NCBI GenBank assembly: GCA_002695005.1
Contig: NZNT01000025.1
Span: forward strand, 62,001 to 126,000
Source: Maritimibacter sp.
GTDB lineage: Bacteria; Pseudomonadota; Alphaproteobacteria; Rhodobacterales; Rhodobacteraceae
Direction: 5' to 3'
Length of the DNA stretch: 64,000 nt
Shown here: positions 1-64,000 of the stretch, in pieces
Layout: every line of letters begins with the position of its first letter
Position numbering within the stretch: the stretch's first letter is position 1
The notes under the pieces: model-generated
What the model was told of the DNA's origin: nothing
Seen by the model: the letters and a program-made list of their open reading frames with translations, nothing else
The model's database searches: none
Program-made: the position numbers and the translations under genes

Positions 1-697
<697 letters not shown>

Positions 698-732
698 TCA
701 GCTCCTGAATATCTGGTTAGAGGGTCCGGCGA

Positions 733-1020
733 TCAGGCAATGATGCCCATGATGTCGGATTCTTTCATGATCAGCATCTCTTTGCCGTCGAGCGTGATCT
801 CGGTGCCGGACCATTTGCCGAACAGGATCTTGTCGCCTTCCTTGACGTCCATCGTGATGCGGTCGCCGTCGTCGTCCTTCGCGCCGGCGCCAACAGAGAC
901 AACCACGCCTTCGGCGGGCTTTTCTTTCGCGCTGTCAGGGATGATCAGGCCGCCGGTGGTCTTTTCTTCGCTTTCGACGCGCTCGACGAGCACACGGTCG
1001 TGCAGGGGAGTAAATGCCAT
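733..1020 (-). CDS. groES: Co-chaperonin GroES (10 kDa)
   Basis: This 95-residue protein is the heptameric lid of the GroEL folding chamber. It shows the family start ([15 protein letters not shown]), the mobile-loop region with [16 protein letters not shown] at about residues 20-35, and the C-terminal [17 protein letters not shown] segment. Length is normal for the family. It is the first gene of the groESL operon, transcribed leftward. Its start codon lies about 30 bp downstream of a perfect CIRCE inverted repeat, so HrcA-mediated heat-shock control is expected. Confidence 0.98.
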
Positions 1021-1051
1021 TTCAGAGGCTCCTCAACTCTCATTGTTCCCG

Positions 1052-1078
1052 TTAGCACTCACGATACGCGAGTGCTAA
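1052..1078 (-). promoter_or_regulatory. CIRCE operator (HrcA binding site) of groESL
   Basis: A perfect inverted repeat TTAGCACTC-N9-GAGTGCTAA is seen here, which is the exact CIRCE consensus. It sits between the groES start and a plausible -35/-10 pair, so bound HrcA would block transcription start. HrcA itself is not encoded in the window. Confidence 0.96.
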
Positions 1079-1085
1079 CGGCGGA

Positions 1086-1114
1086 TAGGTAGGCAGCGGA
1101 GCACATCGAGTCAA
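1086..1114 (-). promoter_or_regulatory. Probable groESL promoter
   Basis: On the minus strand TTGACT (complement of 1109-1114) is followed after 17 bp by TACCTA (complement of 1086-1091). Transcription would start at about 1079, directly at the CIRCE element. The -10 match is only moderate. An RpoH-type promoter in the same place cannot be excluded. Confidence 0.5.
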
Positions 1115-1218
1115 CAGCGCGTGAAGCAAAAATTTTGCGTTTCGCGTAAAGACGTTGACAGGTGAGACGCCTCGTATGGAAACTGGGTCGTACATTCAAC
1201 CGGAACCCGGGACATTCC

Positions 1219-1671
1219 ATGACTTTTAAGCATTTCGCCGCCGCCCTGGCCCTGATCACCACCCCCGCCATCGCCCAGAACGAAGAGGTCCACCCCTACA
1301 CCAAGTCCAACATCGCGCCGGTCATGTTCGAGTATCTGGACGAGGCCGAAGACGGCTGCTGGACGTCGGCCGATCAGGCCGCTGATATCGCCAAGCGGGC
1401 GCTAGACGGGGTCGGCATCGCGCATACCGACGACCCGGAGGAGGCTGCGACGACGCTTTTCCTTTACGTCGACGCCTCCCGCGACGGGGGCTGTTACGGC
1501 AACATGCTCCTCGACCTGCGCGGGCCCGCGACATGGGCGGGCGAGGAGGTCCGGGTGATCCTGCGCGACAGCGGCGCCAACTTCGAAGGCTATGACAACC
1601 TGAACGCTGTGATCCCGGCGATCATGGACCATTTCGTCGGCACGGAACTGGGCGGCTTTCCCGCCGAATGA
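1219..1671 (+). CDS. Secreted small protein, first of two tandem paralogues
   Basis: I do not recognise a named family. From the ATG at 1219 the protein is 150 residues and begins with a short hydrophobic signal peptide ending in an AIAQ-type cleavage site, so it is probably periplasmic. An upstream in-frame ATG at 1162 would put 19 charged residues before the signal peptide and is unlikely. The mature part has two conserved cysteines, in DGCWT and GGCYG, that could form a disulfide. The next gene shares the same pattern (TxxNIxPM, D/E-D-x-CWT, AADIA+, GCYG), so the two arose by duplication. They lie 62 bp apart in the same direction. Confidence 0.72.
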   Translation: MTFKHFAAALALITTPAIAQNEEVHPYTKSNIAPVMFEYLDEAEDGCWTSADQAADIAKRALDGVGIAHTDDPEEAATTLFLYVDASRDGGCYGNMLLDLRGPATWAGEEVRVILRDSGANFEGYDNLNAVIPAIMDHFVGTELGGFPAE

Positions 1672-1733
1672 CGCCCGTTTGACATCGCGCGGCACGGCCC
1701 TCACGCTGCACCTGCACTGCGAAAGGACGCCCG

Positions 1734-2186
1734 ATGCCCGCACGCCTCGCCACGGCTCTGACCCTCGCCTTCGCCGCCCCGGCACTGGCGCAGGAACAGA
1801 CCCCGCTGACCGAAACCAACATCTCTCCCATGACTGTCATCGTCACGGACATGACCGAGGACGACTGCTGGACCGACCCCGGGGCCGCAGCCGATATCGC
1901 ACGCGCGGAACTGGGCAAGACCACCATCGAACTTGTCGAGACCGAGGCCGAAGCTGAGACGGCCTTTGTCATCGCGGTGCAGGCGCGGCGTGCCGAAGCG
2001 GGGTGCTATGGCTCCGTTCGGCTCGCGGTCGGCGCGATGATTGACTGGAAGGACAACGGCGAGGTCGCCGGGACGCTTCAGGCCGTCTCCAACATCTTCG
2101 AAGGGCGCGAAACAGTGGACGAATTCGTGGCCGACGGCCTTGCCCAGTCCATCCCGGCGCTGGCCGACTACCTGCCCGACACCTGA
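1734..2186 (+). CDS. Secreted small protein, second of two tandem paralogues
   Basis: This 150-residue protein is a paralogue of the gene just upstream and has the same length. It carries a signal peptide (MPARLATALTLAFAAPALAQ) and the shared motifs TETNISPM, DDCWTDPGAAADIA and AGCYGS, with the two cysteines in equivalent places. The start is supported by AAAGGA about 9 bp upstream. The role is unknown. A periplasmic location and a Cys-Cys pair are inferred. The two sequences have diverged clearly outside the motifs, which points to an old duplication. Confidence 0.75.
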   Translation: MPARLATALTLAFAAPALAQEQTPLTETNISPMTVIVTDMTEDDCWTDPGAAADIARAELGKTTIELVETEAEAETAFVIAVQARRAEAGCYGSVRLAVGAMIDWKDNGEVAGTLQAVSNIFEGRETVDEFVADGLAQSIPALADYLPDT

Positions 2187-2251
2187 GCGCCCCAACGTCA
2201 CACTTGTCCGTCGGTCCGCACCGCGCGACGGTCGGCGCGGGAGGACACGCG

Positions 2252-2740
2252 ATGACATTTGCGGCGACGCAGGACGACCTGATTTCGATGGACGAGGCCC
2301 TGTCGATGAGCGGGCTCGAATACATGGAGCGGATGGTGGCGGGTGAATTCCCGGGTCCGCCCATCGGACAGGTGATGAACTACGTCGCGACCGAAGTCGC
2401 CCCCGGACGCGTCACTTTTCGCGGCACCCCCACCTTCGAGTACTGCAACCCGATGGGTGCGGTTCACGGCGGCTGGTACGGAACGCTTCTGGACAGCTGC
2501 ATGGCCTGTGCGGTGATGACCACGGTGCCCAAGGGCTCGACCTACACGACGCTGGAATACAAGATCAACATCGTGCGCCCGATCCCGTTGGGCACAGAGA
2601 TCGAGGCGGTCGGCACGATCCAGCATGGCGGACGCTCGACCGGCGTGGCCAACGGCGAAATCCGCGGCGTGGCGGATGGCAAGCTCTACGCCACCGGCTC
2701 GACCACCTGCATGGTCATGCAGATTGTGGCGCCGGCGTAG
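2252..2740 (+). CDS. PaaI-family hotdog thioesterase
   Basis: This is a probable acyl-CoA thioesterase of the PaaI/YdiI hotdog group. The ATG at 2252 is preceded by GGGAGGACACGCG, so it is preferred over an in-frame start at 2204. The 162-residue product has the hotdog signature NPMGAVHGGWYGTLLDSCMACAV (written here in two parts: NPMGAVHGGWYG, then TLLDSCMACAV), in which the helix carries the usual acidic residue (Asp). It is followed by TTLEYKINIVRPIPLG, the family's central strand. The substrate cannot be told from sequence. Its 3' end overlaps the convergent DUF2235 gene by 26 bp. Confidence 0.83.
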   Translation: MTFAATQDDLISMDEALSMSGLEYMERMVAGEFPGPPIGQVMNYVATEVAPGRVTFRGTPTFEYCNPMGAVHGGWYGTLLDSCMACAVMTTVPKGSTYTTLEYKINIVRPIPLGTEIEAVGTIQHGGRSTGVANGEIRGVADGKLYATGSTTCMVMQIVAPA

Positions 2741-3818
2741 CGCCCTCCTCCGACACCTCGGGCGTCCACTCCCTTTCCGACGGATCGTGGCCCCGCCGGC
2801 GTTTTGAGCGCAGCACGAAGATCTTGCCCCAGCCGTGAAACGTGCCCATCGAAGGCGCATCCGGGTTCGGCGGGAACCGTGTGTGCCAGTCTTCAGGGAG
2901 CGTCAGGCCCACCGCCTCGGCCTTGCCCAGCATCCAGTGGAGCGAGACGAAGGCGCGAGGCCGGGCAGCGGTGAAGCCCGCTACCTGCCCGCCCACGTCG
3001 CCGTGGCTGCCGGGAAACCAGACCTGCTCGACCCGCCCCGGATACTCCGCGCTCGTGTCCCACAAGAGCGGCTCGTAGGCATCGCGCGTCTCGTCCCGCG
3101 CCAGAGCATGGTAGCCGTGCAGCACATGTGTATCGAGATTGGCGTCGTGGAAGCGATGGCGCGGCTCGTACAGCCGCCAGATCACCGGCCAGGTCAGGCC
3201 CAGCGCCTTCACCGTATCCCAGACGCCGATCATCTCGATGGTCGTGTCCTCGTGGCAAAAGGCCTGTGAGAAAGCCCGCGCGCTTTCGGTCATCTCCTCG
3301 GCCTCGTAATGGCGATAGGCCTGTAACACGTTGCGCTCGGTCGCATGTTCGGCCTTCAAAAGCCCCACCCGCCCGATCAGACCGGAGAGCGAGCGCACCG
3401 CGAAAGCGCCGCGCGAATACCCGAAGAGAAAGATCTTGTCGCCGGGCCTGTAGCGCGAGGCGAGCACGCCATAGGCGCGCCGGATCTGCCGGTTGATCCC
3501 CTTGCCCGTCGCCACGGTCCAGGCGCTTTTCCACCCGCGCCACTGGATGCCCGCCTCGTAATAAACCGAAATCTTGGCCCCGTGGCCCGAGCGGCGCACT
3601 TCGTCCATCATGCGGTAAACGATCCCGGCATTGGTCTCTTCACCGGGTTCCAGCGACGACATGGTGCCGTCCAGCACGATGACATGGGTGACCGGTTCGC
3701 GCGCCGGCGTGTCGGCACCCGCCGACAGCACCCGGCCACGCAGCCATTTGCGGAACCGGGTGAACCCGCCATCGGTGAGCCCGTGGAGCGCGCGGTTGAG
3801 CCTTGTCTTCAGTGACAT
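2715..3818 (-). CDS. DUF2235 domain protein (alpha/beta-hydrolase-like)
   Basis: The 367-residue protein matches the DUF2235 family. It has an N-terminal strand VIVLDGTMSS (about residue 45), then a nucleophile-elbow motif GYSRGAFAVRSL (about 148) and a late HGDVGG motif that fits the catalytic-His region. Some members of this family are phospholipase effectors (Tle1 type) of type VI secretion, but no T6SS gene is nearby and no secretion signal is visible, so a housekeeping or storage-polymer role is equally possible. It is the last gene of a leftward set, 16 bp after the molybdopterin oxidoreductase. Confidence 0.8.
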   Translation of the reverse strand: MSLKTRLNRALHGLTDGGFTRFRKWLRGRVLSAGADTPAREPVTHVIVLDGTMSSLEPGEETNAGIVYRMMDEVRRSGHGAKISVYYEAGIQWRGWKSAWTVATGKGINRQIRRAYGVLASRYRPGDKIFLFGYSRGAFAVRSLSGLIGRVGLLKAEHATERNVLQAYRHYEAEEMTESARAFSQAFCHEDTTIEMIGVWDTVKALGLTWPVIWRLYEPRHRFHDANLDTHVLHGYHALARDETRDAYEPLLWDTSAEYPGRVEQVWFPGSHGDVGGQVAGFTAARPRAFVSLHWMLGKAEAVGLTLPEDWHTRFPPNPDAPSMGTFHGWGKIFVLRSKRRRGHDPSEREWTPEVSEEGATPAPQSA

Positions 3819-3834
3819 GACCCGCCCCTGATCA

Positions 3835-6123
3835 TCACTTGGCGTCCTGGATCATCTGCCACACGCGCATCGGCGTGTAGGGCATCTGCGGTTCACGCAC
3901 GCCAACCTGCCACAGCGCATCCGTCAGCGCATTGCCGATGGCACCCATCGAACCAACGGTCCCCGCTTCGCCGCAACCCTTCATCCCCATGACATTCGCG
4001 GTCGAGGGAACCGGCTCGGTCGTGAATTTGAAGAACGGAACCAGCTCGGCGATCGGCATGGCGTAATCCATGAAGGAGGCGGTCAGCATCTGCCCGTCCT
4101 CGTCGGTCACGAGATGTTCCATCATAAGCTGTCCCATGCCCTGCACGACGCCGCCGTGGACCTGTCCCTCGACGAGCATCGGGTTGATGAGGTTTCCGAA
4201 GTCGTCCGTCACCGTATAGCGGACAAGCGCGCTCTGGCCCGTCTCGGGATCGACCTCCACCTCGGCGACATGCGCGCCGTTCGGGAAGGACCGCGCGGGG
4301 AGTTTGGCGGTCTCGGTCACGCGCAAGATGTCCTCCCGCCCTTTCGACTTCGCCAGCGCCGCCGCGTCCAGCATCGTCGGGGTCAGGTTGGAGCCCTCGA
4401 TGCGGAACACCTCGTCATCGAATGTCACCGCGCTTTCGTCCACGCCCTCGAGTTCGGCGAGGAAAGCTGTGAAATTCCTGACGGTCGTCTCCACCGTCGT
4501 CAGCGTGACGTTGTTCTGAACCGTCACCGAGCGCGACCCGCCGGTGCCGCCGCCCCGCGCGATGCGGTCACTGTCGCCTTGCACGATTTCGATCTTGTCG
4601 ACCGGAATCCCGGTCTGATCGGACAGGAACTTGGCATAAACCGTCTCATGCCCCTGTCCGTTGGACTGGGTACCAACGTACAGCAGCGCCCGCCCGTCCT
4701 CGGTGAACTCAAGCGTCGCGTCCTCCTCGGGCGACCCGAGGATCGACTCGATGTAATAGGCGAGCCCGATACCGCGCAGCTTGCCCGCCTTCGCGCTCTC
4801 TTCCGCTCGCTTGGCATATCCGCCGAGGTCACACTCTTCGGCCACCCGCGCCAGTACGCGGTTGAAGTCGCCCACGTCGTAGGTTTCGCCCGACACGGTG
4901 TCATAGGGAAAGGCCTCGGGCGGGATGAAGTTCTTGCGCCTGAGATCCCAGGCATCGACACCCAGAATGCGCGCAGCGCGGTCCATCATCGTCTCGAGCA
5001 GATAGATCGCCTCGGGCCGCCCGGCTCCGCGATACGCATCCACCTGCACGGTGTTGGTATAGACCCCCTTGGCGTTCTGCCACGCCGTGCGGATGTCGTA
5101 GACGCCGGTCAGCACACGCGCGAACAGGTGCGACTGCATCATTTGCCCGAACTGGGAATTATAGGCGCCCAGGTCCGAGACGGTGTCGACCTTGTAGGCG
5201 GTGATCCTGAAATTCTCATCGAAGGCGAGAGTCGCGGTATGACGCACGGCCCGCCCGGCATTGTCGGACAGGAGCGACTCCGTGCGATCCGCCATCCAGC
5301 GCACGGGGTGTCCCAGCGCCCGCGCCGCCTGACACAGAACGATGTATTCCGGGTACATCTGCCCCTTCATGCCGAAACCACCGCCGACGTCCGGATTCGT
5401 CACCCGCAGATCCTCGGGTGCGATGCCCAGCGCCGAAGAAATCTGGTCTTTCGGCCCCCAGACTCCCTGCCCCGACAGCGCGATGTGAAGGCGTCCGCCC
5501 TCCAGTGTTTCGGCATAGGCCCCGCGCGGTTCCATCGACACGGCGGCCACGCGGGTGTCTTCGACATTGCAGGTCACGACGTGTGCGGCCTCGGCAATCG
5601 CCGCCTCGGTCGCGTCGCGGTCGCCCAATCCGTAGTCGTAGGCGAGGTTGTCCGCCACATCGTCATGGACCAGCGGCCCGCCCGGCGCGATGTCGATATG
5701 CACGTCGAGTTCGTCGAGCTCCAGCTCGATCATTTCAGCGGCGTCGCGGGCGGTGTCGATGGTATCGGCGACGATGAAGGCCACGGCCTCCCCCACGAAG
5801 CGCACCTTGCCCTTGGCCAGCGGGGGTCGCGCAGGGGTCGCACCCTTTGAGCCATCGATGTTCTTCACGGTCGCCGCGTACATTGCCATGCTCACGCCGG
5901 CTGCCTCCAGGTCCTCGGCGGTGAGCACCAGATGCACCCCATCCAAAGCCCGCGCCTCTTCGGCGTCGAGCGTGGTGATGGTGCCATGCGCCACTTGGGA
6001 CCGCAGGAAATAGCCGTAATACGATCCTTCGGGAGCGATATCGTCGACGTATCCCCCCTCGCCTTTCAGAAAGCGAACATCCTCAAGCCGTGCATAAGAT
6101 TGAGACTTGCCGAACTTTTCCAT
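3835..6123 (-). CDS. Xanthine dehydrogenase/CoxL-family molybdopterin-binding subunit
   Basis: The 762-residue protein is the large, molybdenum-cofactor subunit of the xanthine oxidase/CO dehydrogenase family. N-terminal DARFLKGxGxYxDD-like and C-terminal GCGEAGTVGSMGAIGNA motifs are present, with the conserved late Glu of GEAGT. The active-site loop reads AYRGAGRPEA, the form II (CoxL-like) version, not the AYxCSFR loop of true CO dehydrogenase, so CO oxidation is unlikely. No gene for the FAD or [2Fe-2S] subunit lies alongside, so the partners must be elsewhere or absent. It follows the PLP decarboxylase by 30 bp and precedes DUF2235 by 16 bp, which suggests one transcript. Confidence 0.9.
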   Translation of the reverse strand: MEKFGKSQSYARLEDVRFLKGEGGYVDDIAPEGSYYGYFLRSQVAHGTITTLDAEEARALDGVHLVLTAEDLEAAGVSMAMYAATVKNIDGSKGATPARPPLAKGKVRFVGEAVAFIVADTIDTARDAAEMIELELDELDVHIDIAPGGPLVHDDVADNLAYDYGLGDRDATEAAIAEAAHVVTCNVEDTRVAAVSMEPRGAYAETLEGGRLHIALSGQGVWGPKDQISSALGIAPEDLRVTNPDVGGGFGMKGQMYPEYIVLCQAARALGHPVRWMADRTESLLSDNAGRAVRHTATLAFDENFRITAYKVDTVSDLGAYNSQFGQMMQSHLFARVLTGVYDIRTAWQNAKGVYTNTVQVDAYRGAGRPEAIYLLETMMDRAARILGVDAWDLRRKNFIPPEAFPYDTVSGETYDVGDFNRVLARVAEECDLGGYAKRAEESAKAGKLRGIGLAYYIESILGSPEEDATLEFTEDGRALLYVGTQSNGQGHETVYAKFLSDQTGIPVDKIEIVQGDSDRIARGGGTGGSRSVTVQNNVTLTTVETTVRNFTAFLAELEGVDESAVTFDDEVFRIEGSNLTPTMLDAAALAKSKGREDILRVTETAKLPARSFPNGAHVAEVEVDPETGQSALVRYTVTDDFGNLINPMLVEGQVHGGVVQGMGQLMMEHLVTDEDGQMLTASFMDYAMPIAELVPFFKFTTEPVPSTANVMGMKGCGEAGTVGSMGAIGNALTDALWQVGVREPQMPYTPMRVWQMIQDAK

Positions 6124-6153
6124 GATGACTCCCGCGCGTTGACGAACGTCACC

Positions 6154-7305
6154 CTAGCTTTGCGTCGCGCGATGTCCACCCCGGCGCACCGTCACGATTT
6201 CATGCGCCCCGTAGCCATTGAATCGCGTATTGGTTGCAGTGGAGTAAGCACCCATCCCGTCGAAGATAAGAAAGTCGCCCTCGTCCACGTCGCCGGGCAG
6301 CCCGACCTCACCCGGAAGCCGGTCGAGCGAGTCGCATGTTGGCCCATAAAGCACCCGCGGATGAGGCGCGCCATTGCGCGGGCGGCCTTCGGACGTGACG
6401 GTCCGCAAACGGGCATATGGCCCCATGATCGGCACCTCGGCGAGCAGGCCATAGATGCCGTCGTTGAGGAACAGCCCGCCGCATTCACGCAATGCCTTCA
6501 CCCGCACGGCCAGTGAAAAGGATTCGGCTACCATCGCGCGCCCCGGCTCACACACGAGACGCGGAGGGGTGTCGGGAAACGCCAGTGCCGTGGCGCGGGC
6601 GATCTCGGCAAAGATCGGCTCCAGCGCGGCCCCTTTGCCACGGTCGGACGGAAAGCCGCCGCCCACGTTGAGCCGGGAGAGGCGCACACCGGCCTGCCGT
6701 GCGACCTCTGCACAGGTCTCGATGTACCGCCCCCAGGCGCCGGGATCGGTGCATTGCGTGCCGGGATGAAACGTCATGGCCGGGGTGAAGCCCGCCTCGA
6801 CCACCGATTGCAGGAGCGTCACGCAGCCCTCCGGCGGCTCCCCGAACTTGGCGCCGAAGTCATAGGCGGCGCCCGGCACCGGCAGGGCGAGCCTGACGGA
6901 GACTTCGCGCCCTTCAGGCACGCGGCCGCTGAGCTTGGCGAGTTCCCCCGGACCGTCGACGGAATAGGAGGCGACATCGGCCTCCACCGCCGCGTCGATC
7001 TCCGCCCGGCTGCGGACGGGGTTGTTGTAATGGAGCGCGGCGCCCGGCACCGCCGCGCGCACCAGCGCGATCTCGGCGGGCGAGGCCACGTCAAAGGCGC
7101 GGATACCGGCCTGCGCCAGCGTGTCGATCACTGCCGGATTGTCGTTGGCCTTCACCGCATAGGTCACGAGCCCCGGAAACCCGGTGCGAAACCGCCGCGC
7201 GGTATCCGCGAGAGTTTCCGGCGAGAAATAAAGCACCGGATGATCCGGCGTTACGGATTTCAGATGATCGATCTCGGTCGACCAGATGCGGGAATACCTG
7301 CTCAT
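6154..7305 (-). CDS. Type III PLP-dependent decarboxylase (ornithine/lysine decarboxylase-like)
   Basis: This 383-residue protein belongs to the alanine-racemase-fold decarboxylases (eukaryotic-type ornithine decarboxylase, DapDC and relatives). The PLP lysine sits in TYAVKANDNP (about residue 55), the phosphate-binding glycines in NVGGGFPSDRG, and the catalytic cysteine in YGPTCDSLDR, near the C-terminus. The likely reaction is decarboxylation of ornithine, perhaps also lysine, to a diamine. That would feed the homospermidine synthase at 42-43 kb. It is divergent from an Lrp/AsnC regulator across a perfect inverted repeat, so Lrp-type control is likely. Substrate choice is inferred. Confidence 0.86.
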   Translation of the reverse strand: MSRYSRIWSTEIDHLKSVTPDHPVLYFSPETLADTARRFRTGFPGLVTYAVKANDNPAVIDTLAQAGIRAFDVASPAEIALVRAAVPGAALHYNNPVRSRAEIDAAVEADVASYSVDGPGELAKLSGRVPEGREVSVRLALPVPGAAYDFGAKFGEPPEGCVTLLQSVVEAGFTPAMTFHPGTQCTDPGAWGRYIETCAEVARQAGVRLSRLNVGGGFPSDRGKGAALEPIFAEIARATALAFPDTPPRLVCEPGRAMVAESFSLAVRVKALRECGGLFLNDGIYGLLAEVPIMGPYARLRTVTSEGRPRNGAPHPRVLYGPTCDSLDRLPGEVGLPGDVDEGDFLIFDGMGAYSTATNTRFNGYGAHEIVTVRRGGHRATQS

Positions 7306-7388
7306 ATCCTGCCCTCACGCGTATTCATTTGGAAAGCGTGAGGCCGAGTTCCGTCGATTCATAACGACAGAACGGGCGTTTCGTGCTT

Positions 7389-7413
7389 TTCTTTCGTCAA
7401 AACGACGAAAGAA
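7389..7413. promoter_or_regulatory. Perfect 25-bp inverted repeat, probable Lrp-family operator
   Basis: Arms TTCTTTCGTC and GACGAAAGAA (10 bp each) flank a 5-bp AAAAC spacer with no mismatch. The element ends 8 bp before the start of the Lrp/AsnC gene and lies in the 116-bp divergent region shared with the decarboxylase. Dimeric Lrp-family proteins bind such palindromes, so autoregulation and control of the decarboxylase are likely. Confidence 0.65.
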
Positions 7414-7421
7414 CCGACGAT

Positions 7422-7853
7422 ATGGACGAAACCGACCGCCGCCTCATCGCACGGCTGGGCGAAAACGCCCGCATCCCGGTCGCGACCCTCGCCCGCGACC
7501 TCGACCTCGCGCGCTCCACCGTGCAGGCGCGGCTCGAACGGCTGGAACGAACCGGCGTCATCGCGGGTTATGCGCTCAGGCTGGGAGATGCGGCCAAAGC
7601 CGATCAGATCCGCGCCACCGTCCTTCTGGCCCTTGAACCGCGTGCCACGGCGGCGGTGATCGCCCGGCTGGACCGGATGCCGGAAGTGGAGGCGGCGCAT
7701 ACCGCCTCCGGCCGCGCCGACCTCGTGCTCACGCTGGCGGCGCCCACGACCGCCGCGCTGGACCGGGCGCTGGACCGGATCGGAGAGATTGACGGTGTAA
7801 AAGGGTCAGAGACGCTGATACATCTATCGACCAAGATACAAAGGCCGGGCTGA
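7422..7853 (+). CDS. Lrp/AsnC family transcriptional regulator
   Basis: The protein is 143 residues from the ATG at 7422 (MDETDRRLIARLGENAR), the typical Lrp start. The ATG at 7383 would lie inside the inverted repeat and is disfavoured. An N-terminal winged helix-turn-helix (about residues 3-60, with the recognition helix near LARSTVQARLERLER) is followed by the RAM/ligand-binding domain. It probably senses an amino acid and controls the divergent PLP decarboxylase, a pairing that would suit feedback on ornithine or lysine use. The effector is unknown. Confidence 0.9.
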   Translation: MDETDRRLIARLGENARIPVATLARDLDLARSTVQARLERLERTGVIAGYALRLGDAAKADQIRATVLLALEPRATAAVIARLDRMPEVEAAHTASGRADLVLTLAAPTTAALDRALDRIGEIDGVKGSETLIHLSTKIQRPG

Positions 7854-7869
7854 CCCGGCGACGAGAGGA

Positions 7870-9510
7870 ATGGACGCCGAGATGCAGATCAAGACACGCG
7901 CCACACGCCCGATCGAAGGCCAGAAACCCGGCACGTCGGGCCTGCGGAAAACGACCGAGGTCTTCTCGCGGCCTGACTTCCTGCAAAACTATGTGCAGGC
8001 GATTTTCAACACCATCGAACCTGCGGGCAGAACCTATATCGTCGGCGGCGACGGACGTTACTTCAACGACATCGCGATCGCCAAAATTCTGCGGATGGCC
8101 GCGGCGAACGGGGTGAAGAAGATTATCGTCGGGCGCGGCGGATTGCTCTCCACGCCGGCAGCCTCGCACCTGATCCGCAAATATGGAACCGACGGCGGCT
8201 TTATCCTGTCGGCGAGCCACAACCCCGGTGGCCCCAAGGGCGATTTCGGGCTGAAGTACAACACGGAAACCGGCGGGCCGGCGGCGGAAGCGATCACCGA
8301 CGCGATCCATGCCGAGACGCAGACGCTCACCGAATACCACATCGCGCAGGAAGATGCGCCCGAGATCACGGAGGAGGGCACCTTCACCCTTGGCAACATG
8401 ACGATCGAAGTGGTGGACCCGGTGGCGGATTACGCTGACCTCATGGAAACGCTGATCGACTTCGACGCGATCCGCGACCTGATCTCGCGCGGCTTCACCC
8501 TGCGCTTCGATGCGATGCATGCCGTGACCGGCCCCTATGCAGTCGAGATCCTCGAACGTCGGCTCGGCGCGAAACACGGCAGTGTCGTGAACCGCCGCCC
8601 TTCCCCCGATTTCGGCGGCGGCCACCCGGACCCGAATCCGGTATGGGCCAAGGACCTGGTCGATCACATGATGGTCCCGGACGGCCCGGATTTCGGCGCG
8701 GCCTCGGACGGGGATGGCGACCGCAACATGATCATGGGCCAAGGCATCTACGTCACACCCTCCGACAGCCTCGCCGTGATCGCGGCCAACGCCCATCTTG
8801 CCCCCGGCTACGCCGACGGGATCGCAGGGATCGCGCGCTCCATGCCGACGTCGGCCGCCGCCGACCGCGTGGCCGAGGCGCTCGGCATTGCCGCGCACCA
8901 GACGCCCACAGGCTGGAAATTCTTCGGCACCCTGCTCGACGCCGGACAGGTCACGATCTGCGGCGAAGAAAGCGCCGGAACAGGGTCCAGCCATGTGCGC
9001 GAAAAGGACGGGCTCTGGGCCGTGCTCCTCTGGCTCAACATCATCGCGGCGCGCGGACAGTCCGTGCAGCAGATCATGGAGGATCATTGGGGCCGTTTCG
9101 GGCGCACCTATTACTCCCGCCATGACTACGAGGCGGTAGACAGCGACATCGCCGGCACGATCATGGACGATCTGCGGGCTGCCCTCGAAACCCTGCCGGG
9201 GAAGAGCTTTGCCGGTCTCACCGTGACCGAGGCGCGCGATTTCGACTACACCGACCCGGTCGATGGATCGACCGCCACGTCGCAAGGCATTATCCTCGGT
9301 TTCGAAGGCGGCGCGCGCGCCGTGCTGCGCCTGTCGGGCACGGGGACGCAGGGGGCGACGATCCGGCTCTATCTGGAGAACCACGAGAAACCGACCGGCA
9401 ATCTGCGCCAGGACCCCCAGAAAGCGCTGGAGCGTGTGGCCCGCGCCGCCGACCAGATCGCGGACCTCGAGAAGCGCACGGGCCGCAGCGCGCCGGACGT
9501 GGTGACCTGA
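7870..9510 (+). CDS. pgm: Phosphoglucomutase (alpha-D-glucose-specific)
   Basis: It interconverts glucose 1-phosphate and glucose 6-phosphate in the cytoplasm, supplying precursors for nucleotide sugars and storage glycan. The 546-residue length suits the family. The phosphoserine loop is SASHNPGG (about residue 116), preceded by the N-terminal KPGTSGLRK motif. The Mg2+-binding loop is SDGDGDRNM (about 278), and a sugar-binding GEESAGTGSSH loop is near 375. The start may instead be the in-frame ATG at 7882. The gene stands alone, 16 bp after the Lrp-type regulator. Confidence 0.96.
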   Translation: MDAEMQIKTRATRPIEGQKPGTSGLRKTTEVFSRPDFLQNYVQAIFNTIEPAGRTYIVGGDGRYFNDIAIAKILRMAAANGVKKIIVGRGGLLSTPAASHLIRKYGTDGGFILSASHNPGGPKGDFGLKYNTETGGPAAEAITDAIHAETQTLTEYHIAQEDAPEITEEGTFTLGNMTIEVVDPVADYADLMETLIDFDAIRDLISRGFTLRFDAMHAVTGPYAVEILERRLGAKHGSVVNRRPSPDFGGGHPDPNPVWAKDLVDHMMVPDGPDFGAASDGDGDRNMIMGQGIYVTPSDSLAVIAANAHLAPGYADGIAGIARSMPTSAAADRVAEALGIAAHQTPTGWKFFGTLLDAGQVTICGEESAGTGSSHVREKDGLWAVLLWLNIIAARGQSVQQIMEDHWGRFGRTYYSRHDYEAVDSDIAGTIMDDLRAALETLPGKSFAGLTVTEARDFDYTDPVDGSTATSQGIILGFEGGARAVLRLSGTGTQGATIRLYLENHEKPTGNLRQDPQKALERVARAADQIADLEKRTGRSAPDVVT

Positions 9511-9689
9511 CAAGACATCCGCCGCCCCGATCCCGCGCATCATTCCCGGCTTTCGAGTCGCGGTCGTCACGCCTCCCGCAATAAAGCGCGGGCGCCAGCC
9601 CGCACAATTTGGAAGCGCCGCCTTCCCCTTCCCGGCCAAGGCCGTTATCACGCCATCGACCGAAGCCACCCAGGAACGGGGACAATCTC

Positions 9690-12600
9690 ATGGCCATGGA
9701 CAAGACCTTCGACGCCAAAACCGCCGAGCCGCGCATTTCCGCGGCCTGGGACGAGGCGAACGCCTTCGCTGCCGGGGCCAACGCCTCGCGGGACGAGACT
9801 TTCACAGTCATGATCCCGCCGCCCAACGTGACCGGCGCGCTCCATGTGGGCCACGCATTCAACAACACGCTTCAGGACATCCTCGTGCGTTGGCACCGTA
9901 TGCGCGGGTTCGATACGCTCTGGCAGCCGGGTCAGGACCATGCGGGCATCGCCACCCAGCTTCAGGTCGAAAAGATGCTGGCCAACACCCAGCAACCCTC
10001 GCGCCGGGAACTCGGGCGCGAGGCCTTTCTCGACAAGGTGTGGGAATGGAAGGGGCAGTATGGCGGCACCATCGTCGAACAGCTCAAGCGCCTCGGCGCC
10101 TCCTGCGACTGGGACCGCAACGCCTTCACCATGGCCGGGGCCGATGGCGACCCGCGCACGGGGCATGAGAACTCCCCCAACTTCCACGACGCGGTCATCA
10201 AGGTCTTTCTCGACATGTATGAGAAGGGCTACATCTACCGCGGCAAGCGGCTGGTGAACTGGGACCCGCATTTCGAGACCGCGATTTCCGATCTGGAAGT
10301 CGAGAACATCGAAGTGCAGGGCCATATGTGGCACTTCAAATACCCTCTGGCGGGGGGCGAGACCTATACCTACGTCGAAAAGGACGAGGACGGGAACGTC
10401 ACGCTCACCGAAGAGCGCGATTACATCTCGATTGCCACGACCCGGCCCGAAACCATGCTGGGCGACGGGGCTGTGGCGGTCCATCCCAAAGACGAACGCT
10501 ATGCCCCCATCGTGGGCAAGCTCTGTGAGATTCCGGTGGGTCCGAAAGAGCATCGCCGCCTGATCCCGATCATCAGCGACGACTACCCGGACCCGGACTT
10601 TGGCTCGGGCGCGGTCAAGATCACCGGCGCGCATGACTTCAATGATTACGGCGTCGCCTCGCGCGGTGGCATCCCGATGTACCGGCTCATGGATATGGCC
10701 GGCCAGATGCGCGCGGATGGCGAAGATTACGCCACCTGTGCCACGCGGGCGCAGGAGATTGCCGAGGGCGCGGATTTCACCGGGGCCGAGGTCGACACGC
10801 TCAATCTGGTCCCCGACGACCTACGCGGGCTGGACCGGTTCGAGGCACGGGAACGAGTTGTCGAGCAGATCAATGCCGAGGGACTCGCCGTCACCATCGC
10901 CAACGAAGACGGAGACATGGTCCCGTTCGTCGAGAACAAGCCGATCATGCAGCCGTTCGGCGATCGCTCCAAGGTCGTGATCGAACCGATGCTGACGGAT
11001 CAGTGGTTCGTGGATGCTGAAAAGGTCGTCGGCCCCGCGCTCGACGCCGTGCGCGAGGGGCGCACCAAGATCATCCCCGAAGCGGGCGAGAAGACCTATT
11101 ACCACTGGCTCGAGAACATCGAGCCCTGGTGCATTTCGCGCCAGCTCTGGTGGGGTCATCAGATCCCCGTCTGGTACGGGCTGGACCTGAGCTACACCGA
11201 TTACGTCAGCGCCGATGGCGATCTGGACGAGATCGAAATGCTCAAGGTGCTTTTGGGTGGCCTCGTCCATCGGGGCGAAGTGCATCACGCCGCCGAGACG
11301 TTCGAGGGCGTGGTCGACGCGTTCACCGACGAGATCGCGGATACGCCGGTGCCGATCAATCACATGCGCATCATCGAAGTGGCCGACAAGAAAGAGGCCA
11401 TCGACGTTCTGGCTGACACGCTCGCCCGCTACACCGTCGATCAGGACCCGTCCAAGCTGGTCTATCCGGTCTGGCGCGACCCGGATGTGCTCGACACATG
11501 GTTCTCGTCCGGCCTGTGGCCAATCGGAACGCTGGGCTGGCCGGATGAGACGCCGGAACTGGCCAAGTATTTTCCGACCGACGTGCTCGTCACCGGGTTC
11601 GACATCCTGTTCTTCTGGGTCGCGCGGATGATGATGATGCAGCTCGCCGTGGTCGACAAGGAGCCGTTCCACACCGTCTATCTTCACCAGCTCGTGCGAG
11701 ACGAGAAGGGCAAGAAGATGTCCAAGACGACCGGCAACGTCATCGACCCGCTGGAGATCATCGACGAATACGGCGCGGACGCGCTGCGCTTCACCAATGC
11801 TTCGATGGCGGCCATCGGTGGCGTGCTGAAGCTGTCCGAAGAGCGGATCAAGGGCTATCGCAACTTCGGCACCAAGCTCTGGAACGCGGCCCGGTTTGCC
11901 GAGATGAACGACTGCAAGCCGGACCCGGCGTTCGACCCAGCGGGTGTGACGGCCACGGTCAACAAGTGGATCGTGGGCGAGACCGCGCGCATCCGCGTGA
12001 CGGTGGACGAGGCGATCACCGCCTACCGGTTCAACGACGCGGCCAACGGGCTTTACGCCTATGTCTGGGGCAAGGTCTGCGACTGGTATCTGGAGTTCGC
12101 CAAGCCCCTTCTGGCCTCGGACGATGCGGCCGTTGTGGCCGAGACGCGGGCGACGATGGCCTGGGTCATCGACCAGTGTCTGATCCTGCTCCACCCGATC
12201 ATGCCGTTCATCACGGAAGAGCTCTGGGGTCAGATCGCGGCACGTGACACGCTGCTGGTCCATCAGGACTGGCCCACCTACGGCGCCGAACTGATCGACG
12301 CGGATGCGGACCGGGAACTCAATTGGGTCGTGTGGCTGATCGAGGACGTGCGTTCGGCGCGCGCCCAGATGCATGTACCGGCCGGGCTGAAAATTCCCAT
12401 GATCCTGCGTGATCTGGACGACGCGGGCCGGGCGGCCTTCGCCACCAACGAGACGCTGATCCTCAAGCTGGGGCGCATCGACAGCGTGACCGAGATGGCC
12501 GACCTGCCCAAGGGCTGTGTGACCATTCCGGTCGAGGGCGGCACCTTTGCCTTGCCGCTCGCCGACATCATCGACGTGGACGAGGAAAAGGCGCGGTTGG

Positions 12601-12782
12601 AAAAAACGCTGGGTAAGCTGGAGAAAGAGATCGGGGGACTGAAAGGCCGGTTGAACAACCCGAAATTCGCCCAGAACGCCCCGGACGAGGTGGTGGCCGA
12701 AGCGCAAGGCAACCTCGACGCGCGCGAGGACGAAGCGGCCAAGCTGCGCGAGGCTTTGGCCCGACTGGCCGAGATCGGCTGA
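9690..12782 (+). CDS. valS: Valyl-tRNA synthetase
   Basis: This class I aminoacyl-tRNA synthetase charges tRNA-Val. From the ATG at 9690 (preceded by GGAACGGGGA) it has 1030 residues, within the bacterial range. The HIGH-type signature appears in [14 protein letters not shown] (about residue 40). The editing domain occupies the first half, the KMSKS-type loop is [13 protein letters not shown] (about 674), and a C-terminal coiled-coil arm ([18 protein letters not shown]) binds tRNA. An upstream in-frame ATG at 9609 would add 27 proline-rich residues and is not supported. It stands between pgm and ribF. Confidence 0.98.
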
Positions 12783-12873
12783 GGGGTTGCGCCGGGGCTG
12801 GTGCCCCGTCGCGGTGGCTCGCTACGCTCGCGGGGACGACCTCCCCGGGGGCGTGAGGGATGAGGAGGTGCGA

Positions 12874-12920
12874 GGGGGCTGTCTGCCCCCGCGCGCTTCG
12901 CGCCCCCCCCGAAGGTTTCG
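12874..12920. repeat. GC-rich palindromic intergenic element, copy A
   Basis: The 208 bp between valS and ribF is very GC-rich and holds nested palindromes: GGGGGC...GCCCCC followed by GCGCGC..GCGC and a C8 run with GAAGGTTTCGG. The layout (G-run, short loop, C-run, second C-run) resembles the element at 52461-52497 and intergenic repeats I recall from rhodobacteral genomes. It may also help terminate valS. Function unknown. Confidence 0.45.
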
Positions 12921-12990
12921 GGAAACAGAGAAGGGGTTCGGGACGTCATTCCCGCTTGCGACCCAAGTGTGGCGGGGCTACTCCCGCCCT

Positions 12991-13929
12991 ATGCGCATCA
13001 TTCGTGATTTTCAGTTCGTCGAAGATCGGGACCGGGGGGCATCGGCTGCCATCGGGAATTTCGACGGCGTGCACCGGGGCCACCAGTTCGTCATCGACAT
13101 CGCGCGGCGCGAGGCCACGGCCTCGGGCGCGCCGCTGGGCGTCATGACGTTCGAGCCGCACCCGCGCGAGTATTTCGTGCCCGGTGGCGATCCCTTCCGG
13201 CTGATGAATGCCGAAGCGCGGGCCAACCGGCTCGACTGGCTCGGCGTCGAGTTGCTTTATGAACTGACCTTCAACGACACCCTGTCTGCTCTCACGCCCG
13301 AGGATTTCGCGCGGCGGGTGATCGTGGAGGGGCTGGGCCTGAGCCATGTCGTCGTGGGGGCGGATTTCCATTTCGGGGCCAAGCGCGCCGGGACCACGGA
13401 GACGCTTATCGCTCTGGGCGAGGCGCTGGGCTTTGGCGTGACCGTTGCGCCGCTGATGCGCGATGACGACGTGGAGATCAGCTCCACCGCCATCCGCGAG
13501 GCGCTGACCGAGGGCCGCCCGCAGGATGCCGCACGGATGCTGGGGCACTGGCACCGGGTGGACGGCGAAGTGATCCGGGGCGACCAGCGCGGGCGCGACC
13601 TGGGCTATCCCACGATCAACATGTCCATCGCCGGACTGCATCCGCCCAAATACGGGGTCTATGCCGTCAAGGCCGACGTGCTGACCGGCCCGCACGCCGG
13701 TGAATACGGGGGCGCGGCCTCCATCGGCGTGCGCCCGACCTTCGGGGAAAACATCCCGAACATCGAGACGTTCCTCTTCGACTTCCGCGGCGACCTTTAT
13801 GGCGAGCATATCTCGGTCGCCCTTGTCGATTACCTGCGGCCCGAAGAAAGGTTCGAAGATATCGACGCGCTCATCATGCAGATGGACGCGGATTGCGCCA
13901 AGGCGCGGGCGGTCCTCGCCGACCTTTGA
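12991..13929 (+). CDS. ribF: Bifunctional riboflavin kinase/FAD synthetase
   Basis: It phosphorylates riboflavin to FMN and adenylylates FMN to FAD. The 312-residue product starts at the ATG at 12991 (MRIIRDFQFV). The N-terminal nucleotidyltransferase has AIGNFDGVHRGHQ (about residue 25) and the later ISSTAIREAL motif (about 164). The C-terminal kinase has RGRDLGYPTINM (about 202) and the ending DALIMQMDADCAKAR. A longer in-frame reading back to 12787 crosses the repeat region and is not credible. Length is standard. Confidence 0.97.
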   Translation: MRIIRDFQFVEDRDRGASAAIGNFDGVHRGHQFVIDIARREATASGAPLGVMTFEPHPREYFVPGGDPFRLMNAEARANRLDWLGVELLYELTFNDTLSALTPEDFARRVIVEGLGLSHVVVGADFHFGAKRAGTTETLIALGEALGFGVTVAPLMRDDDVEISSTAIREALTEGRPQDAARMLGHWHRVDGEVIRGDQRGRDLGYPTINMSIAGLHPPKYGVYAVKADVLTGPHAGEYGGAASIGVRPTFGENIPNIETFLFDFRGDLYGEHISVALVDYLRPEERFEDIDALIMQMDADCAKARAVLADL

Positions 13930-13934
13930 CGAGC

Positions 13935-14684
13935 TCAGGCGCTGCGGGCCGCGCGCTCCACGGCCTGCCCCACAAAACACCCTTTATCACGCACGAAGGC
14001 GAGGAGTTCCTGATCCTCGGCGGTGGCCGCGGCGACACGCGCGCGCACGGCAGATGACAGTGAACGGCGCGTCACCCCGTGGGTCGAGACGTTGAGCCGT
14101 GTGGTTCCATCCCAGCTCACCCCGAGCCATGACTGCGCGACACGGTTGGCCGCCTCCATCTCCTCCACACAGCCGACGAAGGCGAAATGCGCCTCGATAT
14201 TGGCGCGGGCGGCGGCAAAAGTGGCTGTGTGGTCGGCCGACAATTCCTGGCACTGATGATTGCAGATCGCGCGCGGGTCGTTGTCGATCAGAAAGAGCGC
14301 GAAGTCGTCGAGTGTCATCTCTGCCGCCTGCTGGTGCCATTTCTCCCCGACCGTCTCGCGGAAGTAATTGTAGCTCGACACCATCCGGTCGATGGGATCG
14401 CGGATGAAGGTGAAACAGGTGGGCGAGCCTTTCTCGGCGGCCTGATAGGCCGCATTGATCCGCGCGAAGGAATAATGCCCGCTGATGATGCGGGTTTCGG
14501 GTGCGTCCAATGCGGCGGCGATGTCAGGCAGGAAGGTATCCCCGTCGTTGATCTTGGGAACCGCGTCACTGCCCAGAACCGAGCGCATCTGGATCTGGAT
14601 CGACGTTCCCGCCGCCTTGAACAGATGGACGAAGGCCGGCGGCTTGATGTGGTGGACGGGCGGATTGGTGACGCTGGTCAGCAT
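13935..14684 (-). CDS. Sulfotransferase-family protein (membrane-associated/Sulfotransfer_2 type)
   Basis: The 249-residue protein has the 5'-phosphosulfate loop FKAAGTSIQ (about residue 20) and the 3'-phosphate motif TFIRDPIDRMVSSYNYF (about 93), which together mark PAPS-dependent sulfotransferases. It would transfer sulfate from PAPS to a hydroxyl, most likely on a carbohydrate given its neighbours. It converges on ribF with a 5-bp gap and lies downstream of the glycosyltransferase fusion. The acceptor is unknown. Confidence in the family is good, in the substrate low. Confidence 0.82.
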   Translation of the reverse strand: MLTSVTNPPVHHIKPPAFVHLFKAAGTSIQIQMRSVLGSDAVPKINDGDTFLPDIAAALDAPETRIISGHYSFARINAAYQAAEKGSPTCFTFIRDPIDRMVSSYNYFRETVGEKWHQQAAEMTLDDFALFLIDNDPRAICNHQCQELSADHTATFAAARANIEAHFAFVGCVEEMEAANRVAQSWLGVSWDGTTRLNVSTHGVTRRSLSSAVRARVAAATAEDQELLAFVRDKGCFVGQAVERAARSA

Positions 14685-14728
14685 GGCGCGGCCTTTCGGG
14701 TCGGACCCATGAAGGGACCGTAGCGGTT

Positions 14729-14740
14729 ATGGTGCGGTCG
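14729..14740. repeat. 12-bp direct repeat of the tRNA-Leu 3' end (candidate attachment-site remnant)
   Basis: ATGGTGCGGTCG here matches 18234-18245 exactly and in the same orientation. The second copy covers the 3' acceptor end of tRNA-Leu(GAG) including CCA. The repeats bracket the glycosyltransferase fusion and the epimerase. No integrase is present, so this is only a suggestive remnant. Confidence 0.35.
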
Positions 14741-14779
14741 GTCCATTCCGGCGGGGCGGGCGCAATTGATAGCGGACAC

Positions 14780-16840
14780 TCAGAAATCCTTTCCGCTCAT
14801 CTCATGGGCCAGCGGGCCGGGCGCCAGGCGCATAGCGAGCTCGGAAAACGAGCTCCAGGTCGAGGCGAGCAACCGGGGTGCGCGGCCCAGCAGGATCGCA
14901 TCGGCCAGCGCATAGGCCAGCTGCTCGGGCGAGCGGTCGTACAGGTCACGGTGCAGATGCGTCGCCCGTTCGCCGAACGTCGCCTCGAAGGCGCGGTAGG
15001 CCTCGGGCGTGTCGGCAGCGACGAAGATTCGGTCCGCCTCCCCCGCCTTGCGAAGCGTCTCCACCCGATTGAGGAAGGCCGAGAAATGGCTCTTGTCACG
15101 CCAGAAACCAATCTCTGCCTGGCTCTCCTCGGTCCAGTTCTCGGTTGATTCGTAGCTGAGATGCGCGTCCTTCGCGCCGCCGACCATGCGGACATGGACG
15201 CTGACATCGTTGGGCGCGCGCACGGAGGCGACGAGGCCGCGCACGCGCGCGACCGGCGTGAGGTCGCGCAGAAAGGCGTTCTCGGCCTCCCAACTCGTGC
15301 CGCCGCAGTTCAGCACATAGGCCGAGCGGGCATAGAGGTCCCCCGCCCATGTAAGGTCGATGGGCGCGTCCTTTTCCGCCCCGGCCTCGATTTCCATGTA
15401 GTTGTAGACGCGGGCACCGAGCCGGGCGGCATCCGCTGCGAAACTCTCCTCGATCACCGCGCCGTCGTAGTCGAAAAGGTCCGTAAGACGCGCTTCGCAA
15501 TGATCGTCGGGCTGCCACACTACCACGAGTTCGCGCCCGGTCGCCTTGGCCACAGCAGCGGCAGATCCCATCGCGCGCAAGCGGTTGCCCAACCCGTGCT
15601 GGGCGTCGATGAAAAGCCGCGTTCGATGCGGGACATAGGCCGGGGCGCGGATATCGGGGGCCGGCTTGGCGTCGCGCTCCTGCTGGCGCAGGGCGCGCCG
15701 CACGTCCTGTTCGTTGAGCGCGGCGGCGGGTTGCGACAGGAGGCACCGCAGGCGCGCGTCCTCCAGCCCGAGAACCGCTTGTCCGAACCGCCATGACGCC
15801 ATGACACGCAGCGCAGTGTCGTCGGCCCGTTCGGCCACGAAGCGCGGCACCTCGTTCGGGTGGCTCGCACGACGGCGCAGGATTTCGGATCCGTCTGGCA
15901 GGGTCGTATGGGCGAGCGGCAGCGGTTCCAGATGCGGCTTCCAGTCCGGCATGAGTTCGACGAGGTAGCGATTGCGGCGGATGCCGAAATGCGGATCGCC
16001 CGTAATGAGGTCCAGCGCGCTGCCGGAGCGGCGGTTCACGCCCTCATCCAGCCGCTCCTCGTCCCCGTGCGGCTGATGATAGATCGTGTCCTGCACCACG
16101 TCGCGTCGGAGGGCGCCTTCGGTTTCAAGACGGTCGTAGAGGTCGTCATCGTCCCAGCCGTAGGAGGTGATGAACTCGTTGAACCCGCCCACACGGGCAA
16201 GCGCGGCGCGGTGGGTGTAGAAAAACCCGTTCGTGTGCTGCTGATCCTTCGTGGCGAGCTTCCAGTTGCCCGCGATGAACCCGTCGTCGGGGAGCGGGTT
16301 GCGGTCGAAAAAATCCGGATTGATGAGGATATCGGCGTCCGCCTTGACGATCCGGTCGTAACGCGACAGCCGGAAGCCCGCGTTATAGGCGTAAGACAGC
16401 GTCCACTTGTCCTCCCCCTCCACACGGACCACGCGCAGGCGCGGGTCCCGGATGCCGCGCGCGGCGAGGTCCCCGGCCACCGGCGTATCCGAGGACCAGT
16501 CGACGATGAGGATCTCGCTCAGCTCGTCGAGCGCGATCCACGACAACACCGCCTCGGCAAGGTTGTCGGTCCGGTTGCGCGCGCAGGAGACGAGGCTCAC
16601 CCCCGGCTTCGCAATGGCTTCGAGGCGCGGCAGGGTCGTCGTGGTCGGCGACCGCATTTGCCCCTCAGGGCGCGCGGGTTCCGCGATGTCGATCGCGCGC
16701 AGCGCGCCGGAATTGAACGCGGCACCACGCTGCCGCACCTTCGTCAGAATATTGAGTATATCCAAGTTTTCTTGCCCGATGAGATGTCTCACCCCGGCAG
16801 CTCCCGGACCGACATTGGCGCAAGTGTTAATTCCGGTCAA
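14780..16840 (-). CDS. Fusion: GT2 glycosyltransferase + fucosyltransferase-like (GT-B) domain
   Basis: This 686-residue protein has two parts. Residues about 75-330 form a GT2/galactosyltransferase-like domain, with VSLVSCARNR at the start, a DADILINPDFF metal-binding motif, and GGFNEF..YGWDDDDLYDRL as the acceptor-side motif. Residues about 395-680 resemble GT-B fucosyltransferases, with GLGNRLRAMGSA (donor-side glycines), HVRMVGGAKDAHLSYES and a late STWSSFSELA motif. No membrane span is seen, so it is likely cytoplasmic. An alternative start at 16657 (M62) has GAGGGG close upstream and would trim a non-conserved leader. It is divergent from the GDP-mannose epimerase-like gene, which could supply its sugar donor. 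Exact linkage unknown. Confidence 0.78.
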   Translation of the reverse strand: MTGINTCANVGPGAAGVRHLIGQENLDILNILTKVRQRGAAFNSGALRAIDIAEPARPEGQMRSPTTTTLPRLEAIAKPGVSLVSCARNRTDNLAEAVLSWIALDELSEILIVDWSSDTPVAGDLAARGIRDPRLRVVRVEGEDKWTLSYAYNAGFRLSRYDRIVKADADILINPDFFDRNPLPDDGFIAGNWKLATKDQQHTNGFFYTHRAALARVGGFNEFITSYGWDDDDLYDRLETEGALRRDVVQDTIYHQPHGDEERLDEGVNRRSGSALDLITGDPHFGIRRNRYLVELMPDWKPHLEPLPLAHTTLPDGSEILRRRASHPNEVPRFVAERADDTALRVMASWRFGQAVLGLEDARLRCLLSQPAAALNEQDVRRALRQQERDAKPAPDIRAPAYVPHRTRLFIDAQHGLGNRLRAMGSAAAVAKATGRELVVVWQPDDHCEARLTDLFDYDGAVIEESFAADAARLGARVYNYMEIEAGAEKDAPIDLTWAGDLYARSAYVLNCGGTSWEAENAFLRDLTPVARVRGLVASVRAPNDVSVHVRMVGGAKDAHLSYESTENWTEESQAEIGFWRDKSHFSAFLNRVETLRKAGEADRIFVAADTPEAYRAFEATFGERATHLHRDLYDRSPEQLAYALADAILLGRAPRLLASTWSSFSELAMRLAPGPLAHEMSGKDF

Positions 16841-16849
16841 CGCGGTCCG

Positions 16850-17010
16850 AATTATTTTATGCAGTTTTTTGTTCTACAGAAGGAAAACGCGTTGTTTCGG
16901 ATAATAATTTTTCAGACACCCAGAATATTAACCTTTCGTTAACCCTTTTTTGCATCCGACGGAAATACAGGTCCGTCAGTGAAAAAATTAAGGAATAGTT
17001 TGTCTCAGGA
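16850..17010. other. AT-rich divergent promoter region of the glycan genes
   Basis: In a GC-rich chromosome this roughly 160-bp stretch is strikingly AT-rich, with several T and A runs and repeated TTAA words. It lies inside the 339-bp gap between the divergently read glycosyltransferase fusion and the epimerase gene and contains the CtrA-type box listed separately. Such regions can be targets of xenogeneic or MucR-type regulators in alphaproteobacteria. That part is inference. The rest of the gap, 17011-17179, holds no gene I can support. Confidence 0.5.
16928..16943. promoter_or_regulatory. CtrA-type box TTAA-N7-TTAAC
   Basis: TTAACCTTTCGTTAAC matches the full CtrA consensus TTAA-N7-TTAA(C) exactly. 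It lies in the divergent promoter region, about 90 bp from the annotated start of the glycosyltransferase fusion and about 240 bp from the epimerase start. The same consensus occurs upstream of the GT2 synthase at 30237. Binding is not shown. Confidence 0.55.
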
Positions 17011-17179
17011 CACTTGCCTCCGGGGGCTTCGGCTACGCGAGACCCAGCGCCTGAGGCGTTTGGCGCGGTGTGTCTTGAATGGCCCACACTTAACGGACGC
17101 GCGACAAATCGGACCTTGCGCGATCCGCCTGAAACTCTACGGTCCCTAAACCATCGAATACCATTTCTGGACGGAAAAC

Positions 17180-18154
17180 ATGAAAACAGCACTCGTACTC
17201 GGCGCCGGCGGCTTTATCGGCGGGCATCTCGTGAAACGCCTTAAGCGCGAGGGGTTCTGGGTGCGTGGCGTGGACCTTAAATTCCACGAACATGCAGAGA
17301 CGGAAGCGGACGATTTCGTCATCGGCGATCTGCGCGAGCAGGACGTGGTGCGTTCGGTGATCGACCGGCGCTTCGACGAGGTCTACCAACTCGCCGCCGA
17401 CATGGGCGGTGCGGGCTATGTATTCACTGGTGAGAATGACGCCGACATTATGCACAACTCGGCGACCATCAACCTGAACGTGCTGGACGCCTGCCACAAG
17501 CGCAACATCAAGCGGGTGTTCTACTCATCGTCGGCCTGCATGTATCCCGAGCACAACCAGCTCGACCCAGACAACCCGAACTGTGCCGAGGATAGCGCCT
17601 ATCCGGCCAATCCCGACAGCGAATACGGGTGGGAAAAGCTGTTCTCGGAACGCCTCTACCTGGCCTACAACCGCAACTACGGAATGGAGTGTCGGGTCGC
17701 GCGTTATCACAACATCTTCGGCGTCGAGGGCACCTGGGACGGCGGCAAGGAAAAGGCCCCGGCCGCGCTGTGCCGCAAGGTCGCGATGACGCCCGAGGGC
17801 GGCACGATCGAGGTCTGGGGCGACGGGCTGCAAACCCGGTCGTTCCTCTATGTCGACGAATGCGTCGAGGGCTCGACCCGGCTGTTGCGCTCGGAATTCG
17901 AGGGACCCGTGAACATCGGGTCGGAAGAGATGATTTCGATCAACGACCTGGCCAGGATGGTGATCGACCTGTCCGGCAAGGATATCTCGATCCACAACAT
18001 CCCCGGCCCCGAGGGCGTGCGTGGACGCAATTCCGACAACCGGCTGATCCGCGAAAAGCTGGATTGGGAGCCGACCGAGACCCTGCGCGCGGGGATGGAA
18101 AAGACCTACGCCTGGATCGCGGGCGAGGCTGCGCGCCGCCACAACCTCCACTGA
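17180..18154 (+). CDS. GDP-mannose 3,5-epimerase-like NAD-dependent epimerase
   Basis: The 324-residue short-chain-fold epimerase starts with the NAD-binding LGAGGFIGGHLVKRL. It has the catalytic SSSACMYP (Ser/Thr position) and an EYGWEKL motif, where the Tyr-x3-Lys pair would be YGWEK. Beyond the general family, several stretches closely follow plant GDP-mannose 3,5-epimerase as I remember it: ECRVARYHNIFG, TWDGGKEKAPAALCRK, WGDGLQTRSF, VNIGSEEMISIN and IPGPEGVRGRNSDN. That enzyme turns GDP-D-mannose into GDP-L-galactose. The neighbours, a fucosyltransferase-like fusion and sulfotransferases, fit a surface glycan. A related sugar epimerase or dehydratase activity remains possible. Confidence 0.85.
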   Translation: MKTALVLGAGGFIGGHLVKRLKREGFWVRGVDLKFHEHAETEADDFVIGDLREQDVVRSVIDRRFDEVYQLAADMGGAGYVFTGENDADIMHNSATINLNVLDACHKRNIKRVFYSSSACMYPEHNQLDPDNPNCAEDSAYPANPDSEYGWEKLFSERLYLAYNRNYGMECRVARYHNIFGVEGTWDGGKEKAPAALCRKVAMTPEGGTIEVWGDGLQTRSFLYVDECVEGSTRLLRSEFEGPVNIGSEEMISINDLARMVIDLSGKDISIHNIPGPEGVRGRNSDNRLIREKLDWEPTETLRAGMEKTYAWIAGEAARRHNLH

Positions 18155-18185
18155 ACCCGCGGCCGGAACAGACCCTGAAAAACCA

Positions 18186-18211
18186 AAAGCCCCGCGATTT
18201 CGCTGGGCTTT
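18186..18211. terminator. Bidirectional rho-independent terminator
   Basis: AAAGCCC...GGGCTTT arms with an inner GCG/CGC stem form a hairpin 31 bp after the epimerase stop. On the minus strand it is followed by TTTT, serving tRNA-Leu transcription. The T tract on the plus strand is short. Confidence 0.6.
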
Positions 18212-18234
18212 GACGTTCTCCGAAAGTAGAGAAA

Positions 18235-18321
18235 TGGTGCGGTCGAGAAGACTCGAACTTCCACGGGTGTTACCCCACAGCGACCTCAACGCTGCGCGTC
18301 TACCAATTCCGCCACGACCGC
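18235..18321 (-). tRNA. tRNA-Leu (anticodon GAG)
   Basis: On the minus strand an 87-nt gene runs from GCGGTCG to CGACCGC-A-CCA, giving a perfect 7-bp acceptor stem and an encoded CCA. The anticodon arm is CAGCG-TTGAGGT-CGCTG with GAG at positions 34-36, reading CUC/CUU leucine codons. The long variable arm expected of a class II tRNA (around GTGGGGTAACACCCGT) and the T loop GTTCGAGTC are visible. Confidence 0.95.
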
Positions 18322-18523
18322 ACTGTCTTGGCTTGGTGGCGCGCTGAATAGCGCGGGATTCGTGGGATGTGAAGAGGGGAAATCGCATTTCTTGGCAATG
18401 ATACGCAGGCAGCCTGAAATTCGCACATGTACGGGCAAAACCGGCGCGATGCAGGCGAATGCGCGCGACAATCGTTGCCTCGCGGCACCGTGCCGGCCCC
18501 GGTAGACGCCCATATTCAACGGG
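18322..18523. other. Gap upstream of tRNA-Leu, no gene seen
   Basis: Together with the following degenerate fragment, this makes a stretch of nearly 490 bp between tRNA-Leu and the DUF2306 gene. The reading frames here are short, lack ribosome sites and show no recognisable protein pattern. The tRNA promoter should lie just upstream of 18321 on the minus strand, but I cannot fix its boxes with confidence. Confidence 0.4.
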
Positions 18524-18856
18524 GTGTCATCGCTCACGGTGGACGGGAGGGACCACAATCTCACCGAACGCCCCTCGCTCGCCCACGGGGTGTTCGATGA
18601 CTACGGCATGAGCGGCAACACCCATTCGGTCGCGATATTCGGGACCTCGGCAAGCTGGCGCACCGGTGCCGGCGTCGCTTGTTATGCCGGCGTGATCGGC
18701 GGGGCGACGGGCGACGAGGTGGCCGGCGGGGTCGCGATCGAGCACGACAACACCGACATGCTTTACGATATGACGGGGATCGGCGCTCTCGTCGCCAACT
18801 TACACCTTCAGGCGCGGCTGGATTGCCGGTCGCGCCGGACGGCCCAGGCGATATAG
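18524..18856 (+). pseudogene. Possible remnant of a secreted/lipoprotein gene (C-terminal fragment)
   Basis: An open frame of up to 110 codons reads like the C-terminal half of a glycine-rich beta-structured surface protein (DYGMSGNTHSVAIFG, CYAGVIGGATGDEVAGGV, EHDNTDMLYDMTGIGALV). It has no signal peptide and no good ribosome site. In-frame stop TAG at 18503 cuts it off upstream, although the residues between that stop and the GTG already look coding. Its end overlaps the convergent DUF2306 gene. I read it as a decayed fragment beside the tRNA gene. A small intact gene is the alternative. Confidence 0.3.
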
Positions 18857-19323
18857 GCCAGAGCTGCGACGACCATCGCAATGGTCAGTGGCGCGCCGAG
18901 AGTGTTGGCCGACCCCGGCTCACCGCTGCCGAAGACCACTTCGTTCATGATCCGTCCCGGCACGAGGGTCAGGCCCCCGGCAATCCCGAGGCCCCAGAGC
19001 GCGGTACCTTTCATGATCCCCTGATGCGCCTTAACGTTACCCCGGCGGATCTGGCGGATGGCGTTGAACAGGTTGAAAAGCACGAGAAGCGAAAGCGCGT
19101 GTATCGGGCTGAACGGGCCGATGAGCTGGTTCTCCATGATCCAGAAGGATGAGACCGCCGTGACCAGCATGTTGGTCACCCAGGCGTAGCCCGTGATCCT
19201 GTGCAAAAGGTCGCGTTTCCTGCGGAAAAGCGCGAAGGGCGTGAGCAGGATCGATTCCGTCGCAGCTATGACGTGGATCTGGACGGCGAGGTCTGCTTCG
19301 AAAAGCGGCGTGAGGTCGAACAT
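18808..19323 (-). CDS. DUF2306-like integral membrane protein
   Basis: From the ATG at 19323, which has GGAGAG five bases upstream, the product is 171 residues (MFDLTPLFEADL...). It has about four predicted membrane spans: around VQIHVIAATESILLTPF, VTNMLVTAVSSFWI, IHALSLLVLFNLF and a C-terminal LTIAMVVAALAYIAWAV. The pattern of HRITGYAW and HQGIMKG fits the DUF2306 family of bacterial membrane proteins, whose function is not established. The longer frame to 19458 adds an arginine-rich segment with no support. No clear operon partner. Confidence 0.7.
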   Translation of the reverse strand: MFDLTPLFEADLAVQIHVIAATESILLTPFALFRRKRDLLHRITGYAWVTNMLVTAVSSFWIMENQLIGPFSPIHALSLLVLFNLFNAIRQIRRGNVKAHQGIMKGTALWGLGIAGGLTLVPGRIMNEVVFGSGEPGSANTLGAPLTIAMVVAALAYIAWAVRRDRQSSRA

Positions 19324-19463
19324 GGGTCTCTCCATGGCTTGCGTTGCGATGGGAGACGGGTGGCAGGCGGCGCGGTCCGGCGCGAGCCTTGTTACGCGAA
19401 TGCGGCGTCGAAACGCGTGTATGGCAAAGGATTGCCGTTCGCGAAGCGTGAATGGCAATCGCG

Positions 19464-20222
19464 TTACACGTTCAACCCGAGCCTACGCGCGGCTTTCATT
19501 TTCCGCTCGAATCCGATGGCCGAATAGGCCCGCTCGGCCTCGGCGGACCAGAGGCGCTTGCGGTCGACCTCAAGCCCGGTGGCCTTGGTCTTGGTCTCCG
19601 CCGCACGGGCGCGGGCCAGCGCCTCGGGCACGCGCGCCGGGTCGCGGCCCAGCCATCGGGCCAAAGCCTCGCCGCTGGCGTCGCCTTCGAGCAGATCATC
19701 AAAGCTGCAAAAGGCATAGCGGCGCGGCGAAAAGCCCGGCACACGCAGCAGGACGAGGCGCCGGATGCCCAGAAGCTCGTTCCAACGGTCCATCTGGACA
19801 GGCCCCTTCTGCCTGAGGAAGGCCACGAAGGCCGCATCGTCATCTTGGAAATTGTCACGCGACATCCACCGCACGTCACGGCGGCGATAGCGGAAGTCGA
19901 CGAACTCCGACATGAGCGTCTTGCGCGGATGGCGGTAGGTGCAGATGAAGCGCAGGCCGGGAAAACGCAACGGGCGCAGGGCGACCGGGAAATGGCCAAA
20001 AGCCACTTCGCCGTCCTTCAAGCCCCGGATGACTTCCGCGTAGGGCCTGTTCTCAATGGTCGCCGTAGGCGTTTCTATGTTGACGGAAAGCGGGAAATCC
20101 TTGGTGCGCAGCACGTCGTTCAGTCCGACGTGGAAGCCCGTATCGGTGAAGCCGAGCTGGGCGAGGAATTCGGCCGTGAAATAGGTTCCGGCCTTGGGAA
20201 TCGTGTTGATGTAGACCTTCAT
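19464..20222 (-). CDS. Sulfotransferase domain protein
   Basis: The 252-residue protein starts at the ATG at 20222, at once giving the 5'-phosphosulfate loop INTIPKAGTYFTAEFL (residues 4-19). The 3'-phosphate motif is CTYRHPRKTLMSEF (about 100). These are signatures of PAPS-dependent sulfotransferases. A longer frame reaching 20414 adds an unlikely Arg/Cys-rich leader. This is the second sulfotransferase near the epimerase and glycosyltransferase genes, and both may modify the same glycan. The two sulfotransferases are not close relatives, so they probably act on different positions or acceptors. Confidence 0.8.
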   Translation of the reverse strand: MKVYINTIPKAGTYFTAEFLAQLGFTDTGFHVGLNDVLRTKDFPLSVNIETPTATIENRPYAEVIRGLKDGEVAFGHFPVALRPLRFPGLRFICTYRHPRKTLMSEFVDFRYRRRDVRWMSRDNFQDDDAAFVAFLRQKGPVQMDRWNELLGIRRLVLLRVPGFSPRRYAFCSFDDLLEGDASGEALARWLGRDPARVPEALARARAAETKTKATGLEVDRKRLWSAEAERAYSAIGFERKMKAARRLGLNV

Positions 20223-20347
20223 GTCCCGTCTTCGATGCCATCCCTGCCGGGTCTTGATACTGCAAGCAAAGCGCGGGGGAAACGGGCATCGTCTTGTCAG
20301 CGGGCGGTCCGTGGGGGAAACTGCGGTCTGGCAGAAAGGGAACCGAC

Positions 20348-21148
20348 GTGACGCGCACGCCACTTCAGATCGCACGGCAGGAAATGGCCGCACTCGCGCG
20401 CAGTCGCGGCGCATGGGTCGGGCTTACCGCGACCGGCGTGATTCTTGGTCTGGCCGGCCCTTTCGGCACCGATGAGTTCATGCGCCCCCTTCCCAGAATC
20501 CTTTACTGGATCATCGTCGCCGCCATCGGTTTTTTCGTGGGGAGCGCGGTGGCCACGGTCGTCGCCGAAACCCTCCGCGCGCGCAGGGTCGGGCTGTGGA
20601 CCTCGGTGATCGTCGCGGGGGCCTGTGCGGGTGTGGTGAACTTTACCCTTCTCCTCGCCGTGAATGCCGGCGTGTTCGGTGTCGAGTTCCTCGAACTGGA
20701 ACCGCTTCTGATCCTCGGGGCGAACGTCGTCGTCATCTCGATCATCATCGCGGCCGCCTTCGTGGCCATCGAACGGCAGATAACAGGGGCCGAACCGGGC
20801 GAGATGAAGGGCTCCGGCCCAGCCGCCCCCGCCCCGCCCCGGCTGATCGACCGGCTGCCAGTCGACAAACGCGGGCGGCTGATCTCGGTCTCGGTGCAGG
20901 ATCACTATGTCGAAGTCGCGACCACGAAAGGGGCCGAGCTGATCCTCTTGCGCCTCAGCGACGCGATGGGTGAGACGGGCGCGGTGTCTGGGATGCAGGT
21001 GCATCGCTCCCATTGGGTCGCGACCGGCGAGGTCACGGCGGCGCGGCGCGACGGTGCGCGCGCGATCCTCACCATGTCGGACGGGCGTGACATCCCCGTG
21101 AGCCGCACCTATGTCCCTGCGGTGAAGGAGGCGGGGCTTCTCCCGTAG
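20348..21148 (+). CDS. LytTR-domain transcriptional regulator with four membrane spans
   Basis: The GTG at 20348, with GAAAGGG upstream, gives 266 residues. Four hydrophobic segments occupy roughly residues 20-150 ([75 protein letters not shown]). A linker leads to a C-terminal LytTR DNA-binding domain (about 170-266: [35 protein letters not shown]). It is a one-component membrane-anchored regulator. Its signal and targets are unknown. lipB starts 4 bp after it, so the two are probably co-transcribed. An ATG at 20294 is an alternative start. Confidence 0.83.
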
Positions 21149-21152
21149 GCGC

Positions 21153-21800
21153 ATGGTCGAGTGGAAAATCACGGACGGGCTGACCGACTACGATGAAGCG
21201 GTCGCATTCATGGAGGCGCGAGCGGCGGCCATCGCGGCGGGCGAGGCCGAGGAGCTTGTCTGGCTGGTCGAGCACCCGCCGCTCTACACGGCCGGCACGT
21301 CTGCCAAGCCCGCCGACCTCGTCGATGCGGACCGTTTCCCGGTCTACGAGACCAAGCGCGGGGGCCAATACACCTATCATGGCCCTGGTCAGCGCGTGGC
21401 CTATGTCATGCTGGACGTGGGCGCCCGCGGACGCGACGTGCGCGCCTTCGTGAAACAGCTCGAGGATTGGGTGATCGCCGCGCTGGACACGTTCAACGTG
21501 ACCGGCGTCATCCGCGAGGGCCGCGTCGGCGTCTGGGTGGTGCGCAACGACAAGCCCCTCTCGGCCACCGGCGCCCCGCAGGAGGACAAGATCGCGGCAA
21601 TCGGCGTGCGCCTGCGAAAATGGGTGAGCTTTCACGGCATTTCGGTCAACGTGGACCCAGACCTCGACCATTTCACAGGGATCGTGCCGTGCGGCATCAC
21701 CGAACACGGCGTCACATCCCTCGTCGATCTGGGTCTGCCGGTCACAATGGCGGACCTCGACGTGGCGCTGCGGCGCGGCTTTGATACGGTGTTCGGCTAG
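21153..21800 (+). CDS. lipB: Octanoyltransferase (lipoate biosynthesis)
   Basis: LipB moves the octanoyl group from acyl carrier protein to lipoyl domains of 2-oxoacid dehydrogenases and the glycine cleavage system. The 215-residue protein has [13 protein letters not shown] (about residue 32), the [12 protein letters not shown] substrate loop (about 69), and the acyl-thioester Cys in [15 protein letters not shown] (about 175). Length and motifs are normal. It follows the LytTR gene by 4 bp, and its stop overlaps the stop of the convergent lipoprotein gene. Confidence 0.96.
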
Positions 21801-22378
21801 TCCACCCGCTCGGTCACAAGCTGTCCGCCCGCCGCAACGGTCCGCCCTCCCGTCGCCACGTCGCCCGACATGGTGCCGGTAAGGTAGAGGCCGAACGGCC
21901 CCACGACGTCCCCGAAAATCACACCATCGACGGCATAGGCCGTGCCATCCGTATCGGTGATCGTGCCATCGGCATTGACCAGAAGCGCCCCCGTGGAAGA
22001 AGACCCCTCCGGGTCCGCAATCGCGCTTGTCCTGTCGATCCGGCCATTCGTGAGCGCGATGGTGCCGGCGACCTCCCGCGCCGTGTCGCTGTTGACGAAA
22101 TCCTGCGCAGCGCCGCTGAGCGCGGCCCCGCCCGCGTCGAACGTGGCGTTCAGCGTCGTATCCCCGATGAAATCGGCAAGGGCCCGCCCGCCGTCCTGCG
22201 GCGATAACAGGAGCAGACCCTCATAGGTCGCGCCACCACTCGTCGGCACCGAAGCGGCGGTGGACGGCAGCCCGGAACTTGCAAAAATGAGGCGGTTGAA
22301 GCCGCTCGCGAGCGGATCGAGGGGCGAGGAACAGGCGGCAAGCATCAGCGCGGCAGCGGACAGCAGGATCGGGCGCAT
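21797..22378 (-). CDS. Lipoprotein with transferrin-binding-protein-like beta domain
   Basis: From the ATG at 22378, with GGAGACTCGAC upstream, the product is 193 residues with a lipoprotein signal ([16 protein letters not shown], lipobox LAAC at about 16-19). The rest is rich in Gly, Ser, Thr and Asp: a [12 protein letters not shown] strand, [20 protein letters not shown], and a late [11 protein letters not shown]. These alternating strands recall the small beta-barrel of TbpB/factor-H-binding-type lipoproteins. No cargo or partner is visible nearby, so the role is unknown. A longer frame to 22567 has no support. Confidence 0.7.
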
Positions 22379-22977
22379 AGTCGAGTCTCCGGAAAAAACG
22401 AGAGGCCGTGTATCGGCGTTAGCGAAAAACCGCCCACCGCTCAAGGCGCATTGCCGTGAACCGCGCGGGACGGGTTCGCCAGCCTGCGCCATTGCAAAAC
22501 GCGATGCGCCACATCGGGAACAGGTCGCCGCGTGGCCCGTCGCCCCTGCGGCGGGCGCCAGAGGCACACTCCGGCGGCAGGCCGCACTGCGAATTACGGG
22601 CGCCTTCGGCCGGGTCTTCCGGGTCTTTATATCCAGCTATGACAGCCTCCGGCCCATGCGGCACAATTAGCGAAGGGGCCTGGTATCATAGAGGTCGTGA
22701 CGTGTTTTACCGGCGGTGCCGATGCGTGACGCACACATCCGTCACGAAGGTGGCACGGATACCTCCGAAAGATGACTCGCCAGAAACGATCCGGACGATC
22801 CGATGCGCGTGATCGCCCCGTGTCGCAGGGCCGCGCCTCGCGCTATCGTGGGCGGATGCGACCAAGCGACCTGTTGCGGGACATTTGCATCCACCCCATC
22901 TTGCGGCCAAAGTCACGTCAGCGCCGGGGCGTCTCGATTCCCCGGCACCGTATCGAATGCAAGCAACGAGGAACGCC
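22379..22977. other. 599-bp gap upstream of cycA, no gene supported
   Basis: The gap lies between the divergent lipoprotein and cytochrome c genes. Open frames in it are Arg/Pro/Cys-rich, lack ribosome sites and run through GC-skewed shadow reading. I see no tmRNA, 6S or RNase P landmarks. The promoters of both flanking genes should lie here. A short inverted pair, GCGTGACG..CGTCACG-like words around 22725-22746, is visible but of unknown meaning. Confidence 0.4.
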
Positions 22978-23436
22978 ATGAAAGCCATCCTGTCTACCGC
23001 CGCCGCCGTTATCGCCCTGTCGGGCGCAGCAGCCTTTGCCGAAAGCCACGAAGCGATGGGTGACGCCGCCGCAGGCGAAAAGGACTTCCGCAAGTGCAAG
23101 TCCTGCCACATGATCTCCGACGCCGACGGCGAGGACATCGTGAAAGGCGGGCGCACCGGCCCGAACCTCTATGGCGTGATCGGCCGCACCGCCGGCACCT
23201 ACGAGGATTTCAACTACGGCGACTCGATCGTGGCCGCCGGTGAAGCGGGCCTTGTCTGGGATACCGAGAACATCGTGGAATACATGGCCGACCCCAAGGC
23301 CTTCCTCGCCGAGTACCTTGACGACGACGGCGCGCGCTCGAAGATGACCTTCAAGCTGCGCGACGGCGAGGACGTGGCCGCGTACCTCGCCACCTTCTCG
23401 GAAGAAGGCGAGATGGAAGAGGGCGAAGAGTCCTGA
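22978..23436 (+). CDS. cycA: Cytochrome c2 / c550 (periplasmic electron carrier)
   Basis: This 152-residue soluble class I cytochrome c carries electrons from bc1 to the cytochrome oxidase. It has a Sec signal peptide ending in AAAFA, the haem site CKSCH (about residue 40), the methionine-ligand region SKMTFKL (about 122), and an acidic C-terminal tail. The sequence follows Paracoccus cytochrome c550 (GEKxFxKCKxCHMI, VKGGRTGPNLYGVIGR). As in Paracoccus denitrificans, it lies just upstream of ctaD. The start has GAGGA upstream. An extension to 22885 is unlikely. A strong terminator follows. Confidence 0.93.
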   Translation: MKAILSTAAAVIALSGAAAFAESHEAMGDAAAGEKDFRKCKSCHMISDADGEDIVKGGRTGPNLYGVIGRTAGTYEDFNYGDSIVAAGEAGLVWDTENIVEYMADPKAFLAEYLDDDGARSKMTFKLRDGEDVAAYLATFSEEGEMEEGEES

Positions 23437-23464
23437 TCCAGACCGGGTCCGCCCGTTGATCCAG

Positions 23465-23495
23465 CGCCCCGCCGATCCATTCGGCGGGGCGTTTT
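23465..23495 (+). terminator. Rho-independent terminator after cycA
   Basis: An 11-bp perfect stem (CGCCCCGCCGA / TCGGCGGGGCG) with a 5-nt loop is followed by TTTT, 29 bp after the cycA stop. It also faces the end of the convergent small gene. Confidence 0.88.
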
Positions 23496-23515
23496 CGTGA
23501 GCACCGGCGCTTGTG

Positions 23516-23755
23516 TCAGGCCCTGCGGATCACATGTCCCAGCAGCCCGCCGTTGAGCGTGTAAGACCTCTCCGCGACCCACCGATGCGCCGAAAGCGCG
23601 TCACGGATCACGTCGCGCGGTACATGAGAGGTATTCGTGGCGTCGGCATGTGTGACGAGCATCACGCGCGTGTGGCGCCCGTCCGCCCCGCCAAGCCAGG
23701 CGTCGAGCTGTGCCGGCGAAGAAATCGTCACCCGTTTGAGTTTGAACCCAGTCAT
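23516..23755 (-). CDS. Small hypothetical protein between cycA and ctaD
   Basis: I do not recognise this protein. From the ATG at 23755 it has 79 residues (MTGFKLKRVTISSPAQLDAW...) with a GAGGG about 10 bp upstream. The composition is that of a small soluble alpha/beta protein, with a hydrophobic strand RVMLVTHAD, a helix DVIRDALSAHRWV, and a C-terminal LNGGLLGHVIRRA. No signal peptide, metal motif or membrane span is visible. The frame continues to 23875, but that part is Arg/Ala-rich and poorly supported. It is read opposite to cycA and ctaD. Confidence 0.55.
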   Translation of the reverse strand: MTGFKLKRVTISSPAQLDAWLGGADGRHTRVMLVTHADATNTSHVPRDVIRDALSAHRWVAERSYTLNGGLLGHVIRRA

Positions 23756-24077
23756 CGTTTCGCGGCCCTCGCGCCAGTTCACCTCGTCACCTGCGCCAGC
23801 ATAGCGCGCAGGCCGCGACCGGCAAAACGCCCAATCCGCCGCCAAAGGCCCCGCGCCGGGGCGCGTCCTTGACACCGATCAATCCGCCCGCTGTGCGACA
23901 ATATGCCCGGAACCGCCGGTTGGCCCTGACGCAGACGCGTTTTCTCGTTGGTTTACATGCAAAAAGGCGCAGATTTGATCGCCGTGAGCGTTGCCCTGTT
24001 CACATTGTCGCAGTAAACACACTTCAATTCCGCAGGGGGAATCCCCTGTGCGCGAGGACAGTTTAAGGGAGACCTCA

Positions 24078-25751
24078 ATGGCGGACGCAGCCATCCAGGG
24101 CCATGACCACGAAGACAACCGCAGTTTCTTCACTCGCTGGTTCATGTCCACCAACCACAAGGATATCGGCATCCTGTACCTGATCGTGTCGGCTCTCGTC
24201 GGCCTGATCTCGGTCAGCTTCACGGTGCTCATGCGACTCGAGCTGATGGACCCGGGTGTCCAGCACATGTGTCTCGAGGGCTTCCGGCTCTTTACCGACG
24301 CAAGCCAGGAATGTACGCCGAACGGCCACTTCTGGAACGTGATGATCACCTACCACGGTGTGCTCATGATGTTCTTCGTCGTCATTCCGGCCCTGTTCGG
24401 CGGCTTCGGCAACTACTTCATGCCGCTTCAGATCGGCGCGCCGGACATGGCGTTCCCGCGGATGAACAACCTGTCGTTCTGGCTTTATGTGACCGGCACG
24501 GCGCTTGGTGTGGCTTCGCTCCTCGCCCCCGGCGGCAACGACCAGCTTGGGTCCGGGGTGGGCTGGGTGCTCTACCCGCCATTGTCGACGACCGAAGGCG
24601 GCTATTCGATGGACCTCGCGATCTTCGCGGTCCACGTCTCCGGCGCCTCCTCGATCCTCGGCGCGATCAACATGATCACGACGTTCCTGAACATGCGTGC
24701 CCCGGGCATGACGCTCTTCAAGGTTCCGCTGTTCTCCTGGTCGATCTTCGTGACCGCGTGGCTCATCCTGCTGGCCCTGCCGGTTCTCGCCGGCGCGATC
24801 ACCATGCTGCTGATGGACCGCAACTTCGGGACGACCTTCTTCGACCCGTCAGGCGGTGGTGACCCGATCCTCTACCAGCACATCCTGTGGTTCTTCGGCC
24901 ACCCGGAAGTGTACATCGTGATCCTGCCCGGCTTCGGCCTCGTCAGCCACGTCTTCGCGACCTTCGCCCGCAAACCGGTCTTCGGCTACCTGCCGATGGT
25001 CTGGGCACTGATCGCCATTGGCGTGATCGGCTTCGTCGTCTGGGCGCACCACATGTACACGGTTGGCATGTCGCTCCAGCAGCAGTCCTACTTCATGCTG
25101 GCCACGATGGTTATCGCGGTGCCGACCGGCATCAAGATCTTCTCGTGGATCGCGACGATGTGGGGCGGCTCGATCGAGTTCAAGACACCGATGCTCTTCG
25201 CCATCGGCTTCCTGATCCTGTTCACCATCGGCGGCGTGACCGGCGTGGTGCTCTCGCAAGCAGGCGTCGACCGGGTCTATCACGACACCTACTACGTCGT
25301 GGCGCACTTCCACTACACCATGTCGATGGGTGCGGCCTTCACCATCTTCGCCGGGATCTACTACTGGCTGGGCAAGATGTCGGGCCGTCAGTACCCGGAA
25401 TGGGCCGGCAAGGTTCACTTCTGGCTGTTCTTCATCGGCGTGAACCTCACCTTCTTCCCGCAACACTTCCTGGGCCGTCAGGGGATGCCGCGCCGTTACA
25501 TCGACTATCCGGATGCCTTCGCATACTGGAACAAGCTGTCGTCGATGGGTGCGTTCCTCTCCTTCGCCTCGTTCATCTTCTTCTTCGGGATCATCGCCTA
25601 CACGCTGATGGCCGGTCGTCGCGTGACCGAGAAGAACTACTGGAACGAGTACGCGGACACGCTCGAGTGGACGCTGCCCTCGCCGCCGCCGGAGCACACG
25701 TTCGAACAGCTCCCCAAGCGCGAAGACTGGGACAAGTCGCACGCCCACTAA
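24078..25751 (+). CDS. ctaD: Cytochrome c oxidase subunit I (aa3 type)
   Basis: This is the catalytic subunit of the haem-copper oxidase that reduces O2 and pumps protons in the inner membrane. The 557-residue protein has twelve membrane spans and the expected ligands: [14 protein letters not shown] (haem a His), [17 protein letters not shown] (CuB His and the cross-linked Tyr), WAHHMYTVG (two CuB His), and [10 protein letters not shown] (haem a3 and haem a His). The start at 24078 has AAGGGAGA upstream, and an in-frame ATG at 23991 is not supported. A small GC-rich hairpin (24033-24048) lies in the leader. It stands alone, and the ctaC-B-G-E genes are not in the window. Confidence 0.98.
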
Positions 25752-25773
25752 GGGCTGACGGCTGAGACAACCG

Positions 25774-25805
25774 AAAGGCCCGGGCGGAAACGTCCGGGCC
25801 TTTTT
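25774..25805 (+). terminator. Rho-independent terminator after ctaD
   Basis: A 13-bp stem (AAAGGCCCGGGCG / CGTCCGGGCCTTT, one G-T pair) closed by a GAAA tetraloop is followed by further T residues, 23 bp after the ctaD stop. Confidence 0.92.
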
Positions 25806-25816
25806 CGTAAGGGACG

Positions 25817-26299
25817 ATGATGTTGCCACCCCCCGCCCTGCTGATCCTGATCCCGCTGCCGGCACTGCTGGCCGCCCTGCTCGGCCTGCGCGCGTCATGG
25901 GTGACGGTCGCGGGACTGATGGGCAGCACCGCCTACATGCTCGTGGCCGTGTTCTGGCCAAGCGGTCCCACACCTCTCGGTGCCGATGCCTATTATGTGG
26001 TGGGCTTCGTCGCCTTCGTGCGCACGCTGGTCATCATCGCCTTTGTCCTGATGGTCGCCCAGGTCGTGAAGGAACGGCTGGGGCGCGAGGACCGGCTGAC
26101 CACGAACACGCTGTACCTGATGGTGCTCATCGGCGGGGCGGCCAGCCTCCTGCCATTCACCTTCCCGCCCGACCGGCGGGGCGGCTGGGCGCAGGTGGTG
26201 GCCGAGATCGGGGCCTATGTCCTCCTCGCAGGGTTGGCCGGGCTCGTCCTGACGATCATCCTGCGTCCGCTGATCCGCCGCATCCGGAGGGCCGCCTGA
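25817..26299 (+). CDS. Small integral membrane protein, unknown
   Basis: The 160-residue protein is almost entirely hydrophobic with about four to five spans (ALLILIPLPALLAALLGL, VAGLMGSTAYMLVAVFW, VVGFVAFVRTLVIIAFVLMVAQV, LYLMVLIGGAASLLPF, YVLLAGLAGLVLTIILRPL) and ends in Arg-rich residues on the cytoplasmic side. No known family is recognised. The gene begins 11 bp after the ctaD terminator, and its stop overlaps the next start (TGATG), so it is translated together with the DUF2244 gene. A second in-frame ATG immediately follows the first. Confidence 0.65.
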   Translation: MMLPPPALLILIPLPALLAALLGLRASWVTVAGLMGSTAYMLVAVFWPSGPTPLGADAYYVVGFVAFVRTLVIIAFVLMVAQVVKERLGREDRLTTNTLYLMVLIGGAASLLPFTFPPDRRGGWAQVVAEIGAYVLLAGLAGLVLTIILRPLIRRIRRAA

Positions 26300-26841
26300 T
26301 GCCCTATGAATGGGAGCACCCGATCACCGACGCCCCGCACACGGATGCACGTGGGCGCGACGCAGGCGGCGCGCCCATCGCGGTGCTTCACGTCTGGCCC
26401 TTTCGCTCGCTCCCCAAGCGCGGCTTCGCCTTCGCCATCGGCTTTGCCTATGTCTTTCTGATGATCCCGATCTCGGCATTTGTCGGCACGGTCGCCATGT
26501 GGTGGCTGCTTTTCCCCGGCCTCATCGCGATCTTCGGCCTGTGGTGGTTCATCGGCAAAAGCTACCGCGACGGAGAAATCCTCGAAGAACTGACTATCTG
26601 GACCGACCACGTCCGCCTGACCCGCACCGGGCCGCGCCGCACCTATGCGGAGTGGGAGGCGAACCCGCATTGGGTGACCGTGCAGAAACATGCGAATGGC
26701 GGGCCGGTGAAGGACTACATCACGCTCAAGGGCAACGGGCGCGAGGTTGAGATCGGCGCGTTCCTGTCCGAGGACGAGCGCCCACCCCTTTTCGACGATC
26801 TCGACAGGGCCTTCACGCTGGCCAAATCACGGCGCGGATGA
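26299..26841 (+). CDS. DUF2244 domain membrane protein
   Basis: Starting at the ATG at 26299, which overlaps the upstream stop, the product has 180 residues. After a hydrophilic N-terminus there are two spans (FAFAIGFAYVFLMIPISAFV and WWLLFPGLIAIFGLWWFIG). They are followed by a soluble C-terminal part with WTDHVRLTRTGPRR, NPHWVTVQ and LSEDERPPLFDDL, the layout of DUF2244. The family is common in alphaproteobacteria and often sits near cytochrome oxidase genes, as here, but its role is not established. The 3' end overlaps the convergent gene by 15 bp. Confidence 0.8.
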   Translation: MPYEWEHPITDAPHTDARGRDAGGAPIAVLHVWPFRSLPKRGFAFAIGFAYVFLMIPISAFVGTVAMWWLLFPGLIAIFGLWWFIGKSYRDGEILEELTIWTDHVRLTRTGPRRTYAEWEANPHWVTVQKHANGGPVKDYITLKGNGREVEIGAFLSEDERPPLFDDLDRAFTLAKSRRG

Positions 26842-28362
26842 AGTCGGCCTGACGCCTGCGCGCAGATCTTCGTGGATCGTCTCGACAATGAAACGCGCCG
26901 GGTCGCCACGCGGGGTCAACTCGTCGATCAGCGCTTGCTGCACGTCGTCCTTGCGCGGAACCGAGCCGTCCAGCAGCCCCTCGATCAGCGCCTCGATGTC
27001 CTCGATCCGGGTGGCGGGCAACTCATGCGTCCCACGCGCCACCCTCTCGCCCAACGCGTTCCACGGAGAGTGGTCAGGGCGTGACAGCCGGATCACAGGT
27101 TTCTTGAGCAGCTGGTATTCCATCAGAAAGCTCAGACCGTCGACGATCAGGATGTCCGATGCGGCGAACGGGCCCTGATACTCGCCAGTGCGCAGCTGGC
27201 CGGTATTCCCGAGCGCATCCCAGGCGGCGAAAAACGCCTCATACCGCGCCCGCTCGTCACCCGTGGTCGCGTTGATGCGGGACAACAGGCCGGGGTGCGG
27301 GCTGAAGAGAAAGTCGATGTCGGGACGGCGCGTGGCCAGTGCGAGCATCTCGTCGCAGACTTGCGGGAAGACACCGAAGTTGTTCCAGCCCGTCGAAATG
27401 GCGTGATGTGCGCTCCAGATCGTGCGCTTGGCATTGCCGGAGGCGATGGGCCAGCTTGGTCGCGCGTTCTGCACTTCGGTCACCTTGGGATGGCCTGAGA
27501 CTGTCAGCCGGGCACCATCCAGCCGGTCATGCGCGCGAAGGATGTCGCGGCTCGTCTCACAGGCCACGAACTGCCGGGCGAGGAGGTCTTTCCGCGTGTG
27601 ACCGATGATGCCGCCACCGGACGTGATGAGCGGGGCGATAGCATAAGGCACATAGTATTGCGTGGCGAACGTCAGATGCTCAGTCCGGAAAACCGGCGGC
27701 ACGTCCGCCTGCCAATGCGACTGTCGGAAGATCACTTCAAGATCGAACGCCTTCATCCGGGCGATATCGACCTCCGGCTCGTCATCGTTCAGGCGCACAT
27801 GCCCCACGCCCTCGGCAGCAAGGCACGCGCTATTGTGATCTTCGTCTCCGAACGTCTCGGCGCCCGGAAACCGGCGCGCAATCGTGAACACGACGGGTTC
27901 GAACCGAGGATCGTCGCGCATGAGGGCATGGACGGCTCGGAGCGCGCCCCAGGCTTCGTAATTGTGGACAAGAAATCCGACCCGGATCGGCTGACCGCGC
28001 CGTCTCAACATCGTGGCGAAACGGGCAGCCCCCGCACTGTTTCCGGCGGCGACTTGCGCGAACTCGTTCACCCGCGCGGTGAGGGTTTCGAGCGTGTCGA
28101 GCCGTTCGCCGATCTGCGCCGTCTCGCGCGTCAGCACATCCTCGGCCATATCGCGGGCCGACAGTCGCGTTTCGATCGCGCTCAGGGTCTCACGCTGTGC
28201 CTTCAGCTCGGCAGCGATGCGATGTGTCGCGTCGGTGAGTTGGTCGATCCGCTTGTGAAGGCCAGCGCGTCGGCGCAGTCGCAAAATCCGGTCTGCCAGG
28301 GATGCGATGCCCCGCGTGCGCCCCCCGAAGTGGGGCGCATTCATGTCGTCATTGGCGCTCAT
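26827..28362 (-). CDS. CDP-glycerol glycerophosphotransferase-like protein with N-terminal coiled coil
   Basis: The product is 511 residues from the ATG at 28362, with a GTG at 28407 as alternative. Residues about 25-105 are Leu/Glu/Arg-rich heptads (KRIDQLTDATHRIAAELKAQ), likely a coiled coil. The rest resembles the GT-B fold of teichoic-acid polymerases and related Glyphos_transf proteins: IRVGFLVHNYEAWGALRAVH at the N-domain, FSPHPGLLSRI with the catalytic-type His, and DILIVDGLSFLMEYQLLKKPVIRL as donor motif. It probably transfers a phosphate-linked or nucleotide-linked unit to a surface polymer. No partners are adjacent. Function is inferred from fold motifs only. Confidence 0.62.
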   Translation of the reverse strand: MSANDDMNAPHFGGRTRGIASLADRILRLRRRAGLHKRIDQLTDATHRIAAELKAQRETLSAIETRLSARDMAEDVLTRETAQIGERLDTLETLTARVNEFAQVAAGNSAGAARFATMLRRRGQPIRVGFLVHNYEAWGALRAVHALMRDDPRFEPVVFTIARRFPGAETFGDEDHNSACLAAEGVGHVRLNDDEPEVDIARMKAFDLEVIFRQSHWQADVPPVFRTEHLTFATQYYVPYAIAPLITSGGGIIGHTRKDLLARQFVACETSRDILRAHDRLDGARLTVSGHPKVTEVQNARPSWPIASGNAKRTIWSAHHAISTGWNNFGVFPQVCDEMLALATRRPDIDFLFSPHPGLLSRINATTGDERARYEAFFAAWDALGNTGQLRTGEYQGPFAASDILIVDGLSFLMEYQLLKKPVIRLSRPDHSPWNALGERVARGTHELPATRIEDIEALIEGLLDGSVPRKDDVQQALIDELTPRGDPARFIVETIHEDLRAGVRPTSSAP

Positions 28363-28467
28363 CAAGCCCCCGGAACCGTTTGCGTCAAAGGGCCTTGCGC
28401 TATCCACAGGCCGTTAACGCGAAGATTATCCGGTATTTTTCGCCCGGAAAAGCCCGAGGTGGGCCGC

Positions 28468-28923
28468 TCACCCCAGTTTGGATTTCACCCGGGGACCGAC
28501 CGCGCCAAAATCCATCTGGCCCGTATATTTGGACTTGAGCACACCCATGACTTTGCCCATGTCGCGGATTGATGTCGCACCGACCTCGGTGATCGCATCG
28601 TCGATGGCCTTGTCCACTTCGGCCTCGCTCAACTGGCGCGGCAGGAATTCCTCGATCACACGGATTTCGCGCAATTCCTGCTCGGCCAGTTCCAGCCGCC
28701 CGCCCTCTTCATAGGCGCGCGCCGATTCCTGGCGCTGTTTCACCATCTTGCCCAGGATGCCGAGGATCACGTCGTCGGTGAGCGCCCCCGCCTCGTCCCC
28801 CTCGCCACGCATGGCGATCTCGCGGTCCTTGATGGCGGCGTTGATCAGGCGAAGTGTGGAAAGACGCTCTTTGTCCTTCTCCCTCATCGCCGTCTTGAGA
28901 GCCGCGCTGAGCCGATTTCGCAT
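28468..28923 (-). CDS. GatB/YqeY domain protein
   Basis: The 151-residue protein matches the YqeY family, which resembles the C-terminal tRNA-binding domain of GatB. It starts MRNRLSAALKTAMREKDKER and continues with LRLINAAIKDREI, then KQRQESARAYEEGGRLELAEQE and the ending MGKVMGVLKSKYTGQMDFG, all typical. YqeY proteins may have an amidotransferase-related or tRNA-linked role, not firmly known. It is divergent from carA with a 136-bp shared region. Length is standard. Confidence 0.93.
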   Translation of the reverse strand: MRNRLSAALKTAMREKDKERLSTLRLINAAIKDREIAMRGEGDEAGALTDDVILGILGKMVKQRQESARAYEEGGRLELAEQELREIRVIEEFLPRQLSEAEVDKAIDDAITEVGATSIRDMGKVMGVLKSKYTGQMDFGAVGPRVKSKLG

Positions 28924-29003
28924 AGGGGAGACCCTTTCAGAATTTCCGTCACGAAGTGCCGAAATTACACCTTCGCGCTGGGGGAAACAAGCGCGACCTC
29001 CTC

Positions 29004-29032
29004 TTGACGCTGGGACGGCGCACCCGTAACAC
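29004..29032 (+). promoter_or_regulatory. Candidate carA promoter
   Basis: TTGACG (29004-29009) and TAACAC (29027-29032) are spaced by 17 bp, which would place the start of transcription near 29039 and leave about 20 nt before the carA ATG. The -35 match is good and the -10 match weak. Confidence 0.4.
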
Positions 29033-29059
29033 CTGCGCGATCCGATCCGGGAGCGTCAC

Positions 29060-30217
29060 ATGCCGACCAAGACAAAACCGACCGCCTGCCTCGCCCTCGC
29101 AGACGGAACCGTTTTCTACGGAAAAGGCTTCGGAGCAAAGGGCGTGACGACCGCCGAACTGTGCTTCAACACGGCGATGACGGGCTATCAGGAAATCATG
29201 ACGGACCCCTCCTATGCGGGGCAGGTCGTGACCTTCACCTTCCCGCATATCGGTAACACCGGCGTGAACCCGGAAGACGACGAGACGCAGGACCCGGTCG
29301 CTGCCGGCATGGTGGTGAAGTGGGACCCGACGGAGCCCTCGAACTGGCGGTCGGCCGAGCCTCTGTGGGACTGGCTCGAGAAGCGTGGCCGCATCGGGAT
29401 CGGCGGGATCGACACCCGGCGGCTGACCCGCGCGATCCGCCAGCAGGGCGCGCCGCATGTCGCGCTTGCCCACGATCCGGACGGCAACTTCGACCTCGAG
29501 GCACTGGTCGCCAAGGCGCGGGAGTTTCCGGGCCTCGTGGGCCTCGACCTCGCCCGCGACGTGACCTGCGCGCAGAGCTACCGCTGGGACGAGATGCGGT
29601 GGGCCTGGCCGGACGGTTATCCGCGCCTCGAGCAGCCGAAATACAAGGTCGTGGCCATCGACTACGGCGCCAAGCGCAATATCCTGCGCTGTCTCGCCTC
29701 GGCGGGATGCGACGTAACCGTGCTGCCCGCTTCCGCCACGGCGGAGGAGGTGCTGGCGCATGAGCCGGACGGCCTGTTCCTCTCCAACGGTCCCGGCGAT
29801 CCGGAGGCCACTGGTGCCTATGCCGTGCCGATGATCCGGTCGGTTCTGGACGACACCGACCTCCCGGTCTTCGGTATCTGTCTCGGTCACCAGATGCTCG
29901 CTCTGGCTCTCGGAGCGAAGACGATCAAGATGAACCACGGCCACCACGGCGCGAACCACCCGGTCAAGGACATGACGACCGGCAAGGTCGAGATTACCTC
30001 GATGAACCACGGCTTCACGGTGGACAGTCAGTCGCTCCCCGAAGGTGTGCGCGAAACGCATGTGTCGCTGTTCGACGGATCGAACTGCGGGATCGCGATG
30101 GACAGCCGGCCGGTCTTCTCGGTGCAGTATCACCCCGAGGCCAGCCCGGGACCGATGGACAGCTATTACCTGTTCGACCGGTTCACGCAGGCCATCGAAG
30201 CACGCAAGGGCGCGTGA
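29060..30217 (+). CDS. carA: Carbamoyl-phosphate synthase small subunit (glutaminase)
   Basis: CarA hydrolyses glutamine and passes ammonia to CarB for carbamoyl phosphate, the precursor of arginine and pyrimidines. The 385-residue protein has the N-terminal CPSase domain (LADGTVFYGKGFG, FNTAMTGYQEI, GIGGIDTRRLTR). The class I amidotransferase domain has the nucleophile in FGICLGHQML (about residue 275) and the His/Glu pair in YHPEASPGP (about 358). Length is normal. carB is not adjacent, which is common in this group. Confidence 0.98.
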   Translation: MPTKTKPTACLALADGTVFYGKGFGAKGVTTAELCFNTAMTGYQEIMTDPSYAGQVVTFTFPHIGNTGVNPEDDETQDPVAAGMVVKWDPTEPSNWRSAEPLWDWLEKRGRIGIGGIDTRRLTRAIRQQGAPHVALAHDPDGNFDLEALVAKAREFPGLVGLDLARDVTCAQSYRWDEMRWAWPDGYPRLEQPKYKVVAIDYGAKRNILRCLASAGCDVTVLPASATAEEVLAHEPDGLFLSNGPGDPEATGAYAVPMIRSVLDDTDLPVFGICLGHQMLALALGAKTIKMNHGHHGANHPVKDMTTGKVEITSMNHGFTVDSQSLPEGVRETHVSLFDGSNCGIAMDSRPVFSVQYHPEASPGPMDSYYLFDRFTQAIEARKGA

Positions 30218-30236
30218 CTCGCCCGGCCCGGTGATC

Positions 30237-30252
30237 TTAACCAAACTTTAAC
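30237..30252. promoter_or_regulatory. CtrA-type box TTAA-N7-TTAAC upstream of the GT2 synthase
   Basis: TTAACCAAACTTTAAC matches the CtrA consensus exactly. It lies 40 bp before the GT2 synthase ATG in the 74-bp gap after carA, so it would overlap the promoter. Depending on the start point it could activate or repress. Binding is inferred from consensus only. Confidence 0.55.
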
Positions 30253-30291
30253 CAACCGTGCCGCACAGTGCCCTTTGGATCGGGGAGCACG

Positions 30292-32310
30292 ATGCCGGAC
30301 GGTATACAGCGCAGCCATGCCTATCGGCCCGTAGCGGACAGGTTCCTGCCCGCCGCCGCGGCGCGGGCGGAGATCGCGGCACCACGCCGCGATGTCAGGC
30401 CGCACACCCCGGCCCGACCTTCGCTCGCCGTCGTTCCCTCCGCACCGCCCCCCCGGCCCGGCCTTGGCGCATTGCTGGTCGCAACGGGCGATCTGCGGGC
30501 CGACGATCTGGCTGAAGCGCGGGCGGCCCGGCGCGGCACGACGCTTCGGTTGGGCGACGTCCTGCTCTCACGCGGACTGCTGACAGCGCCCGCACTGTTT
30601 CGCGGCCTCGCACGGCTGTACGGAACGACACTTGCAGACCTCGACAGTGACCCTCCGGACGTTCGTCTGATCGACGAGGCGGGGCTGGACCTCTGCTTCG
30701 CCAACCGCTGCGTCCCGTGGAAGCGGGTGGGCGACACAACCATCATCGCCTGCGCCTATCCCGACCGGTTCGCCCGGATCGCCCCGCAGCTTCCCGCGCA
30801 TTTCGGACGCCTGCGCATGGTCGTGGCGAGCGGCGCGCAGGTGGAGGCCGCGCTGATCGGCCTGCGCCATCGCCACCTCGTCCAGCGCGCCGAAACGCGC
30901 GTGCAGGGCGACATGGCCTGCCGGACCTGGAACGCGACCGGCACCGCGCGGCTCTGGCTCATCCTCGCCGGGCTTCTGGCGCTCGTTTTTCTCACGTCCC
31001 CCCTCACCGGCTGGGCGATGCTGACCGGCTGGGCGGTGGCCACCCTCGCCGTGAACAGCGCCGTGAAACTGGCGGCAATCGTGCTCCATACCCGCGCGAA
31101 GCGGACGCCGGCGCCGGAGGTGCCGGCGCCCGGCCCGCATGACCCGCGCCGCCGTCCGGTGGTGACGATCCTCGTGCCGCTCTACCGCGAACGCGAGATC
31201 GCCGGGCGGCTGGTCAAGAGGCTGGAGCGGCTGACCTATCCGCGCGAACTGCTCGACATCTGCCTGATCGTCGAGGAGGACGACACGCTCACTCATGCCA
31301 CGCTCGCCGCCGCCCGCCTCCCGGCATGGATGCGGCAGGTGACGGTGCCGCGCGGGGGCGTGCGCACCAAGCCGCGGGCGCTGAACTTCGCCCTCGATTT
31401 CGCGCGCGGCTCGGTGATCGGGGTCTATGACGCCGAGGATGCGCCAGCGCCGGATCAGATCGACCGGATCGTGGCGCGGTTCTCACTGGCCCCGCCCCGC
31501 GTCGCCTGTCTCCAAGGCGTTCTGGATTATTACAACGCGCGCACCAACTGGCTGTCACGCTGTTTCACGATCGAGTACGCGACATGGTTCCGCCTGATGC
31601 TTCCCGGCATGGCAAAGCTGGGCTTCGCGGTGCCGCTGGGCGGCACGACACTGTTTTTCCGCCGCGCCGCCCTCGAACATCTCGGCGGGGGGGACGCGCA
31701 TAACGTGACCGAGGACGCCGACCTCGGGATGCGTCTCGCAAGGCTGGGCTACACGACCGAGCTCGTCAATACCGTCACGCAGGAAGAGGCCAACTGCCGC
31801 CTCTGGCCGTGGATCAAGCAACGCTCGCGCTGGATCAAGGGCTACGCCATGACCTATGGCGTTCACATGCGCGCCCCGATGCGGCTCTGGCGCGAGCTGG
31901 GCCCACGCGGGTTCGCAGGGTTCCAGATCGTGTTCCTCGGGACCCTGTCCCACCTGCTGCTCGCGCCCGTGCTGTGGTCCTATTGGGCCTTCGCGCTCGG
32001 GATCGGCCACCCGCTCGCCGCAGCCATGCCCGTCTGGATGATCTGGACGATGTTCGCGACCTTCGTCCTGTCCGAGGCAGTGTCCATCGCGGCGGGGATG
32101 ATCGCGGTCTCCACGCCCGGTCGGCGGTTCCTGCGGCCTTGGGTCGTGACGCTGCACGTCTATTTTCCCCTCGCCTCGCTCGCCGCGCTCAAGGGGTCGG
32201 GCGAGATCGTGCGCCACCCGTTTTACTGGGACAAGACCCAGCACGGCCATGACGACCATGACGAGGCCGCGCAGGCGGCGCCGATCATACCTGTCGCGAG
32301 TCGAGCTTGA
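30292..32310 (+). CDS. Processive GT2 glycosyltransferase with GspE/MshEN-like N-terminal domain
   Basis: The ATG at 30292 has GGGGAG upstream, giving 672 residues. Residues about 50-195 resemble the N-terminal domain of type II secretion/pilus ATPases (MshEN), with two copies of the LG..L...G.L pattern (LGALLVATGDLRADDLAEA; LGDVLLSRGLLTAPALFRGL). Two membrane spans follow, at about 218-265. The GT2 core has VTILVPLYRERE, GVYDAEDAPAPDQ (DxD-type), TEDADLGMRLARLGY and QRSRWIKGY (the Q-x2-RW motif of processive synthases). Several C-terminal spans close the protein. It probably polymerises and exports an exopolysaccharide. MshEN domains can bind c-di-GMP, so direct control is possible. No PilZ domain is visible. 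Confidence 0.86.
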   Translation: MPDGIQRSHAYRPVADRFLPAAAARAEIAAPRRDVRPHTPARPSLAVVPSAPPPRPGLGALLVATGDLRADDLAEARAARRGTTLRLGDVLLSRGLLTAPALFRGLARLYGTTLADLDSDPPDVRLIDEAGLDLCFANRCVPWKRVGDTTIIACAYPDRFARIAPQLPAHFGRLRMVVASGAQVEAALIGLRHRHLVQRAETRVQGDMACRTWNATGTARLWLILAGLLALVFLTSPLTGWAMLTGWAVATLAVNSAVKLAAIVLHTRAKRTPAPEVPAPGPHDPRRRPVVTILVPLYREREIAGRLVKRLERLTYPRELLDICLIVEEDDTLTHATLAAARLPAWMRQVTVPRGGVRTKPRALNFALDFARGSVIGVYDAEDAPAPDQIDRIVARFSLAPPRVACLQGVLDYYNARTNWLSRCFTIEYATWFRLMLPGMAKLGFAVPLGGTTLFFRRAALEHLGGGDAHNVTEDADLGMRLARLGYTTELVNTVTQEEANCRLWPWIKQRSRWIKGYAMTYGVHMRAPMRLWRELGPRGFAGFQIVFLGTLSHLLLAPVLWSYWAFALGIGHPLAAAMPVWMIWTMFATFVLSEAVSIAAGMIAVSTPGRRFLRPWVVTLHVYFPLASLAALKGSGEIVRHPFYWDKTQHGHDDHDEAAQAAPIIPVASRA

Positions 32311-32926
32311 GGCGGGTCTCGAACGCCTTGGAGATATGGGTGCGCAGTGCCTCGTCCGCCGCATCACCGTCCCGCGCCTCGATCGCGCGCACGATCGCGT
32401 CGTGTTCCTCCAGCGCCACCTCGGACCGGCCCTCGACGGCCAGCGACGTGGTGGCGAGCAGCGCCATCGTGCGATGCACCCGATCGAGCTGCTGGAGCAG
32501 GTAACGGTTGTGGGAGGCCAGGTGGATCTGGCGATGAAACCGACGGTTCGCCCGTGCGAGCGCTTCGGGGTCGGCGATCAGGGCACGGTCCTCCTCGACC
32601 ATGTCGCGCAGCACTTTCTGCTCCTCTGGTGCCGCATGCTGGGCCGCCAGCCGCGCCGCAAGCCCCTCGAGCTCGGCGCGCACGGTGTAAAGCTCGGCCA
32701 GCTGGTTGTGGTCCAGCGACGCCACGATGAGCGAGCGTCCGTCGCGGTTGAGAAGGCTCTGGGTCTCAAGCCGCTGCAAGGCTTCGCGGATCGGCGTGCG
32801 CGAAACGCCGAACCGGTCGGCCAGCTCGCTCTCGACCATCCGGTCGCCGGGACGGTAAATTCCCTCGTCGATGGCGTCGAGGATCAGCTCATAAGCGTCC
32901 TTGGTTCCGCTGCGCGGTTCGGTCAC
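32285..32926 (-). CDS. GntR-family (FadR/FCD subfamily) transcriptional regulator
   Basis: The 213-residue regulator has an N-terminal winged helix (about residues 10-75: DGIYRPGDRMVESELADRFGVS, then RTPIREALQRLE). The C-terminal all-helical FCD effector domain carries metal-ligand-type histidines (LDHNQLAELYTVR, NRRFHRQIHLASHN, EEHDAIVRAIEARD). Such proteins respond to small organic acids or sugar acids. The target is not evident. It may act on nearby genes or elsewhere. Its 3' end overlaps the end of the GT2 synthase gene by 26 bp on the other strand. Confidence 0.9.
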   Translation of the reverse strand: MTEPRSGTKDAYELILDAIDEGIYRPGDRMVESELADRFGVSRTPIREALQRLETQSLLNRDGRSLIVASLDHNQLAELYTVRAELEGLAARLAAQHAAPEEQKVLRDMVEEDRALIADPEALARANRRFHRQIHLASHNRYLLQQLDRVHRTMALLATTSLAVEGRSEVALEEHDAIVRAIEARDGDAADEALRTHISKAFETRLKLDSRQV

Positions 32927-33035
32927 GTCGTTCCCCCCAAATTTATCCCGCGACTATGCCGGTCTGTCGCTGACAATCAAGCGATGGGGGCGTTTCGGGG
33001 TCGCAGGCGACACCGTGCCGCATTATCTAGGGGGC

Positions 33036-33713
33036 ATGGTAGCCGACCGCTTTTCACACGTCACCGCCTGGGTCTTCGACCTCGACAACACCCTGTATCC
33101 GCCCTCGGCGCGGCTGTTCGACCAGATCGAGCTGCGCATGATCGACTGGGTGATGCGCACCCTCGCCGTCAACCGGGCCGAGGCCGACCGCCTGCGCGCT
33201 GAGTATTGGGCCAGCCACGGCACCACGCTGGCCGGGTTGATGGAAGTCCACGGGGTCGATCCCGAAGGATACCTGCACGAGGTCCACGATATCTCGTTCG
33301 ATGCGCTGAAGGTGGACAGCGTGCTCGCCGAGCGGATCACGGGGCTACCGGGCCGCAAGATCGTCTATACCAACGGCTCCGAGCCCTATGCGCGCAACGT
33401 GCTGGCCGCACGCGGGCTGGGCGACGTGTTCGATGCGGTGTACGGCGTGGAACACGCGGGCTTTCAGCCCAAACCGCGGCGCGTGGCGTATGAGACGGTG
33501 TTCGCCGCCGACCGGCTTGACCCCGCCGTGGCCGCGATGTTCGAAGATGATCCCCGTAACCTCGCCGTGCCGCACGCGATGGGGATGCGCACCATTCATG
33601 TGGCGGACGCACCCGTGACGGCGGATCACATTCACCACCACACCGATGACCTGACGGACTTTCTGTCGCATTTCGCGGGCTTGGCGCAGCCCGGGCCGGA
33701 GCGTAGTTACTGA
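33036..33713 (+). CDS. HAD-family pyrimidine 5'-nucleotidase (SDT1/YjjG-like)
   Basis: The 225-residue protein starts MVADRFSHVTAWVFDLDNTLYP. The DxD nucleophile motif DLDNTLYPP is at about residue 16. Motif II is IVYTNGS (about 109), and motifs III/IV are KPRRVAYETV and MFEDDPRNLAVPHAMGM. The DLDNTLYP version marks the pyrimidine 5'-nucleotidase (SDT1-like) group of alphaproteobacteria. It removes phosphate from nucleotides or related metabolites. The next gene starts 2 bp after its stop, so the two form an operon. A longer frame to 32901 lacks support. Confidence 0.9.
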   Translation: MVADRFSHVTAWVFDLDNTLYPPSARLFDQIELRMIDWVMRTLAVNRAEADRLRAEYWASHGTTLAGLMEVHGVDPEGYLHEVHDISFDALKVDSVLAERITGLPGRKIVYTNGSEPYARNVLAARGLGDVFDAVYGVEHAGFQPKPRRVAYETVFAADRLDPAVAAMFEDDPRNLAVPHAMGMRTIHVADAPVTADHIHHHTDDLTDFLSHFAGLAQPGPERSY

Positions 33714-33715
33714 CC

Positions 33716-34915
33716 ATGGAACGGCGCGAGGCGGATATTTTCATCTCCGGCGGCGGCATCGCCGGGCAGGTGGCGGCGGCGACCTTCGCCGCGCGGGGGT
33801 TTTCGGTTGTGATGGCCGACCCAGTGCCACCGGTCACCGAAGCCGATCTCGACGGCTCCGACCTGCGCTCCACCGCCTTCCTGCAACCGGCCCGCGACCT
33901 GTTCGAGGCCTGCGGGTTGTGGTCCCTGCTGGAGCCGCATTCGCGCCCGCTCGACCACCTGGCCGTCATCGACACCATCGGCTGGCCCCCTGTCGAGCGC
34001 GAGCGGCGAGTCTTCGCCTCGGCCGACGTGTCGGGCGAACCCTTCGGCTGGAACCTGATGAACTGGCTCGTGCGGCGCGAGCTATGGCGCTACCTTCAGG
34101 ACGCGCCGGGGATCACCATGCTTTACGGCACGGGGTTCAAGAGCCTCGTGAACCGGACGAGCGAGGTGATTGTGGGGCTGACCGACGGCTCGTCGGTGCG
34201 TGCGAAGCTCGCCGTGGCGGCGGATGGCAAGCTCTCTCCCCTGCGTGAGGCTGCCGGGATCGGCGTGTCGACCACGCGCTACGGTCAAAAGTCGCTCGCC
34301 TTCACGGTGACGCACGACCTGCCGCATGAGAATATCTCGACCGAGATCTACAACGAAGGCGGGCCGTTCACGATCGTCCCCCTGCCCGATATCGACAACC
34401 GCCCGGCCTCCGCCATCGTCTGGATGAACAAGGGGCCGCGCTCGGTCGAGCTGATGGAGATGGAGGTGGACGCCTTCGAGCAGGTCATGTTCGAACGCTC
34501 CACGGGCCTCCTGGGCTGGATGACGCTCCAGGGCCGCCGGTCGATCTGGCCGATCCTGACGCAAACCGCAGACCGGCTGGCCGAGGGGCGCGTCGCGGTG
34601 GTGGCGGAGGCGGCCCACGCCCTGCCGCCCATCGGCGCGCAGGGGCTGAACACGTCGCTCAACGACATAGCGGAACTGCTGGACCTTGCCTGCCAGCACC
34701 CAGAGGATCCCGGCGCGCCCGAAGTGCTGCGCCGGTATGCGGAAGCCCGCGAGCCCGACATTGCCCGGCGCGCGCGCGTCATCGACCTGTTCAATCGCGT
34801 GGCCGGGTCTGGTGACGCGGGCGTGCAGGCCGTGCGTCTTCTGGGGCTTCGCGCGGTTCACGATATCGCACCAGTGCGGCGCGGCGTGATGCGGGCAGGG
34901 CTTGGCCCGACCTGA
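33716..34915 (+). CDS. UbiH/UbiF/COQ6-family FAD-dependent hydroxylase
   Basis: This 399-residue flavoprotein monooxygenase has the N-terminal Rossmann loop FISGGGIAGQVAAATFAARG (residues about 8-28). The second FAD motif is LAVAADGKLSPLREAAGI (about 165), and the GD-type motif is replaced by VAVVAEAAHALPPIGAQGLN (about 300). This family hydroxylates ubiquinone precursors, and ubiquinone biosynthesis is the likely pathway. Which ring position is modified cannot be told from sequence. Co-directional with the upstream nucleotidase, with a 2-bp gap. Confidence 0.9.
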   Translation: MERREADIFISGGGIAGQVAAATFAARGFSVVMADPVPPVTEADLDGSDLRSTAFLQPARDLFEACGLWSLLEPHSRPLDHLAVIDTIGWPPVERERRVFASADVSGEPFGWNLMNWLVRRELWRYLQDAPGITMLYGTGFKSLVNRTSEVIVGLTDGSSVRAKLAVAADGKLSPLREAAGIGVSTTRYGQKSLAFTVTHDLPHENISTEIYNEGGPFTIVPLPDIDNRPASAIVWMNKGPRSVELMEMEVDAFEQVMFERSTGLLGWMTLQGRRSIWPILTQTADRLAEGRVAVVAEAAHALPPIGAQGLNTSLNDIAELLDLACQHPEDPGAPEVLRRYAEAREPDIARRARVIDLFNRVAGSGDAGVQAVRLLGLRAVHDIAPVRRGVMRAGLGPT

Positions 34916-35002
34916 CTGCGGCGCCCTGTCGCGCGGTATTCACATATCTTCGATGCGAATTATCTCTGCACCGGGCACAGAGCCCGGAGCCAGGAGAGAC
35001 GC

Positions 35003-35188
35003 ATGACCCATTCCGATCCCGCCACCGACCGCAAACACGCGATGGTCGGCTTTCTCATCGCCGCGCTGATCGTGGCCGTGCTCGCCGTAGCACTGCTCTT
35101 GTTCGGCCTGCCGGGCGTCGGGCTCGTGATGGTCGCGGCGACGCCCATCCTTTTCGTGGTGCTGGTCCTGCTGTCCATCGGCCGCTAG
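35003..35188 (+). CDS. Small two-span membrane protein
   Basis: The 61-residue product has a hydrophilic start (MTHSDPATDRKHA) followed by two hydrophobic stretches (MVGFLIAALIVAVLAVALLLFGL; VGLVMVAATPILFVVLVLLSI). A good ribosome site, CAGGAGAGACGC, precedes the ATG, which makes a real gene likely despite its size. The family is not recognised. It is followed 47 bp later by another small membrane protein with the same layout. Confidence 0.65.
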   Translation: MTHSDPATDRKHAMVGFLIAALIVAVLAVALLLFGLPGVGLVMVAATPILFVVLVLLSIGR

Positions 35189-35235
35189 GGAACCGGACCG
35201 CATTCATGGGGGTTCGATAGAAAAGGAGAGCCCCA

Positions 35236-35436
35236 ATGAACCAACAGGATCACAAGTCAAAAGCCGCCGCCGTGCCACAGGAGCAACAGGCTCAGATCGG
35301 CCTGCTGCTCGCCTCGCTCGTCGTCGTTTTCGCCATGATCGGCATCGTGCTTGCCGGCATGTCCGGCGTCGTCTTCGTTACCGAGCTTGTTCTGGCCTTC
35401 GTCGCCGGATACCTGCTGCGCGGCGCGCGACGCTAG
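35236..35436 (+). CDS. Small two-span membrane protein
   Basis: The 66-residue product has a Gln/Lys-rich hydrophilic start of about 20 residues, then two spans (IGLLLASLVVVFAMIGIVLAG; VVFVTELVLAFVAGYLL) and a basic end (RGARR). AAAGGAGAG lies just upstream of the ATG. No family is recognised. Its arrangement is like that of the preceding gene, but clear sequence similarity is not evident by eye. The last codons overlap the end of the convergent aminotransferase gene by 4 bp. Confidence 0.65.
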   Translation: MNQQDHKSKAAAVPQEQQAQIGLLLASLVVVFAMIGIVLAGMSGVVFVTELVLAFVAGYLLRGARR

Positions 35437-36557
35437 ACGACCGCGTCCAGCGCAGCTTCAAGCCGGGCGACCGAGGCATCGACGTCATAGAGCTTGTCGA
35501 GGCCGAAGAGGCCAAGACGGAAACTCTTGTAGTCGTCGCCCTCGCCCACCATCAGCGGGACGCCCGCGGCGATCTGCACGCCTTCGCCCATGAACGCCTT
35601 GCCGGTCTGGAACTCGGGATTGTCGGTGTAGACCACGACCACGCCCGGCGCCTCGAAGCCCGGTGCCGCGACGGATTTGAAGCCCCGTTCCGCCAGTGCC
35701 GCGCGCACCCGCCGTCCTTGTTCCCACTGCGCCTCTTTCACCTTCTCAAGCCCGTAGTCGCGGGTCTCATGCATCGCATCGCGGAAGGCCCGCAGGGCAT
35801 CCGTCGGCATCGTCGCGTGATAGGCATGACCGCCGTTGGTATAGGCCTCCATGATTGCGATCCATTTTCCAAGGTCGATGGCGAAGCTCGTGGACTTGGC
35901 GGCTTTCGCGGCCTCAAGCGCCGCCTCGCTCATCATCACCAGCCCGGCGGAGGGCTGGGCCGACCAGCCCTTCTGCGGGGCCGAGATCAGAACGTCGACG
36001 CCCAGCGCCTTCATATCCGCCCAGATCGTGCCCGAGGCGATGCAGTCGAGTACGAAAAGCCCGCCGGCCTCATGGACCGCGTCGGTCACGGCGCGGATGT
36101 AGTCGTCCGGCAGGATGATGCCCGACGAGGTTTCGACATGCGGAGCGAAAACGACGTCCGGCTTTTCCTCGGCGATCTTCGCGACAACCTCGTCCAGCGG
36201 ACAGGGGGCAAAGGGTGCCTGCGGGTCGTTGCCGGTGCGCCGGGCCATCATCACGGTCTCTTCGCCGGGGATCGTCCCCATCTCGAAGATCTGGCTCCAG
36301 CGGTAGGAGAAGAAGCCGTTGCGGATCACCATCGCGCGCTTGCCGGTGGCGAACTGGCGCGCGACCGCCTCCATCGCGTAGGTGCCACCGCCTGGAACAA
36401 CGGCCACCGCGTCGGCCTTGTAGACCTCGCACAGCCCCGCCGAGATGTCGCGCATCACCTGCTGGAACGCGCCGGACATGTGGTTGAGCGAGCGGTCGGT
36501 GAAGACGACCGAGAATTCAAGCAAGCCGTCGGGATCGATGTCGTTGCGCAGCGCCAT
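35433..36557 (-). CDS. Class V aminotransferase (alanine-glyoxylate/serine-pyruvate type)
   Basis: The 374-residue PLP enzyme shows PGGGTYAMEAVARQF (cofactor phosphate region, about residue 54) and the HVETSSGIILPDDYI segment (about 135). VLDCIASGTIWADM holds the Asp that pairs with the PLP ring, and the Schiff-base lysine is in ISAPQKGWSAQPSAG (about 193). The family transfers amino groups between alanine, serine or phosphoserine and 2-oxoacids such as glyoxylate. The exact substrate pair is undetermined. It lies upstream of two convergent small genes and has no clear operon partner. Confidence 0.87.
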   Translation of the reverse strand: MALRNDIDPDGLLEFSVVFTDRSLNHMSGAFQQVMRDISAGLCEVYKADAVAVVPGGGTYAMEAVARQFATGKRAMVIRNGFFSYRWSQIFEMGTIPGEETVMMARRTGNDPQAPFAPCPLDEVVAKIAEEKPDVVFAPHVETSSGIILPDDYIRAVTDAVHEAGGLFVLDCIASGTIWADMKALGVDVLISAPQKGWSAQPSAGLVMMSEAALEAAKAAKSTSFAIDLGKWIAIMEAYTNGGHAYHATMPTDALRAFRDAMHETRDYGLEKVKEAQWEQGRRVRAALAERGFKSVAAPGFEAPGVVVVYTDNPEFQTGKAFMGEGVQIAAGVPLMVGEGDDYKSFRLGLFGLDKLYDVDASVARLEAALDAVV

Positions 36558-36624
36558 GGGGGCCTCCGTTGTTCGGGTTCTCCCGGGAAATAGCGGGTTT
36601 CACGGCCGGAATGCGAGCGGTTTT

Positions 36625-37518
36625 TCAGCGGCAGTAAGACCCGGAGCGGTAGCGCGCTGTATCGAAATGAAAGTGGTTCTTGTGGAACCGGTCCGATTTG
36701 GGGCCCAGCACCGTCCCGAAGGGACCACAGGCCACCCGGTGGAGTTGCTGCATCAGCGACCCGTGCTGCGGGTCGTTCCAGTGGTCCAGCACTGTCAGCT
36801 CAACGCCGTTGGCCAGCGTGAAGCCCCCCACGTCGACCGCGTGGCCCCGCCCATGCTCGCTGATCTTTGCGCCGCGCTGATTGTTGCGGGTCCGGCAGGC
36901 GTAGCTCGCGAAGATCGTGACTTCCTGCACGCCTCCGCCCAGACGCTTGGTCAGCGGGACAAGCGCCTGACCCACCCAGGCATTGAAGACGACCGCCGTC
37001 TGGCAATCCACGGTGATGGGCTGGCTCAGCGCCACGCCAGAGACCGATGTCACCTTGACCGGCTCGGACACGCCGCAGCCGTTGACCCGCCCGGGGATGG
37101 ACTGAAGCTTCACGCCCTTGATCTCGGGCCTTCCGCAGACTGACCCTGCGCGGGTGACGCGCCGCGCGTCGTCGCCTGACTGCGCCATCCCGGTGCGCTG
37201 GACGGTATTGCGCCGCACGAGGTTCTGGGGCCTGGGTTTCGGGACGAGTGATCGGGCGACGGCGAGCCGCGTGTAGCTCCCGGTCCCCGCCGCCGTCATC
37301 TGCTGCACCTGCGTATTCGCACCGGGGCGCGGGCGTGGCTTCAGGATGTTGTTCACGAGGTTCGCGATGGGGTCGTTCACCACCGCCGGAGCCTGCTGCG
37401 CGGCCTGCCCGCCGGGACGTGGCTTGGGAATGAGCGAGCGGGTCGGTGCCTCGGCGGCCAGCGTCGTGGCGAAGAGCGCCGCGATGAGCCCCGTGCCTAT
37501 CGCGACCGCCGCCCTCAT
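36625..37518 (-). CDS. Extensin-like C-terminal domain protein (LAS-type peptidase fold)
   Basis: The 297-residue protein has an N-terminal hydrophobic signal (about residues 1-23). A low-complexity middle part repeats LIPKPRPG / LVPKPRPQ-like words four times or so. The C-terminal extensin-like domain (about 130-297) has several Cys, SEHGRGHAVDVGGF and NHFHFDTARY. The HxxxxxxD and HxH pattern matches zinc-dependent D,D-peptidases of the LAS group, so it may act on peptidoglycan in the periplasm. Its start overlaps the end of tyrC by 4 bp, so it belongs to the hisC-tyrC transcript. Confidence 0.85.
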   Translation of the reverse strand: MRAAVAIGTGLIAALFATTLAAEAPTRSLIPKPRPGGQAAQQAPAVVNDPIANLVNNILKPRPRPGANTQVQQMTAAGTGSYTRLAVARSLVPKPRPQNLVRRNTVQRTGMAQSGDDARRVTRAGSVCGRPEIKGVKLQSIPGRVNGCGVSEPVKVTSVSGVALSQPITVDCQTAVVFNAWVGQALVPLTKRLGGGVQEVTIFASYACRTRNNQRGAKISEHGRGHAVDVGGFTLANGVELTVLDHWNDPQHGSLMQQLHRVACGPFGTVLGPKSDRFHKNHFHFDTARYRSGSYCR

Positions 37519-38447
37519 TCGGTCTTCACCCGCCCGAAGTCCGGCGCGTCGGTGTCCTGCCCGGCCTCGATGATGCCCCGCCGGATCGCCCGCGTATGTG
37601 TGAAATAGTCAAACAAAAGGTCCCCATCCCCGGTGCGGATGGCCCTCTGAAGTGCGAAAAGTTCTTCCGTGAAGCGGCCGAGGATTTCCAGCGTCGCATC
37701 CTTGTTCGTGAGGAATACGTCGCGCCACATGGTCGGGTCCGAGGCCGCGATACGGGTGAAATCGCGAAAACCTGCGGCGGAATACTTGATGACCTCGCTG
37801 TCCGTCACGCGGCGCAGGTCGTCGGCCACGCCCACCATCGTATAGGCAATGAGGTGCGGGGTGTGGGACGTGACGGCGAGGACAAGGTCGTGGTGATCCG
37901 CGTCCATCTCTTCCGTATAGGCCCCCATGCCGCGCCAGAGCGCCGCGAGCCGGTCGACGGCGTCCCGGTCCGATCCTTCGGCGGGCACGATCAGCGTGAA
38001 GCGGTTGTCGAAGAGCGCAGCGAAACCGGAGCGCGGGCCGGAATGCTCGGTGCCGGCGAGCGGGTGGGCCGGGACAAAATGCACGCCCTCCGGGACATAC
38101 GGCCCCACCGCGTCGATCACCGCGCGTTTGACCGAGCCGACGTCGCTCACCGTCGCGCCGGGGGCAAGGTGGGGGGCGATCTCTTCGGCCACCGCGCCCA
38201 TCACGCCAACGGGGACGCAGAGCACGACGAGGTCGGCCCCCGCGACCGCTTCCGCCGGGGTGTCGACCACGCGATCCACCAGACCGATCTCACGGGCCAC
38301 GTCGCGCGTCTCGGGCGAGCGCGCGGTTCCCACGATCTCGCCCACGAGCCCGCCGCGCCGCATCGCATGCGCCATCGACCCCGCGATGAGGCCGAGGCCG
38401 ATCAGCGCGACACGGTCGTAGAGCGGCGCGTCATCCGGCATCGGCAA
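37515..38447 (-). CDS. tyrC: Prephenate/arogenate dehydrogenase
   Basis: This NAD(P)-dependent enzyme of tyrosine synthesis has 310 residues. The Rossmann motif [16 protein letters not shown] is at about residue 13. The catalytic stretches include [13 protein letters not shown] and [16 protein letters not shown] (catalytic His, about 130), and [13 protein letters not shown] lies in the dimer domain. The gene follows hisC with a 17-bp overlap and overlaps the extensin-like gene by 4 bp. The hisC-tyrC pair is a known alphaproteobacterial arrangement. Whether the substrate is prephenate or arogenate cannot be told. Confidence 0.93.
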
Positions 38448-39534
38448 CGCTCCCTTTGAAAGCGCCGATCAGGTGCGCGACCCGGCGGCAGGACGGCTCG
38501 TCCCCCACCGTGATCCGCAGGCAGTGGGGCAGCTTGTAGCCCGACACCCGACGCACGATGATCCCGTTGGCCTTGAGGTAATTGTCCACCGCCTCGGCTT
38601 CGTTCTCATCGGTGAATCGCGCCAGCACGAAGTTGGCGCAGGAGGTGTCCGAGGGCACGCCATGCTCCGCCAACGCCTCGGCCATCCAGGCGCGCAGGCG
38701 GGCGTTCTCCGTACGACACTTTTCGACATGCGCCCGGTCGCGCACGGCGGCCTCGGCCACGGCGAGCTGCGTGGTGGAGAGGTTGAAGGGGCCGCGGATG
38801 CGGTTGAGCACGTCGACAACCTCCCGCTGGGCATAGCCCCAGCCGATGCGCAGGCCGCCCAGACCGTAGATTTTCGAGAACGTCCGCGTCATCACGACGT
38901 TCGGGTGCCTGTCGACAAGCGAGGCACCGCCATCGAAGCCCTCGACATATTCGGCATAGGCGCCGTCCAGCACCAGCACGACATTGCCCGGCAGTTCACG
39001 CGCCAGGCGCGCGAGCTCCTTCTGCCCGACCATCGTGCCGGTCGGATTGGCCGGGTTCGCGATAAACACCACCTTGGTCTTGCCGGTCACGGCCCGCAGG
39101 ATCGCGTCCACGTCCACCACGCGCTCGCGCTCGGGCACCTCGACGGGAGTCGCGCCCGCGGCCCGGGCCGAGATCTTGTACATGGAAAATCCATGCTCGG
39201 TGTAGATCACCTCGTCACGCGGGCCAGCATAGGCCTGACAGATGAAGTTGATGATCTCGTCCGACCCGACGCCGCAGATGATCCGCTCGGGGTCGAGCCC
39301 GTGGACCTCGCCGATGGCGAAGCGCAGGGACTGATGGTCCGTGTTCGGATACCGGTTCAGGGAATGGCCCGCGCGCACATAGGCCTCGGTCGCCTTCTCG
39401 GACGGGCCGAGCGGGTTCTCGTTCGAGCTGAGCTTCACGACGTTATCGATGCCATCCACTTTGGAGGCGCCGGACTCGTAAAGCCTGATGTCCATGATGC
39501 CGGGCTGCGGCTTGGGCAATTTGGTCATTTTCAT
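38431..39534 (-). CDS. hisC: Histidinol-phosphate aminotransferase
   Basis: This PLP enzyme of histidine synthesis can also serve as an aromatic aminotransferase. The 367-residue protein has [13 protein letters not shown] (about residue 33), [13 protein letters not shown] (about 155), and the Schiff-base lysine in [17 protein letters not shown] (about 218). Pairing with tyrC suggests use in tyrosine/phenylalanine formation as well. The start could be M1 or M3. It heads a leftward three-gene unit, hisC-tyrC-extensin-like. Confidence 0.95.
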
Positions 39535-39735
39535 CCCCGGAGTTGAGCCCCCGTCTTAACGGTCATGGGGCCACAGGGCTAGAACAAACCGTAACCATCG
39601 GGGGGGCGCAAGTGCCTGAAACCACGATGCCACATTGTCCGTTCGGCGGGGTTTTTTGTCGGACCGGCGGAGGACGGACGGCCGCCCGCGCGGCACTCTG
39701 TCCAGATCACACCACCACCATAACGGAGACACACC

Positions 39736-40038
39736 ATGATGATCGTGCATGTCGATTTCGACGTCGATCCGGCGGAGCGGACCCACGCGCTCGCCGTGCT
39801 CGAGATGGAGGTCGGAGAGGTCCGCGCCCTGCCCGGCTGCCGTCACTTCGCACCCTATGCCGACCCCGCCCTGCCCGGCCGCGTCAGCATCGTTCACGAA
39901 TGGGAGGATGAAGCGGCCCTCGCGACCTATCTCGCCTCCACCGCCTTCGCCCGTTCGGGCGAGGCGCTGCGCCCGATCATGACCGGCCCGCCCTCGTCGC
40001 GCCGGTTCCGGGCCGAAATGATTGAAGAGGTCGCCTGA
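39736..40038 (+). CDS. Antibiotic biosynthesis monooxygenase (ABM)-type small protein
   Basis: The 100-residue protein fits the ABM/quinol monooxygenase fold: VHVDFDVDPAERTHALAVLE, then a GCRHFAPYADP strand with the usual Pro-Gly-Cys region, VSIVHEWEDEAALATYLAS, and a C-terminal strand. CGGAGACACACC lies before the ATG pair. Members act on quinols or small oxidisable compounds, or merely bind them. The AraC-type regulator starts 17 bp downstream, so the two are probably one operon and functionally linked. Confidence 0.8.
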   Translation: MMIVHVDFDVDPAERTHALAVLEMEVGEVRALPGCRHFAPYADPALPGRVSIVHEWEDEAALATYLASTAFARSGEALRPIMTGPPSSRRFRAEMIEEVA

Positions 40039-40055
40039 ACCGCTAGCATCGAGCG

Positions 40056-40865
40056 ATGAGCCAGCGCCCCGCCTTCTGTCATACCGGCGAATACCCGGCC
40101 GCGCCCGAACAGGTGTTCCGGATGCCCCGGCATTACCTGCTCTATGCGACCTCTGGCACCATGCGGTTGGTCGCCGGTGGCCGGGCCTGGACCCTCCCAC
40201 CGGCGCGGGCGGCGCTCATCGCCGCGGATGAACCGATCCGCGTCACGCTGGCCCGGCCGCTCACTGCCTGTTCGGCCCTGTTCGACCCGGCGCATTACCC
40301 GGCCCCGCCCGACCCGCTTTCGGTGTTCGAAATGTCACCGCTCGCGCGCGAACTGGTGTGCGCCTGTGCAGGCTGGGGGGATGACGCAGCACCCCTGCCC
40401 AACCATGCGGCGACGCTCTTCGCCGCGCTCCAGTCGGAAACATGGCGGCTCGCCGCGACCCCGACAGCGATGCAGATGCCGGTCGCCCGGACCGATGCCG
40501 TGGCCCGCGCGCTGGAGCTGTCGGAGGCGGACATGGCCGGCACACCGCGCTTCGACGCAATTGCCGCAGCGGTCGGCCTGACCCCACGCACGCTCGCCCG
40601 CCGGTTCGACGCGGAACTCGGGATGACGTGGCGCATGGCTCTGCGCCGCCTGAGGATCATCCGCGCCGCCGAGATGCTGGCAGTAGCCGGCCCCGGCGTC
40701 ACCGAGGTCGCCTTCGCCGTCGGCTACAACGCGCTATCGGCCTTCAACGCCGCGTTCAAGGATGTGACGGGACTGACCCCCACCGCCTTCCGGGCCTCTT
40801 GCGCGGGCGCAACTCAGCCGGTCTTGACCGTCGGGGCGCCCGTGGACATGTCGGTGCCCAGATAG
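40056..40865 (+). CDS. AraC-family transcriptional regulator
   Basis: The 269-residue protein has an N-terminal cupin-like sensor part (YLLYATSGTMRLVAGGRAWTLPPARAALIAADEP, given here in pieces: MRLVAGGRAWTLPP, AALIAADEP). The C-terminal AraC DNA-binding domain (about 165-260) has two helix-turn-helix units: FDAIAAAVGLTPRTLARRF and VTEVAFAVGYNALSAFNAAF. It likely controls the ABM gene just upstream. The last 52 bp overlap the rhodanese gene on the opposite strand. Confidence 0.88.
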   Translation: MSQRPAFCHTGEYPAAPEQVFRMPRHYLLYATSGTMRLVAGGRAWTLPPARAALIAADEPIRVTLARPLTACSALFDPAHYPAPPDPLSVFEMSPLARELVCACAGWGDDAAPLPNHAATLFAALQSETWRLAATPTAMQMPVARTDAVARALELSEADMAGTPRFDAIAAAVGLTPRTLARRFDAELGMTWRMALRRLRIIRAAEMLAVAGPGVTEVAFAVGYNALSAFNAAFKDVTGLTPTAFRASCAGATQPVLTVGAPVDMSVPR

Positions 40866-41191
40866 GGCTGGCCCGACTGCTTCCAGTTGGCAAAACCGCC
40901 GTCGAGATGGGCCATCTTCTCGAATTTCTTGGACAGGCAGATTTCGGCAGCCTTGCGCGAGCGCATGCCGGAGCCGCAATAGAGCACGACGTGCTTACCC
41001 AGTCCGGCCGGCAACGCCTTTTTCGAGATGTGGCTCATGGGCGCGAGAAGCGCGTCTTCGATACTCTCGAACATGAACTCCGCCGGTGTGCGCACGTCTA
41101 TCAGAACGATGGTCTCGTCCTTCAGCCCCTGCGCGACTTCCTCGGGCGTCCAGGTTTCGAGTGTCTTGCCGTTGATCTCTTCGGTTTTCAT
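40814..41191 (-). CDS. Rhodanese-like domain protein
   Basis: The 125-residue single-domain protein starts at the ATG at 41191 (AGGAGCGCAAA upstream). It contains VLIDVRTPAEF (about residue 30) and the active-site loop YCGSGMRSRKAA with its Cys at about 77, followed by HLDGGFANWKQSGQPY. Such proteins move sulfane sulfur between carriers. The partner is not evident. It ends inside the 3' end of the AraC gene on the other strand. Confidence 0.9.
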   Translation of the reverse strand: MKTEEINGKTLETWTPEEVAQGLKDETIVLIDVRTPAEFMFESIEDALLAPMSHISKKALPAGLGKHVVLYCGSGMRSRKAAEICLSKKFEKMAHLDGGFANWKQSGQPYLGTDMSTGAPTVKTG

Positions 41192-41288
41192 TTTGCGCTC
41201 CTGTGTATGCGTTTGAACGCATCTAGGCACCGGCGCGCCTCAGAAAAAGACCCAATCAAATTTTTGAATGTGTTGTGCGGTCGCCGGT

Positions 41289-42038
41289 TCAGTGCGGCAA
41301 CGTGACGACCACGGCTCCGCGCCTGGTCGCGACGATCGTATGTTCGTACTGCACGCAGGGCGCAGCCGGTTCACTGTAAAGCGTCCAGCCGTCGTGGCCC
41401 TGTTCGGCCCAGTGGCCACCGCGCGAAAGGAACGGCTCGACCGTCAGGACGAGGCCGTTGTCGATCCGGCGGCGGTCGCCGCGCTTGGGCCATGTGGCGA
41501 CTTCTTCGGGGTATTCATGAAGCGAACGCCCGACCCCATGGCTCGCCAGATTGCGGATCAGTGTATACCCGCGGTCCGAGGCGAACTTGCCGATGGCCTT
41601 GCCGATCCCGGCGATGGGCTTGCCCTCGGACACCTGTGCGATGCCGATCTGCATGGCGCGGTGGCCGTCCTTCATCAGCCGTTCCATGTCGCGCGATTTC
41701 GGCGCGACCTGATAGGTGGCGCCAGTGTCCGCGAAGAACCCGTTCTTAGAGGCCGAGACGTCGATGTTCACCAGATCGCCCACCGCGATCACACGGTCGC
41801 CGGGGATGCCGTGGGCGATTTCCTCGTTCACGCTGATGCAGGTCGCGCCGGGAAAGTCATAGACCGACTGGGGGGCCGAAACGGCGCCGTGACGGTCGAG
41901 GATCGCGCGCCCGATCTCGTCCAGTTCGCGGGTGGTCATCCCCGGCTCGAGCGCGGCGGCCATCGCGCGCATCGTGCGGGCACAGATCGCGCCGATCTCT
42001 TTCAGCCCTTCGAGTTCGTCCTGCTGCGTGATCGTCAT
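41289..42038 (-). CDS. map: Methionine aminopeptidase, type I
   Basis: It removes the initiator methionine from nascent proteins. The 249-residue protein, from the ATG at 42038, has the metal ligands in VNIDVSASKNGFFADTGATY (two Asp, about residues 97-108), HGVGRSLHEYPE (His, about 171) and LTVEPFLSRG (Glu, about 203). It begins 1 bp after the stop of hss, with which it is surely co-transcribed. The longer frame to 42095 would overlap the hss coding region and is not preferred. Confidence 0.95.
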   Translation of the reverse strand: MTITQQDELEGLKEIGAICARTMRAMAAALEPGMTTRELDEIGRAILDRHGAVSAPQSVYDFPGATCISVNEEIAHGIPGDRVIAVGDLVNIDVSASKNGFFADTGATYQVAPKSRDMERLMKDGHRAMQIGIAQVSEGKPIAGIGKAIGKFASDRGYTLIRNLASHGVGRSLHEYPEEVATWPKRGDRRRIDNGLVLTVEPFLSRGGHWAEQGHDGWTLYSEPAAPCVQYEHTIVATRRGAVVVTLPH

Positions 42039-42039
42039 G

Positions 42040-43461
42040 TCAGGCGCCCATGCGTTCCAGGACGTTGGCGAAGGCCCAAGGTTCGTTTTCGACAAGTTCT
42101 TCCGGGAATTGGCTCTGCCGATCGGTCAGCGGCGTCCAATCCGTGTAATGCGCCTCGACCGGGCCAAGGTAGGGCATCTGCACCTCGAGACAGCGGCGAT
42201 GATCCATTTCGTCCGTCTCAACGATCCCGGCCTCGGGGTTCTCCAGCGCCCAGACCATCCCTGCGAGCACCGCCGAAGTTACCTGAAGCCCCGTCGCGTT
42301 CTGCATCGGCGCAAGGGTCTTGGTCTCGTCGTTCGACAGGCGCGAGCCGAACCACATGGCATTCTTCGCGTGGCCGTAGAGCAGCACGCCCAGCTCGTCG
42401 ATCCCGTCCACGATCTCATCCACGTCGAGGATGTGATGCACCTCCTGCACCTGCCCCGAGCCGAACATTTCGTGCAAGCTGAGCACCGCATCGTCGCAGG
42501 GGTGATAGGCATAGTGGACCGTCGGGCGGAACGCCGGGTCGTCCCCCTCGCCCACGGTGTAATAATCGGCAATGGACACCGCTTCGTTATGCGTGACGAG
42601 AAAGCCAAACTGCGGCCCCGGCGTCGGGCACCATGTGCGGATGCGGGTGTTCGCGCCCGGCTGCTCCAGCCAGATCGCGGATTTGCAGCCGGTCTTCTGC
42701 CGGTGGCCGTTCGGCGGGAACCAAGGCTCGAAGCTGCCCCAGCCAAGCTCGGCAGGCTGGAAGCCTTCGGCGATGAAGCCCTCGACCGACCATGTGTTGA
42801 CGAAATGCCCCGGCTGGCGCGGCTCATGGCGCACCTGCGTGTCGCGCTCCGCGATATGAACGCCCTTGACCCCCAGTGTCTGCATGAGGGCAGCCCATTC
42901 GCCGCGTGTCTGCGGATCCGCCTCGGCGCCGAAGTCATCCGCCAGCCGCAGAAGCGCGGCCTTCACGAACCAGCTCACCATGCCGGGGTTCGCGCCACAG
43001 CAGGACACGGCGGTGGTCCCGCCCGGATTGGCCGCCTTCTCGTCCCGAACCTTCTGGCGCAGCGCATAGTTCGTGCGCGCCGCGTTGTCCTCGGTGGCGA
43101 AGTAGAACCCGGCCCAGGGTTCGACCACTGTGTCGATGTAGAGCACGCCATGTTCGCGGCAAAATTTCATCAGGTCGAGCGACGAGGTGTCGACCGACAG
43201 GTTCACCACGAACCCCTTGCCGTCCTCGAACAACCCGCCCAACACGTCGCGGTAAGTGTCGGGCGTCAGCGTTTCGGCCATATGCGCGTACCCCGTCGCC
43301 TTGGCCGCCGCGCCGTTGACCTCCGCCGGCTCGATGATCGTGAGCTTGTCCGCGTCGAACTGGAAATGCCGTTCGATCAGCGGCAGCGTTCCCTGCCCGA
43401 TAGAGCCGAAGCCGATCATGATGACGGGGCCGTCAATCGTCGCGTAGACGGGATGGGACAT
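42040..43461 (-). CDS. hss: Homospermidine synthase
   Basis: The enzyme uses NAD to join putrescine units into homospermidine, the main long polyamine of many alphaproteobacteria. The 473-residue protein belongs to the saccharopine-dehydrogenase-like group: GPVIMIGFGSIGQGTLPLIE (NAD site, about residue 11), LYIDTVVEPWAGFYF, SCCGANPGMVSWFVKAALL and a late AHYTDWTPLTDRQ. The start has AAAGGAG upstream. The upstream diamine could come from the decarboxylase at 6.1-7.3 kb. map follows directly. Confidence 0.93.
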   Translation of the reverse strand: MSHPVYATIDGPVIMIGFGSIGQGTLPLIERHFQFDADKLTIIEPAEVNGAAAKATGYAHMAETLTPDTYRDVLGGLFEDGKGFVVNLSVDTSSLDLMKFCREHGVLYIDTVVEPWAGFYFATEDNAARTNYALRQKVRDEKAANPGGTTAVSCCGANPGMVSWFVKAALLRLADDFGAEADPQTRGEWAALMQTLGVKGVHIAERDTQVRHEPRQPGHFVNTWSVEGFIAEGFQPAELGWGSFEPWFPPNGHRQKTGCKSAIWLEQPGANTRIRTWCPTPGPQFGFLVTHNEAVSIADYYTVGEGDDPAFRPTVHYAYHPCDDAVLSLHEMFGSGQVQEVHHILDVDEIVDGIDELGVLLYGHAKNAMWFGSRLSNDETKTLAPMQNATGLQVTSAVLAGMVWALENPEAGIVETDEMDHRRCLEVQMPYLGPVEAHYTDWTPLTDRQSQFPEELVENEPWAFANVLERMGA

Positions 43462-43655
43462 GGGCACGCTCCTTTGGTCCGGGTCGGGGCCCCGTATCGC
43501 AAATGCGCGCCAATAGGGGAAGGGTCGGCGCGTCAGGGGGCAAACGGCCGGCGGAACCGGGGTCGGCAATTGCCCGGCGTCATCTTTGAAGCGAATACCC
43601 GGATCGAGCCCTGGTTGACCGATGGTGCGGTTGCAGGACCGTCTGCGGCAAAGCC

Positions 43656-44027
43656 TCAATCCCTGCTGTCAAACTCATTGCGCGCTCGTTTGACATCGGC
43701 ATGCCGCTCCGCGGCCCATCCGGTCAGCGCCTTCAAGAGCGGCAAGAGCTCGTGACCCATGTCGGTCAGCGTGTAGCGGACGGCGATGGGCGGGCCTGGA
43801 TCGACGCTCCTCGTGACATACCCGTCGCGTTCGAGGCTTCGCAGGTTCTCCGTCAGGACACGCTGCGTGATATCTCCGATGGTGCGCTTCAGCTCGCCGA
43901 AGCGAAGTGTCCCGTCTTCCAGAGACAGCACGATCAACACCTGCCATTTGCCCGTGACCTTCGAAAGGACCTGCCGGACCGGGCAGCCATCCACGTCGGC
44001 TTTGGTAAGGGCGGTTACCTTGAGCAT
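43656..44027 (-). CDS. HxlR-family transcriptional regulator
   Basis: This 123-residue winged-helix regulator has the family Cys near the N-terminus (DGCPVRQVLSKVTGKWQVLI, residues about 13-32), then LRFGELKRTIGDITQRVLTENLRSLERDGYV with the recognition helix. Some HxlR proteins sense aldehydes, quinones or thiol stress through this Cys. It is divergent from the double SnoaL-domain gene across 90 bp that contain an 8-bp direct repeat, so it probably controls that gene. Confidence 0.92.
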   Translation of the reverse strand: MLKVTALTKADVDGCPVRQVLSKVTGKWQVLIVLSLEDGTLRFGELKRTIGDITQRVLTENLRSLERDGYVTRSVDPGPPIAVRYTLTDMGHELLPLLKALTGWAAERHADVKRARNEFDSRD

Positions 44028-44051
44028 ACCTGGTTCCCAATTAGTGCGTAA

Positions 44052-44077
44052 TTGATACCTAGTCCGAATTTGATACC
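44052..44077. promoter_or_regulatory. Direct repeats TTGATACC, candidate HxlR operator
   Basis: TTGATACC occurs at 44052-44059 and 44070-44077, 18 bp apart, in the 90-bp AT-richer gap between the HxlR gene and the SnoaL gene. The words may also serve as promoter elements. No known motif matches exactly. Confidence 0.4.
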
Positions 44078-44117
44078 AACTGATCCTTCATGAAGCAATG
44101 GTTGAAGGAATCATCAC

Positions 44118-44888
44118 ATGACCGCTCAAGAACTGGTCCTCGCCGCAGTCGCAGCAATCTTCACTGAATACGATGTAGAGGCCGCAAGTGACCTGCTTGC
44201 ACCAGACTACGTCCAGCACAACGTCGCCGTGCCGACGGGAGCCGACCCGATCCTGGGCTTCATCCCGGTGCTCGAGGAAAGCGGGATCGAACTGACGACT
44301 CATCGTGTCGTCACCGAAGACAACATCGTTGTCCTGCATAACACCTACCACAACGCTCAGGCACTCGGGGCCCAGACCCTCGTCGCTTTCGACGTGTTCC
44401 GTGTCGAAGACGGCCAGGTCGTCGAGCACTGGGACAATCTTCAGGAGCCGCCCGCCGAAACCGTATCGGGCCGTTCCATGACGGACGGGCCGACCGAAGT
44501 GGTCGATCCTGCGTTGACGGCGGAGAACAAGGCTTTGGTTTCGGGGTTCATCGAGGACGTGCTGCATGGCGCGAACCCGGAGCGGATCACGGACTACATC
44601 TCGCCGGGCCTCTATATGCAGCACAACCCGATGGTCGGCGATGGACTCGATGGACTAGGCGCCGCGCTTGCCGCGATGGCTGAAGCGGGACAGCCGATGA
44701 CCTATTCGGAGACTCACTTCGTGGTCGCGGAAGGAAATTTCGTCTTCGCCGTGTCGGAGGGGGCAATCGGCGAGACTCCGACCGCGTTTTTCGACCTGTT
44801 CCGCGTGGATGATGGCAAGATCGTCGAGCATTGGGACACCGTTTCCGAGATACCGGCCGAGATGCCGCACGATAACGGCAAATTCTGA
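44118..44888 (+). CDS. Tandem NTF2/SnoaL-like domain protein
   Basis: The 256-residue protein is a duplication of one SnoaL-like domain. Both halves carry the polyketide-cyclase-like pattern: LLAPDYVQHN...VAFDVFRVEDGQVVEHWDN in the first, ISPGLYMQHNP...AFFDLFRVDDGKIVEHWDT in the second (about 30-110 and 150-240). Such proteins are small-molecule binding or cyclase/isomerase folds. Single-domain forms are far more usual. No signal peptide is seen. Its regulator is probably the divergent HxlR protein. Confidence 0.82.
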   Translation: MTAQELVLAAVAAIFTEYDVEAASDLLAPDYVQHNVAVPTGADPILGFIPVLEESGIELTTHRVVTEDNIVVLHNTYHNAQALGAQTLVAFDVFRVEDGQVVEHWDNLQEPPAETVSGRSMTDGPTEVVDPALTAENKALVSGFIEDVLHGANPERITDYISPGLYMQHNPMVGDGLDGLGAALAAMAEAGQPMTYSETHFVVAEGNFVFAVSEGAIGETPTAFFDLFRVDDGKIVEHWDTVSEIPAEMPHDNGKF

Positions 44889-45009
44889 TTTCGATGCATC
44901 CTTTGTCTGACGACGGGGGATGCAACGCGTCGGCTTTCTCAGGGATCTTGTCCCGCCCAGCCGATCCTCAACCGCAACGCAGCACACCCCGCTCCCTGCG
45001 CCAAACGAA

Positions 45010-45037
45010 AAAGGGCCGCCCAGCCGGGCGGCCCTTT
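45010..45037 (-). terminator. Terminator between the SnoaL gene and rpsD
   Basis: A perfect 12-bp stem (AAAGGGCCGCCC / GGGCGGCCCTTT) with an AGCC loop. On the minus strand it is followed by a longer T tract (TTCGTTT), so it chiefly ends rpsD transcription. On the plus strand the T tract is weak. Confidence 0.87.
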
Positions 45038-45058
45038 CCGTAATCGTGTCGGCCCAGA

Positions 45059-45679
45059 TCAGTTCTGAGCGTAGAATTCGATGACGAGGTTCGGTTCCAT
45101 GTGGACCGGGTACGGCACGTCGGACAGGCCGGGCGTGCGCACGAAGGTCGCCTTCATCTTGGAATGGTCAACGTCGAGGTAATCGGGCACGTCGCGCTCC
45201 GGCAGCTGGCTGGCTTCAAGAACCAGCGCCATCTGCTTGGACTTCTCGCGGACCTCGATCACGTCGCCTTCCTTCACGCGGTAGGACGGGATGTTCACGC
45301 GCTGGCCGTTAACGAGCACATGGGCGTGGTTCACGAACTGACGGGCGGCAAAGATGGTCGGCACGAATTTCGCGCGGTAGACCACGGCGTCGAGGCGGCG
45401 CTCGAGCAGGCCGATGAGAAGCTCACCGGTGTCGCCCTTGAGACGCTCGGCCTCGGCGAAGATGCGGCGGAACTGCTTTTCGGTCATGTCGCCGTAGTAG
45501 CCCTTGAGCTTCTGCTTGGCGCGAAGCTGAAGGCCGAAGTCGGACATCTTGCCCTTGCGGCGCTGGCCGTGCTGGCCGGGGCCGTATTCGCGGCGGTTCA
45601 CCGGGGATTTCGGACGGCCCCAGATGTTTTCGCCCATGCGGCGGTCGATCTTGTACTTGGCAGACGTGCGTTTGGTCAC
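45059..45679 (-). CDS. rpsD: 30S ribosomal protein S4
   Basis: S4 is a primary 16S rRNA-binding protein that starts 30S assembly. The 206-residue protein shows [20 protein letters not shown] at the N-terminus, [20 protein letters not shown] (about residue 50), the S4 RNA-binding domain with [13 protein letters not shown] and [14 protein letters not shown] (about 95-120), and the ending [10 protein letters not shown]. It is monocistronic here, with a terminator after it and a long leader before it. It is not in the alpha operon, as is usual for this group. Confidence 0.98.
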
Positions 45680-45913
45680 GGCTGATCTCCTTTATGGGTG
45701 GCATTTCGACCTGATCCGAAAACCGGTGCCCACTGTTCGGGTCGAGATCGCGAAGCGGTTTCGACCGTGGGGCGCGGTGGCCGGGGGGCCTCGTGCCGTT
45801 TTAAAGGGCGTTGTCCTCTCCCCGGACCGGCGAACCGGCTGCCCGGGTTGACAGGCTGCCTCTTGCGAGGGCCACCAACACCAATGAAAACCGGCCCCAC
45901 GCGGGGGCCAGAT
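45680..45913 (-). other. Long structured 5' leader of rpsD
   Basis: If transcription starts at about 45913, the mRNA has roughly 234 nt before the rpsD ATG. The stretch contains several inverted repeats, among them GGTCGA/TCGACC (45740-45745 with 45761-45766) and GGCCCC/GGGGCC-type arms near 45893-45909. S4 is a translational repressor in other bacteria, so this leader may carry an autoregulatory site. That is inference. No open frame here is credible. Confidence 0.4.
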
Positions 45914-45919
45914 GGCGGG

Positions 45920-45947
45920 CTTATAGCGGTGTGGGGCGGGGAGTCAA
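45920..45947 (-). promoter_or_regulatory. Strong candidate rpsD promoter
   Basis: On the minus strand TTGACT (complement of 45942-45947) and TATAAG (complement of 45920-45925) are spaced by 16 bp, close to the sigma-70 consensus and unusual for such GC-rich DNA. From 45948 to the rsgA start at 46157 no gene is supported. Confidence 0.62.
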
Positions 45948-46156
45948 CGGCCCAGGCAGCGGATAAGCCCGCCCCGGCTTTACTTGCGCGCCCATGCAGC
46001 TATCATCACCGCACAATCATGGAGCGTTTATGACGTGATGCGACAGGGAGGCACGGGCCTCCCACGGCAACGAGGACCAGGAATGGACCGCCCCGTTCGG
46101 CGGACAGGTTTCGTTGCGCCACACCCCTCACGACTGACAAATCGAAAGACGCACCC

Positions 46157-47224
46157 ATGACACGGGACTATTCCCAGCTTTTCCCCTCCGCCACGCCTGC
46201 TACCGCGCCCTCCGCGCTCGCCCGGCTCGGCTGGCAGCCGTTCTTCGCGGCCCAGATCGACGCCGATACCCTCACCGCCACCCCTCCGGTCCGCGTCACC
46301 GCCGTTCATCGCAGCGGCCTGCGTGTAACCGGCGACGGGATCGAGGCGGAGCTTCCACCGGACGAGGCGGTGACCGTGGGCGACTGGCTCCTCTACGACG
46401 CCGACCACCCGGCGGACTCCGTCCTGCTCGAACGAAAAAGCGTGATCCGCCGCCGTGCTGCCGGGCGCGAGGCGAAAGTGCAGCTCATCGCCGCCAATAT
46501 CGACACGGTGTTCATCGTCTCTTCCTGCAACGCCGACTTCAACGTGGCGCGGCTGGAACGCTATGTCGCTCTGGCCTTCGAGGCCGAGGTCGATCCGGTG
46601 ATCCTGTTGACCAAGGCCGATCTGGCCGCCGATCCGCAGGATTTCGTGACGCAGGCACAGGCGATCTCCTCCCGCGTGCCGGTCATCGCGCTCGACGCGC
46701 GGGGCGAGGCACCGCGCACGGCGCTGGCGCAATGGGCCAAACCCGGGCGCACCGTGGCCTTCCTCGGCTCGTCGGGTGTGGGGAAATCGACGCTGACCAA
46801 CGCGCTCGCGGATACCGAACTCGACACGCAAGGCGTGCGGGAGGATGACGCCAAGGGCCGCCACACGACCCGCCACCGCCAGCTTTACCTCACCGACACC
46901 GGCCCCGCCGTACTCGACACGCCGGGGATGCGCGAGCTTCAGCTGACGGACGTCGCCGCCGGGCTGTCTGAGCTTTTCGACGATATCGAAGACCTCGCCA
47001 CCCGCTGCAAATTCCGCAACTGCGCCCATGAGGGCGAACCGGACTGTGCCGTCCAGGCGGCCATCGCCGCGGGCGAACTGGACCCGGTCCGCCTCACCCG
47101 TTTTCGCAAGCTGGCCGCCGAGGAGGCCCACAACACGGCCACCGTCGCGCAGAAACGCGCCCGCGAAAAAGGCTTCGCCAAACACGTCAAGCGCGTCACA
47201 CGGGAAAAGCCGAACCGGCGCTGA
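46157..47224 (+). CDS. rsgA: Ribosome small-subunit-dependent GTPase A
   Basis: RsgA is a circularly permuted GTPase that helps late 30S maturation. The 355-residue protein has an N-terminal OB-like part, then the permuted GTPase motifs: NCN/TKAD-type LLTKADL (about residue 150), FLGSSGVGKSTLTNAL (P-loop, about 200), RHTTRHR (switch) and DTPGMRELQL (about 252). A C-terminal zinc-binding segment has CKFRNCAHEGEPDC. Length is slightly above average. It is unrelated to rpsD transcription but sits next to it. Its end faces the Hint protein gene with a 6-bp gap. Confidence 0.95.
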   Translation: MTRDYSQLFPSATPATAPSALARLGWQPFFAAQIDADTLTATPPVRVTAVHRSGLRVTGDGIEAELPPDEAVTVGDWLLYDADHPADSVLLERKSVIRRRAAGREAKVQLIAANIDTVFIVSSCNADFNVARLERYVALAFEAEVDPVILLTKADLAADPQDFVTQAQAISSRVPVIALDARGEAPRTALAQWAKPGRTVAFLGSSGVGKSTLTNALADTELDTQGVREDDAKGRHTTRHRQLYLTDTGPAVLDTPGMRELQLTDVAAGLSELFDDIEDLATRCKFRNCAHEGEPDCAVQAAIAAGELDPVRLTRFRKLAAEEAHNTATVAQKRAREKGFAKHVKRVTREKPNRR

Positions 47225-47230
47225 GGCGGG

Positions 47231-48277
47231 TCAGGCCCCCATGATCGCCGCTTCGGCCTGCGTCAGCAGACGGCGGGCCGGGGCGGAATAGGCGTCAGCC
47301 CCTTGTGCGAGCGATGGCATCGCGCCAAGCAGTTGCTCGCGCTGCACGTCCTCCACCGCGTCCAGCGCCTCGCCCTCGGGCAGGAAGCTCTCGGTCTCCA
47401 GCCCGTTGGCAAAGACCACCTCGTGCCGGTCAAGCAGCAGGTGGATGTAGGTGACGGAGGTCACCGAGCGATCACGCGTCACGCGCCGGTCGTCGATCAG
47501 GTCACGCGCGGCGACCAGCACCTCGTTCGTGCCGAACAGCGCCTGCGCCCGAGCCCCCTTGAGAAGCATCCGATGCGCGGGCGAGACGATCAGGTCGCCA
47601 TCCGGGCGCTCGTCGCCCAGCGCGCCCTGGCGCACACGGACGGGCCGCAATTCCGGCATGGCATAGAGCCGCGCGCCCGAGACACGCTTCTCTCCGATCC
47701 ACAGCACGTCCTGAAGCCCGTTGTCCTTGGTCTGGATGCGCGTGCCCTCGCGGATCTCCTCGACGGCGATATCGCCGTCGGCGGTGCGAATGCGTGTACC
47801 CGGGGTGAAGCAGATCACGCCGGTCGGCTGATCGGTCAGCCGGTTCATGACGGCGGCCTCTATCTGCGCCTGCACGACCCAGAGGTCGCGGTCGCTCGGC
47901 GGAAGCCCGTCGGAAAACATCAGGAGCGTGCCGCGCCCCTCGACACCGTTCATCATGGTCACCGGATAACTGCGAAACCCGTCCGTCACGGTGAAGCCCA
48001 TGTCAAACAGGCTGTCCTCGTCCTTGTTCGTTTTCGGATGTGCCGGGGAAGACCCCGTCAGGCGGCGCACCTTGCGCGCCGCGCGTCTGCGAATGTCCGC
48101 CTCCTGCTCGCCAAGGTCGAGCCGGATCACGTCCTGCGGGCCATCCACCCGCAATGCCGTGCCGGACCACCGCCAGCTTGCACCCACACCCAAGGAGCCA
48201 CGCGGAGCATCCGCGAGACCGTCAACTTCGGTTTGGGACCAGGAAATGACGAACGAGCCGATAATGCCCGTCTTCAT
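47231..48277 (-). CDS. Hint-domain protein (hedgehog/intein-type autoprocessing domain)
   Basis: The 348-residue protein has an N-terminal region (about 1-170) of unknown family. A Hint domain begins at VICFTPGTRIRTADGDIAVEEI (given as VICFTPGTRIRT, then ADGDIAVEEI), where the Cys is the expected nucleophile at about residue 180. Further Hint blocks are VSPAHRMLLKG (about 235) and THIHLLLDRHEVVFANG-like YIHLLLDRHEVVFANG (about 280). Such proteins are common in Rhodobacteraceae, often tied to type I secretion, and may cleave themselves. CAGGAACA precedes the ATG. No secretion signal is obvious. Confidence 0.85.
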   Translation of the reverse strand: MKTGIIGSFVISWSQTEVDGLADAPRGSLGVGASWRWSGTALRVDGPQDVIRLDLGEQEADIRRRAARKVRRLTGSSPAHPKTNKDEDSLFDMGFTVTDGFRSYPVTMMNGVEGRGTLLMFSDGLPPSDRDLWVVQAQIEAAVMNRLTDQPTGVICFTPGTRIRTADGDIAVEEIREGTRIQTKDNGLQDVLWIGEKRVSGARLYAMPELRPVRVRQGALGDERPDGDLIVSPAHRMLLKGARAQALFGTNEVLVAARDLIDDRRVTRDRSVTSVTYIHLLLDRHEVVFANGLETESFLPEGEALDAVEDVQREQLLGAMPSLAQGADAYSAPARRLLTQAEAAIMGA

Positions 48278-48404
48278 AACTGTTCCTGCCTCTACTCGTA
48301 CACGGCCTCTAAGCGGGCCGATTTGTAATGATAAAATCGTATCACGACAGGAAACGGGTGTTAACCGTTTTGTACGTTAATTTCCGATCACTACATCAAA
48401 AGGA

Positions 48405-49331
48405 TTAGAAGCTGATGCGAAACTGCATCGTTCCCACCAGCTGACCGCCGGGCTGCGCGGTGAATTCGGGGGTGAGATAGGTCGCGCCGTAGAACAGGCT
48501 GAAGTTCCGCTCTTCCAGCAGCACGCCGCCCCTCAGACGTGCGCGTACCGGGGTAAGCGTGTAGCCGGGCGATGGCAGGAAGCTCGACGAAAAGACCCGC
48601 GCCACGTCCGCGCCGAACAGGACCGAGATCCCCGGCTCGTTCACCCGCTTGAGCACCTGGTAGGGCTGTCCACTGACATAGTCGCGGGCGATCACCCCGT
48701 TGCGGAACCCCGGCCCGACGAGCAGGTCAAAGCCCACGCGGGCGTAGCTTTCAAGGCCCACATGTGCGCTGGCGAAGGGTCGAAAAGTCACCGCCTCGTC
48801 GATCACGATGTTATAGGCCGCCTCGGCATGGCCCATCGGGCGCAGGCGGTTGCCCACCTGCCCCGCGATCACGCCCGGCGCGAGCCGGTCGAAGCCAAGC
48901 GTGCGGTGGAACCGGTCCTGAATCGCGAGGATCCGGGTCGCGGGGCCAACCGCCTCGACACCCGCACCAAGCGACAGGTCCCATCCGCCCCGCGCGAAGT
49001 GCGTGAACAGTCCTGCCCGGATCGCGCCCGCTGCGGGCCGGTCGCCGGGGGCCGGCGTGCGCGTGTTGGCGGGGGTCACGATCTGCGTGCCGATCCGGGC
49101 CTCGAGGAGCGTGCCGAAGCCGGTTGGCAGGTCCGTCGTGCCCTCGGGTCCGAACAGAAAGGACGTGGTGGTCGAGAAGCTCTGCCACCGGTCCTGCCCG
49201 TCTCCGGTGGAGTCGTTCGTCGTGACGTTCGCCCATCCGAGATAGGACCAGCCGCCAACCTGCGCCTGGGCCGGAACAGCAGCGAGCGCGAGGCAGAGCG
49301 CGGCGCAAAGGCGCAGGGCGAAGGACGACAT
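48405..49331 (-). CDS. LpxR-family lipid A deacylase-like outer-membrane protein (DUF2219)
   Basis: The 308-residue protein has a Sec signal peptide (cleavage after PAQA), many alternating beta strands, and a C-terminal aromatic residue (MQFRISF), as expected for an outer-membrane barrel. The motif TTNDSTGDGQDRWQSFS resembles the LpxR N-terminal Asn-Asp and T-D-R block, and a central segment around GHAEAAYNIVIDEAV fits the rest. LpxR removes the 3'-acyloxyacyl group of lipid A. Whether this protein is active is unknown. It stands alone, 127 bp from the Hint gene, both leftward. Confidence 0.78.
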   Translation of the reverse strand: MSSFALRLCAALCLALAAVPAQAQVGGWSYLGWANVTTNDSTGDGQDRWQSFSTTTSFLFGPEGTTDLPTGFGTLLEARIGTQIVTPANTRTPAPGDRPAAGAIRAGLFTHFARGGWDLSLGAGVEAVGPATRILAIQDRFHRTLGFDRLAPGVIAGQVGNRLRPMGHAEAAYNIVIDEAVTFRPFASAHVGLESYARVGFDLLVGPGFRNGVIARDYVSGQPYQVLKRVNEPGISVLFGADVARVFSSSFLPSPGYTLTPVRARLRGGVLLEERNFSLFYGATYLTPEFTAQPGGQLVGTMQFRISF

Positions 49332-49478
49332 AGGAGGCTCCCGGTTGAAGGACGAATAGGCAGAATACAGGCGGCGGGCCGATTCGGCTCAATTGTTTTT
49401 CGGGACGGATAGTCCCGATTGCAACGCAGGATCGACGTTTTCTATGGAAACCCGCCCGGCTGATGATACTTTTCCGAT

Positions 49479-50360
49479 ATGCTCAACAAGCTGGAAATGT
49501 TCATCGCGCTCGCCAACGAACGCCACTTCGGCCGCGCCGCCGAGACCCTCGGCATCACGCAGCCCACGCTGTCTGCCGGGATCAAGCAGCTTGAGGCCGA
49601 ACTGGGGGTGAAGCTGGTGCAGCGCGGCTCGCGGTTCGGCGGGCTGACGCCCGAAGGGGCGCGCGCGCTCGACTGGGCCCGTCAGATCGTGGGCGACGCG
49701 CGGCGGCTGCGCGACGAGATGCGGTTTTCGCGGGAGGGCCTTACCGGCCACCTGCGCCTCGCCGTGATCCCCACAGCGCTCACCTGGGCCTCGCGCCTGT
49801 CCGCGCGGTTCTCGGCCGCCCATCCCAACGTGACCTTCACGATCCTGTCGCGCACCTCGATCCAGATCCTCGACATGCTGGAAAACCTCGAAGCGGACGT
49901 GGGCCTGAGCTATCTCGACAACGAGCCGTTGGGGCGCGTGCAGGTGCAGGAACTCTACCGCGAGGATTACGCGCTGGTCTGCGCGCCGGACGATCCGGCG
50001 GCCGGGCTGGACCAGATCGGCTGGACGGATATCGGCGAGCGGATGCTCTGCCTGCTCACCCCGGACATGCAAAACCGCCGGATCATCAACCGCGCTTTCA
50101 TGGAGGCCGGGCAGACGCCCAACGTGCGCATGGAGTCGAACTCCACCGTCGTGCTGGTGAGCCATGTGGAACAGGGCGGCTGGTCCACGGTCCTGCCGGG
50201 CGACATGGCCGCGTCGCTCGCAACGGGCCGGGGGGCAGCGGTGGTTCCCATCCGCTCCGACCGCCCGGGGCCGAGCGTCGGGCTGGTCGCGCCGCATCAG
50301 GAGCCGCAGACCCCCGTGCTCCAGGCACTGTTGGACGAGGCGCACGCACTGTCCGTTTGA
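49479..50360 (+). CDS. LysR-family regulator of the formate dehydrogenase operon
   Basis: The 293-residue LysR protein has an N-terminal winged HTH (MLNKLEMFIALANERHFGRAAETLGITQPTLSAGIKQLEAELGV, in pieces: FIALANERHFGRAAETLGI, TQPTLSAGIKQLE) and a periplasmic-binding-type effector domain (about 90-290, starting GHLRLAVIPTALTW). It lies directly upstream of and in the same direction as the fds operon, a position held by fds-linked LysR regulators in related bacteria. The likely inducer is formate or a related signal. A GATAG-N7-CTATC palindrome begins at its stop codon, before fdsG. Confidence 0.88.
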   Translation: MLNKLEMFIALANERHFGRAAETLGITQPTLSAGIKQLEAELGVKLVQRGSRFGGLTPEGARALDWARQIVGDARRLRDEMRFSREGLTGHLRLAVIPTALTWASRLSARFSAAHPNVTFTILSRTSIQILDMLENLEADVGLSYLDNEPLGRVQVQELYREDYALVCAPDDPAAGLDQIGWTDIGERMLCLLTPDMQNRRIINRAFMEAGQTPNVRMESNSTVVLVSHVEQGGWSTVLPGDMAASLATGRGAAVVPIRSDRPGPSVGLVAPHQEPQTPVLQALLDEAHALSV

Positions 50361-50375
50361 TAGAAATTTCCTATC
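50359..50375. promoter_or_regulatory. GATAG-N7-CTATC palindrome upstream of fdsG
   Basis: An inverted repeat with 5-bp arms and a near-symmetrical AAATTTC centre lies 70 bp before the fdsG start. Its size and T-N11-A-like shape fit a LysR-type operator for the regulator just upstream. Confidence 0.45.
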
Positions 50376-50444
50376 GGTTAACGGAACCGCGATATTGAAA
50401 ACCCACAGCTTCCGTGCAATGGCTCCGCCAGTTTTGGAGGACCC

Positions 50445-50927
50445 ATGCAAGCCAGCACGCCAGCATCCGCGCCCGATCTCGCGGCGATTCAGGAAGTGAT
50501 CGACGCCCACACCCATCTCGAAGGTCCGCTCCTGCCGATTCTCCACGGCATGATGGAGGCGTTCGATCACGTCCCCGAGGACGCGGTGCAGCCCATCGCC
50601 GACACGCTCAACATCGGGCGGGCCGAGGTGCATGGCGTCATCAGTTTCTACCATGATTTCCGTACGTTGCCCGCCGGCCGCCACATCGTGAAGATTTGCC
50701 GCGCCGAAGCCTGTCAGGCGCTTGGCGCGAACAGGCTGGCGGATGCGGTGCTGGCCAAGCTGGGCACCGGCTGGCACGGTACGACGCCGAACGGCGCGGT
50801 CACGATCGAACCTGTCTATTGCCTTGGCCTCTGCGCCAACGGCCCCGCCGCGATGATCGACGACAAGGTCGTGGGCGCGCTGGACGTGGCCAAGCTCGAA
50901 AAAGTGATCGCGGAGGCGGGCGCATGA
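50445..50927 (+). CDS. fdsG: NAD-dependent formate dehydrogenase, gamma subunit (NuoE-like)
   Basis: This 160-residue [2Fe-2S] protein of the soluble FdsGBA complex passes electrons between the beta and alpha subunits. It is NuoE-like: IADTLNIGRAEVHGVISFYHDF (in pieces IADTLNIGRAEVHG, VISFYHDF), then the cluster cysteines in KICRAEACQALGA (about residue 83) and YCLGLCANGPA (about 125). The stop overlaps the fdsB start (ATGA), so the two are translationally coupled. First structural gene of the operon. Confidence 0.96.
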   Translation: MQASTPASAPDLAAIQEVIDAHTHLEGPLLPILHGMMEAFDHVPEDAVQPIADTLNIGRAEVHGVISFYHDFRTLPAGRHIVKICRAEACQALGANRLADAVLAKLGTGWHGTTPNGAVTIEPVYCLGLCANGPAAMIDDKVVGALDVAKLEKVIAEAGA

Positions 50928-52423
50928 AGATTTACCTGTCTCAAGATGCGGTGGCCCGCGCGCTCGGTGCTGACGATGTCGCCGCAGAGCTCGCCAAACA
51001 TGACGTCGAGCTGATCCGCGTTGGCTCGCGCGGGATGACGTGGCTCGAGCCGCTGGCCGAAGTCGAGATCAACGGCGTGCGCCATGCGTTCGGTCCGGTA
51101 ACGGTCGATGACGTACCGGCGCTGATCGACGGCACGCTTGCTGGCCACGGCCCCACCGAAGAAATTCCGTTCTTTGCGAACCAGACCCGTCTGACGTTTC
51201 AGCGCTGCGGCGTGATCGATCCGCTCGATCTGAACGCCTACCGCGCGCACGGGGGCCTTGTCGGACTTGAGCGTGCGCTCGGGATGGAGGGCCTTGGCGT
51301 TGTCGAGGAAGCCAAGGCGAGCGGTCTGCGCGGACGCGGCGGCGCGGGCTTTCCCACCGGCATCAAGTGGGAGACGGTGGCCAAGGCGAGTGCGGACCAG
51401 AAATACATCGTCTGCAACGCCGACGAGGGCGACTCGGGCACTTTCGCCGACCGGATGATCATGGAGGGCGACCCGTTCAGCCTGATCGAAGGGATGGCCA
51501 TCGCAGGCGTCGGGGTCGGTGCGACCAAGGGCTATGTCTACCTGCGGTCGGAATACCCGGACGCGATCCGCATCATGAACGAGGCGGTCAAGGTGGCCCG
51601 CGCACATGGCGTGCTGGGGGCGAGCCTGCTGGCTAAGGGTCCGGCGTTCGACATGGAAATCCGCGTGGGCGCCGGGGCTTATGTCTGTGGCGAGGAAACC
51701 TCGCTGTTGAACAGTCTCGAAGGCAAGCGCGGCGTGGTCCGCGCCAAGCCGCCGCTGCCCGCGCTCGAGGGGTTCCTGGGCAAGCCGACGGTGGTGAACA
51801 ACGTCATCTCGCTCGCCACCATTCCGGTTATCTTCGAGAAGGGTGCCGCGCATTATGCCGATTTCGGGCTGGGCCGGTCGAAGGGGACCATCCCGCTCCA
51901 GATCGCGGGAAACGTGAAACACGGCGGGCTCTACGAGATCGCCTTTGGCCTGCCGCTGGGTGAGATCGTGAATGACATCGCGGGCGGCACCCGTTCGGGC
52001 CGGCCGGTGAAAGCGGTGCAGGTCGGCGGACCGCTGGGCGCCTATTTCGCGCCGGGCCAGTTTGACACGCCCTTTGGGTATGAGGAATTCGACGGTGCCG
52101 GTGGCCTGATCGGTCACGCGGGGCTTACCGTGTTCGACGACACAGCCGACATGCTGGGCATGGCGCGCTTCGCGATGGAATTCTGCGCGGTCGAAAGCTG
52201 TGGCAAGTGCACCCCCTGCCGGATCGGCGCGGTGCGCGGCGTCGAGACCATCGACCGGATCGCGGCGGGCGACGAGAGCGCCAAGGAGCTGCTCACCGAT
52301 CTGTGCGAGACCATGACAGACGGGTCGCTTTGCGCGTTGGGGGGCTTCACCCCCTACCCCGTCATGTCCGCCCTCACGCTGTTCCCGGACGATTTCGCCC
52401 GGTCGAAGGAGGCGGCGGAATGA
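50924..52423 (+). CDS. fdsB: NAD-dependent formate dehydrogenase, beta subunit (NuoF-like)
   Basis: The beta subunit holds FMN, the NAD site and a [4Fe-4S] cluster. From the ATG at 50924 it has 499 residues. An N-terminal thioredoxin-like part of about 120 residues precedes the NuoF core, with SGLRGRGGAGFPTGIKW (NAD/FMN, about 133), VCNADEGDSGTFADR (about 158), GAYVCGEETSLLNSLEG (about 247), and ESCGKCTPCRIG with cluster cysteines (about 424). It starts inside the fdsG stop. Its own stop overlaps a 35-codon frame leading into the DUF4287 gene. Confidence 0.96.
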   Translation: MKIYLSQDAVARALGADDVAAELAKHDVELIRVGSRGMTWLEPLAEVEINGVRHAFGPVTVDDVPALIDGTLAGHGPTEEIPFFANQTRLTFQRCGVIDPLDLNAYRAHGGLVGLERALGMEGLGVVEEAKASGLRGRGGAGFPTGIKWETVAKASADQKYIVCNADEGDSGTFADRMIMEGDPFSLIEGMAIAGVGVGATKGYVYLRSEYPDAIRIMNEAVKVARAHGVLGASLLAKGPAFDMEIRVGAGAYVCGEETSLLNSLEGKRGVVRAKPPLPALEGFLGKPTVVNNVISLATIPVIFEKGAAHYADFGLGRSKGTIPLQIAGNVKHGGLYEIAFGLPLGEIVNDIAGGTRSGRPVKAVQVGGPLGAYFAPGQFDTPFGYEEFDGAGGLIGHAGLTVFDDTADMLGMARFAMEFCAVESCGKCTPCRIGAVRGVETIDRIAAGDESAKELLTDLCETMTDGSLCALGGFTPYPVMSALTLFPDDFARSKEAAE

Positions 52424-52527
52424 AGGTTTCGAATTTCGTCTGCGCGAAATCCGACCGGGTGGGGGGCGCTGCCCCCAACACCCCCCGGGATATTTCCGAA
52501 CCGGACAGACGGGGGCGCGGCGCATGA
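52420..52527 (+). other. 35-codon bridging ORF between fdsB and the DUF4287 gene
   Basis: An ATG overlapping the fdsB stop (ATGA) opens a frame of 35 codons whose own TGA overlaps the DUF4287 start codon (ATGA again). The peptide begins MKVSNFVCAKSDR and then reads through the GC-rich repeat. It resembles no family I know. It may exist only to keep ribosomes moving across the repeat, or be chance. Confidence 0.3.
52461..52497. repeat. GC-rich palindromic intergenic element, copy B, inside the fds operon
   Basis: GGGGGGCGCTGCCCCC followed by a CCCCCC run and GGGATATTTCC. The G-run, short loop, C-run, second C-run layout is like the element at 12874-12920, and similar elements occur between genes in other rhodobacteral genomes as I recall. 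Here it splits the operon between fdsB and DUF4287. Confidence 0.5.
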
Positions 52528-52733
52528 GCGAGAGCGTGAAGGGCCCCGCATCCTATTTCCCGTCGATCGAGGCGAAATACGGACAGCCGATCGACCACTG
52601 GCTCGGGCTGGTGGCGGGCAAGGCCGGTATGAAACATATGGAGATCGTGAGCTGGCTCAAAGCCGAGCACGGTCTTGGACATGGGCACGCGAACGCCATC
52701 GTGGCGCATGCGCTGTCAACGCAGAAAGGATGA
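52524..52733 (+). CDS. DUF4287 domain small protein within the fds operon
   Basis: The 69-residue protein has the DUF4287 pattern: an N-terminal SYFPSIEAKYGQPIDHWLGLV, then MKHMEIVSWLKAEHGLGHGHANAIVAHAL. It is soluble, alpha-helical and has no metal site. DUF4287 proteins are of unknown function. Some are found next to DUF5655 domains. Its place, 4 bp before fdsA and overlapping the bridging frame, makes co-expression with the formate dehydrogenase certain in practice, but a role in the enzyme is unproven. Confidence 0.85.
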   Translation: MSESVKGPASYFPSIEAKYGQPIDHWLGLVAGKAGMKHMEIVSWLKAEHGLGHGHANAIVAHALSTQKG

Positions 52734-52737
52734 GACC

Positions 52738-55653
52738 ATGAAGGACTTCATCATTCCCTGGAACGACGCCGATATGGGCACGCCCGCCAAGACCGGCGCG
52801 CCCGTGACGCTGACCGTGGACGGCGCCGCCGTGACCGTGCCCGAGGGCACCAGCGTCATGCGCGCGGCTTACGAGGCCGGAATCACCGTGCCCAAGCTTT
52901 GTGCAACGGATAGCGTCGAGGCCTTCGGTTCTTGCCGCCTCTGCGTGGTCGAGATCGAGGGGCGGCGCGGCACGCCCGCCTCCTGCACGACACCTGTGGT
53001 CGAGGGGATGGTGGTGCGCACCCAGTCCGCGAAGGTGCAGAAGATCCGCAAGGGGGTGATGGAGCTTTATATCTCTGACCACCCGCTCGACTGTCTGACC
53101 TGTTCGGCGAACGGCGACTGCGAGTTGCAGGACATGGCGGGGGCCGTGGGTCTGCGCGACGTGCGTTACGAGCCAGGCGAGAACCATTTCGACCCGACGG
53201 GGACCGGCGCGCTGAGCATGGCGGATGCCAAACGGCGCGAGGGCGACGGCAATTTCCGCTATATCCCCAAGGACGAGTCGAACCCGTATTTCACCTATGA
53301 TCCGTCAAAGTGCATCGTCTGTTCGCGCTGCGTGCGGGCCTGTGAAGAGGTGCAGGGCACCTTTGCGCTGACCATCGAGGGGCGCGGATTCGAAAGCCGC
53401 GTGTCGGCAGGAGGTGCGGTGGACGACTTCCTGACGTCCGATTGCGTGTCTTGCGGGGCCTGCGTGCAGGCCTGCCCGACCGCGACGTTGCAAGAGAAAA
53501 GCGTGGCCGAACTGGGAACGCCGACCCGGTCGGTCGTCACCACCTGCGCCTATTGCGGTGTGGGCTGTTCGTTCAAGGCCGAGATGAACGGCGATCAGCT
53601 TGTCCGCATGGTGCCTTACAAGAACGGCAAGGCGAACCGGGGCCATTCCTGCGTCAAGGGCCGCTTTGCCTATGGCTATGCCGAGCACAAGGATCGCATC
53701 CTGAGCCCGATGATCCGGGAGTCCATCGACGACCCGTGGCAGGAGGTGTCATGGGACGAGGCCATAGGTTTCGCCGCGAAACGTCTGAAATCATTGCAAA
53801 AAGATTACGGGCGGCGTTCGGTGGGGGTCATCACCTCTTCACGTTGCACGAATGAGGAAACTTACCTCGTCCAGAAGCTCGCGCGCGGCGTGTTCATGAA
53901 CAACAACACTGACACCTGTGCGCGCGTGTGCCACTCGCCCACCGGCTATGGTCTGGGTCAGACCTTCGGCACCTCGGCCGGGACGCAGGATTTCGACTCG
54001 GTCGAGCAGACCAACGTGGTGATCGTGATCGGGGCGAACCCGACCGATGGGCACCCGGTGTTCGCCTCGCGGCTGAAAAAGCGCCTGCGCGCCGGGGCCG
54101 AGTTGATCGTGATCGACCCGCGCCGGATCGACCTTGTCAAATCCGCGCATGTCGAAGCCGCGCATCACTTGCCCCTGCGCCCCGGCACCAACGTGGCCGT
54201 GGTGACCGCGCTGAGCCATGTGATCGTGACCGAGGGTCTCATGGATGAGGATTTCATCCGCGAGCGCTGCGACTGGAACGAGTTCCTCGAATACGCGGAT
54301 TTCGTGAGTCAGGAGCGCCATTCGCCCGAGGCCACCGAGATGCTGACGGGTGTGCCCGCCGAGACGCTGCGCGCCGCCGCCCGCACCTTTGCCCGTGGTG
54401 GCAATGGCGCGATCTACTATGGCCTCGGCGTGACCGAGCACAGCCAAGGGTCCACCACCGTCATGGGGATCGCGAACCTCGCCATGCTGACCGGCAACAT
54501 CGGGCGGCCCGGCGTGGGCGTGAACCCGCTGCGCGGTCAGAACAACGTGCAGGGGTCCTGCGACATGGGGTCGTTCCCGCATGAGCTTCCGGGCTATCGC
54601 CATGTGAAGCTGCCCGAGGTGCGCAAGACGTTCGAGGCCGCCTGGGGCGTGACCATCGACCCTGAGCCGGGCCTGCGTATCCCGAACATGCTGGACGCCG
54701 CCGTGGATGGCACCTTCAAGGGACTTTACTGTCAGGGTGAGGACATCCTGCAATCGGACCCGGATACGAAACACGTCGCTGCAGGTCTTGCCGCAATGGA
54801 ATGCGTGATCGTTCACGACCTTTTCCTGAACGAGACGGCGAACTACGCGCATGTGTTCCTGCCGGGGTCGTCCTTCCTTGAAAAGGACGGCACCTTCACC
54901 AATGCCGAGCGCCGCATCAACATGGTGCGCCGCGTGATGGCACCCAAGGCGGGCTATGCTGACTGGGAGGTGACGCAGTTGCTCGCACAGGCGATGGGCG
55001 CGGATTGGGAGTATGCCCACCCGCGGGAGATCATGGCCGAGATCGCGGCGACCACGCCGACCTTCGCGGGCGTGACCTATGAGCGGATCAACGAACTGGG
55101 ATCGATCCAGTGGCCGTGCAACGACGACGCGCCCGAGGGCACGCCGCTGATGCATGTCGACGAGTTCAAGCGCGGCAAGGGCCGGTTCATGATCACGGAA
55201 TACGTGGCGACGGACGAGAAGACCGGGCCGCGGTTCCCGCTGCTGCTGACCACCGGACGTATCCTGAGCCAATACAACGTTGGCGCGCAGACACGGCGAA
55301 CGGCGAACTCGACATGGCATGAAGAGGACGTGCTGGAGATCCATCCCCACGACGCCGAAGTGCGCGGCGTGAAGGAGGGCGACTTCGTCAAGCTGGCCTC
55401 GCGCTCGGGCGAGACGGCGCTGCGCGCGACGCTGACCGACCGGGTGTCGACCGGCGTGGTCTATACGACCTTCCACCACCCGGACACGCAGGCCAACGTC
55501 ATCACCACGGACTTTTCCGACTGGGCGACGAACTGCCCGGAATACAAGGTGACGGCGGTGCAGGTCAGCCCCTCCAACGGGCCGACCGACTGGCAGGAGC
55601 GCTACAACGCGCAGGCCGAGCAGTCGCGGCGGATCCTTCCGGCGGCGGAGTGA
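52738..55653 (+). CDS. fdsA: NAD-dependent formate dehydrogenase, alpha subunit (molybdopterin)
   Basis: This is the catalytic subunit that oxidises formate to CO2 on a bis-MGD molybdenum or tungsten centre. From the ATG at 52738 it has 971 residues. A [2Fe-2S] domain (VPKLCATDSVEAFGSCRLCVV, in pieces: VPKLCATD, FGSCRLCVV) is followed by His/Cys and 2x[4Fe-4S] segments (CIVCSRCVRACEEVQG, CVSCGACVQACPT). The catalytic domain then has CAYCGVGCSF and the metal ligand in CARVCHSPTGYG. The ligand is Cys (about residue 398), not selenocysteine. C-terminal MGD-binding motif: LLLTTGRILSQYN. Confidence 0.97.
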   Translation: MKDFIIPWNDADMGTPAKTGAPVTLTVDGAAVTVPEGTSVMRAAYEAGITVPKLCATDSVEAFGSCRLCVVEIEGRRGTPASCTTPVVEGMVVRTQSAKVQKIRKGVMELYISDHPLDCLTCSANGDCELQDMAGAVGLRDVRYEPGENHFDPTGTGALSMADAKRREGDGNFRYIPKDESNPYFTYDPSKCIVCSRCVRACEEVQGTFALTIEGRGFESRVSAGGAVDDFLTSDCVSCGACVQACPTATLQEKSVAELGTPTRSVVTTCAYCGVGCSFKAEMNGDQLVRMVPYKNGKANRGHSCVKGRFAYGYAEHKDRILSPMIRESIDDPWQEVSWDEAIGFAAKRLKSLQKDYGRRSVGVITSSRCTNEETYLVQKLARGVFMNNNTDTCARVCHSPTGYGLGQTFGTSAGTQDFDSVEQTNVVIVIGANPTDGHPVFASRLKKRLRAGAELIVIDPRRIDLVKSAHVEAAHHLPLRPGTNVAVVTALSHVIVTEGLMDEDFIRERCDWNEFLEYADFVSQERHSPEATEMLTGVPAETLRAAARTFARGGNGAIYYGLGVTEHSQGSTTVMGIANLAMLTGNIGRPGVGVNPLRGQNNVQGSCDMGSFPHELPGYRHVKLPEVRKTFEAAWGVTIDPEPGLRIPNMLDAAVDGTFKGLYCQGEDILQSDPDTKHVAAGLAAMECVIVHDLFLNETANYAHVFLPGSSFLEKDGTFTNAERRINMVRRVMAPKAGYADWEVTQLLAQAMGADWEYAHPREIMAEIAATTPTFAGVTYERINELGSIQWPCNDDAPEGTPLMHVDEFKRGKGRFMITEYVATDEKTGPRFPLLLTTGRILSQYNVGAQTRRTANSTWHEEDVLEIHPHDAEVRGVKEGDFVKLASRSGETALRATLTDRVSTGVVYTTFHHPDTQANVITTDFSDWATNCPEYKVTAVQVSPSNGPTDWQERYNAQAEQSRRILPAAE

Positions 55654-55655
55654 GC

Positions 55656-56471
55656 ATGACGGACGCGGCGAAATCCCGGCCCGGGCTGGCCGTCTCGTCC
55701 TCCGGGGCGCGGACGGTGACCCGGACCTTGCCGGAGGAGACGCCGGTGGCGATCTCGTTCGACGGGACGACGCTGGCCGTGATGATGGCCTCGCCCGCCG
55801 ATCTTGAGGACTTCGCCTATGGGTTCGCACTGACCGAGCGGGTGATCGACCGGCCCGAGGACGTCGAGACGTTCGAGATCATCCAGTTCGACGCCGGGAT
55901 CGAGGCGCGGTTTCTGCTGCGCGATGACCGATCGGAACAATTGCGCGCCCGGCAGCGCGCCCTGATGGGACCGGTGGGCTGCGGATTGTGCGGGATCGAC
56001 TCGCTTGAGGGTGCGCTGCCGGCGCTGCCTGCTGTGGATGCCGACCCGCGGTTTTCCCGCGATGAGGTCGCGCGGGCGACCGATGAGTTACGCGCGCACC
56101 AGCCGTTGCACGACCTGACCCGTGCGGTTCACGCAGCGGGCTTCATGGTGCCCGGCGAAGGGATCGTCATGGCGCGCGAGGATGTGGGGCGGCACAACGC
56201 GCTCGACAAGCTGATCGGGGCGCTGGCGCGGGCGGGGATCGACCCGGCCAGTGGCGCGATGGTCATCACCAGCCGCGTGTCGGTCGAGATGGTGCAGAAG
56301 ACGGCGCAGGCCGGATGCGCGGTGATCGTCGCGGCCTCGGCCCCCACCGCCCATGCCCTGCGCCTTGCCGACGCCGCGCAGATCACGCTCGCCGCTTTCG
56401 TGCGTGGCGAAAGTTTCGACCTCTATTCCCACCCGCACCGCATCCAGACGGGAGCTTCCGATGTCGCCTGA
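55656..56471 (+). CDS. fdhD: Formate dehydrogenase accessory sulfurtransferase FdhD (FdsC)
   Basis: FdhD hands sulfur to the molybdenum cofactor before it enters FdsA. From the ATG at 55656 the 271-residue protein has DLEDFAYGFALTERV (about residue 47), the active-site segment GCGLCGIDSLEGAL (Cys pair, about 109), and EDVGRHNALDKLIGA (about 173). A GTG at 55650 that overlaps the fdsA stop is an alternative start, but GGAG at 55647-55650 fits the ATG better. It overlaps fdsD by 11 bp. Confidence 0.95.
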   Translation: MTDAAKSRPGLAVSSSGARTVTRTLPEETPVAISFDGTTLAVMMASPADLEDFAYGFALTERVIDRPEDVETFEIIQFDAGIEARFLLRDDRSEQLRARQRALMGPVGCGLCGIDSLEGALPALPAVDADPRFSRDEVARATDELRAHQPLHDLTRAVHAAGFMVPGEGIVMAREDVGRHNALDKLIGALARAGIDPASGAMVITSRVSVEMVQKTAQAGCAVIVAASAPTAHALRLADAAQITLAAFVRGESFDLYSHPHRIQTGASDVA

Positions 56472-56679
56472 GAAAATGGTCACGATGGCCAACCAGATCG
56501 CCACCTTCTTCATGACCCAGCCGGGCGAGGATCAAGCGTCGCGGGTTGCCGATCACATCAACGACTTCTGGGAGCCCCGGATGCGCCGCCAGTTGCTCGA
56601 CTATGTGGCGGCGGGCGGAGAGGGCTTGTCGCCGCTATTGATCGAGGCGACGAAAGAGGTGCGCGAACCGGCGCAGTAA
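56461..56679 (+). CDS. fdsD: Formate dehydrogenase delta subunit
   Basis: This 72-residue cytoplasmic protein is found at the end of fds operons and is needed for assembly or stability of the complex. The start at 56461 (MSPEKMVTMANQIATFF) overlaps the fdhD stop. VADHINDFWEPRMRRQLLDYV is the family core. Last gene of the operon, which as a whole reads fdsG, fdsB, (DUF4287), fdsA, fdhD, fdsD. Confidence 0.93.
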   Translation: MSPEKMVTMANQIATFFMTQPGEDQASRVADHINDFWEPRMRRQLLDYVAAGGEGLSPLLIEATKEVREPAQ

Positions 56680-56737
56680 GCGTTGCGCGTTCCCCCGACG
56701 TGGGCGAGGGTTGAGCGACCCTGATCGGAGCCGCTCG

Positions 56738-57634
56738 ATGACTGAACCCGTTTTTCATCCCGATTTCGGCAAGACCGACCGCATCCAGCGGCAGGCTGTC
56801 TCGCCGCGTAGCCTTGGCCCACTGAGGTTCCTGATGAAGCTGGGCGGATGGCTTAGCGGGCGCGGGGTGGAGAAGGCCGTCAGCGCAACGGGCCAGAAGA
56901 TCTGGGTGTTTCGCCCCGAGGCTGCAGGGCCGCATCCTGCGATATTGTGGATACACGGGGGCGGGCTGATCTTCGGTCATCCGCTGATCGAGAAGCCCTT
57001 TGCCCGCGACGTGGCGCGGGAGCTGGGCGCGGTCGTCGCCTGTCCGTTCTATCGTTTGGCGCCCGAAGACCCCTACCCTGCCGGTCTGGAGGACGTTTAT
57101 GCTGCGCTCCAATGGCTCGCGGCGCAGCCGGGCGTGGACCCGACGCGCATCGCAGTCGGAGGGGACAGCGCGGGGGGCGGTCTGGCGGCGGCGCTTACGA
57201 TCCTTGCGCGGGAGCGGGGCGGGCCGGCGATCCGGTTTCAGCTTCTCCATGAGCCCATGCTGGACGAGGCCACGCGCCGCGCCGCCGCGCCGGACCCGGA
57301 GACGCTGCGCCTGTGGACGCCGGAGATCAACACATGGGCCTGGGACGGATACCTGCAGGACGTGCGCGGGCCGGTGCCTGAAACCGCCTCGCCGTCGCGG
57401 ATCGAAGACCCGGCCGGATTGCCCGCCGCCTGGGTCGGGGTCGGCACACGGGATCTGTTTCACGCCGAGGCGCGCGACTATGCCGACAGGCTCTCTGCGG
57501 CCGGTGTGCCCGTCACGTTCCACGACGTGCCAGGCGGGTTTCACGGCTTCGCTCAGGTGCGCAAGGACGCGGCGGTCTCTCGCGCGTATGTGGCGCGGAT
57601 GAAGGCCGCGTTGGCGGATGCGTTCAAACGCTGA
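56738..57634 (+). CDS. Alpha/beta hydrolase of the hormone-sensitive-lipase group
   Basis: The 298-residue esterase has the oxyanion motif WIHGGGLIFG (about residue 72) and the nucleophile GGDSAGGGLAAAL (Ser about 144). The catalytic Asp lies near GVGTRDLFHAEA, and the His in GGFHGFAQ (about 271). This pattern marks the HSL (type IV) esterase family, which hydrolyses short-chain esters. The ATG at 56738 follows ATCGGAG. It lies 58 bp after fdsD but is probably a separate function. The 3' end overlaps the convergent Rrf2 gene by 11 bp. Confidence 0.9.
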   Translation: MTEPVFHPDFGKTDRIQRQAVSPRSLGPLRFLMKLGGWLSGRGVEKAVSATGQKIWVFRPEAAGPHPAILWIHGGGLIFGHPLIEKPFARDVARELGAVVACPFYRLAPEDPYPAGLEDVYAALQWLAAQPGVDPTRIAVGGDSAGGGLAAALTILARERGGPAIRFQLLHEPMLDEATRRAAAPDPETLRLWTPEINTWAWDGYLQDVRGPVPETASPSRIEDPAGLPAAWVGVGTRDLFHAEARDYADRLSAAGVPVTFHDVPGGFHGFAQVRKDAAVSRAYVARMKAALADAFKR

Positions 57635-58049
57635 AACCCGGTGCTGTCCGGTCACGCAGATCGGCCACCGTCACCTCTGACAGCTCCTGCCGGAACCGGG
57701 CGCGGGCAGCGTCGAGCGCGGAACTGAGCGCGGCGTTGGCCGCCTGTTCCAACTGGCAGCCCGGCGCATCCTCCGACCGACCGACGGCGAAGAGGGACGG
57801 CTCGCCCAGCGCGTCATAAAGCGCGAGGAGCGTGATCTGGTCGAGCGGCCGGGCCAGCGTCCAGCCGCCACCGTGCCCTTTGACCGAGGCCACGAACCCG
57901 GCCTCACGCAGCCCGCCCATCGTGCGGCGCACGACGGCGGCGTTGGTGTTCAGCATCATTCCGATCTGCTCGGACGTGGCCGGGCCGTCCAGATCCTGAA
58001 GGTGGAGGAGCGCGTGGAGGACGCGGGAGAGGCGGTTGTCTGTGCGCAT
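57624..58049 (-). CDS. Rrf2-family transcriptional regulator
   Basis: The 141-residue winged-helix regulator has SRVLHALLHLQDLDGPATSEQI, the recognition region NTNAAVVRRTMGGLREAGFV and the wing KGHGGGWTLARPL. Fe-S members such as IscR or NsrR have three Cys in the effector part; here only one (APGCQLEQA, about residue 97) is present, so no cluster of that type is expected and a thiol-redox signal is more likely. It is divergent from a methyltransferase across a region with three CATGATA repeats. Confidence 0.9.
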   Translation of the reverse strand: MRTDNRLSRVLHALLHLQDLDGPATSEQIGMMLNTNAAVVRRTMGGLREAGFVASVKGHGGGWTLARPLDQITLLALYDALGEPSLFAVGRSEDAPGCQLEQAANAALSSALDAARARFRQELSEVTVADLRDRTAPGFSV

Positions 58050-58087
58050 GGCCTCAATCTAATCGCGGACCTTACGAAACAAAAGAG

Positions 58088-58140
58088 GTTACATGATATT
58101 GACTCCGGCAATTCATGATACATATGATGTTACATGATAT
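58088..58140 (+). promoter_or_regulatory. Promoter of the methyltransferase gene with repeated operator words
   Basis: TTGACT (58099-58104) and TATGAT (58123-58128) spaced by 18 bp form a near-consensus promoter. GTTACATGATAT occurs at 58088-58099 and again at 58129-58140, and a third CATGATA at 58114-58120. The words flank the -35 and -10 boxes, so the divergent Rrf2 protein probably binds here. Confidence 0.65.
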
Positions 58141-58153
58141 GAAGGAGACGAAG

Positions 58154-58786
58154 ATGCCCGACACGCAAGACCTCAGGACGTTCTGGGAAAACAGATACGC
58201 CACCATGACCACGCCGACGAATGGCGACCCCACAGGTGTTCTGAAACGTCATTCCGACGGCCGGTCACCAGGCCGCGCGCTCGACATCGGCTGTGCGCGG
58301 GGTGACGATGCCTTGTGGCTGGCAGGCTTGGGATGGCGCGTGACCGGCGTGGACGTCTCGCAGACCGCGTTGGACATCGCACAAGGTCGCGCGGAGGCGG
58401 CGGGCCTTGCGGACCGGGTCACGTTCGAACGCCACACCATGCCGGAGAGCTTCCCAACCGGCTCCTTCGACCTCGTCTCCGTTGTCTTCTTTCACAGCCC
58501 GATGGCGTTCGACCGCGCCCGCGTGCTGGAACTCGCCGCCCGGGCAACGGCTCCGGGCGGGCTTCTGATCGTCGCAGGTCACAACACGGCACCCAGTTGG
58601 CGCCAGCCTGAGAGCCATGACCACCCGGCCTTTCCGACGCCGGAAGAGGACCGGGCCGCCGTCGCGCGGGCGGGGCAGGACTGGCGCGACATCGAGGTGG
58701 GCCTGTCCAAGCGCGAGGTGACCGGGCCGGAAGGCCAGCGCGACATCGCGGCCGACAGCCATGTCATTCTCGAACGGATGAAATGA
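58154..58786 (+). CDS. Class I SAM-dependent methyltransferase
   Basis: The 210-residue protein has the Rossmann-type SAM site RALDIGCARGDDALWLAGLGW (in pieces RALDIGCARGDD, ALWLAGLGW) at about residue 40, acidic VTGVDVSQTALDIA (about 62), and a later VSVVFFHSPM plus APGGLLIVAGHN. The start follows AAGGAGACGAAG. It resembles small-molecule (TehB/thiopurine-type) methyltransferases. The substrate is unknown. Its promoter carries the repeated words that the divergent Rrf2 regulator probably reads. Confidence 0.9.
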   Translation: MPDTQDLRTFWENRYATMTTPTNGDPTGVLKRHSDGRSPGRALDIGCARGDDALWLAGLGWRVTGVDVSQTALDIAQGRAEAAGLADRVTFERHTMPESFPTGSFDLVSVVFFHSPMAFDRARVLELAARATAPGGLLIVAGHNTAPSWRQPESHDHPAFPTPEEDRAAVARAGQDWRDIEVGLSKREVTGPEGQRDIAADSHVILERMK

Positions 58787-58894
58787 CGTATTCATCACGT
58801 CGCCTGACAGGGCCGTTATCCCCATGATCCTGCCGTCCTGACCCCTCGTAATGGAATGCATACGGACGACAGACATACATGGAGGTTACCTGTC

Positions 58895-59398
58895 ATGAAG
58901 ACCCTTGCTACTGCTGCTGCCCTCGCCCTGATGACCGCCGGTACGGCCCAGGCCGAAACCATCGCCGAAATCGCGGCGGGAAATGACGACTTCTCGACCC
59001 TCGTGGCCGCCGCCGATGCCGCCGGCCTCGTCGAAACGCTGGGCAGCGAAGGCCCGTTCACCGTCTTCGCCCCGACCAATGCCGCTTTCGCTGCGCTGCC
59101 CGAGGGCACCGTGGAAGGGCTGCTCGAGCCCGACATGAAGGACACGCTGTCCTCGATCCTGCTCTATCACGTCGTTGCGGGTGAGATCATGTCCGGCGAC
59201 ATCGCGATGGGCACCACGGCGGTCGAGACCGTCAATGGCGCCACGATCTGTGTCACCGCGTCGGATGGCGGCGTCACGCTGGCCGACGGCGCCGGCGGCG
59301 AAGCCACGGTTGTGAGCGCGGACATCGATGCCGACAACGGCGTCATCCATGTGATCGACACGGTCGTCATGCCCGGCGAGATGGGCGCGTCCTGCTGA
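58895..59398 (+). CDS. Secreted fasciclin-domain protein
   Basis: The 167-residue protein has a Sec signal peptide (MKTLATAAALALMTAGTAQA) and one FAS1 domain covering the rest: STLVAAADAAGLVETL, GPFTVFAPTNAAFAALP (about residue 50), SSILLYHVVAGEIMS (about 88) and the last strand NGVIHVIDTVVMP. Single FAS1 proteins are exported and linked to adhesion or cell-surface binding. GGAGGTTACCTGTC precedes the ATG. It is followed by a terminator. A reading back to 58856 adds a non-signal leader. Confidence 0.9.
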   Translation: MKTLATAAALALMTAGTAQAETIAEIAAGNDDFSTLVAAADAAGLVETLGSEGPFTVFAPTNAAFAALPEGTVEGLLEPDMKDTLSSILLYHVVAGEIMSGDIAMGTTAVETVNGATICVTASDGGVTLADGAGGEATVVSADIDADNGVIHVIDTVVMPGEMGASC

Positions 59399-59508
59399 TC
59401 ACGGCAAAGCGGAAAACTTTTTTCGCAATCATGGGAACCAACATCGCCCCCCACGCGTAATGTAGGTGTCCCATGACTGTCCCAGCCGGGGCCCCCTAAC
59501 CCCGGCAC

Positions 59509-59545
59509 GGTGCGGATCTCTTCCCGGAGATCCGCACCTTTTTAT
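59509..59545 (+). terminator. Rho-independent terminator after the fasciclin gene
   Basis: A perfect 12-bp stem (GGTGCGGATCTC / GAGATCCGCACC) with a 6-nt loop is followed by TTTTTATTTT. It lies 111 bp after the fasciclin stop and ends at the stop of the convergent asparaginase gene. Confidence 0.92.
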
Positions 59546-59547
59546 TT

Positions 59548-60402
59548 TCAGGGGTTCAACCACAGTCGAATGAGCGCGGCCTCGGGTGTTTCGCGCCCGC
59601 CGTTTTCCACGCCGGCCGACCAGAGCGGCTGGCCTGCCGCGTAATGACCGGGGGCAAGGCCCCCTGCCTCGCACTGGCTTACCGCACGGATGCGCGTGCC
59701 GGAGGCGATGGCGTCGGCCAGAGCCGCGTGGATCGCCGGGTCGTGCATGATCGTACCGGAGCCGAACACCCGCAGGACCGCCCCGTCGAGGGCGGCGAGC
59801 GCGCCGCGCAGGGCTTTGGCAGGCAGTCCCGGCGTGAGGGCCAGCATGGCGAGGCGGCGGTCCGGGTCGAACCGAGTGCGCGCGGGCGGGTCGGCCGGGT
59901 CCTGAGCGACGGCGCGGAACGCATCGTCGCCGCGCGTATCGTGCTTGATGAGTCCGCCCGCCTCCATGATCCGCTGCGCGAAGGCGCATTTCACGCCGGT
60001 CCAGCCGGGTGCCAGCAGCGTGGCCACCGCGAGGGTGAGATTGGCCCGCGCCCCCTCCCCCGCGCCCAGAGGCGCCATCGCGCCGCAAAGCATCACGCGC
60101 ACGTCGCGCCCCGCCAGCGCCTGTGCCAAGGCCGCACCGGTGAAGGACATCGTATCGGTGCCGTGGGTGACGAGGATGGACGCCTTCGGGTGCGCGTCGA
60201 TCAGGTCGAGCATCCGGTTCCAGTCGGCGGGCCCTACGTCCGCGCTGTCCAGTAACGGGTCGAAGACATGGGTTGTTAGCTGCGCGCCGGTCGGCATGAG
60301 GGTCGCCACCGCGCGTTCGACGCGGCCTGTCTCGGGCACGAGGCCGTCGGGCGACGGGACCATGCCAATGGTGCCCCCGGTGTGGATCAGGACGATCTCC
60401 AT
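59548..60402 (-). CDS. Asparaginase (type I-like)
   Basis: The 284-residue protein starts at the ATG at 60402 (MEIVLIHTGGTIGMV). The first catalytic motif HTGGTIGM is at about residue 6 and the second, LVTHGTDTMSFTGAAL, at about 77, with both catalytic Thr. No signal peptide is seen, so it is a cytoplasmic enzyme hydrolysing asparagine to aspartate and ammonia. It is shorter than many type I enzymes (about 330). The longer frame to 60507 adds an unlikely leader overlapping the AI-2E gene. Confidence 0.9.
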   Translation of the reverse strand: MEIVLIHTGGTIGMVPSPDGLVPETGRVERAVATLMPTGAQLTTHVFDPLLDSADVGPADWNRMLDLIDAHPKASILVTHGTDTMSFTGAALAQALAGRDVRVMLCGAMAPLGAGEGARANLTLAVATLLAPGWTGVKCAFAQRIMEAGGLIKHDTRGDDAFRAVAQDPADPPARTRFDPDRRLAMLALTPGLPAKALRGALAALDGAVLRVFGSGTIMHDPAIHAALADAIASGTRIRAVSQCEAGGLAPGHYAAGQPLWSAGVENGGRETPEAALIRLWLNP

Positions 60403-60500
60403 GCCCCCGGTATGACCGCCGGTCGGAGGCGCATCAAGCCGCGGGTGCTTGATCCTCTGCCCCAAACCCGCCAAGACTGTCGGCGACCAAGGGGGACTGC

Positions 60501-61592
60501 ATGGCATTGCCGGTCGGCACGCAATTCAAATACTGGGCTCTCGCCGCCGTCGTGTTCTTCGTCGTGCTGTGGTTTCTGGGCGATGTGATCATGCCGTTCC
60601 TGATCGGCGGGGCCATCGCCTATTTCCTCGACCCCATTGCAGACAAGCTGGAGACGTGGGGCTTCAAGCGGATCTGGGCGACCGCGACGATCTCGGTCCT
60701 CGCGATCATCGTCTTCGTTCTTCTGATCCTGCTCGTCGTGCCATCGCTCATCAATCAGGCCGGACAGCTGGTGAACGTCGCACCGCAGATCGCGCAGAAC
60801 ATCCGTGACTTCCTGATCGAACGATTCCCGGATGTGGTGGATCAGGACAGCGTGCTGCGTCAGTCGCTGGACAGCCTCGGCTCCACCTTGCAGGAACGCG
60901 GCGGGCAGCTGATCGACGCGCTTCTGAACTCGGCGATGGGGATCGTGAACGTCGCGCTGCTCGTGGTGATCGTGCCTGTCGTGACCTTTTATCTCCTGTG
61001 GGACTGGGACCGGATGGTGGCGGCGATAGACGACCTCTTGCCGCGTGACCATGCGCCGGTCATCCGTCATCTTGCGAGCCAGATCGACCGGACGCTGGCC
61101 GGATTCATCCGGGGGCAAGGGACAGTCTGCCTGATCCTCGGCACTTTCTATGCCGTCGCGCTCATGCTGATCGGGCTGCAATTCGGCCTGATCGTGGGGG
61201 CGGTCGCGGGGCTTCTGACCTTCATTCCCTATGTCGGCGCGCTGGTCGGCGGGGCGCTGGCCATCGGGCTGGGCCTGTTCCAGTTCTGGGGGGAGTGGTG
61301 GCTTCTGGGCGGCGTGGTGGCGATCTTCCTCGTCGGGCAGTTCGTGGAAGGCAACGTTCTTACCCCGAACCTCGTGGGCACGTCCGTCGGCCTGCACCCG
61401 GTCTGGCTGATCTTCGCCCTGTCGGCCTTCGGCACCGTGTTCGGGTTCGTAGGTATGCTGGTCGCCGTGCCGGTCGCCGCTGCGCTTGGCGTCGTGACCC
61501 GCTATCTCATCCAGCGGTACAAGGAGGGGCGGCTCTACAAGGGGCTGTCCGAGGGCGCGCTGCTCCCGCAGGACCAGAACGACGAGACCTGA
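60501..61592 (+). CDS. AI-2E family transporter (PerM-like membrane protein)
   Basis: The 363-residue membrane protein has seven to eight hydrophobic segments: a first cluster at residues 10-30 and 50-90 (FLIGGAIAYFLDPI), then a soluble middle part. Later motifs are typical of the family: IRGQGTVCLILGTFYAV, LTFIPYVGALVGG (about 235), LVGQFVEGNVLTPNLVG (about 276) and LHPVWLIFALSAFGTVFGFVGMLVAVP (in pieces LHPVWLIFALSAFG, FGFVGMLVAVP). It belongs to the AI-2E/PerM family. Substrates differ between members. hdaA starts 1 bp after its stop. Confidence 0.93.
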   Translation: MALPVGTQFKYWALAAVVFFVVLWFLGDVIMPFLIGGAIAYFLDPIADKLETWGFKRIWATATISVLAIIVFVLLILLVVPSLINQAGQLVNVAPQIAQNIRDFLIERFPDVVDQDSVLRQSLDSLGSTLQERGGQLIDALLNSAMGIVNVALLVVIVPVVTFYLLWDWDRMVAAIDDLLPRDHAPVIRHLASQIDRTLAGFIRGQGTVCLILGTFYAVALMLIGLQFGLIVGAVAGLLTFIPYVGALVGGALAIGLGLFQFWGEWWLLGGVVAIFLVGQFVEGNVLTPNLVGTSVGLHPVWLIFALSAFGTVFGFVGMLVAVPVAAALGVVTRYLIQRYKEGRLYKGLSEGALLPQDQNDET

Positions 61593-61593
61593 C

Positions 61594-62277
61594 ATGGCCG
61601 AACAACTGACGTTCGATCTTCCCGTGCGCACGTCGCGGGACCGGGGGGATTTCTTCATCGCCGAGTCAAACGCCGTGGCGCTGGCCGCGGTGGAACGGTG
61701 GAAGGACTGGCCCGGACGCAAGATGGTGCTGACCGGCCCGGACGGGTCGGGCAAGAGCCACCTTGTGGAGGTCTGGGCGACCCTGTCGGGGGCCGAGATC
61801 GTTCCCGCCTCTGCCCTGCCCGACACCGAAACAGCCGCGCTTGCCGGGCGCTCGGTCGCGGTGGAGGATGCGGACCGGGTCGCGGGGGATGATGAGGCCG
61901 AGGCGGCGCTGTTCCACCTGCACAACCTCGTGCTGGCCGAGGGTGGCGCAGTCCTCTTCACCTCGCGCGCGGCCCCGTCGCGCTGGGGGCTGGACCTGCC
62001 CGACCTTGCCAGCCGGATCGAGGGCACGCCGATGGTCGCCCTTAGCCCACCCGATGACGCGCTGATCTCGGCGGTGCTGGTCAAACTTTTCGACGACCGG
62101 CAGATCGCGGTGGCGCCGAACCTGATCGCCTATCTCGCGCCGCGTCTGCCCCGGTCGCTCGCCGCCGCGCAGGATTTCGTGATGCGGCTCGATGCGCTGG
62201 CCCTTGCCGAGAAGCGTGACGTGACCCGCGCGCTGGCGGCGCGGCTTCTGGACAGTGAAGGCGGTGAGGGGTCATAA
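61594..62277 (+). CDS. hdaA: DnaA-related regulatory protein HdaA
   Basis: HdaA acts with the beta clamp to promote ATP hydrolysis on DnaA, preventing re-initiation of replication. The 227-residue protein has an N-terminal clamp-binding segment (QLTFDLPV), a Walker A loop (LTGPDGSGKSHLVEVW, about residue 47), then SRLAPSxW-like SRAAPSRWGLDLPDL (about 128). Its overall plan is DnaA AAA+ without the DNA-binding domain. Position between the AI-2E transporter and ppk1 is usual in Rhodobacteraceae. Confidence 0.9.
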   Translation: MAEQLTFDLPVRTSRDRGDFFIAESNAVALAAVERWKDWPGRKMVLTGPDGSGKSHLVEVWATLSGAEIVPASALPDTETAALAGRSVAVEDADRVAGDDEAEAALFHLHNLVLAEGGAVLFTSRAAPSRWGLDLPDLASRIEGTPMVALSPPDDALISAVLVKLFDDRQIAVAPNLIAYLAPRLPRSLAAAQDFVMRLDALALAEKRDVTRALAARLLDSEGGEGS

Positions 62278-62298
62278 CGTCATAGAAAGGTTACGAAC

Positions 62299-64000
62299 GT
62301 GCCCGATACCCCGCATATGACCCAGACCCATATCGACGCCGATTTCCTTGAGACGGCGTTTCCAGAACCCGTGACACTCGACCCGACCGATTTCGACGGG
62401 CCCAAGCGTTTCTTCAATCGCGAGCTGAGCTGGCTTGGCTTCAACTGGCGCGTGCTGCAAGAGGCGGAAAATCTGCGCGTTCCGCTGCTGGAGCGGCTGC
62501 GGTTCCTGTCGATCTCGGCCTCGAACCTCGACGAATTCTACACCGTGCGCGTCGCGGGCCTGCGCGAACTTGCCAACAACGGGCATACCGCGCCGGGCGC
62601 CGATGGCCTGTCGCCCGCCGAACAACTGGTCAAGATCAACGCTGATGCGCGCGCGCTGATGTCGCGCCAACAGGAGGTCTTCAACGAGCTGGCCCGCGAC
62701 ATGGCGGCCACGGGCATTTCGATCTGCACGCGCGAGGCGCTGGACGAAACCGACCATACCTTCCTCGAAGGCGTTTTCCTGCGCCGCGTCTTTCCGGTGC
62801 TCTCGCCGCTCGCCATCGACCCGGCGCATCCGTTTCCGTTCATCCCGAACACCGGTTTCGCGCTGGCGCTGCAACTGGAGCGCAAGGGCGACAAGCGCAA
62901 GCTGCGCGCGCTCCTGCCGATCCCGCACCAGATCGACCGCTTCATCCGGCTTCCGGACCGGGACGGGTCGATGCGCTACCTCCCGCTCGAGGAATTGCTG
63001 CTTCTCAACCTCACAAGCCTGTTTCCGGGCTATGTGACCAAGGGACATTGTGCTTTTCGCGTATTGCGGGACAGCGACCTTGAGGTCGAGGATGAAGCCG
63101 AAGATCTTGTGCGTGAGTTTGAGACCGCGCTCAAACGCCGCCGCCGGGGCGAGGTGGTGCGCATGAAGGTCTCTGCGGACGCACCGCCCGAATTGCTTAC
63201 CCTCATCAAGCGCGAGCTTCACGTCACGGATGAAGAGGTGGTCGAGGTCGACGGGCTTATCGGCATCTCGGACCTGTCCGAACTGGTCACCGACGACCGG
63301 CCCGACCTGCTCTGGACCTCGTTCACGCCGCGCATCCCGGAGCGGGTACAGGACCACGACGGCGATATGTTCGCGGCGATCCGGCAGAAGGACATGCTGC
63401 TCCACCACCCTTACGAGACCTTCGACATGGTGGTGCGGTTCCTCGAACAGGCCGCGCTCGACCCGGACGTGGTGGCGATCAAACAGACGCTCTACCGCAC
63501 CTCACGCGACAGCCCGATCGTGTCGGCGCTGTGCGAGGCAGCGGAGGCCGGCAAGTCGGTGACCGCGCTGGTCGAGCTCAAGGCCCGGTTCGACGAGGCC
63601 GCCAACATCCGGCAGTCGCGACGGCTGGAGCGGGCCGGGGCGCATGTCGTCTATGGCTTCATGAACTACAAGACTCATGCCAAGATCTCGACCGTGGTGC
63701 GGCGCGAGGGCGACGACCTCGTCACCTATACCCATTTCGGCACGGGCAACTATCACCCGATCACCGCGCGCATCTACACCGACCTGAGCCTGTTCACCTG
63801 CGACGACGCGCTCGGACGCGACGCGACGCGGGTGTTCAACTACCTGTCGGGGTATGCACAGCCCGAAAAACTCGAGAAACTGGCGATTTCGCCGCTCACG
63901 CTCAAATCCAAGCTGATCGAGATGATCGACGCCGAGGCCGATTATGCCGAGGCGGGCAAGCCCGCCGAAATCTGGGCCAAGATGAACTCGATCATCGAAG
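62299..64000 (+). CDS. ppk1: Polyphosphate kinase 1, N-terminal part, cut by window edge
   Basis: PPK1 makes and uses long-chain polyphosphate from ATP. The visible 567 codons start at a GTG (62299, AAAGG upstream) or at the in-frame ATG 62317. The N-terminal domain shows [20 protein letters not shown] and [19 protein letters not shown]. The catalytic part has [29 protein letters not shown] and the phospho-acceptor histidine in [13 protein letters not shown] (about residue 460), followed by [11 protein letters not shown]. It is 21 bp after hdaA and probably in the same operon. The C-terminus is outside the window. Confidence 0.96.

Follow-up and report, generated by a model that had tools for sequence, protein, structure and literature searches.

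A candidate Maritimibacter locus for sulfated L-galactose decoration, pairing a GDP-mannose 3,5-epimerase with a fucosyltransferase-like fusion protein

Genes and proteins of the locus

The window analysed here, a 64,000-nucleotide stretch of the genome of a marine Maritimibacter sp., contains a compact group of genes (Table 1) that a first-pass annotation had read as two different sulfotransferases, a glycosyltransferase fused to a fucosyltransferase-like domain, and an epimerase with the motifs of plant GDP-mannose 3,5-epimerase (GME). The open reading frames of ST1, the fusion, the epimerase and ST2 were all found where that annotation had placed them. Between the epimerase and ST2 lie a tRNA-Leu gene and a DUF2306 gene, which that annotation had not listed and which we do not count as likely parts of the system.

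Table 1. Features of the locus, in window coordinates
Feature	Position	Strand	Basis or remark
ST1, Sulfotransfer_2 family protein, 249 aa	13935-14684	-	PF03567; directly behind fusion gene
Fusion gene, longest ORF 686 aa	14780-16840	-	Similarity to M. alkaliphilus protein from 16765 on
Fusion, C-terminal fucosyltransferase-like domain, residues 399-686	14783-15646	-	Profile and predicted fold
Fusion, N-terminal GT2 domain, residues 61-395 (limits approximate)	15656-16660	-	PF00535 and PF02709
Epimerase, GME	17180-18154	+	Arabidopsis GME match and active-site residues
tRNA-Leu (GAG)	18235-18321	-	Between GME and ST2
DUF2306 membrane protein gene	18808-19458	-	PF10067, 57 bits (cut-off 31.6); between GME and ST2
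ST2, possible sulfotransferase, 252 aa	19464-20222	-	PF00685 below cut-off; nested in longer ORF reaching 20414

The epimerase matched Arabidopsis GME (PDB 2c59) at 342.6 bits (E = 2e-101), compared to 89.2 bits for the next family, UDP-glucuronate decarboxylase. It has counterparts of the plant active-site residues S118, C120, Y149, K153, N178, K192, R220 and R283, and all eight are kept in the window protein, in seven bacterial relatives (set A2) and at the six GME-linked loci described below. These residues have been assigned roles in GME, and the Lys base and the Arg distinguish GME from the GDP-fucose synthase Fcl (PMC8787198). Identification of the epimerase as Fcl was rejected, as it scored 114.3 bits with the Fcl model against a cut-off of 500. 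Judged by its sequence, the epimerase is a GME, far above chance, and both the score and the diagnostic residues bear out the plant-like motifs noted at first.

The N-terminal part of the fusion passed the Pfam GT2 model (PF00535, 30.9 bits, cut-off 23.3) and the Glyco_transf_7C model (PF02709, 23.5 bits, cut-off 23). Its C-terminal domain, which contains the conserved stretches HGLGNRLR, HVRM and STWSSFSELA, matched no Pfam family at E ≤ 1, Pfam's NodZ model included, and is therefore a fold relative rather than a member of a listed family. A profile built from 12 relatives of this domain found NodZ (E = 8e-4) and plant FUT1 (E = 4e-3) in the PDB, and its AlphaFold2 model (pLDDT 90.9) resembled fucosyltransferases in every one of the best 50 Foldseek matches listed, with NodZ (3six) first at E = 2.5e-11 and TM scores by query length of 0.52-0.62 among those matches. 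The fold is thus that of GT-B fucosyltransferases of the NodZ, FUT8, POFUT and plant FUT1 kind, and the label originally given to the domain is upheld. Searching the PDB with the entire fusion as a single sequence gave only two chondroitin synthase chains, weakly (E = 0.16).

As for the two sulfotransferases, the assignment stood for ST1 and was not established for ST2. ST1 passed Pfam Sulfotransfer_2 (PF03567) narrowly, at 25.2 bits against a cut-off of 22; its M. alkaliphilus orthologue is 79% identical and scored 23.3 bits, and a relative that is 40-41% identical lies behind the fusion at locus L079. Single-sequence and profile searches of the PDB with ST1 returned nothing significant, the best profile match being heparan sulfate 2-O-sulfotransferase (E = 0.15). 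ST2 reached only 16.4 bits with Sulfotransfer_1 (PF00685, cut-off 22), its structure model was uninformative (pLDDT 37), and its profile found no sulfotransferase, nor anything else relevant, in the PDB, where the single-sequence search was likewise weak or empty. Among the 248 genomes of the family, ST2 turned up in 3, of which two are Maritimibacter. It is possible that it is a sulfotransferase and a member of the locus.

GDP-sugar supply and distribution of the genes

No GDP-fucose synthesis genes (gmd/fcl) had been noticed in the window, and this holds across the genome (30 contigs, 99.81% complete), where nothing comes near the curated cut-offs. The best gmd match scored 76.6 bits (cut-off 415) and the best fcl match was the GME itself at 113 bits (cut-off 500), and de novo synthesis of GDP-fucose through genes outside the window was rejected on these grounds, within the limits of this assembly. 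The genome does encode ManC (570.8 bits, cut-off 373). The absence of gmd and fcl matches near the cut-offs favours L-galactose over L-fucose as the transferred sugar.

Among the 248 family genomes, GME occurs in 9 and the fucosyltransferase-like domain in 12. The two occur together in only 3, so that the gene association marks a minority of Rhodobacteraceae. A second Maritimibacter shares the ST1-fusion-GME-ST2 block in synteny, with GME and fusion as divergent neighbours in both genomes. Outside the genus, the fusion lies within 10 kb of a GME at five more loci, and at four of these the gene that immediately follows the fusion is sulfotransferase-like. In all, a GME was found within 10 kb of the domain at 6 of 67 loci (one of them the second Maritimibacter, which is not independent), while a crude model predicts about 0.013. 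On the domain tree, from which L122 was excluded for its short match, the GME-linked cases require at least three changes.

At 39 of the 67 loci the domain has a gmd or fcl gene no more than 10 kb away, and three of these 39 carry a GME as well; these flank calls, like those for GME, used bit-score and identity thresholds that we set ourselves, and many flanks end at contig ends. Of the 10 domain-bearing genomes outside the genus, 9 had a gmd that passed the cut-off and the tenth had a 77-position fragment, versus 91 of 248 in the family as a whole at E ≤ 1e-60 (hypergeometric p = 7e-4, kinship uncorrected). None of the six GME-linked genomes, four of which are metagenome-assembled genomes of unstated completeness, had gmd at E ≤ 1e-30. 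This differs from 9 of 10 with p = 9e-4, or p = 0.002 when the second Maritimibacter is set aside and the count becomes 0 of 5 (kinship uncorrected in both), and does not differ significantly from the family rate alone (p = 0.09). Single genomes speak both for and against a GDP-L-galactose supply. In favour, G012 is without gmd over the cut-off, and its sole match to the domain profile is a protein encoded divergently beside its GME; against, G077, in which the GME is far from the domain, retains gmd/fcl.

Sulfotransferase-like genes (Pfam E ≤ 0.01) immediately followed the fusion at 5 of 6 GME-linked loci versus 6 of 51 others (p = 6e-4, kinship uncorrected). At Pfam's own cut-off this excess shrinks to 3 of 6 versus 5 of 51 (p = 0.03, kinship uncorrected). 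Both tallies cover only loci with a co-directional next gene, which excludes 10 of the 67, and depend on heuristic gene starts.

Three of the six GME-linked loci (L056, L057 and L064) have an fcl gene behind the GME, which would be superfluous in a plain exchange of donors. Those of L056 and L057 score 512.4 and 508.9 bits, over the equivalog cut-off of 500; that of L064 falls below it (467.6 bits) and has Ala at the expected position of the catalytic Cys109, whose role in Fcl has been described (PMC2279256). No fcl was found in the flanks examined at L059 and L079.

Residues separating GME-linked from gmd/fcl-linked transfer domains cluster in the loop that follows HVRM. Of 300 label shuffles, none equalled the average over the five top columns and 2 equalled the best column, in a sample with close kin in one group. 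Some gmd/fcl-linked domains carry the same loop as the GME-linked ones, and with kinship respected (two independent pairs on supported branches) sequence differences in the domain were not tied to the donor.

An exchange of donor supply and its alternatives

Our preferred reading, which we consider somewhat better than an even proposition, is that the locus encodes a fucosyl-type transferase fed by GDP-L-galactose, whose product is sulfated by ST1. ManC would lead to GDP-D-mannose, which GME would convert to GDP-L-galactose; the C-terminal NodZ/FUT-like domain would then move L-galactose, in place of L-fucose, onto an acceptor glycan whose extension is probably the work of the fused GT2 domain; and ST1 would afterwards sulfate the L-galactosyl residue or its neighbour. 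L-Galactose differs from L-fucose only at C6. The gene content suggests a glycan, presumably at the cell surface, that carries sulfated L-galactose in the place taken by L-fucose in relatives, as if the donor supply of a fucosylation-type decoration module had been exchanged. Such a donor has precedent, as FUT8, AtFucTA and AtFUT1 accept GDP-L-galactose for L-galactose transfer (PMC8787198), and in mur1 plants donor availability sets whether fucose or L-galactose is added (PMC4844278). A wider version of this reading, that several lineages independently swapped GDP-L-fucose for GDP-L-galactose synthesis behind the same enzyme, mostly with a sulfotransferase, so that sulfated L-galactose replaces fucose, we hold more tentatively, at a little under even.

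Alternatively, the transfer domain may have kept GDP-L-fucose, supplied by salvage through an FKP-type kinase/pyrophosphorylase, while the GME serves another, unlinked glycan. The domain does accompany gmd/fcl in other genera, an indirect sign that it uses GDP-L-fucose there, and it was absent from 15 of 19 GME-bearing genomes examined, which implies that GME has other partners too; in 5 of those 19, the only homologue is 48-50% identical and may not be a GME. (Apart from the genome analysed here, 25 genomes of the class have a GME match, and 10 of these entered the domain check.) However, the divergent pairing of GME and fusion in both Maritimibacter genomes, and their proximity at five further loci in genomes where gmd was not found, argue against salvage, and we regard it as unlikely.

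We think it more doubtful still that these genes have separate roles and lie together by chance, in a random arrangement kept by the genus. Synteny within one genus tells little, and chance probably does account for the position of ST2 and of the tRNA and DUF2306 genes, but the combination of fusion and GME, mostly with a sulfotransferase-like gene, recurs at separate places on the domain tree.

Another improbable alternative is that the transferase receives GDP-L-gulose or GDP-D-altrose from the epimerase, in which case the added residue would not be L-galactose. The near identity of L-galactose to the sugar that fucosyltransferases normally carry speaks against this. Both nucleotide sugars are described as side products of GME (PMC8787198), and bleomycin contains L-gulose (PMC6678494), but GDP-L-galactose is named as the main product and is the donor that several fucosyltransferases take (PMC8787198). 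Least probable of all is that GME and then fcl act in sequence to make another GDP-sugar, the Maritimibacter locus being a reduced form of the L056 and L057 type: that gene order does occur in three loci whose genomes yielded no gmd, two of them with fcl over the equivalog cut-off, but the Maritimibacter genomes are without fcl over the cut-off, L059 and L079 have none in their examined flanks, and the L064 gene is substituted at Cys109.

If the preferred reading of a GDP-L-galactose supply is true, a glycan that comes from one class of enzyme can be re-labelled by exchanging its sugar donor, and such loci would be a source of natural L-galactosyltransferases. It could also bear on phage recognition of the cell surface and on the breakdown of sulfated marine glycans.

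Comparison with known systems

Among the matches listed in a search of the open-access literature, judged by titles and abstract openings, no bacterial locus combining GME, a fucosyltransferase and a sulfotransferase was described. A close analogy is the NodZ/NoeE pair of Nod factors, an alpha-1,6-fucosyltransferase and a fucose 3-O-sulfotransferase, which shares with our locus the NodZ fold and a sulfotransferase; NoeE works after fucosylation (PMC5080398). The Maritimibacter locus differs in that no gmd/fcl was found and GME is the apparent supply, in that the domain is fused to a GT2 domain, and in that the Pfam NodZ model is unmatched.

The GME of Methylacidiphilum fumariolicum belongs to the same enzyme family, was characterised on GDP-mannose, adjoins a glycosyltransferase gene and has been proposed to act in LPS; the parts of that report cited here describe no fucosyltransferase fold, sulfotransferase or gmd loss (PMC6678494). 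The purpose of bacterial GMEs is treated there as an open question, and our locus suggests a concrete role for them that can be tested.

In Arabidopsis mur1, a fucosyltransferase acting on xyloglucan, FUT1, adds L-galactose when GDP-fucose is scarce (PMC4844278), and FUT1 is among the fold matches of our domain. Whereas mur1 is a laboratory mutation, the corresponding condition here seems to be how a whole bacterial genus occurs in nature, and a sulfotransferase accompanies it; repeated exchange, if true, would be a natural counterpart of that experiment. Also close are gmd/fcl-linked Rhodobacterales loci such as those of Nioella (L058) and Rhodosalinus (L070), which have the same GT2-fucosyltransferase fusion with a transfer domain that is 60-61% identical, and which carry GDP-fucose genes where Maritimibacter has GME. 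This makes a clean comparison available between related fusion enzymes that come with gmd/fcl and those that come with GME.

The epimerase and the glycosyltransferase fusion

The genome containing the window is 4.27 Mb in size and 99.81% complete, and the order of protein genes at the locus is the same in the second Maritimibacter genome among those compared, M. alkaliphilus HTCC2654 (G229). Of the genes named in the first-pass annotation, we found that the sulfotransferase ST1, the glycosyltransferase fusion, and the GDP-mannose 3,5-epimerase (GME) were borne out by Pfam, PDB, and fold matches; the exception was ST2, which on present evidence should not be counted in the system. Searched against PDB with phmmer, the epimerase matched Arabidopsis GME at 342.6 bits, with the next family at 89.2. 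Once the plant numbering was aligned by the two-residue offset of the PDB construct, every active-site residue compared proved to be conserved: S118/Y149/K153 as catalytic triad, C120/K192 as acid/base pair, R283 (the arginine acidifying the cysteine), N178, and R220, all of which are also present in seven bacterial relatives and in six loci where GME lies within 10 kb of the fucosyltransferase-like domain (GME-linked loci). Excerpts of PMC8787198 give these residue roles and distinguish GME from Fcl by Lys versus His and Arg versus Lys.

The N-terminal part of the fusion is a GT2 domain, and for its C-terminal 288 residues the Pfam search gave no hit at E ≤ 1. When a profile built from 12 sequences of the C-terminal domain family was compared with PDB, the top matches were NodZ at E = 8e-4 and, from plants, FUT1 at E = 4e-3. 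An AlphaFold2 model of the domain (pLDDT 90.9) matched 74 PDB structures at E ≤ 0.001, and among the 50 of these listed, all were fucosyltransferases (NodZ, POFUT1, POFUT2, plant FUT1, and FUT8). The TM-scores, normalised by query length, were 0.52-0.62, so the modelled domain is a fold relative of known fucosyltransferases rather than a close member.

Coordinates of features in the window (in order) and in loci carrying the domain (L numbers)
Sequence	Feature	Position	Strand	Remark
Window	ribF	ends 13929		Flank; name presumed from sequence
Window	ST1	13935-14684	-	
Window	GT2-domain fusion	14780-16840	-	
Window	GME	17180-18154	+	
Window	tRNA-Leu		-	
Window	DUF2306 gene		-	
Window	ST2	19464-20222	-	
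Window	One further gene		+	
Window	lipB	21153-21800		Flank; name presumed from sequence
Window	526-aa protein	26827-28407	-	Weak CDP-glycerol glycerophosphotransferase match (16.1 bits, cut-off 22.1); possible further glycan enzyme
L055 (window's own genome, contig C15)	Second GT2 protein, 402 aa	10392-11600		No fucosyltransferase-like part; shares 44% identity with the fusion in the GT2 domain
L056	GME then fcl	6880-10289		manC next
L057	GME then fcl	14102-16065		
L064	GME then fcl	13140-16538		manC next
L057	Protein between sulfotransferase and GME	12765-14018		Pectate-lyase/epimerase-type beta-helix PF12708 (28.6 bits, cut-off 27)
L056	Protein between sulfotransferase and GME	5573-6829		Similar to the preceding, by eye
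L057	Two genes at locus edge	149-3108		Presumably sulfate adenylyltransferase subunits; would fit sulfate activation for sulfotransferases
L063 (4.4-kb Planctomycetota MAG contig)	Domain	853-1707		Sister to L064 domain in tree; transfer or mis-binning

Donor supply around the domain

The domain was matched in 12 of 248 Rhodobacteraceae genomes (G numbers). Outside Maritimibacter, gmd and fcl, which make GDP-L-fucose from GDP-mannose, exceed cut-offs in 9 of 10 such genomes, and the tenth (G199) has gmd as a 77-position fragment only; across the family, 91 of the 248 genomes have gmd at E ≤ 1e-60, a rate below the 9 of 10 seen outside Maritimibacter with the domain (P = 7e-4). Both genes lie a few kilobases from the domain in G062, G186, and G204, as does fcl in G135 and G077. 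A profile search of both Maritimibacter genomes found neither gene over cut-offs, which strengthens L-galactose over L-fucose, the two sugars originally proposed.

Scanning named genomes, we identified 67 loci that carry the domain; their flanks (up to 10 kb per side) hold gmd or fcl in 39 cases, GME in 6 (3 of them with fcl and without gmd), and none of the three in 25. Co-occurrence across the family holds for a minority only: the fusion and GME recur together in the GME-linked loci, but the interpretation is weakened on generality, the Maritimibacter type being a minority variant of a commoner fucose-type locus. At E ≤ 1e-30, gmd was found in none of the six genomes with GME-linked loci, and manC (TIGR01479) exceeds its cut-off in 8 of 9 genomes examined, including the window's own, with a match below cut-off in the ninth (that of L057).

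On a quick domain tree (66 loci plus the window), the seven GME-linked rows are separated from all others by five changes, at least three on well-supported branches, and the variant apparently arose more than once, although three changes are also attainable as one gain and two losses. Counts as low as observed arose in 9 of 500 shuffles, so there is some clustering of these rows. A distant relative of the domain adjoins GME in divergent orientation in G012, a genome with no gmd over cut-off.

GME is more broadly distributed than the domain, which was absent from 15 of 19 GME-matching genomes tested. In five of these 19, the sole match is a homologue 48-50% identical to the window protein, about as distant as plant GME (51%). 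G077 carries GME and gmd/fcl at separate places. GME in G053 and G202 adjoins a gene shared by the two (glycosyltransferase-like by eye), and a sulfotransferase that passes the Pfam cut-off lies some 5 kb away in G053 and 2 kb away in G202.

The fcl gene behind GME is open in L056, L057, and L064, and gmd was not found in those genomes; the fcl equivalog cut-off is passed by L056 and L057 and missed by L064. The L064 protein has Ala where Cys109 is expected, which with His179 forms the epimerisation residues of Fcl in an excerpt of PMC2279256. Near GME in G202, fcl is only a fragment (121-125 positions), and gmd is still in the genome. Judging from gene content, these four arrangements may mark successive steps by which GME displaced gmd within a gmd-fcl-manC operon. 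Alternatively, it is also possible that GME and Fcl act jointly, in an unknown pathway.

Genes next to the domain

A sulfotransferase-like gene immediately follows the fusion in five of the six GME-linked loci, which strengthens the suggested co-occurrence with a sulfotransferase.

GME-linked loci and their next genes
Locus	Source	Next gene
L056	Actibacterium MAG	Sulfotransfer_2, 113.8 bits
L057	Rhizobiaceae MAG	Sulfotransfer_2, 111.6 bits
L059	Cognatishimia activa	Sulfotransfer_1, 17.0 bits, below cut-off of 22
L064	Pararhodobacter MAG	APH-type kinase
L079	Pseudomonadota MAG	Sulfotransfer_2, 20.4 bits, below cut-off; 40-41% identical to ST1
L117	M. alkaliphilus (same genus as the window, hence not an independent case)	Sulfotransfer_2, 23.3 bits (cut-off 22)

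In 57 loci the gene that follows the domain is co-directional with it; at Pfam E ≤ 0.01, a sulfotransferase-like gene is next in 5 of 6 GME-linked loci versus 6 of 51 others (L061, L062, L071, L073, L074, and L119; P = 6e-4), and at Pfam's own cut-off in 3 of 6 versus 5 of 51 (P = 0.03), both uncorrected for kinship. Across the 57, the gene most often found in this position encodes a polysaccharide pyruvyltransferase (13 loci), alongside 9 Sulfotransfer_2 and 2 Sulfotransfer_1 genes; an enzyme adding a negative group, pyruvate or sulfate, thus often stands behind the domain.

Proposed route and known enzymes

In the proposed route, GME would convert GDP-mannose to GDP-L-galactose, the domain would transfer the L-galactosyl residue, and ST1 would sulfate afterwards; the surface location of the glycan is assumed from the enzyme classes. 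The transfer step is plausible by analogy, because of known fucosyltransferase and mur1 enzymology: FUT8, AtFucTA, and AtFUT1 use GDP-L-galactose as a donor (PMC8787198, in part), and in mur1 the side chain is set by the donor present, not by the enzyme (excerpt of PMC4844278). Nod-factor fucose is likewise sulfated by NoeE after fucosylation, according to a portion of PMC5080398.
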